Source of the DNA: Chromatiaceae bacterium
GTDB lineage: Bacteria; Pseudomonadota; Gammaproteobacteria; Chromatiales; Chromatiaceae
NCBI GenBank assembly: GCA_013426805.1
Contig: JACDZG010000064.1
Location: 1 to 39,224 of the forward strand
Reading direction: 5' to 3'
Length of the DNA stretch: 39,224 bases
Shown: piece after piece, positions 1-39,224 of the stretch
Layout: each line of letters starts with the position of its first letter
How positions within the stretch are numbered: position 1 is the stretch's first letter
The notes under the pieces: generated by a model
Database searches by the model: none
The model's input: only the letters and a program-made list of their open reading frames with translations
Told to the model about the DNA's origin: nothing
Made by a program: the position numbers and the translations under genes

Positions 1-2
1 GC

Positions 3-242
3 GGGTTGGACGCTGAGGAGCGTTTGCGTGGGCTGGACACTGAGGAGCGTTTGCGCGGGTTGGACGCTGAGGAGCGTTTGCGTGGGCTGGACACTGAGGA
101 GCGTTTGCGTGGGCTGGACACTGAGGAGATCTTGCGCAGGTTAGACCCGCAGGAGCGTTTACGCGGGTTGGACGCCGAGGAGCGTTTACGCGGGTTGGAC
201 CCCGAACAGGTCAAAGCCTGGCTTAAGCGTACGGGGCATTAG
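3..242 (+). CDS. C-terminal part of a tandem-repeat protein (5' end outside the window)
   Basis: The reading frame is already open at the left edge and ends with TAG at 240-242, so only the C-terminus is visible. It consists of about eight 9-residue units of the form G-L-D-x-E-E-R-L-R, ending in a short non-repeat tail (VKAWLKRTGH). Such charged helical repeat tails are known at the C-termini of Rpn/PD-(D/E)XK-type transposase-like nucleases and of uncharacterised proteins in Chromatiaceae and cyanobacteria. Which domain lies upstream cannot be told from here. One unit (TEEILRR) and the PQERLRG unit have diverged, the rest are nearly identical. No function is assigned. Confidence 0.7.
   Translation, partial: GLDAEERLRGLDTEERLRGLDAEERLRGLDTEERLRGLDTEEILRRLDPQERLRGLDAEERLRGLDPEQVKAWLKRTGH
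6..221 (+). repeat. Tandem 27-bp coding repeats, about 8 copies
   Basis: The unit reads roughly TTGGACGCTGAGGAGCGTTT plus GCGTGGG and repeats in frame every 27 bp. Copies alternate between GCT (Ala) and ACT (Thr) at the third codon, which suggests expansion of a two-unit block. The near identity at DNA level points to recent slippage or unequal recombination. Confidence 0.85.
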
Positions 243-274
243 GGGATTTCCGAGGAAATCTATACCCCATCCAG

Positions 275-343
275 TTGTTGTGCTACCCGCCGTACTATAG
301 GAAATATAACGCGGTCGAACGTTGCTGGGGCATTCTGGAAAAG
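275..343 (+). pseudogene. ISAzo13-like transposase fragment
   Basis: A 23-residue stretch contains YPPYYRKYNAVERCWGILEK. It resembles the conserved block of ISAzo13 / Rhodopirellula-type DDE transposases (YPPYxSKYNPxERCWGxLE). The frame then runs into a GGACTC hexamer repeat and unrelated sequence, so only a scrap of the transposase remains. No inverted terminal repeats were found around it. Confidence 0.6.
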
Positions 344-348
344 AGGTC

Positions 349-381
349 GGACTCGGACTCGGACTCGGGCCCGGGCTCGGG
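349..381 (+). repeat. Short GGACTC/GGGCTC hexamer repeat
   Basis: Three GGACTC units are followed by GGGCCC and GGGCTC variants directly after the transposase scrap. It is probably a slippage product in non-functional DNA. Confidence 0.7.
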
Positions 382-401
382 CATGGAGCAACCTCACCCC
401 T

Positions 402-518
402 TTATTTGGGCAAGCGCTGTCGTACCCATGTGGGATTCCTTCGGCAGTCGATCACTGCATAGACGCGATAGCCTTCAACCAGATCATCCGTGGCCGAGCG
501 AAGAATCTTGACTTTCAT
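402..518 (-). pseudogene. RelE/ParE-family toxin with internal in-frame deletion
   Basis: The 38-residue frame joins a typical ParE N-terminus (MKVKILRSATDDLVEGYRVY) directly to a typical ParE C-terminus (AVIDCRRNPTWVRQRL). Full toxins of this family are about 95-100 residues: the N-terminal helix, a central beta sheet, then a last strand with V-x-D-C-R-R-x-P. Here about 58 central residues are missing without loss of frame, so the toxic fold cannot form. The start overlaps the antitoxin stop in an ATGA, the usual TA coupling. What is visible is the fusion; that it is inactive is inferred. Confidence 0.7.
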
Positions 519-679
519 GCAATCCGCTCGCGGATCACTCGCTTCGCCTCCTCCCAATCCAACAATGCGTCTGAGCCAGCCTGAAAACTCCGCTCGCGCT
601 CCTCCAGGATACCGCGATGCCAATCCAGCGGCTCCAGCGACGGATGCAGGCGGCAGAGATCATCCCATCGGGCCTCCAT
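515..679 (-). CDS. Small antitoxin of the addiction-module (Unstab_antitox-like) type
   Basis: This 54-residue ORF starts at the ATG at 679, directly after an in-frame stop, and ends in an ATGA overlap with the deleted ParE-like toxin (402-518). The C-terminal half has the pattern P-L-D-W-H-x-G-I-L-E-E-R followed by LLDWEEAKRVIRERI. This is characteristic of small antitoxins (putative addiction module component, about 55-75 residues) encoded just upstream of ParE toxins. The N-terminus is short for the family and may have lost a helix. No clear Shine-Dalgarno sequence precedes the start. It probably persists as an orphan antitoxin that could still neutralise a related toxin elsewhere. Confidence 0.6.
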   Translation of the reverse strand: MEARWDDLCRLHPSLEPLDWHRGILEERERSFQAGSDALLDWEEAKRVIRERIA

Positions 680-683
680 CTAA

Positions 684-788
684 CGATTCGACCGATTGCT
701 GGTCGCGCAGGCGATCACCGAACCGCTGCGGCTGCTCACCCATGATCCCCTCGTGCTCCGCTACGGCGAGGTCGCGATTGCCGTCTGA
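684..788 (+). pseudogene. VapC-like PIN-domain toxin, C-terminal remnant
   Basis: A 34-codon frame begins right after an in-frame stop and reads R-F-D-R-L-L-V-A-Q-A, then PLRLLTHDPLVLRY, and ends with TGA at 786-788. It matches the last third of PIN toxins of the VapC type (D-x-F-D-R-L-L-x-A-Q-A ... LLTHD...Y). The N-terminal two thirds, with the first catalytic acidic residues, are absent and no start codon exists. Its end overlaps the HigA-like remnant by four bases. Confidence 0.6.
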
Positions 789-1006
789 CAGAAGCCGACT
801 ACCGCGCCGCCATGCGGGAGATATCCCAGTGCTTCGACAGCGAACCGGAACCCACCACGCCCGAGGGAGAACGGTTTGAGATTCTGCTCACCCTCGCCCA
901 AGCCTATGAAGCCAGCTACTTCCCGGTAGCAGTGCCGGACCCGGTTGATGCGATCCGCTTCCGAGAGGCTCCCGTCCCGCCTGAAAGGACTCGAACTGCC
1001 GCGTGA
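785..1006 (+). pseudogene. HigA-like antitoxin N-terminal remnant
   Basis: From about 785 the frame reads L-T-E-A-D-Y-R-A-A-M-R-E-I, then EPTTPEGERFEILLTLAQAY and DPVDAIRF. This is the conserved N-terminal half of HigA-type antitoxins (TEADYxAAxxEI ... TPEGDxLxxLxxLxExYE ... PPDPIEAIxFRMEQ). The helix-turn-helix that should follow is missing: after IRFRE the frame becomes Pro/Arg-rich and stops at 1006. The true N-terminus is also lost, since the VapC tail runs into it. It is a decayed gene. Confidence 0.6.
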
Positions 1007-1029
1007 TCGTCGTTCTGAATGCGTTAATA

Positions 1030-1060
1030 TTGACGTGCGTCAAAATTGACGCAATACTAT
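1030..1060 (+). promoter_or_regulatory. Palindrome and possible promoter before the ATPase pair
   Basis: TTGACG (1030-1035) and CGTCAA (1038-1043) form a perfect inverted repeat, and TTGACGC recurs at 1046-1052. TTGACG could be a -35 with TACTAT at 1055-1060 as -10, although the 19-bp spacer is long. A repressor site overlapping the promoter is plausible but not proven. Confidence 0.35.
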
Positions 1061-1089
1061 CGCCATCCTTTATCAAAGGGGCTGCAGCG

Positions 1090-1605
1090 ATGTCGATAGC
1101 ACTGGGTAACAAAGCGGAGGGGGATGCCTTCTTCGACCGGGAGAGCGAGCGGCAAGATCTCCGGCGCTATCTGGAGGGGGACCACATCGTGCTCAGCGGC
1201 CCGCGGCGTCTGGGCAAGTCCTCGCTGTTGCAGCGGCTGGCGGACGAGGCCGCCGGACAGGGGTTGCTTGCTAGGCTCGTGGACCTGGGCGGGGTCGACA
1301 CATCCGCGGGCTTTATCGATGCCCTGGACCGCGCCTTTCCCGATCCGACCATCGCGGGGCATCTGCGTGGCGCGGGCGAGGCGGTCGGTCGCTGGAAGTC
1401 CCGGCTGCGCAAGGTCGATATGACGCTTCCCGGTGGCCTGGGCGGCAGCATCGAGCTGGAGCCGGACCCGGACCGGCGCGCGGCCCGGCTCGATCAGGCC
1501 ATGCTTGGTCTGGAGGAAGACGGCTACTTGGACGCCTCCGGTGAGCATATCCAATTCCCTTCCTTCATCCTGCGCGACTACTGGCGCCGCAACCATGGCC
1601 GTTGA
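1090..1605 (+). CDS. AAA-type ATP-binding protein, internally deleted
   Basis: The 171-residue product has a Walker A motif GPRRLGKSS at about residues 37-45 after an N-terminal F-F-D-R-E-x-E-x-x-x-L block, the hallmark of archaeal-type (AAA/STAND-related) NTPases. The C-terminus (LGLEEDGYLDASGEHIQFPS, then LRDYWRR) resembles the winged-helix end of these proteins. Family members are usually about 350-400 residues; the Walker B and sensor regions between about residues 120 and 135 are missing, so an internal in-frame deletion is inferred. The start at 1090 is chosen because AAAGGGG lies about 8 bases upstream; an earlier GTG at 1003 would add unrelated sequence. It overlaps the next gene by 11 bases, suggesting translational coupling. 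It may bind but probably does not hydrolyse ATP. Confidence 0.65.
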   Translation: MSIALGNKAEGDAFFDRESERQDLRRYLEGDHIVLSGPRRLGKSSLLQRLADEAAGQGLLARLVDLGGVDTSAGFIDALDRAFPDPTIAGHLRGAGEAVGRWKSRLRKVDMTLPGGLGGSIELEPDPDRRAARLDQAMLGLEEDGYLDASGEHIQFPSFILRDYWRRNHGR

Positions 1606-4378
1606 CGCCGTCCCGCTCAGAACGGCCATCGCCGCAGGGGTCGCACTCAACGCCACCGTCAAGTACAACCCCCACCTGTGGGGGCCGGACGAGCTGCGGT
1701 CCATTTTCGTGGTCCGCACCCGTGAGCTTCAGGGTCTGCTGGATCGGCTGCGCGCCACTCCGGACGGGCGCGTTCCCCAGCACGTCCTGGTCACCGGCTC
1801 ACGGGGGATGGGCAAGACCACACTGCTGCGCCGCCTGGCGCTCGCCGTGGAGGATGATGCGGAGCTTTCAAAACGCTGGGTCCCGGTCACCTTCCCGGAA
1901 GAGCAATACACCGTCAGCACCCTGGCCGAACTGTGGCGCAATGTGCTTGATGCCCTGGCCGATACCAGGGAGCGCCAGGGTGCGTCGACCGATGAACTGG
2001 CCCGGCTGGATGGCGAGATCCGCCGTATCGGCGAGCTGCCGGCGGACGCGCAGGAGTCCGCCGCCTTGGAGAGCCTGGCGGACTGGATGCGATCCAACGG
2101 CCGGCGCCTGCTGCTGCTCATCGACAGCACCGACCTGCTCCTGTCCAACCTGGCCGGGACCGCCGACCCCGGCGCGCCCAAGGCTGCCAAGGGCAAGAAG
2201 GCCGGGCCAGGGGCCAGGGCCGCCAAGGTCGACGGCGGTGCGACGCCCCTGTGGCGGCTGCGCGGCACGCTCTCCCACGATCCCGGCATCTTCTGGCTCG
2301 GCGCCAGCTATCAGTCGCTGGAGACCGATCACGCCTACCAGGACGCCTTCTGGGACTTCTTTGAACTGGTGGAGTTGCGCCCCCTCCAGGTCGCCGAGAT
2401 GCGTCAGGCCATGCTGGCGCTCGCCCGGACCTTCGGTGCGGGGCGCGGACTGACGGGCGCAGACGCCGAGCGCGAGATGGCCCGCAACCTCGACGCCCGC
2501 CCCGAGCGGCTCAAGGCCCTGCGTGCCATCACCGGGGGCAACCCGCGCACCACCGTCATGCTCTACGAGCTTTTCGCGGCCGGCGGGGCAGACGACGTCC
2601 ACAGCGATCTGCGGCGTCTCCTGGACACCATGACCCCGCTCTACAAGGCACGCATGGAGGCACTCTCCGACCAGGCCCGCAAGCTGCTCGCCCACCTGAT
2701 GGAGCATTGGGCGCCGATCTCGGCGCGGGACCTGGGGCTGGTATCCGGCATCGCCACCAACACCGTCAGCGGCCAGTTGGGCCGGCTGGAGGCCGAGGGG
2801 CTGGTGGAGAAGGCGGCGCTGGCGGGCACCAAGCGCGCCGGCTACCAGGCCAGCGAGCGCCTGTTCAACGTCTGGTACCTGATGCGCTATGCCTCGCGGC
2901 GGCTGCGCCAGCGCCTCACCTGGCTGGTGGAATTCATGCGGCTCTGGTACAGCGGGGACGAGCTGACGGTGCTGGCCCGCCAACGGGCGAGCCAGCACGG
3001 GCAGGGCCGCTTGTGCCGCGGCGAACAGTTCGAGTTCTCCCGGGCCTTGAGCTTCGCCTTGCCCGATGGTCATGCCGACCACTATCGCCTGGACTGGGCC
3101 GTCTTCCGCGCCGCCCGCCGGACGGCTGACCGCACCCGTGCGGACCTTGGCGAGCTTTTCGAGCTGGACGGGGAGGACCGGGAGTTCACCACCGCCGAGG
3201 ACTACCTGACCCGGTTTGAGGCCCTCGACGCCCGCCTTGCCTTATGCCCCCATCTGACGGAAGACACCTGTGGGCTTTGGATCGCCGCGGTGAAGTCCAG
3301 TCTGTCGCTGACACTCCCGGAGAAGGAGCAAATCGCGGATGCGGCCAAGGCATTCACCGAGTCGGAATACCGCAACCTACTTGGGCTACTGCACGACGAG
3401 CATGACCGGTGGGAGCAAGACTACGAAGGGGCTGCCGCCAGCGTCGTGCGGGATGCCGTGTTGGCCGGCCACTTCTTTCCGGACTGCCCGGACTCCAGGC
3501 TGGCCCATACCCAGATCATCGGGTGCTTTGGCAAGGACTTCCGGGCTATCGCGCTCGCCTTGGACCTGTTTGCACAACATCACCGCGACGCCTGGCTGGA
3601 GATGGTCGTGCGGCGTGCTTTGGACCTAGCCCCGCGGGTCGCCAGCTCATGGAGTAACCTCGGCCACTTGCTGAGCCAGCAGCCCGGCCGCGCGGACGAG
3701 GCGGAGGCCGCCTACCGCCGCGCCGCCGAGCTCGACCCGAAGGACGCCCAGTCCTGGAATAACCTCGGCGTCTTGCTGAGCGAGCAGCCCGGCCGCACGG
3801 ACGAGGCGGAGGCGGCCTACCGCCGCGCCGCCGAGTTGGACCCTTCGGACCCCTATCCAGTGGTTAACCTAGCACGCCTGCTGGCGGCCCTAGGACGACA
3901 CTCGGAGGCGAGCACGGCCTACCGCCAGACCGTCGCGCTGGCCCAAGCCGCGGATAGGCAGGACGCCGGGACCGAGACTCCGCCCGTGAACCAGGGCTTC
4001 GGGCATGCCCACCTGCTGCTCCAGGCCCACCTGTGGCTCGGCAACCGCGACCTGGCGCTGCAAGCACTTGATCGCCTGACTCAGGCCGCCGCCGCAGGGG
4101 ATCGGAATGCCTTCTACCGGCTCAAGGAGCAGGCCCGCGAGTGCCGACACATCGGCCTGGGGTCGTCTCTGAGGGATCTGATGGGGGCGGGCACCTGGGC
4201 GGACTTCCTGCAACCCTTCGCCCTCGCGTTGGGCGCCGCCGCGGCGGATGAGCCCGCGGACGCCCTCGCCGGTGCCCCCCCGGAGCTGCGCACCCTGGCA
4301 GAGGAGATCCTGGCGGAGCTGCGGCCTGGCGCCGGCACAGCCGCGGGTCAGTCGGCTCAGTTTGGGCCACGGGGTTGA
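1595..4378 (+). CDS. Large P-loop ATPase with winged helix and C-terminal TPRs
   Basis: The 927-residue protein has Walker A GSRGMGKTT at about residues 68-76, a Walker B-like LLLLIDSTDLL at about 170-180, a winged-helix region near residues 370-430 (ATNTVSGQLGRLEAEGLVEK), a long helical middle, and at least two near-identical 35-residue TPRs from about residue 685. This is the layout of a signal-transducing STAND-like ATPase with a TPR sensor. A Lys/Gly/Ala-rich linker (about 190-215) interrupts the ATPase part. The ATG at 1595 overlaps the preceding ATPase gene; the same frame stays open upstream to 1433, but only as a shadow of that gene. Function is unknown; a regulatory or defence role with the small ATPase is an inference. 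Its last 0.28 kb is duplicated at 8563-8839. Confidence 0.75.
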   Translation: MAVDAVPLRTAIAAGVALNATVKYNPHLWGPDELRSIFVVRTRELQGLLDRLRATPDGRVPQHVLVTGSRGMGKTTLLRRLALAVEDDAELSKRWVPVTFPEEQYTVSTLAELWRNVLDALADTRERQGASTDELARLDGEIRRIGELPADAQESAALESLADWMRSNGRRLLLLIDSTDLLLSNLAGTADPGAPKAAKGKKAGPGARAAKVDGGATPLWRLRGTLSHDPGIFWLGASYQSLETDHAYQDAFWDFFELVELRPLQVAEMRQAMLALARTFGAGRGLTGADAEREMARNLDARPERLKALRAITGGNPRTTVMLYELFAAGGADDVHSDLRRLLDTMTPLYKARMEALSDQARKLLAHLMEHWAPISARDLGLVSGIATNTVSGQLGRLEAEGLVEKAALAGTKRAGYQASERLFNVWYLMRYASRRLRQRLTWLVEFMRLWYSGDELTVLARQRASQHGQGRLCRGEQFEFSRALSFALPDGHADHYRLDWAVFRAARRTADRTRADLGELFELDGEDREFTTAEDYLTRFEALDARLALCPHLTEDTCGLWIAAVKSSLSLTLPEKEQIADAAKAFTESEYRNLLGLLHDEHDRWEQDYEGAAASVVRDAVLAGHFFPDCPDSRLAHTQIIGCFGKDFRAIALALDLFAQHHRDAWLEMVVRRALDLAPRVASSWSNLGHLLSQQPGRADEAEAAYRRAAELDPKDAQSWNNLGVLLSEQPGRTDEAEAAYRRAAELDPSDPYPVVNLARLLAALGRHSEASTAYRQTVALAQAADRQDAGTETPPVNQGFGHAHLLLQAHLWLGNRDLALQALDRLTQAAAAGDRNAFYRLKEQARECRHIGLGSSLRDLMGAGTWADFLQPFALALGAAAADEPADALAGAPPELRTLAEEILAELRPGAGTAAGQSAQFGPRG
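3650..3852 (+). repeat. Two near-identical TPR-coding repeats (105-bp period)
   Basis: Two consecutive units coding W-x-N-L-G ... DEAEAAYRRAAELDP are almost identical in DNA, with the tryptophan codons at 3650 and 3755. The similarity indicates recent tandem duplication of a TPR. Confidence 0.8.
4040..4317 (+). repeat. Copy 1 of a 0.28-kb direct repeat (3' end of the TPR-ATPase gene)
   Basis: This segment, from GGCAACCGCGACCTGG to GAGATCCTGGCGGA, recurs in the same orientation at 8563-8839 with a few substitutions and one base deleted. The two copies are about 4.5 kb apart and flank the TIR-STAND and membrane-protein genes. Confidence 0.9.
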
Positions 4379-4400
4379 CGACCTGGAACAGCCCGCGTTG

Positions 4401-4425
4401 GGCGGAACGCGATAGCGGTTCCGCC
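4401..4425. repeat. Palindromic hairpin after the TPR-ATPase gene
   Basis: GGCGGAAC and GTTCCGCC form perfect 8-bp arms around the loop GCGATAGCG, 22 bases after the TPR-ATPase stop. There is no T-tract, so it is better described as a palindromic intergenic repeat that may act as an mRNA stabiliser or weak terminator. The rest of 4379-4554 shows no gene. Confidence 0.5.
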
Positions 4426-4554
4426 ATCCTGCGGACTGGGAAGAACGATGGTTCCAGCCCGTTAAACCGTCCAGCTCAGAGTGTTGCACTGCGAAAGACC
4501 CATTCCGTCGACAGGCGCCCAGGCGGCAGCGCGTCTCCTCCGGATTGGCACCGG

Positions 4555-5643
4555 TCAGAGTTCGTCCGGTGACACCTGAATGGTTGCTATGGTGTCCCCG
4601 TTCTTGTCCCGATAGAGGAAGCTCAACCCGACGTGCAGCTCGCGGAACCGGGCCAAGTCAGGGTTGGACCTGTAATCGACGACGGCCTGTTCTTTTTGGG
4701 TGACCGCGAATTGATCCAAGTCCGATTGACTGAGGTCGGCGACGGCGAGATTCACCAACGTCAAGACGAAGCTCATACCCCTGCCGGGGCCTGGGGCTGT
4801 GCTGTCCAGGCGCAGTTCGTCATTGAGGACTGTCGGCAGCGAGCGGTTTATCTCCATTGAGGTGTTGGCCAGGAACTCATTTACGGACTGTTGGTGATCC
4901 AGGGTCGCCGCGGGATCGAGGTTAACCGCGTCGCCCAGCCAATAACCGAGCCCCAGAACAGCGGGCGAGCCGACGAGCAGCGCCAGAGCGATTGGTCGCC
5001 AATTGCGGTAATTCCCCCGCGGTGCCTGGACTCCCGCCGCCGCGACGAGCGTCGGGAGTTCTCGCTGGGCACTCTTCACGTAGTGGCGTCCGACGAAGTA
5101 CGTTGCAACCACGACGCCGCTCACGCTCAGGCCGATATAGGCTCCCCACTGACGGGCCCGCGGCGTGAGGGTAGCCGATTGAATCGGCATCAATAACATG
5201 ATACCAATGAGCGAAACCACCACTATGACGTTCCAGAGAGGCAGAAATAGCGCGGTCGTCTGGCTGACATCGTGCACATGGTTGCGGCGAAGCTGTTTCA
5301 GAAACCGGGCATACGCGAACACGGAAAACGCAGAGACAGTGAGCCCGATCCATATCTGCGCCGCGGAGAGCAAAAACGCCAGGTTTGGGATCAGGTCCGG
5401 ACCCAAGGCGCTGATCTGGCGATGTGTCTGCCTCAGACCGACGCCACCGAGGGGCAAGCACGCCAGGGTCAGGACGAGATAGCTGCGGACGACGTTGCGG
5501 AGGCGGCGCAGGGCCGGGACCCGCACCAGTGCCTTTTCGTTGCGGGCGGCATCCAATTGCCGCTCGAGGTCATCGATAACGCTGGAGACCGGGGCCTGAT
5601 GAGGGGTGTCATTCATGGTCTTGATCTCGTTCTTGGGTGTCAC
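4555..5643 (-). CDS. Multi-pass inner-membrane protein of unknown function
   Basis: The 362-residue product has about five hydrophobic segments: near residues 50-70, 85-112, 132-155, 165-185 and 215-235. A soluble C-terminal domain of about 120 residues follows, with an L-R-L-D-S-T motif and the end LSFLYRDKNGDTIATIQVS. C-terminal domains of this look occur in uncharacterised membrane proteins; I cannot name the family. The GTG at 5643 overlaps the stop of the TIR-STAND gene as GTGA, which favours coupled translation. An ATG nine codons in (5616) is an alternative start. Co-expression with the TIR-STAND protein suggests a shared role at the membrane. Confidence 0.7.
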   Translation of the reverse strand: MTPKNEIKTMNDTPHQAPVSSVIDDLERQLDAARNEKALVRVPALRRLRNVVRSYLVLTLACLPLGGVGLRQTHRQISALGPDLIPNLAFLLSAAQIWIGLTVSAFSVFAYARFLKQLRRNHVHDVSQTTALFLPLWNVIVVVSLIGIMLLMPIQSATLTPRARQWGAYIGLSVSGVVVATYFVGRHYVKSAQRELPTLVAAAGVQAPRGNYRNWRPIALALLVGSPAVLGLGYWLGDAVNLDPAATLDHQQSVNEFLANTSMEINRSLPTVLNDELRLDSTAPGPGRGMSFVLTLVNLAVADLSQSDLDQFAVTQKEQAVVDYRSNPDLARFRELHVGLSFLYRDKNGDTIATIQVSPDEL

Positions 5644-8408
5644 GGGGTGCGGCTGTCAATGGTCTTCCAGAACAGCTTCTGCATGCGGACCTTGCCGATC
5701 GAGTGAAGGAGTCTGAGCGCGATCCAGAGCGATACGGGGTTCAGGGCCGCGGGCGCGACGAACACCAGGGTCCAGGCCGCGACCTTGGTCCAGGTGAGGC
5801 GTCCCTGGTCGCCGGCCGCCGCCATGATCGCGAAGAGTGCCGCGATCAGATGCAGCAGGAGCAGGGTGGCTACTGCTCCAGCGAAGATGACCCAGAATAT
5901 GAGCCCCCCTGTCGCGCCCAGGAAGGAGGCAGTCAGCGCAACGCCGAGGGTCCACAAGGGCGGCATCCAACAACCGTCGAGTGCCTGCTTGCGCAGTCGC
6001 CGCACATACAGGTTACGCGCCGGGTCGGACTCGGCCCAGGCAGCTTCCAGTGCCTGACCGAGATCGGGTGCACCGGTGGACCCCGGGTCAGCCGAGTCTT
6101 TGAGTCTCTGCAGGTAAATGGAAGCGAAGTTGAGGTCTTGGGTCTTGATTCCGGTCTCGACCAGTAACCGGCGAACGCCGGCGAGCAATGGACCGGCGCC
6201 GGTGGCCGTTCGGTCGTGGGTCAGGGCATCCACCAACAGACCCTCGATCTCGGCGAGCCGCATCAATCGCCAATCGTCGGTGTGTTGATTGCCGGTCGCG
6301 CCAAAATCGCGCCAAAGTTCCTGCGCGCGTCCGACCAACTCCTGGGCAGCAGCGATCTCCTCCTGATGCTGGCGTTCGATCTGCTGACTGCGTTCACGCT
6401 CCGCCCTGGCCTCGGCCAGTGCCCGGGCCGTTTCCGCCTCCTGCAGCAGCCGTTGGTTCTCGTGCTCACGCTCCAAGGCGCTCTGCTGCCGGGCGGCCTC
6501 GAGCGCGCGCTCCTCCCGGCAGGCGTACAGAAACCGGGTGGCCTGCTCATTGAGCGACAGGCTGGACCTGCCGAGGGCATAGTCCGCACTATCGAGTTGT
6601 GCACCACGCCAGAGGAAATCCGGACGCTGCCCAAGCTCTGCGGCGTCCCATTCACTTGCAGCGATCTCAATGCGATCCTTCTGACGTTTCTCGTCGCGGC
6701 ATTCGTCGATCCAGCCATGCAGACGTTTCCAGCCGGTGATCAGTGTCTCATGGGCGACCTCCACCTGTACCTGACCGGCTCCCTGATCGGTGACGACCAG
6801 ATGCGCACTGGCCAACTCCGCGATGAAGGGGTGGATGGTGTTGACGTCGCCATACGCGAGTTGACTGAGCGGCCTGCGTCGCTTGGTGTCGGCGGCGCCT
6901 TCGCCGAGTTGGATGAGGTCGAGCAGAATGGTGCGCAGGAGCCGCTGCCGATCTTCCGACAGGCTGCCGTAAAAGGCCTCGGAGTGGGCGTCCAGCGCGC
7001 CTTCCAGGCTCCCCATGATGCGGTAGGCCGCGGCGGTGAGCCGGCGACCGTCGCGGGCCTCCCAGAGTTTGAATAGTGTGTGCTGGAGAAACGGCAGTGC
7101 ACCGGGCTGATGTTCCATATCGTCCAGCAGGCGGTCGACCAGCGCGGGCTCCACTTCGCAGCCGCAGAGCAGAGCGGGGCCCTCGATCGACTCGCGCAGC
7201 TCGGTCGGGGTCATTGGGCCGATGAGGCACTGGTTCTCTGAAACCGCCTCGCGCAGCCCGGCATGGGCGGCACAGTGACCGAAGAAGTCGGCGCGCATCG
7301 TCAGGACGACCAGCACGCGGCTGCCGGGGACCGTGGCGGGGTAGAGCAGATTGTCCAGGAAGCGTTGGCGACTCAGGGCGCGCTGACCATCCGGATCTTG
7401 TTTGGGCGGCTCAAGGGCAAAAAATTCCTCGAATTGGTCGAGGAACAGGATCAATCGGTGCGTGTCCGGTCGGTCGTGCAGGGCCAGGCGGGCCAGCAGG
7501 TGCAGGCGCAGCCCTTCCTGCGCCGGGGTAATGACCAGAGCGTTGAGAGCCGCCAGGTGCGGGGCGAGCTGCGGGTGATTGCCCAGTGCCACCCAGAGGC
7601 TCTCCCAGGGGTTTGCCCCGGGACGGCATTGTACGCAGAGCCAGTGCGTGCTGTCGGGCAGAGCGCCCCACTCGAACACGGCCGGCAGTAGCCCGGCTGC
7701 CGCGAGTGACGACTTCCCGCTGCCTGAGGCACCGATCAGTGCCAGGAAGCGTCGTTCGCGCGGGGTCCCGAAGCCGTCCGCCAGGCGCGTGAGGACCTGT
7801 TGCAGGAGCGCGTCACGGCCGAAGAAGAGCCGGGCATCGCTCTGTCGGAAGGTCTTGAGGCCGACATAGGGGCAGCGTCCGGGAAACGGTGCGCCGCCTG
7901 GCCCGTAGCCAGGCGGCTGGCCGAGGATGCCGCACTTGAGGCGATGGAACGCGTCCGCGTCGTCGAGTGTTTGCTGGAACAGGACCCAAGTGTGGCCCTG
8001 GAGGAACGGCGGTAGCTGGCTCTCGGCGGTGCGCTGTCCGCCTGGCAGGATCACCGGCAGGACGCGCAGGCGGTGAAGCGGGTCAGTGACCCGGCGGCGG
8101 ATGGCGAGTCGCATCTCCTCATGGTGCCAGGGGCCAAGTCCGCTGGGGCCGAAGAAGACGCAGCAGACAGCGCAAGAACCGAGGGCGTCTTCAAGGGCCA
8201 GGTCCCAGGGATCGCCCGGTATCAGGTTCCATTGATCGAGCCAGCACGAGATACCGGCGGCCTCCAGGCGCCGTGCAAGCTCTGCCACCGCAGCCTTGTC
8301 GGCGCTGTTGTGCGACAGAAATGCGCGGTGCCCGGGCTGGGGCACGGGACTCGCGGCCAGTGGGCTCGCGCGCGCGTCGGGATCGGACTCAATTGCCAAT
8401 CGTTTCAT
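5640..8408 (-). CDS. TIR-STAND NTPase with C-terminal membrane segments
   Basis: The 922-residue protein starts with a TIR domain (about residues 27-155: AFLSHNSADK, CWLDQWNLIPGD, then WHHEEM, where Glu97 or Glu98 is a candidate catalytic residue). A C-P-Y-x-G-L-x-x-F linker leads to an nSTAND1-type NTPase with Walker A GASGSGKS (226-233), Walker B LILFLDQFEEFF and an RADFF motif. A Glu/Arg/Gln-rich coiled coil follows (about 620-690), then three hydrophobic segments near the C-terminus. TIR domains of this kind often act as NAD-consuming or scaffold modules triggered by a STAND sensor, commonly in anti-phage defence. The start has AGGGGGAC about 9 bases upstream and overlaps the stop of a short upstream frame (ATGA). 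No WD40 or TPR sensor repeats are present; the membrane segments replace them. Confidence 0.85.
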   Translation of the reverse strand: MKRLAIESDPDARASPLAASPVPQPGHRAFLSHNSADKAAVAELARRLEAAGISCWLDQWNLIPGDPWDLALEDALGSCAVCCVFFGPSGLGPWHHEEMRLAIRRRVTDPLHRLRVLPVILPGGQRTAESQLPPFLQGHTWVLFQQTLDDADAFHRLKCGILGQPPGYGPGGAPFPGRCPYVGLKTFRQSDARLFFGRDALLQQVLTRLADGFGTPRERRFLALIGASGSGKSSLAAAGLLPAVFEWGALPDSTHWLCVQCRPGANPWESLWVALGNHPQLAPHLAALNALVITPAQEGLRLHLLARLALHDRPDTHRLILFLDQFEEFFALEPPKQDPDGQRALSRQRFLDNLLYPATVPGSRVLVVLTMRADFFGHCAAHAGLREAVSENQCLIGPMTPTELRESIEGPALLCGCEVEPALVDRLLDDMEHQPGALPFLQHTLFKLWEARDGRRLTAAAYRIMGSLEGALDAHSEAFYGSLSEDRQRLLRTILLDLIQLGEGAADTKRRRPLSQLAYGDVNTIHPFIAELASAHLVVTDQGAGQVQVEVAHETLITGWKRLHGWIDECRDEKRQKDRIEIAASEWDAAELGQRPDFLWRGAQLDSADYALGRSSLSLNEQATRFLYACREERALEAARQQSALEREHENQRLLQEAETARALAEARAERERSQQIERQHQEEIAAAQELVGRAQELWRDFGATGNQHTDDWRLMRLAEIEGLLVDALTHDRTATGAGPLLAGVRRLLVETGIKTQDLNFASIYLQRLKDSADPGSTGAPDLGQALEAAWAESDPARNLYVRRLRKQALDGCWMPPLWTLGVALTASFLGATGGLIFWVIFAGAVATLLLLHLIAALFAIMAAAGDQGRLTWTKVAAWTLVFVAPAALNPVSLWIALRLLHSIGKVRMQKLFWKTIDSRTP

Positions 8409-8562
8409 CGATCAAGCGTCCCCCTGTGTCCTCGTGCCGTCTCATCGCGGCCGGCACCCATCTTAGCGGGTTTCAGAGTCAGCGGGGAGTCTGGCGGGAT
8501 CAGTTCGAGAACGGCGAGTTCGATGGCCCGGCGTTCGCGGTCGGTCAGTGGGATGACCTCGC
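8405..8562 (-). pseudogene. 3' remnant of a gene upstream of the TIR-STAND gene
   Basis: The frame reads REVIPLTDRERRAIELAVLE, then L-I-P-P-D-S-P-L-T-L-K-P and a degenerate tail, and ends with a TGA overlapping the TIR-STAND start as ATGA. The coupling and the well-formed helix suggest a genuine upstream cistron. Its 5' end is cut at 8563, exactly where the duplicated TPR-ATPase segment begins, so the duplication appears to have replaced it. The frame runs on into the repeat to 8590, but those codons belong to other sequence. Its function is not recognised. Confidence 0.4.
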
Positions 8563-8849
8563 GGCAACCGCGACCTGGCGCTGCAAGCACTTGATCGCCT
8601 GACTCAGGCCGCCGCCGCAGGGGATCGGAATGCCTTCTACCGGCTCAAGGAGCAGGCCCGCGAGTGCCGACATATCGGCCTGGGGTCGGCTCTGAAGGAT
8701 CTGATGGGGGCGGGCACTTGGGCGGACTTCCTGCAACCTTTCGCCCTCGCGTTGGGCGCCGCCGCGGCGGATGACCCGGCGGACGCCCTCGCCGGTGCCC
8801 CCCGGAGCTGCGCACCCTGGCCGAGGAGATCCTGGCGGATCTCAGGTGA
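8563..8849 (+). pseudogene. Copy 2 of the TPR-ATPase 3' end, frameshifted
   Basis: This is the second copy of the 4040-4317 segment, in the same orientation, preceded by unrelated sequence and with no start codon. A C missing from the CCCCCC run near 8800 shifts the frame, so the reading frame continues as RSCAPWPRRSW. The original frame resumes past the deletion and ends in TGA at 8847-8849. It is a dead fragment. Confidence 0.85.
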
Positions 8850-8908
8850 TTTTCGGGAAACGATGTACCAACGTGTAGGGGCGACGTGTAGAGGCGACTT
8901 CAGTCGCC
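8842..8908. repeat. Intergenic repeat: TCAGGTGATTTTCGG end plus GGCGACT palindrome
   Basis: TCAGGTGATTTTCGG at 8842 is nearly identical to TCAGGTGATTTCCGG at 11682. The perfect palindrome GGCGACT-TC-AGTCGCC (8893-8908) matches the GCGACT-GA-AGTCGC palindrome at 11735-11748. Both sit beside a gene's stop codon. An interspersed non-coding repeat family is inferred. The stretch 8909-8989 shows nothing further. Confidence 0.55.
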
Positions 8909-8989
8909 CCTAAAGCCGCCTACAGCCTCCTGCGGATCGTGCCGCACCCGCACAACAGACAGGAGGTCGAGGTTTCAGCCGAACGCGCC

Positions 8990-9056
8990 GCCGCCCGCTA
9001 GAGCGTCGACCTCCGGTCGCGTCGCCCCGGTCACCGGAGGTTGAGCACGCGTGGTA
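8990..9056 (+). repeat. Left copy of a ~68-bp direct repeat flanking the AAA/DUF4143 gene
   Basis: GCCGCCCGCTA, AGCGTCG, CCTCCGGT and CGTGGTA occur in the same order and orientation at 10352-10420, with scattered substitutions. The pair brackets the gene at 9094-10263. Confidence 0.65.
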
Positions 9057-9093
9057 CAAATATAGATCGCCCATGCGCGCCGGACCGCATCGG

Positions 9094-10263
9094 TCAGCCA
9101 GCCATACCCGCTAATTCCGCCGCGAGCCCTCTGAGCCCAATCGCCTCAATGCCTTGGCCCTTTGGATAGCGCTCATCCCCGGAGTAGACCAGAAAGGCGC
9201 ATTCCGGCCGGAGGTCGTCCAAGGCTTGGCGCAGACCCGGCTCGACTTTCGGGGCCAGGCCGCGCTTGATCTCGATGGCCCAGCGCCGGTTGCCCGGCAG
9301 TTCCAATACCAGATCGACCTCGACGCCGGTGGCGGTGCGGTAGAAACTCGCCTGGGTGCGCTCGGGGGCGGCGCGCAAGAGCGTCTCGATGACGAACCCT
9401 TCCCAACTCGCGCCGGCCACCGGGTGCCCGAGCAGATCGTCCAGATCGTCCAGACGCAGCAGGGTGTGGATCAGGCCGCTGTCGCGCACATAAACCTTGG
9501 GCGACTTGACCAGCCGCTTGCGCACATTGGCAAAATAGGGCGGCAGGCGGCGCACCAGGAGCAGGTCGACCATCAGGTCCAGATAACGGGCGACAGTTTT
9601 GCCATCGACGGCAAGTGCCCGCGCCAGTTCCGCGGCATTGTGCAGTCCGCCCTGGGCGTGGGCGAGCATGGTCCAGAAGCGACGGAGTGTCTCGGCCGGG
9701 ATGCGCGGCCCAAGCTGGGGGATGTCCCGCTCCAGATAGGTGCGGATGAATCCCTCGCGCCAGATCACACTGTCGCCGTCGGTCGCGGCGAGGAAACTGC
9801 GCGGGAAGCCGCCGCGCGTCCATAGCCGCGTTTGGTCCGGTGGATCGATCTCCAGCAGGTCGAAGGGTGCCAATTCCAAATAGGCGATGCGTCCGGCGAG
9901 GCTTTCGCTCGATTGTTGCAGCAGGTCCAGCGAGGCGGACCCGAGCAGCAGAAACTGGCCGGCCGGTTCGCCCGCCAGGACGCGCTCGTCGATGAGTCCC
10001 CGCAGCACCTGGAAGAGCCGCGGGGCGCGCTGCACCTCGTCAATGATCGTGAGCCGGCCGCGGTGGGCGTCCAGATAGCCGCGTGCATCCGACAGTTTCT
10101 CAAGATCCGCCGGGTTTTCCAGGTCCAGGTACAGGGCACCCGCCGCGGTCGGACAGGTGCGGGCCAGCGTGGTCTTGCCCACCTGGCGGGGGCCAAGCAG
10201 GGCCACGGCCGGGAACTGGCGGAGGCGACGCTCCAGGAGGGGCTGGATTTGCCGGGTGATCAT
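9094..10263 (-). CDS. AAA_14 / DUF4143 ATP-binding protein
   Basis: The 389-residue protein has Walker A GPRQVGKTT (about residues 24-32), Walker B LTIIDEVQR (71-79), an LLGSAS sensor-like motif, a winged-helix segment (about 205-240) and a DUF4143 nuclease-like C-terminus with G-V-E-V-D-L-V-L-E and AIEIKRG (about 308-335). It is full length for the family. These ATPases are widespread accessory genes of uncertain role, often linked to mobile DNA; the C-terminal fold is related to PD-(D/E)XK nucleases, and the D ... E-x-K signature is present here. No Shine-Dalgarno sequence precedes the ATG; instead an inverted repeat ends one base before it. The gene lies alone between ~68-bp direct repeats, which suggests acquisition as a cassette. 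Confidence 0.85.
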   Translation of the reverse strand: MITRQIQPLLERRLRQFPAVALLGPRQVGKTTLARTCPTAAGALYLDLENPADLEKLSDARGYLDAHRGRLTIIDEVQRAPRLFQVLRGLIDERVLAGEPAGQFLLLGSASLDLLQQSSESLAGRIAYLELAPFDLLEIDPPDQTRLWTRGGFPRSFLAATDGDSVIWREGFIRTYLERDIPQLGPRIPAETLRRFWTMLAHAQGGLHNAAELARALAVDGKTVARYLDLMVDLLLVRRLPPYFANVRKRLVKSPKVYVRDSGLIHTLLRLDDLDDLLGHPVAGASWEGFVIETLLRAAPERTQASFYRTATGVEVDLVLELPGNRRWAIEIKRGLAPKVEPGLRQALDDLRPECAFLVYSGDERYPKGQGIEAIGLRGLAAELAGMAG

Positions 10264-10300
10264 GGTTGCAATTGTGGCGTAGCGTGCCGGATTTGCAACC
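10264..10300 (-). promoter_or_regulatory. Inverted repeat GGTTGCAA-N21-TTGCAACC at the AAA/DUF4143 start
   Basis: Perfect 8-bp arms (10264-10271 and 10293-10300) with a 21-bp spacer end immediately before the ATG at 10263. A repressor or autoregulator site is the simplest reading; it also takes the place where a Shine-Dalgarno would sit. Confidence 0.4.
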
Positions 10301-10351
10301 TTTCACGATCTTGGTGTTCGGTGGAGACTGGAGAACTTTAGCCGTGGCGAT

Positions 10352-10420
10352 GCCGCCCGCTAAAGCGTCGGCCTCCGGTTGCGCCGCGGCGGTCGCCGGG
10401 GAGAGCGAGTCAACGTGGTA
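10352..10420 (+). repeat. Right copy of the ~68-bp direct repeat
   Basis: Partner of 8990-9056. It is followed at 10429-10446 by CGGAAATCGCCTTAGG, the reverse-oriented form of the TCAGGTGATTTCCGG motif. Confidence 0.65.
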
Positions 10421-10462
10421 GGAAGTGCTTCGGAAATCGCCTTAGGGTTGCCGTGGCGCGAA

Positions 10463-10483
10463 GCCCGCCGAGGCGGCGGGTTT
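10463..10483. terminator. Hairpin downstream of the SCP2-like gene
   Basis: CCCGCC and GGCGGG pair around GAGGC, with TTT on the plus-strand side. It lies between the converging intergenic repeat and the end of the minus-strand SCP2-like gene. The T-tract is short, so it is a possible rather than a strong terminator. Confidence 0.4.
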
Positions 10484-10505
10484 GCGCACGGCGGCGGCGG
10501 ATGTC

Positions 10506-10925
10506 TCAGCCGATTTCGTCGGCGCCGATGAGCTGCATCAGGCCGAAACTCTTGACGAAGGGATTGGCCATGCGCGGGTCCTTGATCATGCCCTTGTAGT
10601 CGCCGACCTTGAACTTGAGTTTGCCGGTGGCGAAGGCGATGCCCATGCCGGCCATGCCGATGCCGTTCTCGACCCACTTGAGCCAGTCCTTGAGATCAGC
10701 GCGCATGTCCCAGTTGGCTTCCGGGTCGCCCGCGGTCCAGGCGCCGGCACGCACGCAGATGCCCTTTTCGACCACGAAGATGCCACGGGGATTGTCTTCG
10801 TTCTTGAAGCCACAGTAGATCACGGAGTCGAAGCCGATCTCGGCCAGCTTCTCGCACACTTCGGGTTCGTTGTTCCAGGCATCCTTGAGTTCGTTCATCC
10901 AGTCGGCGGAAAAGAGTTGGGCCAT
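10506..10925 (-). CDS. SCP2 sterol-transfer-like small protein
   Basis: The 139-residue soluble protein has an N-terminal helix (FSADWMNELKDAWNNEPEV) and a central strand segment (GIFVVEKGICVRAG). It ends in a hydrophobic Gly-Met-rich stretch, a GKLKFKVGDYKGMI motif and a C-terminal helix with N-P-F-V-K-S-F-G. This matches standalone SCP2-like lipid-binding proteins common in Chromatiaceae and related sulfur bacteria. A strong GGAGG lies 9 bases before the ATG at 10925. The substrate is unknown. No partner gene is adjacent in the same operon; the lipoprotein upstream is separated by 137 bases. Confidence 0.7.
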   Translation of the reverse strand: MAQLFSADWMNELKDAWNNEPEVCEKLAEIGFDSVIYCGFKNEDNPRGIFVVEKGICVRAGAWTAGDPEANWDMRADLKDWLKWVENGIGMAGMGIAFATGKLKFKVGDYKGMIKDPRMANPFVKSFGLMQLIGADEIG

Positions 10926-11062
10926 CGAAGTTGTCCTCCAGGTTAGGGTCGAGGCCGCCGGGACCGGGTTTGATCCGGCGGGTTAGGCAGTTTGCGGGGG
11001 CGTGCGCGGAACGGTATCCACGAGGCTCGCGAATTCTAGCAGGATGGGAGCAAAAGGGTATC

Positions 11063-11509
11063 TCAGTCGGTCGCCGCCGCCTTGCCGGCTGCGGCGGTTT
11101 CGGTCTTCGACTTGGTGTCCGGACTGATCTTGATCCGTTTCTCGACGCGGCCGCCGCAGGTGATGAAGCAGTCCTCGTATTGCCGGTCACAAATGCGCAT
11201 ATCCGCCCCCAGGCAGGTTTGAGCCGATCGGCATTTTCCCGCCCCACCGCCGCGGCACAGGTCGTAGTCCTCCTTGGCCTGCTTGTACCAGTCCTGGCAG
11301 GCGCGCTCGCGGGTCTCCTGGCGCTGGCGGCACTGGGTCTTGAGCAATTCACACCGGTTTTGACAGGACTGACCCTGCGACGCGTCGGGCTCGATCAACC
11401 GTTTTTCGTAGAGCCCCTGGCTGCAGCCGACCACGAGCGCGAGTAGCGCGACCGACCCGATGAGGCGGGCTTTGAGATAAAGGGCGCGAACGGTGTGCGG
11501 CAAGGTCAT
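11063..11509 (-). CDS. Cysteine-rich lipoprotein
   Basis: The 148-residue product starts with a lipoprotein signal peptide: positively charged n-region, LIGSVALLALVVGC, and lipobox V-V-G-C. The mature part contains ten further cysteines in spaced pairs (CQNRC, then LKTQC, ERAC, DLC, GKC, QTC, RIC, EDC and ITC) set in charged helical sequence. Such an even number suggests disulphide-bonded helices in the periplasm. It ends in a Lys/Thr/Ala-rich tail. The ATG at 11509 is chosen because GGAGA lies about 7 bases upstream; longer frames lack a signal peptide. The family is not recognised and no function is assigned. Confidence 0.7.
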   Translation of the reverse strand: MTLPHTVRALYLKARLIGSVALLALVVGCSQGLYEKRLIEPDASQGQSCQNRCELLKTQCRQRQETRERACQDWYKQAKEDYDLCRGGGAGKCRSAQTCLGADMRICDRQYEDCFITCGGRVEKRIKISPDTKSKTETAAAGKAAATD

Positions 11510-11681
11510 CAGGGGTCTCCGTGTCTGTATCGATCGCTGGGTCGCGACTTTACCATAGTCGGGGCCGGACCCCCCGCCGCCGTGCTGCGCCCTGTTGCGC
11601 CTGGTCTTCGCAGCGCCGCACTTGCCGAGCCTGCTCGCCCATGGCGCTGGATCCCCGCATCCTGCCGCACTGACGGCCACT

Positions 11682-11790
11682 TCAGGTGATTTCCGGAACA
11701 CCGGAGACCACCGACCATCGGCTCGGACGCAGGTGCGACTGAAGTCGCATCGACACTGACCGGTATCCAAATTGTCGGAAATCGCCTCAG
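11682..11790. repeat. Short MITE-like element with inverted ends
   Basis: The left end TCAGGTGATTTCCGGA and the right end TCGGAAATCGCCTCAGGTGA are imperfect inverted repeats. Between them lies the palindrome GCGACT-GA-AGTCGC (11735-11748). The right end contains the fbpC stop codon. Related motifs occur at 8842-8908 and 10429-10446. No clear target-site duplication was seen. The remaining 11510-11681 shows no gene. Confidence 0.5.
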
Positions 11791-12863
11791 GTGACGCGAA
11801 GCGGCGGGGCGCCCGCGGCGCCGGGTGGAAAGACCACCAGGTGCGTGGCCTCCAGACGGATACCGATGTTGTCGCCGATGGCGTGCTGGTGGTGACTGGG
11901 GACCAGACACAGACATTGGGTCCCGCTTTCCAGGCGCAGGGTGTAGAGATACTCGGCGCCGCGGAAGGCGCGGGCGACGACGGTGGCGCGGCGCGGGCTG
12001 GACTCGTCGTAGATCAGGTCATCGGGGCGGATCAGGACTTCGGCCGCATCACCGGCTTGCAGCCCATGGGTGTGCGCCCCGGCCACCCGCCCGAGTTCGG
12101 TCCGCACCCGCAGTGCATCGACGACCTCAGCGGGGAGGATGACGCCCTGGCCGATGAAGTCCGCCACGAAGCGGTCGGCCGGTTCATGGTAGAGATCGAA
12201 TCCGGTCCCCCATTGATGGATCCGGCCTTGACCCAGGACGCCGATCTGATCGGCCATGGCGAAGGCCTCGAACTGGTCGTGGGTGACCAGGACCGCGGTG
12301 ACCCCGTCACGCCGCAGCACCTCACCCACCTCGCGCGCCAGTTGCTCGCGCAAGTCCGCGTCCATGCTCGAGAAGGGCTCGTCCAGCAGCAGGATGTCCG
12401 GGCGTGGGGCCATGGCGCGGGCCAGGGCCACCCGCTGCTGCATCCCGCCCGAAAGCTGGTGGGGATACTGCTGGGCGGCCGGTTGCATGCCGACCAACTC
12501 CAACAGCGCGTCGACCCGCTCGGCGCGCGCCCGCCGGGGCAGGGCGCGCAGGCCGAAGCCGACGTTGCGTGCCACCGTGAGGTGCGGGAACAGGGCGAAG
12601 TCCTGAAACACCATGCCGATGCGGCGCGCCTCCGGCGCCAGGGTGCGGTCCGGCCCCGAGACTTCCCGGCCGCGGATCAGGATCGCGCCGCGGGTCACCG
12701 GCTCGAAACCGGCGATGGCCCGCAGCACCGTGGTCTTGCCGCAGCCGCTGGGGCCGAGCAGGCAGCCGATGGCGCCGGCCTCGAGCTCGAATGACACCGC
12801 GCGCACAATCGCGCGTCCGCCATAGGCGACGGTCACGTCGCGGACTTCAAGTTGAATGGGCAT
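11787..12863 (-). CDS. fbpC: Ferric iron ABC transporter ATPase
   Basis: The 358-residue protein has Walker A GPSGCGKTT, Q-loop VFQDFALFPH, signature LSGGMQQR, Walker B ILLLDEPFS, H-loop VTHDQ and a C-terminal TOBE-like domain. This is the FbpC/PotA architecture that powers import by the fused permease. It is the last gene of fbpA-fbpB-fbpC and overlaps fbpB by 17 bases. The Q-x-H ... A-L-F-P-H-L arrangement and the partners favour ferric iron over spermidine or thiosulfate. Its stop codon lies within the end of a short intergenic repeat. Confidence 0.9.
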   Translation of the reverse strand: MPIQLEVRDVTVAYGGRAIVRAVSFELEAGAIGCLLGPSGCGKTTVLRAIAGFEPVTRGAILIRGREVSGPDRTLAPEARRIGMVFQDFALFPHLTVARNVGFGLRALPRRARAERVDALLELVGMQPAAQQYPHQLSGGMQQRVALARAMAPRPDILLLDEPFSSMDADLREQLAREVGEVLRRDGVTAVLVTHDQFEAFAMADQIGVLGQGRIHQWGTGFDLYHEPADRFVADFIGQGVILPAEVVDALRVRTELGRVAGAHTHGLQAGDAAEVLIRPDDLIYDESSPRRATVVARAFRGAEYLYTLRLESGTQCLCLVPSHHQHAIGDNIGIRLEATHLVVFPPGAAGAPPLRVT

Positions 12864-14493
12864 CGCGGGACCGGGTAATGGAACGGCTCAGGAGGATGAC
12901 CGGAATCAGCCCGGCCAGGACGATGGTCAGCGCGGCCGGGGCTGAATCGGCCAGCCGCTCGTCGCTGGCGAGTTCAAAGGCGCGCACTGCCAGCGTGTTG
13001 AAATTGAACGGCCGCAGGATCAGGGTCGCCGGCAGTTCCTTGAGCACATCGACGAAGACCAGCAGCAGGGCGGTGATCAGGCTGCCTTTGAGCATCGGCA
13101 GATGGACGCGCCGCAGCACCTGGCCGGGGCGCAGGGCCATGGAGCGGGCGGCCTCGTCCATGGAAGGCCGAATCTTGCCGAGTCCGGCCTCGACCGTTTG
13201 CAGCGCGACCGCCAGGAAGCGCACCAGATAGGCGAACAGCAGCGCGGCCAGGGTACCGCTCAGCAGCAGCCCGGTGGACACCTGGAAGGTGGCGCGCAGC
13301 CAGGCATCCAGGGTGTTGTCGAGCCAGGCGAAGGGGATGATCACGCCGATGGCGATCACGGTACCGGGGACGGCGTAACCCAGCCCGGCGAGCCGCACGG
13401 CCGTGCGCACCGGCGGCGACGGCTGCAGCCGTTTGCCGTAGGCGAGCAGTACGGCGAAGACCAGTGCGGCGAGTGCGGCCAATGCTGCCAATCCCAGGCT
13501 GTGGAGGACCAGACTCAGGAACTGCGCATCATAGACAGTGTGGGCGATGGTCGCCGCCCAGACCGCGAGTTGCCCCGCGGGGATCAGGAAGCCGAACAGC
13601 AGGGGCAGCGCCGAAAAGGCGACAGCCGCCGCGGCCCGCCAGCCGCGCAGGCGGTGGCGGCGGATCGACTGGTGACGCTGACTCGTCTGGTGATAGCGTG
13701 AATGGCGGCGGGAGCTGTGCTCCAACGCGATCAGCACCAGCACGAAGCTCAGCAGCAGGGCCGAGAGCTGGGCCGCCCCGGCCGGGTCGCCCAGCCCGTA
13801 CCAGGTGCGAAAGATCCCGGTGGTGAAGGTCTGAACACCGAAATACTGCACGGTGCCGTAATCCGCCAGGGTCTCCATCAGGGCCAATGACAGGCCGGCC
13901 GCAATCGCCGGCCGGGCCAGCGGCAGCGCGACGCGCCAAAAGGTCTGCCAGGGTCCGTTGCCCAGGGTGCGGCTGACCTCGAGCACGCACAGCGACTGGC
14001 TCAGAAAGGCCGCCCGGGTGAGTAGATACACATAGGGATAGAGGACCAGCGACAGCATCAGTGCCGCCCCGCCCAAGGAGCGCACCTCCGGGAACCAATA
14101 GTCCCCGTGGCCCCAGCCGGTGAGGCCCCGCAGGCTGGTTTGCACCGGTCCGGCGAAGTCGAGCATCCCCGTATAGGTGTAGGCGATGATATAGGCCGGC
14201 ATCGCCATCGGCAGCAGCAAGGCCCACTCGAAGAGCCCGCGACCGGGGAACTGGCACATGCTGGTGAGCCAGGCGGTGCCGACCCCGCCGATCAGGGTGC
14301 CGACCGTGACCCCCAGCATCAACAGCAGCGAGTTGGTCACATAGTCCGGCAGGACCGTGGCCGCCAGATGGCGCCAGGTGTCGCCCGCCGGGACGAACAC
14401 AAAGCCGGCGATCACCAGCACCGGCAGGGCCAGCACCAGGGCGACGCTGACGATGCCGGCGGACCAGAGCCGCGAGGCGGAGTTGGTATTCAA
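12847..14493 (-). CDS. fbpB: Ferric iron ABC transporter permease (fused)
   Basis: The 548-residue protein has about 12 hydrophobic segments in two homologous halves, each with a binding-protein-dependent transport EAA-like loop (EVSRTLGNGPWQTFWRVALP in the first, E-A-A-R-S-M-A-L-R-P-G-Q in the second). That is the FbpB layout, where one chain provides the whole channel. The start appears to be TTG at 14493: it lies 13 bases after the fbpA stop, no ATG or GTG is found just upstream, and the next Met is well inside the first half. A His/Arg/Ser-rich linker (HSSRRHSRYHQTSQRHQS) joins the halves and is unusually long. Confidence 0.9.
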   Translation of the reverse strand: MNTNSASRLWSAGIVSVALVLALPVLVIAGFVFVPAGDTWRHLAATVLPDYVTNSLLLMLGVTVGTLIGGVGTAWLTSMCQFPGRGLFEWALLLPMAMPAYIIAYTYTGMLDFAGPVQTSLRGLTGWGHGDYWFPEVRSLGGAALMLSLVLYPYVYLLTRAAFLSQSLCVLEVSRTLGNGPWQTFWRVALPLARPAIAAGLSLALMETLADYGTVQYFGVQTFTTGIFRTWYGLGDPAGAAQLSALLLSFVLVLIALEHSSRRHSRYHQTSQRHQSIRRHRLRGWRAAAAVAFSALPLLFGFLIPAGQLAVWAATIAHTVYDAQFLSLVLHSLGLAALAALAALVFAVLLAYGKRLQPSPPVRTAVRLAGLGYAVPGTVIAIGVIIPFAWLDNTLDAWLRATFQVSTGLLLSGTLAALLFAYLVRFLAVALQTVEAGLGKIRPSMDEAARSMALRPGQVLRRVHLPMLKGSLITALLLVFVDVLKELPATLILRPFNFNTLAVRAFELASDERLADSAPAALTIVLAGLIPVILLSRSITRSRDAHST

Positions 14494-14506
14494 CCGGTGT
14501 CTTCGG

Positions 14507-15535
14507 CTATTTCCAGCCCGCCCGGTCCATCAACTTGACCGCCGGGGCATTGAGTTCGCCGAGCCGCGCCAGATTCAGTGAATCGGCTTTGAATGGACCC
14601 CAGGCGGTCAGCGTGGCGCTGACGGCCACGCCATCACGCACCGGGTACTCGCCGTTTTCCTGCGCATACCACTGCTGGGACTCGGGGCTTGCCAGAAATT
14701 CCACCAATTGGACCGCCGCGTCCTTGTGCTTGGCGGCAGCGGTCAGCGCCGCCCCGCTGACGTTGACATGGGTGCCGCGCCCGTCCTGATTGGGCCAGAA
14801 GACCGCCACGGATTCAGCGGCAGTCCGATCGGCCGCGTCCTTGCCGGTCAGCATCCCGGCCAGATAGTAGGTGTTGGCGACGGCGATGTCGCACTCACCG
14901 GCGGCCGCGGCCTTGATCTGATCCCGATCCCCGCCCTTGGGCGGACGCGCCAGATTGGCGACCAGCCCCCGCGCCCAGGTCTCGGTCGCCGCTTCCCCGT
15001 TCGCGGCGATCAGCGACGCGACCAGTGACTGGTTGTAGATGTTGTCGGACGAGCGGATACAGATGCGTCCCTTGAAATCCGGGCCGGCCAGCGCCTCATA
15101 GGTGGACAGCGTCGCCGGGTCGACCTTGCCCTTGACGTACAGGATCGGCCGGGCGCGCATTGTGAGCCCCACCCAATGGCCCTCCGGGTCGCGGAAGACG
15201 GCCGGAATCGCCGTAGTCAGGGCATCCGAGACCAGGGGTTGGGTCACCCCGGCCGCCTTGGCGCGGTGCAGGTTGCCCGCATCCGTGGTGACCAGCAGGT
15301 CGGCGGGTGAGTTGGCTCCTTCGCTCTTGAGCCGCTGGAGCAGCGCATCCTCCTTGCCGGTCACCAGATTGACCGCAATCCCGGTTTGGGCGGTGAAGCG
15401 ATCCAGCAGCGGCTTGATCAGCTCCTCTTTGCGCGACGAGTAGACGTTGACTTCATCGGCGGCGACGGTCGCGGCGCTCGGCAGGCTCAGGGTCAATGCC
15501 GCGGCAACGGCGAGAGTACGGAAGACAGCATTCAC
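14507..15535 (-). CDS. fbpA: Ferric iron periplasmic binding protein
   Basis: The 342-residue protein has a Sec signal peptide ending near AATVAA, then the FbpA fold: EVNVYSSRKEE, TGIAVNLVTGK, ADLLVTTDAGN, GLTMRARPILY and CDIAVANTYYLAG. The adjacent tyrosines in NTYY are the conserved ferric-iron ligands of class-C FbpA proteins. It captures Fe(III) in the periplasm and delivers it to FbpB/FbpC. GGAG lies upstream of the ATG with a long spacer. A Fur-like palindrome about 75 bases upstream suggests iron repression of the whole operon. Confidence 0.92.
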   Translation of the reverse strand: MNAVFRTLAVAAALTLSLPSAATVAADEVNVYSSRKEELIKPLLDRFTAQTGIAVNLVTGKEDALLQRLKSEGANSPADLLVTTDAGNLHRAKAAGVTQPLVSDALTTAIPAVFRDPEGHWVGLTMRARPILYVKGKVDPATLSTYEALAGPDFKGRICIRSSDNIYNQSLVASLIAANGEAATETWARGLVANLARPPKGGDRDQIKAAAAGECDIAVANTYYLAGMLTGKDAADRTAAESVAVFWPNQDGRGTHVNVSGAALTAAAKHKDAAVQLVEFLASPESQQWYAQENGEYPVRDGVAVSATLTAWGPFKADSLNLARLGELNAPAVKLMDRAGWK

Positions 15536-15608
15536 GGGGTTGGGCTCCTTGAGCGGGAACAGATTTCAGGCGACGGGGCGTACGGCAAACGCACACTAAA
15601 TCGGATAT

Positions 15609-15629
15609 TAATGCGAACCGTTCGTATTA
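15609..15629 (-). promoter_or_regulatory. Fur-box-like palindrome upstream of fbpA
   Basis: TAATGCGAAC-C-GTTCGTATTA is a nearly perfect palindrome (one mismatch per arm) of the size and A-A-T-G-x-G-A-A pattern of gammaproteobacterial Fur boxes. Its position upstream of fbpA supports iron-dependent repression. Confidence 0.6.
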
Positions 15630-15867
15630 TCAAGTCCAGCGCTGCGCAAACCAGTGAAATCCCGTCGGACAGGTACAGGGTTGCGAGGTGGAGTGATGAC
15701 GCCAGCGGCGCTTTACGAAGACTCGGGTGAACGAGAGCCCCAGGCGCTACCGGAACAATCTCATCCTCCTGCCTGCCGAGAGTATCCGCGTCGACGGTCG
15801 CTATGGCCACGGTGCAGGCATTGATCGCCTGGGAGTGGGTCCACAAGGACCACATAGTCGCCATGAG
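15630..15867. other. Intergenic stretch without a supported gene
   Basis: The only long frame is on the minus strand from about 15864, with protein-like composition (MATMWSLWTHSQAINACTVA). It has no clear ribosome binding site and no recognised family, and it runs through the Fur-like site. It may be a remnant, but it is not called as a gene. Confidence 0.4.
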
Positions 15868-15897
15868 TTGTCCGCGATTCTAGATCGATGCTATAAT
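15868..15897 (+). promoter_or_regulatory. Sigma70-like promoter of the cyclitol/glycan cluster
   Basis: TTGTCC at 15868-15873 and a perfect TATAAT at 15892-15897 are separated by 18 bp. It faces the plus-strand cluster whose first gene starts at 16150, giving a leader of about 245 bases. No gene was found in that leader. Confidence 0.6.
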
Positions 15898-16149
15898 ATA
15901 CGGAGTTTAGAATTGGTTCCGTCGAATAACACAAAGTTAGGGACAGCATTCTACAATATCAGCGACTAGTGCTAACGGCCGATGTGCAAGCTTCCGCACG
16001 AAGCTGCCGGGCTGGGCAGCAATTCCAAATTTCGGTCGCCTCATGTCGATTCCGCGCCGGGGGATCCGGGAGGGGGCGTAGTCGCGAGACGTCGCCGAGC
16101 GTCGGACTACCCACGGCAACATCGTTGGTCAGATCGATGGAATACAGAG

Positions 16150-17385
16150 ATGAGACGCAGAGACTCTTTTCTGACCTTCGGGAAGCCTCAATTGGGAGAC
16201 GAGGAAGTGGCGGAAGTGCTGGATACGCTGGCTTCCGGTTGGCTTGGAACCGGGCCTCGCGTGGGTCGTTTTGAAGACGCTTTCAGCCGATATAAAGAGG
16301 CCGAGTACGTCGCTGCGGTCAACTCCTGCACTGCCGCGCTACATCTGAGTATGGTAGCCATCGATATCGCGCCCGGTGACGAGGTCATCACGACGGCACT
16401 GACCTTCTGCGCCACCGTCAATGCGATCATTCACGCCAAGGGAACTCCGGTCTTGGCGGACGTCGATCCGGACACGATGAACATCGACCCGAGCGACCTC
16501 GATCAGCGCATCACGCCACGTACGCGCGCCATCATTCCGGTTCACTTCGGAGGCCGCCCTTGCGAGATGGGCCGCATCATGGCGATCGCTCGCCGACACG
16601 GCCTGATCGTCATCGAGGATTGCGCACACGCGATCGAAACGGAACTCGATGGGACGAAAGCGGGAACCTTCGGCGATTTCGGTTGTTTTTCATTCTATAC
16701 CACCAAGAACGTCGTCACCGGAGAGGGCGGCATGGTGATCGCTCGCGAGGCCAAAGACATCGCCCGGATCAAGGTGCTCGCATTACACGGACTATCGGCG
16801 GATGCCTGGCGTCGTTATGGCGACATTGGGCATAAGCACTATTTCGTCACCGACTGCGGCTTCAAATACAACATGACCGATCTTCAGGCTGCCATCGGCA
16901 TCCATCAGCTTGCGCGGGTAGACCGGAACTGGCTTCGCCGTCAAGCGATTTGGCGGCGCTACCAAGCCGCTTTTCGGTGTTTACCGATTCAGTGCCCGAA
17001 CGAACCCGCGGCAGGCAGTCGTCATGCCTATCACCTTTATACCATTCGGGTCAATGAAGCGGAATCCGGTATCTCGCGGGATCGATTCCTGTCGGAAATG
17101 ATTGATCGGAACATCGGCGTCGGCGTTCATTATCTGTCGATCCCCGAGCATCCCTATTACGCTGAAACCTTTCGTTGGCAAGTCGACGCCTATCCCAATG
17201 CCCGTGAAATCGGCCGCACAACCGTGAGTCTTCCCCTTTCCGCGGCGCTCTCGAACCTGGACGTCGAGGATGTTGTTTCAGCGGTCGCCGATATATTGTC
17301 GGGCAGTGCCGGTGCGCGACGTCACCCCACCAACCGAGTTGCGGCCTTGACCCACGCTTCCCGCGACGATACGGATTGCACCTGA
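16150..17385 (+). CDS. DegT/DnrJ/EryC1/StrS-family aminotransferase
   Basis: The 411-residue PLP enzyme has the family landmarks: GSGW-like L-A-S-G-W-L-G-T-G-P substrate loop (28-37), cofactor-binding IEDCAHAIE (Asp157), and the Schiff-base lysine Lys186 in SFYTTKNVVTGEGG. It transfers an amino group, usually from glutamate, to a keto sugar or keto-cyclitol. The ATG at 16150 is chosen because the family N-terminus F-G-K-P-x-L-G-x-E-E-V follows at once; the frame is open earlier (15982) but codes Arg-rich sequence unlike the family. It is the first gene behind the promoter at 15868. In this cluster the likely substrate is an oxidised cyclitol or NDP-sugar; this is inferred. Confidence 0.85.
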   Translation: MRRRDSFLTFGKPQLGDEEVAEVLDTLASGWLGTGPRVGRFEDAFSRYKEAEYVAAVNSCTAALHLSMVAIDIAPGDEVITTALTFCATVNAIIHAKGTPVLADVDPDTMNIDPSDLDQRITPRTRAIIPVHFGGRPCEMGRIMAIARRHGLIVIEDCAHAIETELDGTKAGTFGDFGCFSFYTTKNVVTGEGGMVIAREAKDIARIKVLALHGLSADAWRRYGDIGHKHYFVTDCGFKYNMTDLQAAIGIHQLARVDRNWLRRQAIWRRYQAAFRCLPIQCPNEPAAGSRHAYHLYTIRVNEAESGISRDRFLSEMIDRNIGVGVHYLSIPEHPYYAETFRWQVDAYPNAREIGRTTVSLPLSAALSNLDVEDVVSAVADILSGSAGARRHPTNRVAALTHASRDDTDCT

Positions 17386-17407
17386 CTATGGAACAGGATC
17401 TTTGTTC

Positions 17408-18592
17408 ATGACTTACCCTTTGCGCGTTGCGTCGGTCACCCGACGGCTGACTATCGCCGGAGACGAAACGAGACTTCTCAATACGGCAGTCGCCTACGAT
17501 CCGCTCCGGATCGAGCATGTCGTAATCGTGATCTCGCCGACAGATGACGCGCAGGATCAACAGGTCGGTTCGATGCGTGATCGGTATCGTGCGCATGGCA
17601 TCGAGGTCGTCGAGTTGGGATTGTCGTTCGCAGGACCCGGTCGCCTTTTGAACCAGTTCAGGGCAGTCAGCCGACTCGCACGCGAGTTTAGGCGCAGTCG
17701 AATCGACGTGGTCGATGCGAGATTGGGGACGCCGACCGCTTTGGGCATAGTGGCCGCGAAGCTCGCCAAGGTCCCAGTGGTCGTGTCCACGGCCTACTAC
17801 ACAAGTTTCTGGAACCTTCCGATCAAGTATTTCGTCGGGCAGGCGTGCATGGCCGGGGTCGACGCACTGATCAGCGATGCGCAAGCAACGCTGGACGATT
17901 TCCGAAAATGGCGTTGGAGCCAAAAGGCGGAGCTGGTCTTGATACAAAACGGTGTTCCCCCGGCGCTGAGTAGCTTGACACGCGGCGAAGCACGGCGGGC
18001 CCTCGGTTTGCCGGACGACCCGGCGATCAAAGTGATCGGTCAGATCTCGCGGATCATTCCCCGCAAGGGTTACGAGATCTTCCTTGAGGCAGCCCGTTCG
18101 GTGCTTGATCAGCAACCGGATGTGTTCTTCGTCGGAGTCGGGTTCGTTGCCGAGGATCCGGGGTATCTCAATGCCCTACGCCGTATGGCGCAGGCGCTGC
18201 ACATCGAGGATCGCGTCAGACTCTTGAGCTATCCAGGCCCGATCGGCGATGTCTACAAGGCCGTCGACGTCTTCGCGCATCTGAGCACCTTGGATTCTTC
18301 GCCGACAGCCATTCACGAGAGCATGTCCGTTGGATTGCCCGCGGTGATTACCGCGCTTCCGGGCAATCTGGAGATCGTCGAAGACGGCATCACGGCGCTT
18401 CTGGTTCCGCCGGGAGATCCCGAACGCGCAGCGCAAGCGATGCAGAGGCTACTCCATAACCAGCCTTTGGCCGATCGATTGGGACAAGCCGCGCGGCAGC
18501 GATACGGCGAGCGGCACCGCCCGGAGATCATGGCGGCAGCGCATGATGCGCTGTTTCGCCGTCTCTTCGACGCGCATCGTCGGACAGCCTGA
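17408..18592 (+). CDS. GT4-family glycosyltransferase
   Basis: The 394-residue protein has a GT-B fold: an N-terminal acceptor domain with VDARLGTPTALGIVAAK, and a C-terminal donor domain with IGQISRIIPRKGYEIF and the E-x7-E signature region (HESMSVGLPAVITALPGN, then LEIVEDG). It would transfer a sugar from a nucleotide-activated donor in the cytoplasm. ATG at 17408 is preferred over TTG at 17402 because AGGA lies about 11 bases upstream of it. It follows the aminotransferase by 22 bases, in the same transcription unit. Donor and acceptor are unknown. Confidence 0.85.
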   Translation: MTYPLRVASVTRRLTIAGDETRLLNTAVAYDPLRIEHVVIVISPTDDAQDQQVGSMRDRYRAHGIEVVELGLSFAGPGRLLNQFRAVSRLAREFRRSRIDVVDARLGTPTALGIVAAKLAKVPVVVSTAYYTSFWNLPIKYFVGQACMAGVDALISDAQATLDDFRKWRWSQKAELVLIQNGVPPALSSLTRGEARRALGLPDDPAIKVIGQISRIIPRKGYEIFLEAARSVLDQQPDVFFVGVGFVAEDPGYLNALRRMAQALHIEDRVRLLSYPGPIGDVYKAVDVFAHLSTLDSSPTAIHESMSVGLPAVITALPGNLEIVEDGITALLVPPGDPERAAQAMQRLLHNQPLADRLGQAARQRYGERHRPEIMAAAHDALFRRLFDAHRRTA

Positions 18593-18776
18593 CGGTCGAT
18601 TCCGGAGGTATGGACGTGCGACGACGATTTCTCCAGACTAAACCGTGTGGCCACTGTGCTGATCGGGTTGATGCTGCATCGGGCAGGCCGCGCCGGTCCG
18701 CATCGGATCCGCTCCGATCTGAGTCCGGGTCGCAGGCCGCACCCGTTGACCCGGCTCAGCCGATTGCGGACCACCC

Positions 18777-19916
18777 ATGAGCGTCGCCGGACTGATCGTC
18801 GCCGGCGGCTCGGGGGAGCGGATGCAGCGCTCGGGAGCCTTACATCCGAAGCCCTTGGTGCCCATCCGGGGGGTCGCTCTCCTGGAGCGGAATCTGATCG
18901 CACTCCTCCGCGCCGGGATCATGGACATCCATATCGCGGTTTCGTCACGCGCCGACGGGGTTGGTGACTTCGCACGATCGCGTTGTCGCAAGGTCGCGGA
19001 GACCTTGGGCGCGAAGCTGGCGGTCATCACCGAGCCCCACCCCCTCGGCTCGATCGGCGCTTTGGCCTATCTCGGCGACCGAGCGGAGGTCGTGGTCGTC
19101 AACGCCGACAACCTCACCAGCTTGGATCTCAGGTCGATTCTCGCCAAGCATCGCGAAGCCGCAGCGACGCTCACCTTGGCTGTGCATGACGAGCCCTTTT
19201 CCATCCCATTCGGCGAGATCTGCATGGACGGGGACCAGGTGACCGCCTATCGAGAGAAGCCAAGCTTCAGGGTGCGCGTCTGCAGTGCGATCTCCGTGCT
19301 GAGCCCGAACGCCCTGACCGTATTCGACCCCGGCGAGACGATCGGGCTACCCGCCCTGGCGAACCGTCTCCTGAGCCGCAACGCTGCGGTATTTGGCTTC
19401 TTTCACGATGCACCTTGGATCGACGTCAACGACATGAGTTCGATCGACCGGGCAGAGGAGCTGGTCCGACACAACGCACAAGACTTCGAGCATTGGTCGA
19501 CATCACCCGACGACCAGGTCGTCGCGCTGCTCTGTTGCAGTCATCGGGGCGTCGCCTTGGTGCGAAGCCCGGAAGGTATGTTGCGGCTCCCCACCGTTGC
19601 GGCCGACACCGACGGCATGCCGATTTCCTCCATCCTGCCGGCCCTCGGCGCGGGTCATCGGCCCTCGGTGAGCGACATCGTGCCGATTGCGCTCTTCGAC
19701 GATATCGACACCGACGCGAGACGGATCATCCGCACGCGGTTGTTGTTGGCTGAGATCGGCGATGACCTGCTCGCAGACGACATCCAGTGGGTGCGTGAAG
19801 AAGACATCGCAGCGCTCGACGATATCGCACCCATGGTCGCGCGAGCCTTGGCCGCCAAGGCACGGCCGGAAGCCGAGGGTTGGGCACGCCGCGGCGACCG
19901 AACCGCCGAAGCGTGA
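18777..19916 (+). CDS. Sugar/cyclitol-phosphate nucleotidyltransferase with extra C-terminal domain
   Basis: The N-terminal ~235 residues are a nucleotidyltransferase: LIVAGGSGERM (6-16), HPKPLVPI (24-31), a VVVVNADN metal/substrate motif, EKPS and WIDVND. It should couple a sugar- or cyclitol-1-phosphate to an NTP. The C-terminal ~130 residues (from DDQVVALLCCSHRGVALVRS) look like a Nudix-type fold, with an LRLPTV strand and a W-V-R-E-E-D-I end. The catalytic Nudix box (G-x5-E-x7-R-E-x2-E-E) is absent, so this part may be a binding or regulatory domain. That assignment is by eye and tentative. The 184-base gap before it holds no convincing gene. It is followed four bases later by the first SDR gene. 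Confidence 0.75.
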   Translation: MSVAGLIVAGGSGERMQRSGALHPKPLVPIRGVALLERNLIALLRAGIMDIHIAVSSRADGVGDFARSRCRKVAETLGAKLAVITEPHPLGSIGALAYLGDRAEVVVVNADNLTSLDLRSILAKHREAAATLTLAVHDEPFSIPFGEICMDGDQVTAYREKPSFRVRVCSAISVLSPNALTVFDPGETIGLPALANRLLSRNAAVFGFFHDAPWIDVNDMSSIDRAEELVRHNAQDFEHWSTSPDDQVVALLCCSHRGVALVRSPEGMLRLPTVAADTDGMPISSILPALGAGHRPSVSDIVPIALFDDIDTDARRIIRTRLLLAEIGDDLLADDIQWVREEDIAALDDIAPMVARALAAKARPEAEGWARRGDRTAEA

Positions 19917-19920
19917 CCCT

Positions 19921-20856
19921 ATGACCAACATGACGATTGCGGTCACGGGTGGTGGCGGCTTCATCGGCTCGTACCTAGTCCGCGCCCTTGCCGATGGGAA
20001 GAACCCCGTTCGCACCTTGCTGGGCCCCAAAGGGGCGCCGGTCGTGTTGCCGCCCGAGGGCGTCGAGAACTGCTGCGGCGACATCTGGGACGCTGCGATC
20101 TTGGCGCGGCTGTTCGAAGATGTGTCGGCAGTCGTGCATCTGGCAGGGCCGCCTTCGGTCGCCGCCTCCTTCCGGGCGTCGGTTGAGTACGCGCGCGCCC
20201 ACGTCAGCGGCACGGCGGCCGTGGTCGATGCCTGTATCCGTGTCGGTGTGCCGCGCCTGGTCTATGTGTCCTCCGCGGAGGTTTACGGGCAGCCGTTGCG
20301 CAATCCGGTCGATGAAGACGCACCGCAAGCACCGCGTTCCCCCTATGCGGCCGCCAAGATCGGAGCGGAGGCATTCGTTCGTGCCGGTGCCCGGTCTGCT
20401 GGTCTCGAGGCCGTGATTGGCCGCCCCTTTCTCGTCTACGGCCCCGGGATGCCTGCGACCTCCTTGGTCGGATCGCTCGTTCGCCAAGCGAGGCAGGGTA
20501 ACCTGATCGAGCTGTTCGACCCGCGCCCGATCCGTGACTACTGCTTTGTCGCAGATCTGACGGATGCTCTGATCGCGTGCTGCCGCGCAGCATTGCCTGC
20601 GCCGGTCCGTGTCTTCAACCTCGGCAGCGGGCAAGGTCTTTCGGTCGCCGATCTCGCCCGCCGCGTCCTGGCGCTCTCGGGCGGTGAGGGAGAGATACGG
20701 ATTGCCGAGTCGCCGGACCGACCCCCCGGCGCAGCAATCCTCGAGTTGGTCAGCGATCCGAGCCGAGCGGCGCGAGAGTTGGGCTGGCGCGCGAGCACTA
20801 CAATCGAGAGCGGCATCGCGGAGATGCTGCGGATGCCTTTGGAGGACAACGCATGA
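19921..20856 (+). CDS. NAD-dependent epimerase/dehydratase (extended SDR) 1
   Basis: The 311-residue protein has the Rossmann motif TGGGGFIGSY near the N-terminus, VSSAEVYG, and the catalytic Y-x3-K as SPYAAAK. These define extended SDRs acting on nucleotide sugars (4-epimerases, dehydratases, reductases). The ATG at 19921 sits four bases after the nucleotidyltransferase stop, and the end overlaps the next gene by four bases (ATGA). It is therefore tightly coupled to both neighbours. The exact reaction cannot be read from the sequence; an NDP-sugar or NDP-cyclitol is likely. Confidence 0.85.
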   Translation: MTNMTIAVTGGGGFIGSYLVRALADGKNPVRTLLGPKGAPVVLPPEGVENCCGDIWDAAILARLFEDVSAVVHLAGPPSVAASFRASVEYARAHVSGTAAVVDACIRVGVPRLVYVSSAEVYGQPLRNPVDEDAPQAPRSPYAAAKIGAEAFVRAGARSAGLEAVIGRPFLVYGPGMPATSLVGSLVRQARQGNLIELFDPRPIRDYCFVADLTDALIACCRAALPAPVRVFNLGSGQGLSVADLARRVLALSGGEGEIRIAESPDRPPGAAILELVSDPSRAARELGWRASTTIESGIAEMLRMPLEDNA

Positions 20857-21986
20857 TCCGAAACCACTTGAAGGTGCTGATCACCGGTGCGCAAGGGTTT
20901 CTCGGGCGCTATCTGGTCGCGGATTGGCTCGCCGCGGACCCCGTGGTCTCGATTATCGGCGTTGGTCGCTCCGCGAGGCTGGATAACCACTTCACCCATA
21001 GCGTGCATTGGGGTGAGATTCGAGTTCCGGCGCCGATGCCGCCAACGCTCGTGAACGGCCTCCGCAACTCACGTTACGCCTATCGCACGCTCGATGTGAC
21101 GGACACCGCGGCACTCAGGCAGCTCGTGGCGGAACACCGGCCGGACCTCGTCGTGCACCTGGCCGCCGCGCTTCGCGATGACCCGCCGTCCGAGCTCGTT
21201 GCAGCAAACATCGGCGGCGTGGTCTCCGTTTTGGAGTCACTTGCCTGTCTCGGGGCCTCCGCACCGCCCGTCCTGTTCGGATCGTCGGGCTCGATCTACG
21301 GGTCCGTTCCGGACCAACATCTCCCGTTGAGCGAAGACAGGGTCTGCGCACCCATTGATCCCTATTCAGCGACCAAGCGAGCCGCCGAGGAGCTCGGACG
21401 CATTCTGGCGAATCAATTCGGGGTGCCGGCCTTGTGGGCGCGCATCTTCAACCCCGTTGGCCCGGGTCAAGACGAGCGCCACCTCTGCGGATGGCTCGGC
21501 CGGCAGGTCGCGGCAATCGCAGGGGGCGCTCGCGCCCCCCTGATCTCGGTCGGCCCGCTTCACACCACCCGTGATTTTATCGACGTCCGCGACACCGCCC
21601 GCGCCCTGCGACTGATCGCCACGCGCGGCGAGCCTGGTCTCGCCTACAACGTTGCCGCGGGTCGAGAGACCAGCGGCCGCCAAATTCTTGAGACCCTACT
21701 GCGTGTCGCGGGCCTCGCGGATCGGGTCACACTCGAGATCCGCCCCGGCCGGTCTGCCGACATTGACCGGGTCTATGCCGACCGAACGCGCCTGGATGCG
21801 CTGGGCGATCGACCATGTTACGCTATCGAAGAAAGCTTGGCTGCGGTCCTTGCCTATTACGCAGACTTCGTAGCCCCGTCCTGCCCGGACGAGCAGCACT
21901 GCACAGAACCCAGGTGCAATACCCCAGCGAACAGTCTCGACGTGCTTCTCGATGAGCGCGTCACGCATTTTCGTGAGCTGTTGTAG
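20853..21986 (+). CDS. NAD-dependent epimerase/dehydratase (extended SDR) 2
   Basis: The 377-residue protein has VLITGAQGFLGRY (8-20), FGSSGSIYGS, the catalytic YSATK and the C-terminal RIFNPVGPGQDERH and TTRDFIDVRD motifs. These last motifs resemble GDP-4-keto-6-deoxymannose reductase (RMD) and GDP-mannose dehydratase-like enzymes. It overlaps the preceding SDR gene by four bases. A C-terminal tail of about 40 residues with several cysteines (SCPDEQHCTEPRCN) extends beyond the usual fold. It probably reduces or epimerises a keto intermediate of the pathway. Confidence 0.83.
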   Translation: MIRNHLKVLITGAQGFLGRYLVADWLAADPVVSIIGVGRSARLDNHFTHSVHWGEIRVPAPMPPTLVNGLRNSRYAYRTLDVTDTAALRQLVAEHRPDLVVHLAAALRDDPPSELVAANIGGVVSVLESLACLGASAPPVLFGSSGSIYGSVPDQHLPLSEDRVCAPIDPYSATKRAAEELGRILANQFGVPALWARIFNPVGPGQDERHLCGWLGRQVAAIAGGARAPLISVGPLHTTRDFIDVRDTARALRLIATRGEPGLAYNVAAGRETSGRQILETLLRVAGLADRVTLEIRPGRSADIDRVYADRTRLDALGDRPCYAIEESLAAVLAYYADFVAPSCPDEQHCTEPRCNTPANSLDVLLDERVTHFRELL

Positions 21987-21993
21987 AGTCCCC

Positions 21994-23220
21994 ATGCCGC
22001 CCCGAAACACCCTCGACCAGTCCGGAAGGCCGGACGCTGCAGAACCCGTGACGGAGTGCGCGTACCGGTGCGCGGTCGTCCGGCATGTGCAACAAGACGT
22101 CGAGTTCTCGGATGCGGTGCTCGCCCGGGCGCTTCGCTCGCTAAAGCACTGGACGGAAGGCAGAAACTGCCTGATCGTAACGACGCCCACCGTCAACCGT
22201 CTCTATCGCGAGGTGATTGTCGGCGCCGTATCGGAGAGCGCAGAAATCCTTGTGCTCGACTGCGACGAGTCCCGTAAGGATCTAGCCCAAGTGGAGCGCA
22301 TCTGCAGCCACGCGTCCTCCGTACCGATCAATCGCGGGGATCTACTGGTCGGAATCGGCGGCGGTGTCTGTACCGACATCACCGCTGTCGCCGCCGCCTG
22401 GATCCGGCGCGGGATTGATCACGTCCGCGTCCCGACCACCTTAGTGGGACAGGTCGACGCGGGTATCGGGTATAAGTGTGCGATCAACTTTCGCGGCTAC
22501 AAGAGTTACCTTGGATCCTTTCACGGCCCACGTCATGTCCTGATTGCCCCGAAGTTCCTCCAGAGTCTCTCGCCCAAGCAACTGCGCGAAGGTTTTGCCG
22601 AGATTGTCAAGATCGCAATTGTATGCGATCCCGAGCTCTTCGATTTCGTCGAGCAGTACGCCGAGACGTTGGTCCGGACCGGATTTCGGAGTCCACAAAG
22701 CCAAGGAACGGAGATCGTATGGCGGGCCGCCACCCGCATGCTGGAAGAACTGGAGGACAATCCGTTCGAGGACCGCGGATTCGGGCGTCCGGTCGATCTC
22801 GGGCACACCTTTAGTCCGTTGCTTGAGTCGGTATCCGGGTACCGACTGTCCCATGGCGAAGCCGTGGCGATCGATATGGCTCTCACCATGGCGATCTCTA
22901 CGACACTCGGGCTGACCGAGTCGATATTCGAGGACCGCGTACTCGCTCTCCTGACGGCGCTGGGGCTACCCATCTACTGCCCCTTGCTCAGTCCGGAGTT
23001 GTGCGATGACGCGCTGCAACAGGCTGCCCGGCACAGGGGTGGACGAGCGCACCTGGTCTTGCCGACCAAGATCGGAGCCACACGGTTCCTGGAATCGGCC
23101 GAGGACCTGGACCGGACGGTGCTCGCCATCGCGATCAATCGGCTTGCTGAACGAATCGATGCAACGACCGGCGAGCAGCTCGACGTTTCCGAGTCGCCGG
23201 CGCCAGCGGACCCTCGCTGA
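21994..23220 (+). CDS. Sugar-phosphate cyclase, 2-epi-5-epi-valiolone synthase-like
   Basis: The 408-residue protein belongs to the dehydroquinate synthase superfamily. NAD-binding GGGVCTD lies at 122-128, and the zinc ligands are Glu203 (FAEIVK), His271 (DLGHTF) and His287 (SHGEAVA). Where AroB has GHTFGHAIE this protein has GHTFSPLLE, and it has RVPTTLVGQVDAGIGYK and NFRGYKSYLGSFH. In my recollection these are features of the C7-cyclitol synthases (EEVS such as ValA and AcbC) that cyclise sedoheptulose 7-phosphate. Length also fits EEVS (about 390-415) better than AroB (about 360). The ATG at 21994 lies 7 bases after the preceding stop; an in-frame ATG at 21952 is possible. The next gene is a ROK kinase, as expected for this pathway. 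Alternatives are an EVS or another cyclase subtype. Confidence 0.75.
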   Translation: MPPRNTLDQSGRPDAAEPVTECAYRCAVVRHVQQDVEFSDAVLARALRSLKHWTEGRNCLIVTTPTVNRLYREVIVGAVSESAEILVLDCDESRKDLAQVERICSHASSVPINRGDLLVGIGGGVCTDITAVAAAWIRRGIDHVRVPTTLVGQVDAGIGYKCAINFRGYKSYLGSFHGPRHVLIAPKFLQSLSPKQLREGFAEIVKIAIVCDPELFDFVEQYAETLVRTGFRSPQSQGTEIVWRAATRMLEELEDNPFEDRGFGRPVDLGHTFSPLLESVSGYRLSHGEAVAIDMALTMAISTTLGLTESIFEDRVLALLTALGLPIYCPLLSPELCDDALQQAARHRGGRAHLVLPTKIGATRFLESAEDLDRTVLAIAINRLAERIDATTGEQLDVSESPAPADPR

Positions 23221-23249
23221 GCCGAACGACAGCAGGACGACCTCACGGT

Positions 23250-24293
23250 ATGGACGAACCCCGGATCCTCGTCTTCGACATCGGCGGCACATGCTCGCGG
23301 GCCGGCGTTTACGATGTCGGCTCCGGTCGCGTGGTGCGCTCCGCGCGCTTGGAGACTCCGTCATTTCATCGGTTTCCGCGAGCCTCTGCGGACGAACTTC
23401 GTTCGATGCTCTACGCGAGTGTGCGTGTTCTTGCCGAACGCCTGGGTGACCCAAGCCCGCGGTTGGTCTCGCTTGGCTTTCCGGGACCGGTCAACGCGCA
23501 GGGGATTGCCTTGCGTGCCCCGACGCTTTGGGGTCGAGACGATCGACCGGAGCCGGTGGCGGCAAGCCTCCGGCAGTTGTGGCCGACGGCAAGCATTCTG
23601 GTTTCGAACGATCTCAGTGCCGCGGGACATTGCTTCCTGCGACACGACGAGGAGGACCTGTGCGTGATCACCGTCAGCTCCGGCATCGGCCACAAGGTCT
23701 TTCTGAATGGTCGGCCAGTCGTCGGAGAGGCTGGTCGCGGGGGCGAGATCGGACATCTCCGCGTTGATTTTTCCGCGGATGCACCTGTCTGTGACTGCGG
23801 AGACAAAGGTCACCTCGGAGCAGTCTCCTCAGGTCGAGCTTTGCGCCACCAGGCATTGCGCCTCGCCCGCTTGCACCCCGCGGCCTTTGTCGATTCGTCC
23901 CTCGGCCACATCCTCCGCGGCGATCCATCGCAACTCGACAATGCCCTGATCGCAGAGGCGTTCCGCGCAGGCGACCCCTGGGCAAGCCGTGTGGTCGACC
24001 GCGTGGCCGAACCGCTGGGACCGGTCCTCGCCGGCATCCACTGCGTCGTGGGTGTCGAACGTTTCGTCGTCATGGGAGGGCTCGCCCATGCCCTGGGGGA
24101 GCGTTACCTCGAGAAGGTCGCGACAGCAGCCGCTCGAAGCGAATGGGCGCTTGGCCAGGATTGGTACCGGATGCTGGAGCTTGGGGAGATGGGCGACGAC
24201 GCGGGTTTGGTAGGCGCCGGACGCTTGATGAGCCGGGCGGCACGCTTCGACCGGGTGGCTGAGCCCGCCGATCAATTGGATCTCACATCCTGA
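23250..24293 (+). CDS. ROK-family kinase, candidate C7-cyclitol kinase
   Basis: The 347-residue protein has the phosphate-binding DIGGT (10-14), catalytic Asp121 in SNDLSAAG, GGEIGH (164-169) and a zinc-type motif CDCGDKGH (181-188). ROK enzymes are glucokinase-like sugar kinases or repressors. There is no N-terminal DNA-binding domain, so this is a kinase. In the zinc motif the usual third Cys is His188 and the following Glu of C-L-E is Gly190, which marks divergence from glucokinases. Valiolone kinases of the validamycin and acarbose pathways are also ROK proteins. Adjacency to the cyclase makes a phosphorylated C7-cyclitol the most attractive product. Confidence 0.78.
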   Translation: MDEPRILVFDIGGTCSRAGVYDVGSGRVVRSARLETPSFHRFPRASADELRSMLYASVRVLAERLGDPSPRLVSLGFPGPVNAQGIALRAPTLWGRDDRPEPVAASLRQLWPTASILVSNDLSAAGHCFLRHDEEDLCVITVSSGIGHKVFLNGRPVVGEAGRGGEIGHLRVDFSADAPVCDCGDKGHLGAVSSGRALRHQALRLARLHPAAFVDSSLGHILRGDPSQLDNALIAEAFRAGDPWASRVVDRVAEPLGPVLAGIHCVVGVERFVVMGGLAHALGERYLEKVATAAARSEWALGQDWYRMLELGEMGDDAGLVGAGRLMSRAARFDRVAEPADQLDLTS

Positions 24294-24336
24294 GCGGGGA
24301 TCCAACAGGAGCATTTTCCGAACCCTGGAGGACAAG

Positions 24337-25542
24337 GTGAAAAGCAAGCTCGCCGTCGTCGGCGGCAGCACCCCATTTACCGCCGCCCTGGTCGACGCCA
24401 TCGAAGCGCGCGCGGAGGCAATACCGCCACACGTCTTGATGCTCAACGGGCAGAATCCCGAGAGTCTTGACAGCGTCGCCCGGTACGCTTGGAACCGGCT
24501 TTCCAACCTGAACTGGAGCATCGACTGGACGATCGACATGGGCCGCGCCGTGCGCGGCTCCCGCATCGTGCTTCACCAGGCGCGATACGGCGGCAACGAG
24601 GGGCGTCGGTTCGACGAAGAGGTTGCGCTCGCATGCGGCATCGCGCCGGATGAAACGCTTGGTCCGGCAGCGCTTCAATGCGCTTTACGCATCTCGCCCA
24701 TGCTTGAGAGCACCTGTCGTGTTTTAATCGATGCGTGCCCCGATGCCTGGGTTCTCAACCTGACGAATCCACTGAGCATCACCACGGCGCGCATGATACG
24801 AGCCGGCGTGCAGCGAACCGTCGGGTTGTGCGAGCTTCCCCGGGTAACCGTCCGAACGGCCGCGGCCATCTTAGGTCAAGACCCGCTGCAAGCCGACTGG
24901 GCCTACACCGGGCTGAACCACCGCGGGTTCATCGTCGCGCTGAGCTGGGAAGGCAGAGATTACATTCGCGACCTTCCTGCCAGGCTTTGCAATACCACCC
25001 TTGACGGCGTCTGCGCCGATGAGATCGCAGCGCTTGGGGCCATACCAACCAAGTACTTTCGTTTGCTCCGAGGCGACGTCGTCAACCCGCAGGGCGGCCG
25101 CGCCCTGTTTCTCGCCGAACTGCGTCAGCGCATCCTCGAAGAGCTGCGCGCCGACCCCACGCAATCCCCGCCAAGTCTGCGGCAACGCTATCACGCCTGG
25201 TATTCGGAATCCGTGGTCCCTTTCATCGAAGCACTCTCGAATCCGAAACCGATGCTCCTCGAGATGAACGCCATGACTCACCGCGGCATTGTCGAGGAGG
25301 GTCGCGCCCTCGTCAGCACGCAAGGGATCGGCCCGATGATCGGGCCGACGACCCCGGCAGCGATCGACCCCTGGCTCGCACGTTTCGTCAACCATGAGCA
25401 ACTTCTGCTCGCAGCCGTCGCCGACCCGTCGCACACCGCGATCTCTGGCGCGCTTGCAGCAGACCCGCTGGTTCGGGCTTCTTCCGTGGCGGATTGCGCT
25501 GCCCTCATCTGCCGAAACCTCGGCTACGCCGTTCCGGCCTGA
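24337..25542 (+). CDS. Glycoside hydrolase family 4-like NAD-dependent enzyme
   Basis: The 401-residue protein has a GH4 layout: N-terminal Rossmann motif VVGGSTPFT (7-15), Q-A-R-Y-G-G (81-86) followed by RRFDEE, N-P at 144-145, GLCELP with Cys165 and GLNHRGF with His195. Cys and His are the manganese ligands of GH4 6-phospho-glycosidases. These act by NAD-dependent oxidation at C3, elimination and reduction. GTG at 24337 is the start because GGAGG stands 5 bases upstream. As the last gene of the operon it may oxidise or cleave a phosphorylated glycoside or cyclitol; a catabolic 6-phospho-glucosidase seems unlikely in this context. Confidence 0.8.
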   Translation: MKSKLAVVGGSTPFTAALVDAIEARAEAIPPHVLMLNGQNPESLDSVARYAWNRLSNLNWSIDWTIDMGRAVRGSRIVLHQARYGGNEGRRFDEEVALACGIAPDETLGPAALQCALRISPMLESTCRVLIDACPDAWVLNLTNPLSITTARMIRAGVQRTVGLCELPRVTVRTAAAILGQDPLQADWAYTGLNHRGFIVALSWEGRDYIRDLPARLCNTTLDGVCADEIAALGAIPTKYFRLLRGDVVNPQGGRALFLAELRQRILEELRADPTQSPPSLRQRYHAWYSESVVPFIEALSNPKPMLLEMNAMTHRGIVEEGRALVSTQGIGPMIGPTTPAAIDPWLARFVNHEQLLLAAVADPSHTAISGALAADPLVRASSVADCAALICRNLGYAVPA

Positions 25543-25576
25543 CGGCGATCTACCCAAGCCGGCCATGCATCGGGGA

Positions 25577-26698
25577 TCATGCCCTCGCCAAGGCTTGCCG
25601 ATACACCTGCTCCGTCAGTGCAGCGGCATCGTCCCAGTTATAATGTTCGAGGATTCGCTCACGATTGCGTCGCGCGGCCTGCCGCGCCCCGTCCAGATCA
25701 CCGAGCGTGTCTTCGATCGCGCGCGCCAGAGCCAACCGATCTCCGGCCGCCACCAAGAGATGGCCGACCTCGGATCGCCCCAAGGCCTCGGCATGGGCCG
25801 GAATATTGGTGGCGATGACCGGCACGCCATAGCCGACCGCTGTCAACAGTGTCAGAGGCATGCCCTCGACGAAGGATGCCGTTAGGAACAATGCCGTATT
25901 CGAGAAGAGCTCGGCCAACTCATCCCCGTAGACGAAACCGGTAAGCACCACACGGCGATCACGCTCCGCAAGGCGCCGCACACGGCGGACGTAAGCATTG
26001 CTGTAGGTCGAATCACCGACGACAACCAGCTTGAAATCGGTCTTCAGACCCGAAAAGGCGTACAGCAAGGTCTCGACACCCTTTTCTGGTACAAAGCGCG
26101 CGACGAAGAGTAAGTAGCGCCCGGGATCCAGTTTGAGATCTCGACTAAAAGAACCCGGTATGCGCGCCATCGTCGCCACAACGCCGTTCGGCACATACCG
26201 GAGCGTCTTGCGATACCGGGTCGCATAATAAGCCACGAGCCATCTGGCGTTTGCGATGGTCGCATCCGGAAGATGCGCGCTGACCCAGCAACCGATACTC
26301 AAAGCGCGCCTCGCAAACCATCCCCATTTCCCGCGCTCCTGATCCAGGCCATGCACCGTCAGCACGATCACCGCGGATGAAGAGACCTTGGCCAACGGAA
26401 CCAGCAACCCAGGGCCGATCCCTTGAAAGTGTATGACGTCATACCGCTTACCCCGTGATGCCCATAGGCACAGCGCGGTGTGAACAATCGCATCAAGATG
26501 CTTCGTTCCGATCGTAGGTAGATATGCGAGGCGTATCCCCCGATGGGTCGTAGGCCGCTCCGCCGCGTAGTTTCTCCGGACGTAAACCGTTACCTCATGA
26601 CCCCGGGCAACCAACCGAGCGCCGAGTTCCTCTACATAGCGCTCGACTCCGCCGTGGGTTGCCGGCACCCCTCGTTGCCCGACCATCGCGATGCGCAT
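25577..26698 (-). CDS. GT4 glycosyltransferase with DUF1972-type N-terminus
   Basis: The 373-residue protein begins MRIAMVGQRGVPATHGGVER, the DUF1972-type N-terminus seen in rhamnosyl- and other polysaccharide glycosyltransferases. The donor domain has LLFVARFVPEKGVETLL and the E-x7-E region (SFVEGMPLTLLTAVGYGVPV). It converges on the plus-strand cluster with 34 bases between stops and no obvious terminator. It follows the radical SAM gene by 47 bases on the same strand and is probably co-transcribed with it. It likely glycosylates a lipid-linked or cyclitol-containing acceptor. Confidence 0.85.
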   Translation of the reverse strand: MRIAMVGQRGVPATHGGVERYVEELGARLVARGHEVTVYVRRNYAAERPTTHRGIRLAYLPTIGTKHLDAIVHTALCLWASRGKRYDVIHFQGIGPGLLVPLAKVSSSAVIVLTVHGLDQERGKWGWFARRALSIGCWVSAHLPDATIANARWLVAYYATRYRKTLRYVPNGVVATMARIPGSFSRDLKLDPGRYLLFVARFVPEKGVETLLYAFSGLKTDFKLVVVGDSTYSNAYVRRVRRLAERDRRVVLTGFVYGDELAELFSNTALFLTASFVEGMPLTLLTAVGYGVPVIATNIPAHAEALGRSEVGHLLVAAGDRLALARAIEDTLGDLDGARQAARRNRERILEHYNWDDAAALTEQVYRQALARA

Positions 26699-26745
26699 CC
26701 GATTGCTTCCTTAAAGATCTCGCGTGCAACGGCGCTGAATTGCGC

Positions 26746-27852
26746 TCACGACACCCCGACGCGACCCAGCTTGCCCGTCAATGCGAACCAAGCCAGCTTG
26801 GTAAGGTCTTTCGCCAGCCCGGTCGTTACGAAGCAGCCGCTGTTGCAGCTCAGACAAACGCTGCGCGCCCGGTCTTTTCGCGTTGCGACATTGTTTGGAT
26901 GATAATAAATCTCGTCGAGACTTCTTCCTGACCGTACGTTTCCGATCTTCGGCTCGGAGAGGCAGTAGTAAACATCGCCGAAACTATCGAATACAAAGGC
27001 ATCGGTCGCGAAGGGACAGGGTGTCGTCCGGAGCTGATCCTGCTTGTAAAGTGCAAGCATGTCGGCCCAGTAATAGGATTTCAGGAATGATTTCGGCTTG
27101 CGAAAGTCGCGATCACGCGCCAAACTGCCGAGAAGAGAATACAGATCATCCCGCTCGGTCTTTCCGAAATCCAGTGTGGCGATTTGCGCTAAATTTTGAA
27201 CGTAGGTCTCATGAAACCCGATCAGTTGGAAGCTGAAACCGATCTCACGGCTCTCACACCAACTTTGGGCATCCCGAATCCGTCGGAGATTCTCACGACA
27301 TATCAACCCTGCAGCGCCGAATGAAAAGCTGCAGCTTTTCTGGAGAGACTTGAGGGCCAATAACGTGGCCGAGGTTTTCTCAAACGCATGCGGAGTTCCG
27401 CGCAATTCATCATGCGTCGACCCCACACCGTCCAATGACACAGTGATTGATAGCATGATCCCGCGAGCCTGACATAGACGCGCAGCCTCTTTCGTGAACG
27501 CCAACACGCGGTTAGTATGGAACCCATGCGTCACGAAGCTCAACAGCTGCAGTCGCGGCATCTTCTCGATGTATAAGGCCACCAGCCTTGAGAGATCCGG
27601 ATGCAGCGTCGGCTCGCCACCCGCTATCGTGAGATGCATGATCTTCCGGAAGATCCGACCTTCGCCGAGAATCGTCTGCCAATCAGTGTAGGTCAATTCG
27701 TTTTCGGGACGCATTTTCCAGATGTTGCACATCTTGCATCTTGAATTGCATCGGTAGGTGAGATTAATCAACACCCCACTCGGAGCAAGCACGCGATGGT
27801 TGCGCAGCAGATGATAGCTTGCGAATGACGAGAGTAAGCTCAAAAGATTCAC
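26746..27852 (-). CDS. Radical SAM/SPASM-like protein
   Basis: The 368-residue protein has the radical SAM cluster motif C-x3-C-x2-C at Cys35, Cys39 and Cys42 (CNSRCKMC), followed by TIAGGEPTLHPD, the GGEP SAM-binding motif. The C-terminal part has FDSFGDVYYC and CLSCNSGC, typical of SPASM-type auxiliary Fe-S binding. Such enzymes modify peptides, lipids or sugars by radical chemistry. The N-terminal 20 residues are hydrophobic, and a hydrophobic stretch lies near the end. Next to a glycosyltransferase and the cyclitol cluster, a role in tailoring is possible. The substrate is unknown. Confidence 0.85.
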   Translation of the reverse strand: MNLLSLLSSFASYHLLRNHRVLAPSGVLINLTYRCNSRCKMCNIWKMRPENELTYTDWQTILGEGRIFRKIMHLTIAGGEPTLHPDLSRLVALYIEKMPRLQLLSFVTHGFHTNRVLAFTKEAARLCQARGIMLSITVSLDGVGSTHDELRGTPHAFEKTSATLLALKSLQKSCSFSFGAAGLICRENLRRIRDAQSWCESREIGFSFQLIGFHETYVQNLAQIATLDFGKTERDDLYSLLGSLARDRDFRKPKSFLKSYYWADMLALYKQDQLRTTPCPFATDAFVFDSFGDVYYCLSEPKIGNVRSGRSLDEIYYHPNNVATRKDRARSVCLSCNSGCFVTTGLAKDLTKLAWFALTGKLGRVGVS

Positions 27853-27931
27853 ACCGGCTCCCTATGCAGTTTGCGCACACGGCCGACGACACTATGAGGT
27901 GTGTCACTCGAAGGCTAAGGCGCCACGAGCA

Positions 27932-28111
27932 TTATGTCTGGTTACACCGCGCAAGTCGAGCGGCACACCAGACGGCGGTATAGAGATCTGTTTCAGCGAC
28001 GTACTGGTCCAGACCCCTCAGATCGGCCTCGATCATCATCCCGGCCGTAGCGCGCAAGGCACGCGTCGTCAGGGCTTCCAGCCCTAACAATATCAGGCCA
28101 AGATGGCCTGA
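27932..28111 (-). other. Possible short ORF or gene remnant upstream of the radical SAM gene
   Basis: A 59-codon frame ends with TAA at 27932-27934 and reads LGLEALTTRALRATAGMMIE, then DLRGLDQYVAETDLYTAVW. The composition is protein-like, with codon usage like the neighbours. There is no ATG at its start and no ribosome binding site, so it is probably a remnant. The family is not recognised. Confidence 0.25.
28071..28111. repeat. Two adjacent perfect hairpins
   Basis: AGGGCT-TCC-AGCCCT (28071-28085) is followed by TCAGGCCA-AGA-TGGCCTGA (28093-28111). Neither has a T-tract. They may be terminators or RNA structures, or a relic within the minus-strand frame. Confidence 0.5.
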
Positions 28112-28506
28112 CTAAGCACTCGGCGAGCCCCCAACTGGCCGGAGTCATGATCGACGCCATCAATTCTGTCATAAGTTATTGATTAGGAGAGTCTTTACGC
28201 GTTTGAGCAGAGTGTTCTGGGGTCAAGCTGCGACCTGTCGGGTCCGACAGCCTCCCGGGCACGCGCCGCAACATCCGTGTTACAACCATCCCTGTCGATC
28301 CCCGGGCAACAGAACTATAAGGATTCGCTACGTGGACCGACGGCCGCACAGACGACGCGGTGGTCCAGGCTAGACCGAAGGCCACCGGACGGACCGCCGG
28401 CCTTGCAATCCGACTAAACGGCACGAAGGTCAAGGCCCCGGGCGCCGCGCACTTCCCCAGTCCGGGCACCGCAGGTCAAAATTTCCGCTTTCATCGCGCA
28501 AAGGTG
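28112..28506. other. Intergenic stretch before the suf operon, no gene seen
   Basis: Both strands carry only short frames with Arg/Pro/Ser-rich composition. No tRNA cloverleaf, repeat or clear IscR-type site was recognised before the suf promoter. Confidence 0.5.
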
Positions 28507-28534
28507 TTGAAACGCGCCCCGCGAGGCGTATATT
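28507..28534 (+). promoter_or_regulatory. Sigma70-like promoter of the suf operon
   Basis: TTGAAA (28507-28512) and TATATT (28529-28534) are separated by 16 bp, about 40 bases before the sufB ATG. AAAACCTAGTAAACC just downstream could be a regulator half-site, but it does not match a known IscR consensus well. Confidence 0.55.
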
Positions 28535-28575
28535 AAAAACCTAGTAAACCGCTCAGAAATGGGCGCATAGTCGTT

Positions 28576-30033
28576 ATGGAGCCAGGTGCGATGTCCGCAA
28601 GCCCAGCCGTCGAAGCCATCGTTGAGTCAGAGTACGAGCACGGATTCATCACCGAGATCGAGTCCGATACCTTCCTGCCGGGTCTGGACGAGGGGGTAGT
28701 GCGCGCCATCTCCGCCCGCAAGGGTGAGCCGGAGTTCTTGCTGGAGTACCGGCTCAAGGCGTTTCGCCACTGGCAGACCCTGGCGACTCCCAGGTGGGCG
28801 CACGTCCATTACCCGGAGATCGACTACCAGGCGATCTCCTATTTCTCGGCTCCCAAGTCGAAGGACGGCCCCAAGAGTCTGGACGAGATCGACCCGGCGC
28901 TGCGCGAGACCTATAACAAGCTCGGCATTCCGATCGAGGAGCAGATGGCGCTGTCCGGCATCGCCGTGGACGCCGTGTTCGACAGCGTGTCGGTGGCGAC
29001 CACCTTCCGGACCAAGCTGGCCGAAGCGGGCGTCATCTTCTGTGCGATCTCCGAGGCGGTGCACGACTATCCGGACCTGATCAAGCAACATCTCGGGTCC
29101 GTCGTCCCGCATACCGACAACTTCTACGCCGCCCTGAATGCCGCGGTGTTCAGCGACGGGACCTTCGTGTATGTCCCCAAGGGGGTGCGCTGTCCGATGG
29201 AACTGAGCACCTACTTCCGCATCAACGCCCGCAACACCGGTCAGTTCGAGCGGACGCTCATCGTCGCCGAAGCCGGTAGTCACGTGAGCTATCTGGAAGG
29301 CTGTACCGCCCCCATGCGCGACGAGAATCAGCTCCATGCCGCAGTGGTGGAGCTGATCGCCATGGACGACGCCGAGATCAAATATTCGACGGTCCAGAAC
29401 TGGTATCCGGGTGACGCCCAGGGCCGCGGCGGCATCTACAACTTCGTCACCAAACGCGGCGACTGCCGGGGCGCCCGATCCAAGATTTCATGGACTCAGG
29501 TGGAGACCGGTTCGGCCATCACCTGGAAATATCCTAGCTGTCTCTTGCGCGGAGACGACTCGGTCGGTGAGTTCTACTCGGTCGCCGTCACCAAGGGCCG
29601 CCAGCAAGCCGATACCGGCACCAAGATGATTCATCTGGGACGCAACACCCGCTCGACCATCGTCTCCAAGGGTATCTCGGCGGGGGAGGGCCAGCAGACC
29701 TACCGCGGGCTGGTGCGCATCGCCGCCAAGGCGCAGGGGGCGCGCAATCACACCCAATGCGATTCGCTGCTGATCGGCGATCGGTGCGGCGCCCACACCT
29801 TCCCTTACATCGAGGTCAAGAACCCGTCGGCGCAGATGGAACACGAGGCCACCACCTCGAAAATCAGCGACGACCAGTTGTTCTATTGCCGGTCGCGTGG
29901 ACTCACCACGGAGGATTCGGTCTCCATGATCGTCAACGGGTTCTGCAAACAAGTGTTCAACCAGTTGCCGATGGAGTTCGCGGTGGAAGCGCAAAAACTG
30001 CTGTCGATCAGTCTGGAGGGCGCGGTGGGCTGA
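28576..30033 (+). CDS. sufB: Fe-S cluster assembly scaffold subunit SufB
   Basis: The 485-residue protein is full length and strongly conserved: [34 protein letters not shown] and [17 protein letters not shown]. The Cys in D-R-C-G-A-H-T corresponds to the cluster-assembly cysteine, and the E-H-E-A-T-T-S motif is diagnostic. SufB forms the SufBC2D complex on which Fe-S clusters are built. Two ATGs are possible, 28576 and 28591 (with GGAGCCAGG before it); the longer is given. It is the first gene of sufBCD and the SufT-like gene. Confidence 0.95.
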
Positions 30034-30108
30034 TGCGCATGCAGGCATTGTACGCAAACCAAGTTATTGCGGCATCGTGCTGGCCGCGTTCAGTTTCGGA
30101 GAGTTGAG

Positions 30109-30861
30109 ATGCTGTCTGTCAAGGGTTTGAAAGCGAATGTCGGTGACAAGGAGATCCTCAAGGGTCTCGATCTGGAGATCGGCCGCGGTGAAGTGCACGC
30201 GATCATGGGCCCTAACGGCTCGGGCAAGAGTACCCTGGCGCATGTGCTGTCCGGTCGGGAAGGCTATACGGTTACCGGCGGCAGCGTCACCTTCGAAGGC
30301 CAGGATCTATTGGATCTGGAGCCGGAAGCACGTGCGCATCTGGGGCTTTTTCTCGCCTTCCAATACCCGGTGGAACTGCCGGGAGTCAACAACACCTATT
30401 TTCTGAAAGCGGCGCTCAATGCCATTCGCAAGGCGCGCGGCGAGCCGGAACTGGACGCGGTGTCGTTCCTGCGCCTGATGAAGGAAAAGCTGAAGGTGCT
30501 GCACCTGGATGACTCATTGCTCAAACGCCCGGTCAACTTCGGCTTTTCGGGCGGCGAGAAAAAGCGCAACGAGATCTTCCAGATGGCTATCCTGGAGCCC
30601 AAGCTGGCCATCCTTGATGAGACCGACTCGGGTTTGGATATCGACGCCCTGCGCATCGTTGCCGACGGCGTCAATGCACTGCGCAGTCCGGAGCGCTCGG
30701 TGATCCTGGTCACGCATTATCAGCGGCTCCTCGATTACATCCAGCCCGACTATGTGCATGTGCTGGCGAAGGGCCAGATCATCCGCTCGGGCGGCAAAGA
30801 ACTGGCTTTGGAACTCGAAGACAAGGGCTACGGCTGGCTTGGCGCCGAGGAGGCGGCATGA
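30109..30861 (+). CDS. sufC: Fe-S assembly ATPase SufC
   Basis: The 250-residue protein has Walker A GPNGSGKST, signature FSGGEKKR and Walker B LAILDETDSGLDID, the typical SufC pattern. It supplies ATP-driven conformational change to SufB/SufD. The ATG at 30109 is chosen because GGAG lies 8 bases upstream; the frame is open from 30067. A 75-base gap separates it from sufB, and its end overlaps sufD by four bases. Confidence 0.95.
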   Translation: MLSVKGLKANVGDKEILKGLDLEIGRGEVHAIMGPNGSGKSTLAHVLSGREGYTVTGGSVTFEGQDLLDLEPEARAHLGLFLAFQYPVELPGVNNTYFLKAALNAIRKARGEPELDAVSFLRLMKEKLKVLHLDDSLLKRPVNFGFSGGEKKRNEIFQMAILEPKLAILDETDSGLDIDALRIVADGVNALRSPERSVILVTHYQRLLDYIQPDYVHVLAKGQIIRSGGKELALELEDKGYGWLGAEEAA

Positions 30862-32180
30862 ACGCGACACCCGGCAACGGCTTCGCGCCTTGGCTCGCGG
30901 ACGACGGACCCGCGGCGGATACCGGACTGGCATGGCTCGACAGTCGCCGCGCCCAGGCCCGTGCCCAGGTCCGCGATCAGGGCATTCCCACCAACAAGCA
31001 GGAGGCGTGGCGCTATACCAGCCTGACCCGACTCTTGGAGCAGGGCTTTACCCCGACCGCCAAGGCGGCCACCCCGCTGGAACCGCGGGACCTCGAACCC
31101 CTGTTGGTTCCGGGTCTGGAGGCGTATCGGGTGGTGCTGGTCAACGGCCGGTTCGTGCCTGGACTGTCCGACCTGCAGCACCTGCCGGCCGGGCTGCGGG
31201 TGGGTGGGCTGGCCCAGATCCTGAAATCCGACCCGGATGCGCTCAAAGACCGGCTCAATGGTGTCGCCGGCGAGGCGCAGCACCTGTTCGCCGCGCTCAA
31301 TACGGCCGGTTTGGACGACGGCGTGGTGGTTCTGCTGGAGCGCGGTGCCCAAGTGGAACGGCCCATCGAACTGATTCATCTGTCGGTCGGCATGGATGAG
31401 CCCCGCGTCGCTCAACCGCGTCATGTCGTCGCGCTGGAGGCCGGCGCCCAGGCCAGCCTGATCGAGCGCTATGTCAGTCTCGGTGAAGCGCTGTACTGCA
31501 CCAATTCGGTTCTGGAGTTGTCTTTGGGACGGGATGCGGTACTCAAGCACCAGCGCATTCAGACCGAAAGCGCCAATGCCTTCCATATCGCCGGGCTTTA
31601 TCTCAGTCTGGGGGCCGGCAGCCGCTATCAGTGTGTCAATGTCGGTCTAGGCGCCTCCTGGGCGAGAACCGATCTGAATGTGCGTTTTGCCGGTGAGCAT
31701 GCCGAGTGCGATCTCCAGGGGCTCTATCTGGCCGGTGACCGTCAATTGATGGATTTTCACCTGGATGTGGATCATCGCCTGCCGCAGTGCAGCAGCCGGG
31801 AGAACTTCAAAGGGATTCTCTACGGCAAGGGCCGGGCGGTTTTCGACGGGCGGGTCTATGTCGCCAAAGACGCCCAGCGGACCGATGCCGCCATGTCCAA
31901 CCGTAACCTGTTGCTGTCGGAAGGGGCGGAGATCGATACCAAGCCCCAGTTGGAGATCAATGCCGACGATGTGAAGTGCAGTCACGGGACGACGGTCGGG
32001 CAGATCGAGCCGGAACAGTTGTTCTATCTGCGTTCGCGCGGCATCAGTGCACCGCTGGCCCGGCGCATGCTGTGTCTGGGCTTCGCCGGTGAAATACTGG
32101 ATTGTCTGACCCCGGAGGCCCTGCGCGATCAGGTCGCGGAACAGGTGGGCAGCCGGTTGGAGCAGGCGCCGATCGATTAG
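30858..32180 (+). CDS. sufD: Fe-S assembly protein SufD
   Basis: The 440-residue protein has the SufD landmarks NKQEAWRYTSL near the N-terminus, FKGILYGKGRAVFDG, and VKCSHGTTVGQIEPEQLFYL, where the His corresponds to the functional histidine of SufD. It pairs with SufB in SufBC2D. The ATG overlaps the sufC stop as ATGA. Length is in the usual range (about 420-450). Confidence 0.95.
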   Translation: MNATPGNGFAPWLADDGPAADTGLAWLDSRRAQARAQVRDQGIPTNKQEAWRYTSLTRLLEQGFTPTAKAATPLEPRDLEPLLVPGLEAYRVVLVNGRFVPGLSDLQHLPAGLRVGGLAQILKSDPDALKDRLNGVAGEAQHLFAALNTAGLDDGVVVLLERGAQVERPIELIHLSVGMDEPRVAQPRHVVALEAGAQASLIERYVSLGEALYCTNSVLELSLGRDAVLKHQRIQTESANAFHIAGLYLSLGAGSRYQCVNVGLGASWARTDLNVRFAGEHAECDLQGLYLAGDRQLMDFHLDVDHRLPQCSSRENFKGILYGKGRAVFDGRVYVAKDAQRTDAAMSNRNLLLSEGAEIDTKPQLEINADDVKCSHGTTVGQIEPEQLFYLRSRGISAPLARRMLCLGFAGEILDCLTPEALRDQVAEQVGSRLEQAPID

Positions 32181-32232
32181 CGGTTTCTCTGCCTGGTTCG
32201 AGGTCGTCATGCAAGTCGTAGAGAGGTCTCCA

Positions 32233-32634
32233 ATGAATCGTTTGGCTCGCTTCGCGGGATTCGGCCGGCATCACGCGGTGCCGGATGACACCCGCCACCA
32301 TGAGGATGTGGCCGTTGAGCGGATGGACGCGGAAGAGTTGCGCGAGCCGATCATCGCCGCGCTGCGCGAGGTCCATGATCCCGAGATCCCGGTCAACATC
32401 TATGACCTGGGACTCATCTATAAGATCGCGATCAGTGATCGCGGTGACGTGAATATCGACATGACACTCACCGCCCCGGCCTGCCCGGTGGCCGGGATGA
32501 TGCCGCTGATGGTCAAAGATGCGGTGGCTTCAGTGGAAGGCGTCGGCGAGGTCCAGGTGGAGCTGGTCTGGGACCCGCCCTGGAACCAGTCCAACATGAG
32601 TGACGAGGCCAAGCTGCAGCTGGGGATGCTGTGA
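32233..32634 (+). CDS. sufT: SufT-like DUF59/MIP18 protein
   Basis: The 133-residue protein contains a DUF59 domain: LREPIIAALREVHDPEIPVN, IYDLGLIYKI, then TLTAPACPVAG with the conserved reactive Cys, and VWDPPWN. SufT/MIP18 proteins help deliver Fe-S clusters to targets. A short N-terminal extension precedes the domain. The ATG at 32233 is preferred over 32209 because GAGAGG lies about 6 bases before it. It follows sufD by 52 bases. No sufS, sufE, sufA or sufU is present next to it in the window. Confidence 0.85.
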   Translation: MNRLARFAGFGRHHAVPDDTRHHEDVAVERMDAEELREPIIAALREVHDPEIPVNIYDLGLIYKIAISDRGDVNIDMTLTAPACPVAGMMPLMVKDAVASVEGVGEVQVELVWDPPWNQSNMSDEAKLQLGML

Positions 32635-32684
32635 CGCGTGCGCTTGGTGCGACATCACGCCGGGCCGGGGCTCAGTCTTCCAAG

Positions 32685-33917
32685 TCAGGGCTGTTGATTC
32701 ACGGGGTTGTGTTCCGGTTCGGTGGGGGGGGGTGACAACCGGCATTCAGTGGGGTCGAGGCGGGCACCCAGCGCCGGGTTCGTGGCGCACAGCGACTTCA
32801 GGATCGCTTGGATGCGGATCGCCTTGTTGAAGTTGTCGATCGGCTTGCAGGTTTGTTGATCCAGGTCGCGCCCCTGATGATGAAGCGCCGCGACGGCGCC
32901 GTGCCGATCGAATATAGGGGCACCGGAACTGCCGGGATTCGACCCGCAGTCATGGTAGAGACGGACATCGCCGCTATCCGCGATCCATCCCGGCGCGGGC
33001 GTTCGCAGCACCGTGCAGTGATCACTCAGTTGCTTTGGCAAACAGGCCATATGGTGAATCAGGCGCAGCGTGTCGTCGGTTGTTGTCGGCGACCCGGCTG
33101 CGACGAGCTGCGCCGGGCGCACCGGCCCGGACCCCGCGAGCGGAGCGATCCGCAGGAGCGCGAAGTCGAGTTCCCGGCTCGTCGCCAGCACCTCGTTACA
33201 CTGGTACTCTTGGCCGTTCCTATCGCCATCCCATGAGAAATCGATGAGCGTTCGCGCACAGCGATCGGGGTTCCAGAAGAACCGCTTGTCGCGGTCCGGC
33301 AAACCGCCACAGTGCCAGTTCGTCAGGAACAGGTCATCAGCGACCGCCACGCCGGTGCAGCACCAGGACTGCCGGTCCTCGCTCGACGTGAGCAGACCGA
33401 CGGAGTCGCCCAGCCGCTGTGCGGCCTCGGGCCCGTTGGGGTAGAGGGGGCGCGGCGGCGCCTGCGCGTTGATGAGTGAGTAGAACGTCTTTTCACCGCT
33501 GCTCGGCATGGCGATGTACTCCGTGACCTCGATTGCGGTGTCCGCGGCGGCGCCGATCAGGTCCAGCATGGCGCGGGAGCCGTCGATGCGGCGCGTCCAC
33601 AGGGTCGGCGAGCCGCCGAAGTCCGCGGGGCGTATGATTTGCGCGGCGCGGCCGGCACCATCCCGGACCACGAGGTACCAGGGCGCGGCGCCGGCGGCGC
33701 GCAGCAGGAACCGGATCCGCAGGTATTTTGCGCCGTCCTCCTCAACCCGCGGCTGCACGCGGATATCTTTTCCGCGCTCCCGTTGTTTTCCGAACTCGGT
33801 GCCGCCCACCAGCGCACCGCACTCGGCTGCCGTCGCCCGCGGGTTGAGGTCGGCGGCAAGGACCGCAAGGACCGCAAGGACAGTGAATAACGCGCGTCGG
33901 CGCCGACACTGATTCAC
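32685..33917 (-). CDS. Secreted trypsin-like serine protease
   Basis: The 410-residue protein starts with a Sec signal peptide (RRRR n-region, then ALFTVLAVLAVLA and a cut near ATAAE). After an N-terminal domain of about 160 residues comes a chymotrypsin-like fold: His202 in LTNWHCG, Asp251 in ELDFALLR and Ser331 in NPGSSGAP, a complete triad. Several Cys suggest disulphides. GTG at 33917 overlaps the subtilase stop as GTGA and has AGAAGG 8 bases upstream; GTG at 33926 is the alternative. It is the last gene of a three-protease operon. A Pro-rich C-terminal tail ends the protein. Confidence 0.85.
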   Translation of the reverse strand: MNQCRRRRALFTVLAVLAVLAADLNPRATAAECGALVGGTEFGKQRERGKDIRVQPRVEEDGAKYLRIRFLLRAAGAAPWYLVVRDGAGRAAQIIRPADFGGSPTLWTRRIDGSRAMLDLIGAAADTAIEVTEYIAMPSSGEKTFYSLINAQAPPRPLYPNGPEAAQRLGDSVGLLTSSEDRQSWCCTGVAVADDLFLTNWHCGGLPDRDKRFFWNPDRCARTLIDFSWDGDRNGQEYQCNEVLATSRELDFALLRIAPLAGSGPVRPAQLVAAGSPTTTDDTLRLIHHMACLPKQLSDHCTVLRTPAPGWIADSGDVRLYHDCGSNPGSSGAPIFDRHGAVAALHHQGRDLDQQTCKPIDNFNKAIRIQAILKSLCATNPALGARLDPTECRLSPPPTEPEHNPVNQQP

Positions 33918-36082
33918 CGCGGGCACCTTCTGGTGCCGATTGAAATAACGGGGTTACCGATCACGTCAACGATCTCGGCGAGACTGAGGATGACCCCATC
34001 CTTGAGTTGCAGGAGGGGCTGATTCACGCCTTTCTCGTCGTCCGGTCCGCGCACCGGTGTCAGTGCGCCGGGGCCGAACAGCTTGAGCCGCCATTCCGCC
34101 GGGTCCGGTTCGCCATCGATCCGCTGCTCCGCGCGAAAAAAGAACCAGCCCGCGGCGGCGGAGCCCTCGTTCGCGCGCACGATCCGGCGGACGAACTGGG
34201 CGGGTAGAATCGCGTCCGTACTCACCAGATTGCCGGTATCGGTGCGTCCCACCGCCAGGGAGTCGTCGCACCAGCCGACGATCTCCACCGGTTGGTAGCC
34301 CTCCTCGCCCCGTCGCCGCAGCCAGATGCGGGATGCATCGAGCAGCGCGACCGCGGGATCGACGATGCCGGTCGCGAGCCTCCCGCTCTGCCCTTCGAAG
34401 ACCACCGGTCTGGAGGTCAGTTGCAGGCGAGCCTTCACGGCGTCCGGTGATGACAGTGCGCCATGGGTGTCGTTGCTCCAGATCGCGGCGGCCAAGCCCC
34501 CGACGAATGCGGCTGCCGGTGACGTACCGCTCATCAGGGTATAGCCGCTGTTGAGGTAAGTCGTCGGCACGTCGCGACCCGGCGCGGCGACATGCACCAG
34601 TGTTGCGGAGCGGTTCGCGTTCGCCAGCAGGGTCGCGTCCCCGGTGGTGCATGAATCACAGGCCGTGACCACTAGGACGTGCGGTGCCCGCCCGAGACTC
34701 ATCGGCCGCCAGGTCAGCGCGGTATCGGTGAGTTCGATCCCCTTCGCGCCGGCCTGGCCGGCGGCCACCACCCAGAGGCTCCGTTGCGTCGCGGCCACCG
34801 CCTGGGTCAGTCCGCTCGGGCTGCCCGCATCGTCCGACCAACTGGTCGCGACCACGTAGATCCGGCGCTGAGGTTCGTGCGCTGTTTCGATGATGGTGTC
34901 GGAGGTCGGCGTGTCCGCCGTCTCCTGGATGGGCTCCACCCGCGCGGGGGCCGCGGGGAAGACGCCGGTCAAACCCCGTCGGTTCGCCTGGGCGTGAATG
35001 ATGCCGAGAAGTCCGTTGGCGTGGCCGAGTTGCTGATGATCGCGGGCGAAGCTGCAATCGTCATCGGCAGTCCAGGTGTTTGAGAAGTCGGGGTGGGCGG
35101 TCGACGCGTTGTGATCCAAGATGATCACCCGCGGGCAGTCGCCCTGCCGACAGGTCGGCATGTACCAGTCCCGCTCCCCAGGAAAATCAAGCAATCGCCG
35201 CAGGTCGCCCTCCTGGCCGTCCGGACAGCATCCGTGATGGGTATTCACATAGTTCTCGAAATCCCGCGGGTGCAGCGCGATCGATGGGGCAGTCTCACCG
35301 TCGGTAGGGCTTCCGCGCGTGTCGCAATCGAGCGCGTACGACTTCGCGGGTTCTTGACTCGCATAGCCCACCAGGCGGGCGTTGACGTCGGCGAGTCCCA
35401 CCAACACCGGATCGCGGGAAAGCGCTCGGGCGTTTTCCTCATCAACCGGGATGCGGACGGCGTAACGGATGAGTTCGATGTTCTCGAGGTAGGTACAGTC
35501 GTCGCGTGGCCGCGGCACCGCGACCCAGGGAATACCGAGCTTACCCAAGGCCGCCGCCGCCGTATCGCCGCAGCGGACGGACACCTCGTCTTGTTTCGTT
35601 TCCACGGTAATCGCCGGTACCCAGAGGCGTTGATCGATCTGGATTCGCTCGAGATCGACGCCGGGATTCAGCGCCGCGGCGAGCGCCATCAAGCTGTTCG
35701 GGCAAGGGGCGGGGCGCTCGGGTGCAATCAGGTGATTGCCGATGCGTTTCAACCAGTTCTCCCGAGGGGGCGGCCACTGCGTCGCGCCGATCAGGATCTG
35801 ACACACGCGCTCACCCGCCGCGACCACGTGTGGCCGCTTGGGCAGCCAGCCAAGGGCGTTGACCTGACGCAGCGCCTCACCGAGACGCTCGGGACCTTGA
35901 ACCTCGCGGTTTGTCACACGGATCTCGACGCCACGGAAGACGGCTGGCGCCGCGACTGTCAAGCCCGCGGGTTCGGCTGCCGACGGCTGCGGTGAGTCGA
36001 TGGGGGCCGCGATACCCGCGGCTCGGAACAGGGTGTACGCGACCAAACAGAGTGTCGGCGTCCACAGGAACCGGTGGCTCAT
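33914..36082 (-). CDS. Secreted subtilase with long N-terminal region
   Basis: The 722-residue protein has a signal peptide (SHRFLWTPTLCLVAYTLFRA). An N-terminal region of about 300 residues includes a LysM-like segment (LNPGVDLERIQIDQRLWVP, about 138-156). The subtilisin domain has Asp323 (IILDHNAS), His354 (LGHANGLLGI) and Ser521 (MSGTSPAAAFVGG). The oxyanion-hole Asn of the canonical AAGN motif is replaced by Gln443 (VVAAGQAG), which may lower activity. A C-terminal beta-rich region follows. ATG at 36082 is chosen because GGAGA lies 9 bases upstream, 5 bases after the matrixin stop. It is coupled on both sides with the other proteases. Confidence 0.85.
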   Translation of the reverse strand: MSHRFLWTPTLCLVAYTLFRAAGIAAPIDSPQPSAAEPAGLTVAAPAVFRGVEIRVTNREVQGPERLGEALRQVNALGWLPKRPHVVAAGERVCQILIGATQWPPPRENWLKRIGNHLIAPERPAPCPNSLMALAAALNPGVDLERIQIDQRLWVPAITVETKQDEVSVRCGDTAAAALGKLGIPWVAVPRPRDDCTYLENIELIRYAVRIPVDEENARALSRDPVLVGLADVNARLVGYASQEPAKSYALDCDTRGSPTDGETAPSIALHPRDFENYVNTHHGCCPDGQEGDLRRLLDFPGERDWYMPTCRQGDCPRVIILDHNASTAHPDFSNTWTADDDCSFARDHQQLGHANGLLGIIHAQANRRGLTGVFPAAPARVEPIQETADTPTSDTIIETAHEPQRRIYVVATSWSDDAGSPSGLTQAVAATQRSLWVVAAGQAGAKGIELTDTALTWRPMSLGRAPHVLVVTACDSCTTGDATLLANANRSATLVHVAAPGRDVPTTYLNSGYTLMSGTSPAAAFVGGLAAAIWSNDTHGALSSPDAVKARLQLTSRPVVFEGQSGRLATGIVDPAVALLDASRIWLRRRGEEGYQPVEIVGWCDDSLAVGRTDTGNLVSTDAILPAQFVRRIVRANEGSAAAGWFFFRAEQRIDGEPDPAEWRLKLFGPGALTPVRGPDDEKGVNQPLLQLKDGVILSLAEIVDVIGNPVISIGTRRCPR

Positions 36083-36087
36083 GGCGT

Positions 36088-36948
36088 TCAATCTCCGTAT
36101 TTCGCTTGATGCGCTCGAATGTCCGACGGTGTCAGTTGGAACTTGAGATCGCGCTTGCCGCCGCACAGGTAATGCATGACGGAGCGCGAGTCGTATGCGG
36201 TGAGTCGGCGCCAGGTCCCGCCCTCGCGGTAACATCCGGGGATGCCCTCGATATGTTCATGACGGTAGCCAAGGATATGACCAAGTTCATGTCGCAAGAT
36301 GCCGACCGGATCGTAACGGGTGGTGAAGTAGCTCTGATCGATGACCAACACCATGTTCGCGGCCTCGTCGGAGGGAAAAAACGAGGTTGCGAGCAGGCCG
36401 CCGCTGCTCACCTTGCGGACGACGAAGTGCATGGGTTTGCGGCGCGGCCGCTGCACGGCATCGTTGAGTCGGAACGACAGTCCGCACGACGGGCACGCAT
36501 CGATCCAGGCTTTGGCGGCTTTCGCCAGGTTCTCCTGGACGATGGCAGCCTGTCCCGGACCAAACGAGGCGCGGTCGATCGAATAGCTGAGCTTGCGGTT
36601 ATCCCGCGGCCAGATGTCGTCGCGACCCGCGCTCGTGTTCACGATCAGTTCATTAGACAGGAGCGGTGCGCCGCCGGACGCGGCATTGACCAGATAGTCC
36701 CGCAGTTGCTGGTCGGTCAGCAGCAGATCACCTTCCACCACGTAACGATCATCATACCGTGGCAGAGTCGCGGCGAATGCGGCACGGCGTGCGGTATCGT
36801 AAGGATCACCGAGTGCCGCGCGCAGCACCCGTTCGGCCTGTGCACGCCCGTCGTCGGGGTCCTCGGTCGCGGCCGGTCCGTTCGGATCAAGCACTAGGAA
36901 CAGCGAGACCAATCCCCAGCCAAACCTTCGCGCGGTTTTCATTTTCAT
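36088..36948 (-). CDS. Secreted matrixin-like zinc metalloprotease
   Basis: The 286-residue protein has a short signal peptide (RRFGWGLVSLFLVL) and a C-terminal zincin domain: HELGHILGYRH with His220, Glu221, His224 and His230, and a Met-turn S-V-M-H-Y (Met258). This is the HExxHxxGxxH metzincin signature, closest to matrixin-like proteins. A pro-region of about 100 residues lies between. The ATG at 36948 or 36942 follows GAGGGAG; the frame is open further but without a signal peptide. It is the first gene of the protease operon and is divergent from the SulP gene. Confidence 0.85.
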   Translation of the reverse strand: MKMKTARRFGWGLVSLFLVLDPNGPAATEDPDDGRAQAERVLRAALGDPYDTARRAAFAATLPRYDDRYVVEGDLLLTDQQLRDYLVNAASGGAPLLSNELIVNTSAGRDDIWPRDNRKLSYSIDRASFGPGQAAIVQENLAKAAKAWIDACPSCGLSFRLNDAVQRPRRKPMHFVVRKVSSGGLLATSFFPSDEAANMVLVIDQSYFTTRYDPVGILRHELGHILGYRHEHIEGIPGCYREGGTWRRLTAYDSRSVMHYLCGGKRDLKFQLTPSDIRAHQAKYGD

Positions 36949-37093
36949 GCTCCCTCGGCGCTGTGCGTCACCTGCGCTGATTTTATACCCAAGGCGTGCG
37001 GATTTTGGGTCTTCCGTGCTCAATGACGGTCTGGGAGCGAATGCATGGTCTGGAACTGCTAGAATCGCGAGCATCATCAGACATCAGCGGTCA

Positions 37094-38842
37094 ATGGTGC
37101 CAACCATGGACAGGATTCCCACGTCGGTTTGGGTGGATCGGATCGGGCGCTTTGCCCCCGGCGTGTCGGCGCTCGTGCGCTATCAGCCGCGGGACCTGCC
37201 CCACGATCTGATCGCGGGTCTCTCGGTGGCAGCGGTGGCGTTGCCGGTGGGCGTGGCCTACGCGCAGCTCGCCGGATTCGACCCGGTGATCGGGCTCTAC
37301 TCCAGCATGTTGCCGCTGTTGGCCTATGCCCTGTTCGGCACCTCCCGCCAGTTGGTGGTCGGGCCGGATGCCGCCACCTGCGCCCTGATTGCCGCCAGCG
37401 TGGCACCCCTGGCCGGAGCCGATCCGGCCCTCTACCTCTCACTCTCCGCGGCGCTGGCCCTGGTCGCGGGGTTCATATGTATCGCCGCCAGCTTCCTGCG
37501 CCTGGGTGCGCTCGCGGATTTTCTCTCCAATCCGATCCTGGTGGGCTTCCTAAATGGCATCGCCCTGCACATCATCCTCGGTCAGATCGGCAAACTCTTC
37601 GGCCTGACCCTGTCGGCTCCCGGCATCATTCCGCGCGGCCTGGAGTTCGTCGGCAAGCTCGGGTCAACCCACCTGCCGACCCTGGCGGTGGGGGTGGCCA
37701 CGGTGGCGGTCCTGGTTCTGACCCCGCGTTGGTGGCCCCGTCTGCCGACGGCCCTGATCGCCATCGTCGCGGCCGCGGCGGCCACCGCACTGTTAGGACT
37801 GGATGCCCAGGGGGTGGCAGTGGTCGGGCCGGTTCCGGCGGGTCTGCCGGTGCTGCGGCTGCCCGAGATCCCGCTTGACTTGATCGACGAGGTCCTGGGA
37901 GCGGCGGCCGCCATCGCCCTGATCAGCTTCACCAGCACCATGCTGACCGCGCGCAGCTTTGCCGCCAAGAACCGCTACGATATCGACGTCGACCGTGAGT
38001 TCACCGCCCTGGGAGCGGCCAATATCGCTTCCGCCCTCTCCCAGGGGTTCGCGATCAGCGGGGCGGATTCGCGGACCGCCATGAGCGATGCCGTCGGCGG
38101 ACGCACGCAAGTCACCGGCATCGTCTCGGCAGCGGCCATCGCCCTGGTGCTCCTCGTCTTTACCCAGCCGCTGAGCTATGTTCCGATCGCGGCCCTGGGG
38201 GCGGTGCTGATCAAGGCGTCGCTGTCACTCATCAATGTGCCGGCGCTCAGACGTTTCTGGCTGCTCGACAAGAAGGAGTTCGGTCTATCGCTGGTGGCAA
38301 CCCTGGGCGTGGTCTGGGTGGGCGCCATCGACGCGATCCTGATCTGCGTGGCCCTTGCGCTGCTGCGCTTTGTGAAATCCACCGCGCGGCCGCGGGTGGA
38401 ACTGTTGGGATTGCTCAAGGGGAACGCCGGGTTCCACGCCACCGACTTTGACCCGGCGGTACGGACGACGCCCGGGCTGGTGCTGTGGCGCTTCAATTCG
38501 GCCTTGGTGTTTTTCAACGCCAATTACTTCAAACGCGAAGCGGTGAAAGCGATGAACACGGAGGGACCTGATTTGAAGTGGTTTGTCATTGACTTTCTGC
38601 CCCTCGGCCGGCTGGACCTGACCGGGCTCGACGCCGTGCAAGAGGTCCGCGAAGAACTGCACCGGCGCGGCGCCCAACTGGTCATCGCCGGCCGCGGCGG
38701 GGAGATCGTGCGTGAACTGGATCGGCTCGGACTCCCGCGGAACCTGCTGGGCGACCGCTACTTCCCGACCCTGCGGCAAGCGCTGCGCGCCTATCGAACC
38801 GAGGTGATGACCGGCGGCGCGGTTGAGGACCGGTTGCCGTGA
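37094..38842 (+). CDS. SulP-family anion transporter with STAS domain
   Basis: The 582-residue protein has about ten or more hydrophobic segments with the SulP signature region (AGLSVAAVALPVGVAYAQLA, then GLYSSMLPLLAYALFGTSRQ) and a C-terminal STAS domain (about 440-560: VLWRFNSALVFFNANYFK, DFLPLGRLDLTGLDAV). The family carries sulfate, bicarbonate or other anions across the inner membrane. For an autotrophic sulfur oxidiser, either sulfate or bicarbonate fits, and the sequence alone cannot decide. Starts at 37094 and 37106 are both possible; neither has a strong ribosome binding site. TAGAAT at 37060-37065 could be a -10. It is transcribed divergently from the protease operon. Confidence 0.9.
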   Translation: MVPTMDRIPTSVWVDRIGRFAPGVSALVRYQPRDLPHDLIAGLSVAAVALPVGVAYAQLAGFDPVIGLYSSMLPLLAYALFGTSRQLVVGPDAATCALIAASVAPLAGADPALYLSLSAALALVAGFICIAASFLRLGALADFLSNPILVGFLNGIALHIILGQIGKLFGLTLSAPGIIPRGLEFVGKLGSTHLPTLAVGVATVAVLVLTPRWWPRLPTALIAIVAAAAATALLGLDAQGVAVVGPVPAGLPVLRLPEIPLDLIDEVLGAAAAIALISFTSTMLTARSFAAKNRYDIDVDREFTALGAANIASALSQGFAISGADSRTAMSDAVGGRTQVTGIVSAAAIALVLLVFTQPLSYVPIAALGAVLIKASLSLINVPALRRFWLLDKKEFGLSLVATLGVVWVGAIDAILICVALALLRFVKSTARPRVELLGLLKGNAGFHATDFDPAVRTTPGLVLWRFNSALVFFNANYFKREAVKAMNTEGPDLKWFVIDFLPLGRLDLTGLDAVQEVREELHRRGAQLVIAGRGGEIVRELDRLGLPRNLLGDRYFPTLRQALRAYRTEVMTGGAVEDRLP

Positions 38843-38850
38843 CGAAAGAG

Positions 38851-38887
38851 CCCCAACGCCAATCATCGGCGGGCGGCGATGTTGGGG
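38851..38887 (+). terminator. Imperfect inverted repeat after the SulP gene
   Basis: CCCCAAC (38851-38857) pairs with GTTGGGG (38881-38887), and inner ATCG/CGAT extend the stem with a bulge. It begins 9 bases after the SulP stop. There is no T-tract, so terminator function is only possible. Confidence 0.4.
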
Positions 38888-38982
38888 TGCGACGTGAAAT
38901 CGAGGCTGGGCTGGCGGACAGCGATGAAGGTCGGACCCGACCGGTTGAAGATATGATGCGGTCGTTCGGCATCGCGGAGTGA
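38887..38982 (+). pseudogene. Antitoxin C-terminal remnant
   Basis: The frame from GTG reads V-R-R-E-I-E-A-G-L-A-D-S-D-E-G-R-T, then PVEDMMRSFGIAE, and stops with TGA at 38980-38982. It matches the C-terminus of ParD/RHH-type antitoxins (x-I-x-x-G-L-x-D-x-x-x-G-R). The DNA-binding N-terminus is missing. It sits directly before a ParE-like remnant, the expected order for a TA pair. Confidence 0.5.
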
Positions 38983-38988
38983 TCTTAG

Positions 38989-39186
38989 ACAGCGCGTGCG
39001 GAAGCGCGCCTGCGGCGTATACAGGAATACATTGCGGAAGATAACCCATCCGCCGCGTCGCGCATGATCGAACGTTCTCAAGCGCTCGCTGACGATTGGA
39101 ATAATGCTCGGACAGATCGCCTTTACTTATTTTGCCACTCTCCTGCGCGTCCCCGAGCAATTAAACGTGGCGTCTTTAAGAGGTAG
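38989..39186 (+). pseudogene. ParE-like toxin N-terminal remnant
   Basis: Right after an in-frame TAG the frame reads T-A-R-A-E-A-R-L-R-R-I-Q-E-Y-I-A-E-D-N-P, then SAASRMIERSQALADDW. This is the first two helices of a RelE/ParE toxin. The start codon and first strand are absent, and after about 37 residues the similarity stops. The frame ends at 39186. It is a dead toxin gene, six bases after the antitoxin remnant. Confidence 0.55.
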
Positions 39187-39224
39187 CCCCGGATGCCACT
39201 TGATTTCAAGGTCCATGGTGGTTC

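Follow-up and report, generated by a model that had tools for sequence, protein, structure and literature searches.

The window analysed here, the whole 39,224-nucleotide stretch of Chromatiaceae DNA, carries an eight-gene operon, mobile in appearance, that we read, with a probability of about 0.7, as an acquired pathway to C7-cyclitols (carba-sugars) of a mainly Gram-negative type, in which a GH4-like enzyme would do AcbO/AcbL-type work. The new point is the cassette: cyclase loci that carry a GH4-like protein together with associated nucleotidyltransferase and SDR2 genes. The operon's product is likely a ring compound that imitates a sugar, comparable to the unit from which the drug acarbose is built. 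Acarbose and validamycin, the C7-cyclitols known best, are actinomycete products. If a conserved second type of pathway exists in Gram-negative and uncultured lineages, it points to undescribed pseudo-sugars, and a glycosidase-fold enzyme in synthesis, if true, would be a new use of GH4 redox-elimination chemistry.

The operon and its probable acquisition

All eight genes of the proposed set are present on the plus strand between 16150 and 25542, and their Pfam matches agree with the assignments (Table 1). The cyclase has the predicted 408 residues when translated from ATG 21994; its frame also opens at ATG 21952, giving 422 aa, and this longer form served as the search query. The GT4 open frame has an additional TTG at 17402. 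Where several ATGA overlaps had been claimed, we found a single one, between SDR1 and SDR2 at 20853-20856. Counted from the start codons, the remaining gaps are 22 bp (aminotransferase-GT4), 184 bp (GT4-nucleotidyltransferase), 4 bp (nucleotidyltransferase-SDR1), 7 bp (SDR2-cyclase), 29 bp (cyclase-ROK) and 43 bp (ROK-GH4), and a second promoter inside the 184-bp gap is possible.

Table 1. Genes of the operon and of the variable segment around it.
Feature	Position	Strand	Evidence
DegT/DnrJ/EryC1/StrS aminotransferase, ArnB-like (nucleotide-sugar type), variable member	16150..17385	+	PF01041 1.4e-116; ATG 16150
GT4 glycosyltransferase	17408..18592	+	PF00534 (Glycos_transf_1) 1e-30; ATG 17408
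Nucleotidyltransferase, sugar-1-phosphate type, MurU/mannose-1-P guanylyltransferase-like	18777..19916	+	PF00483 (NTP_transferase) 8.6e-13
SDR1, extended SDR (NAD-dependent epimerase)	19921..20856	+	PF01370 6e-45
SDR2, extended SDR (NAD-dependent epimerase)	20853..21986	+	PF01370 2.8e-41
EEVS-like sedoheptulose-7-phosphate cyclase (predicted)	21994..23220	+	DHQ_synthase 2.5e-30; DHQS_C 7.4e-23
ROK-family kinase	23250..24293	+	PF00480 2.6e-28
GH4-like NAD/metal protein, GTG start	24337..25542	+	PF02056 (Glyco_hydro_4) 9.8e-22
Second GT4-type glycosyltransferase, variable segment, outside conserved set	25577..26698	-	Pfam scan
Radical SAM protein, variable segment, outside conserved set	26746..27852	-	PF04055 9.8e-14
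12.7-kb segment: operon and two minus-strand genes, missing in two close relatives	15654..28311	.	blastn

Comparison by blastn with the two close relatives showed left-flank matches ending at 15653 in both, with matching resumed at 28312 in one genome (G002) and at 28334 in the other (G006); the flanks are 91.5-93.7% identical and nothing matches between them. A cyclase-like match was absent among 92 relatives, and the cyclase-ROK operon was not seen in 57 relatives sampled from its own genus and family. Because the relatives have no cyclase-like match and two close ones miss the segment, the operon was probably acquired horizontally. Genes for a photosynthetic reaction centre are present in the genome (two adjacent PF00124 matches), and the host is probably photosynthetic. 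The radical SAM protein and the second GT4 had no match at 80 cyclase loci at 1e-8 and were not accepted as pathway members.

It is typical of surface loci to form segments that differ from one close relative to the next, which counts for a reading in which the operon makes a sugar of a surface glycan or glycolipid: the cyclase would supply a rare carba-sugar unit for the GT4 to attach to a polysaccharide, and a further amino sugar, of ordinary kind, would come from the ArnB-like aminotransferase and the SDRs. The ArnB-like aminotransferase, the epimerase-family SDRs and the two GT4-type genes of the variable segment would suit such a locus, as would an operon in which no exporter was recognised. 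However, neither a polymerase nor a flippase nor a priming transferase was found in the 19 window proteins scanned (none of them left of 14507), and we consider this reading rather unlikely.

The cyclase

The best PDB match of the cyclase is ValA (4p53, 206 bits), followed by 5tpr, which we take to be DDGS (158 bits), the best DHQS (140 bits) and DOIS (80 bits). Against the NCBIfam aroB models the cyclase stays below the cut-offs, with 203 of 305 and 203 of 333 bits, and a separate AroB gene is present elsewhere in the genome. The motif difference from AroB was confirmed: the window cyclase reads VDLGHTFSPLLE where AroB types read LNLGHTFGHAIE, the latter or a close variant being found in the genome's own AroB and in the 29 AroB-type loci of relatives at which the motif was read. 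Its AEIVK, GHT and SHGEAV align with ValA, and it keeps the Asp and His of ValA at two distinguishing sites, presumably Asp281 and His360 in ValA numbering. AroB-type rows carry Asn and Val/Ala/Ile/Asn there (30/30), and the four DDGS-branch rows carry Ala and Thr. This comparison covers two of the 14 published fingerprint sites and the set of metal ligands. Since EVS-like actinobacterial rows and a divergent row (L117) also carry Asp and His, the two sites exclude AroB and DDGS only, not EVS. Near these sites, a Lys-Ser pair occurs in the window cyclase and eight others of the 88 non-AroB rows, as against Lys-Asn in the other 79 and in all 30 AroB-type rows.

In the cyclase tree the window protein falls within a 15-row branch (starred; support 100/99) together with Methylobacterium, Rokuibacteriota, Mesorhizobium and the P. 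kirkii symbiont; the branch is mainly Gram-negative and lies outside the ValA-type branch. Nesting in DDGS was rejected by the AU test (p 2.7e-4), ruling out a DDGS identity. Nor does the cyclase group within AroB (nesting rejected, AU p 3e-5) or with DOIS, groupings that the sequence-only reading had named as contrary to its proposal; DOIS was judged by its PDB score alone, at 80 against 206 bits for ValA, the tree having no DOIS row. More than one deep order of these cyclases is compatible with the AU tests. A divergent second 3-dehydroquinate synthase serving a shikimate-like metabolism would account for the DHQ_synthase domain and for the AU test in which the window cyclase and five AroB rows as one side were not rejected (p 0.18), but the aroB cut-offs, the lack of AroB residues in the motif and at the two sites, the AroB-type gene elsewhere and the rejected nesting rule out a divergent AroB, and we give this explanation almost no weight.

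Taken as an EEVS, which is very likely from its sequence, the cyclase would convert sedoheptulose 7-phosphate to 2-epi-5-epi-valiolone, a chemistry that is strongly inferred. It might instead make another stereoisomer (an EVS-type or new sedoheptulose-7-phosphate cyclase product) or use another heptulose phosphate, as its separation from the ValA-type EEVS, the Lys-Ser change, the variable GHT(F/I)(S/A)(P/H) motif within the branch and the compatibility of EVS-like rows with the two sites compared would allow. This is improbable in view of the GHTFSP motif and the two sites, which are as in ValA, and of P. kirkii in the same branch, whose plasmid EEVS has been connected with the making of cyclitols, namely streptol and kirkamide, in passages of PMC8599487. 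The branch may be mixed in activity, since its Mesorhizobium and Roseobacter cyclases carry GHTIAHPLE.

A recurrent cassette with a kinase and a GH4-like protein

The claim of an EEVS-type cyclase with an adjoining ROK kinase in one operon is supported. The ROK protein contains SNDLSAAG, whose Asp we take to be catalytic, and CDCGDKGHLG, with His where ROK motifs usually have their third Cys. The His variant is found in 21/21 ROK rows scoring >100 bits from cyclase loci. EEVS cyclases work with ROK-like kinases, among them AcbM and ValC, according to passages of PMC9200736. The window protein is likely to be a cyclitol kinase.

A GH4-like protein is encoded at 15 of the best 80 cyclase loci, in seven phyla by name. 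The nucleotidyltransferase and SDR2 each accompany it at 9/15 of these loci and at 0/65 of the others; SDR1 is found at 8/15 against 2/65, a ROK protein (>100 bits) at 8/15 against 13/65, and a GT4 homologue (>100 bits) at 5/15 against 0/65. One Rokuibacteriota contig has counterparts to all eight genes. The recurrence of much of the set in other phyla puts it beyond chance. A large part of it is also present in named strains of Methylobacterium (DSM 16961, DSM 25844) and Mesorhizobium, which makes the pathway directly testable. The cassette at L041 has an adjoining GT2 gene.

The NAD motif is retained in the window GH4-like protein, as are the Cys and His motifs that presumably hold the metal ligands; the protein also carries CELP and GLNHRGF motifs. 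Its model (pLDDT 90.5) matched GH4 6-phospho-glucosidases (alpha and beta) in Foldseek, with a TM-score of about 0.8 and about 18-27% identity. The window protein and 14 cassette proteins group into a single branch that excludes the three hydrolase references (99/99), a small set of references in a tree from which the partial L036 was left out. The proteins at L051, L061 and L067 score 77-116 bits against the window protein, and an ordinary 6-phospho-beta-glucosidase (L119) scores 128 bits; the tree groups the three with the cassette despite their low scores. The plasmid loci of R. rhizogenes and A. vitis have the cyclase and ROK genes without an annotated GH4, and a plasmid search for more GH4 cassettes gave, among the matches listed (20 of 654), only proteins of <28% identity, mostly annotated as glycosidases.

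GH4 enzymes act on 6-phospho-hexosides by NAD oxidation followed by beta-elimination (passages of PMC10628242). In an alternative reading the cyclase pathway is real, and the GH4-like protein would be a phospho-glycosidase of ordinary type, trimming or recycling a phosphorylated pseudo-disaccharide; the epimerase and dehydratase would then be encoded elsewhere. Its nearest structures are indeed 6-phospho-alpha/beta-glucosidases, and since the GH4 catalytic ligand motifs are kept, hydrolysis is chemically possible. The cassette proteins nevertheless branch apart from the hydrolase references and lie, like the window protein, within 10 kb of a cyclase gene across the seven phyla, and neither the window operon nor the scanned Rokuibacteriota ORFs yielded a recognisable AcbO- or AcbL-like gene; we regard this explanation as unlikely. 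From gene neighbourhood and cofactor motifs, a biosynthetic action on a cyclitol seems somewhat the better guess for the GH4-like enzyme, and a specific epimerase/dehydratase role is tentative. At the Mesorhizobium and Roseobacter loci, which have a GH4-like protein plus an apparent medium-chain dehydrogenase, simple replacement of AcbL does not fit. A paper linking GH4 with valiolone-type biosynthesis was not recognised in searches of the open-licence literature, a weak negative, and the parts of the acarbose literature covered do not mention a GH4-like protein.

The proposed pathway and its relation to known systems

In the first step of the acquired C7-cyclitol pathway that we favour, the cyclase would form 2-epi-5-epi-valiolone, which the ROK kinase would phosphorylate at O7, like AcbM. 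The GH4-like enzyme, with bound NAD and a divalent metal, may then oxidise a ring hydroxyl and take the neighbouring acidic proton, so that C2 is epimerised and/or water is eliminated, the work of AcbO and/or AcbL; its substrate could be the 7-phosphate, mimicking glucose 6-phosphate. The nucleotidyltransferase would yield an NDP-cyclitol, SDR1 and SDR2 adjusting oxidation state or stereochemistry, and the GT4 would link it to an acceptor. A second kinase, phosphomutase or phosphatase linking the 7-phosphate to a 1-phosphate was not recognised in the operon by Pfam. More broadly, and tentatively, carba-sugar synthesis may have drawn in a GH4-fold NAD/metal enzyme whose origin lies in phospho-glycoside breakdown; within a mobile cassette spread over seven phyla it would replace the separate epimerase and/or dehydratase of the C7-cyclitol pathways known so far, on the way to an NDP-activated pseudo-sugar, mostly outside actinobacteria.

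The AcbO/ValD-type epimerases belong to the VOC family, and AcbL is a zinc-type dehydrogenase. The sequence-only reading had listed the enzyme classes of validamycin/acarbose-type pathways; put that way it is not supported, as Pfam found neither an AcbO-type epimerase nor an AcbL-type dehydrogenase in the ten proteins at 15982-27852, and a GH4-like protein instead. With the acarbose series AcbC-AcbM-AcbO-AcbL-AcbN the window shares the cyclase, ROK kinase and nucleotidyltransferase classes. AcbL was assayed with Zn2+ and NADPH (passages of PMC7081202). The cyclase resembles ValA/AcbC in belonging to the sugar phosphate cyclase family and in its Zn ligands, VD.GH(T/S)FSP and Asp/His at the two sites, but it shares 38% identity with ValA across the aligned region, lies in a separate branch, has Lys-Ser for Lys-Asn and is followed by other downstream enzymes. 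Candidatus Paraburkholderia kirkii (L038) and the Caballeronia symbiont (L035, a 12-kb contig) have the cyclase branch and the ROK His variant in common with the window, whereas they lack GH4-like, nucleotidyltransferase, SDR1/2 and GT4 matches at 1e-8 and carry instead a class III-type aminotransferase, as read from sequence. The GH4 6-phospho-glucosidases BglT, GlvA and Gan4C share fold, NAD motif and Cys and His ligand motifs with the window protein, which differs in its CELP and GLNHRGF motifs and its biosynthetic neighbourhood. Pseudo-glycosyltransferases relate to GT20 (VldE) or GT5 (AcbS), and further families are expected (passages of PMC9200736). Unlike the validamycin and acarbose clusters, the ten scanned proteins showed no GT20/GT5-type enzyme, and the glycosyltransferases among them match GT4-type Pfam families.

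The aminotransferase is closest in the PDB to ArnB (1mdo, 277 bits), as compared with 122-178 bits against aminotransferases at related loci. Homologues scoring >100 bits occur at 9 of the best 80 loci, 5/15 with and 4/65 without a GH4-like protein (Fisher p 0.01), and none matched at the two nearest (Methylobacterium) loci, of which L033 is cut by a contig end. With identities of only 28-35% at the matching loci, it was not taken as a core gene. In this organism the enzyme may aminate the cyclitol or a partner sugar; the step is not conserved, so that the earlier "aminocyclitol" is unproven and weakly founded; we put the odds of an amino group in the product at about even.

The nucleotidyltransferase matched nucleotidyltransferases in Foldseek and has an extra C-terminal domain of about 140 residues, modelled with low confidence. 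A Nudix-like identity of this domain was rejected (no Pfam match up to E 5; hhalign probability 0.3%); the idea had come from L109, where a NUDIX gene stands by itself, from relatives of that gene at L036, L037 and L061, and from the strand/helix order of the model. Read by eye, SDR2 carries SSGSIYG and YSATK, and SDR1, GalE-like by motif, carries SSAEVYG and YAAAK.

The operon and the identity of its cyclase

Pfam matches and open reading frames placed the eight plus-strand genes in the protein families named by the sequence-only reading, and the cyclase has the predicted 408 residues when counted from the ATG at 21994. The ATGA overlaps described for the operon were reduced to one; all other junctions are gapped by 4 to 43 bp, except for 184 bp upstream of the nucleotidyltransferase. 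Pfam matches within the operon revealed no exporter, phosphatase, second kinase or mutase. Two adjacent PF00124 matches show that the genome (7.6 Mb, 349 contigs) codes for a reaction centre.

Coordinates of the operon, its surroundings and related features
Feature	Sequence	Coordinates	Strand
Eight-gene operon	window	16150-25542	+
ATGA overlap	window	20853-20856	
EEVS-like cyclase	window	21994-23220	+
GH4-like protein	window	24337-25542	+
Segment missing from G002	window	15654-28311	
Segment missing from G006	window	15654-28333	
Radical SAM gene beside a GT4-type gene	window	26746-27852	-
Lowest-GC part (53%)	window	27001-28000	
Two putative proteases in tandem and the gene after them	window	32685-37077	-
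Operon's slot in G002/G006, filled by 489-codon frame	L134	1304-3225	
Same	L135	1291-3156	
AroB-like gene L117	Gloeothece verrucosa plasmid	3722-4936	

A PDB search with the cyclase gave ValA, the validamycin EEVS (4p53, 206 bits), as best solved-structure match, followed by 5tpr (158 bits), an entry listed as dehydroquinate synthase that we take to be a DDGS; further DHQS structures scored 140 bits and less, and DOIS 80 bits. The cyclase falls below the NCBIfam aroB cut-offs, and a separate AroB-type gene is located on contig 296 of the same genome. A 118-row alignment (30 AroB-type rows and 88 others, window included) shows that the window cyclase has Asp within VDLGH and His within ARHRGG, presumably ValA Asp281 and His360, two sites that we understand to separate EEVS from DDGS. 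The first site is Asp in 84 of the 88 non-AroB rows, Ala in four DDGS-branch rows and Asn in all 30 AroB-type rows. The second is His in 83 of the 88, Thr in the same four DDGS-branch rows and Gln in one (L036); in the AroB-type rows it is Val (24), Ala (4), Ile (1) or Asn (1). These residues exclude AroB and DDGS for the window cyclase; being common also to EVS-like actinobacterial rows and the divergent L117, they are compatible with an EVS as well. PMC4426668 describes a 14-site fingerprint and two distinguishing sites of this kind. One position of the window cyclase departs from the usual residues: Lys-Ser is found in the window and eight others of the 88 non-AroB rows, Lys-Asn in the other 79 and in all AroB-type rows.

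A tree of 61 of the 118 rows, containing no DOIS row, separated eight AroB rows at 100/100 and paired the window with two Methylobacterium cyclases (100/99), within a 15-row branch (100/99) that also holds Deltaproteobacteria MAGs, Rokuibacteriota, Latescibacterota, the P. kirkii and Caballeronia symbionts, Bradyrhizobium, Roseobacter and Mesorhizobium. The long-branch row L117 joined the AroB rows, and the window's branch (12 rows, 99/98) persisted in a 39-row tree that left L117 out. Nesting the window in AroB, the outcome named beforehand as speaking against an EEVS, was rejected (a constraint uniting the window with three of the five AroB rows costs 292 log-likelihood units; AU p 3.2e-5), as was nesting in DDGS with four DDGS-branch rows (-77 units, AU p 2.7e-4). 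Placing the window and all five AroB rows on one side costs 17 units and is not rejected (AU p 0.18), which we read as leaving the root of these cyclases unsettled, not as AroB membership, and as a caution against over-confidence. Together, PDB scores, aroB cut-offs, Asp/His sites and trees support well the prediction of an EEVS-type cyclase.

The Mesorhizobium and Roseobacter cyclases (L044, L045, L047-L049) have GHTIAHPLE versus GHTFSP..E, with His again near the AroB position, and might yield a different cyclitol. L117, AroB-like, highly divergent (end branch 2.3) and carrying GHWAAHRLE, is annotated 3-dehydroquinate synthase and is probably something else.

A GH4-bearing cassette at other cyclase loci

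An alignment of three cyclases (the window's, ValA and 5tpr) served as query against named genomes. It led to 528 confirmed loci, and each of the 80 best was searched with the window's genes. These 80 are not all EEVS: two of them (L077 and L110) group with the DDGS rows, and three (L074, L098 and L104) resemble EVS. A GH4-like protein occurs at 15 of these 80 loci: Methylobacterium (2), Mesorhizobium (4), Roseobacter (1), Deltaproteobacteria MAGs (2), Acidobacteriota (2), and Rokuibacteriota, Latescibacterota, Eremiobacterota and Streptomyces (1 each). By NCBI names these span seven phyla, with 7 of the 15 being MAGs in which binning may be wrong. At L045 the GH4-like gene and the cyclase are on opposite strands, ~8 kb apart, and at L051, L061 and L067 the protein is distant from the window's (77-116 bits). 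In the 15-row cyclase branch, 12 members including the window have it; it is missing at L035, L038 and L040.

Counting matches >100 bits at the 15 GH4-bearing versus the 65 other loci of the best 80, some on short contigs, and with Fisher p values that treat loci as independent despite kinship, we found the nucleotidyltransferase and SDR2 each at 9/15 versus 0/65 (p 2e-8), SDR1 at 8/15 versus 2/65 (p 8e-6), GT4 at 5/15 versus 0/65 (p 1e-4), the aminotransferase at 5/15 versus 4/65 (p 0.01) and ROK at 8/15 versus 13/65 (p 0.02). The Rokuibacteriota locus L039 encodes, in one direction, EEVS, ROK, aminotransferase, GH4-like protein, Gfo/Idh/MocA, methyltransferase, cupin, nucleotidyltransferase, GT4, SDR1 and SDR2. 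The plasmid loci from Rhizobium rhizogenes and Agrobacterium vitis, two in all, pair a cyclase with ROK and lack an annotated GH4; Gram-negative EEVS loci without GH4 therefore exist. The conserved GH4-bearing cassette looks like the new part, a variant of known C7-cyclitol pathways. NUDIX-type genes near the cyclase at L061, L036, L037 and L109 are possibly further members; a cupin gene occurs at L037 and L039.

Possible roles of the GH4-like protein and its partners

The GH4-like protein retains the GG.(T/S)P.T-type NAD motif and the Cys of CELP and His of GLNHRGF, which we take to be ligands. Its model is confident (pLDDT 90.5) and resembles GH4 6-phospho-glucosidases (TM-score about 0.8, 18-24% identity). 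In an 18-row tree, leaving out the partial L036, it and 14 cassette proteins split from three hydrolase references at 99/99. The genome gave no second GH4 match. GH4 enzymes act on 6-phospho-hexosides by C3 oxidation with bound NAD, elimination, water addition and reduction (PMC10628242), and acarbose synthesis involves, after phosphorylation, C2 epimerisation by AcbO (PMC9200736) and dehydration by AcbL, assayed with Zn2+ and NADPH and with valienone 7-phosphate reported at m/z 253.01 (PMC7081202). Because of this chemistry, these post-phosphorylation steps and the resemblance of a C7-cyclitol 7-phosphate to a hexose 6-phosphate, we propose that the GH4-like enzyme would perform AcbO-type C2 epimerisation, AcbL-type dehydration, or both. 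A simple swap for AcbL is opposed by the Mesorhizobium and Roseobacter loci, which additionally hold an apparent medium-chain dehydrogenase. The parallel drawn earlier to acarbose and validamycin holds only in part.

In the ROK kinase, His replaces what we take to be the third Cys of the usual motif, in the window and in all 21 ROK rows >100 bits from cyclase loci. PMC9200736 calls AcbM and ValC ROK-like. The nucleotidyltransferase domain is similar to MurU and mannose-1-phosphate guanylyltransferases, and is followed by a C-terminal domain that matched no Pfam model at E-values up to 5. The ArnB-like aminotransferase is only 28-35% identical to those scoring >100 bits at nine of the best 80 cyclase loci and, judged by sequence, is not a conserved partner; an amino group in the product is unproven.

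Origin of the operon and the variable segment

Searching 92 relatives (7 of the same genus, 50 of the same family, 35 of the same class; some incomplete) gave cyclase matches in 84, none better than 4e-43, and all 29 whose motif was read are AroB-type. Among 398 Pseudomonadota genomes, the cyclase at 1e-48 and the GH4-like protein at 1e-35 were found only in the window's own, a thin sample, since named Methylobacterium and Mesorhizobium do carry both. Two close relatives, G002 and G006, have flanks 91.5-93.7% identical to the window and lack the operon's segment. A different 489-codon open frame, which looks like a secreted papain-type peptidase, occupies the operon's slot in both, so the site may be a gene-exchange hotspot. 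A repC-type replication gene near the Methylobacterium variabile locus suggests that this locus is on a plasmid. The missing segment, the relatives' AroB-type matches and the repC neighbour fit transfer of the operon between lineages.

The radical SAM gene lies inside the variable segment, in the window's lowest-GC part. Downstream of SUF genes, the tandem putative proteases (Trypsin_2 and S8 subtilase) precede a third gene that matches matrixin below cut-off.
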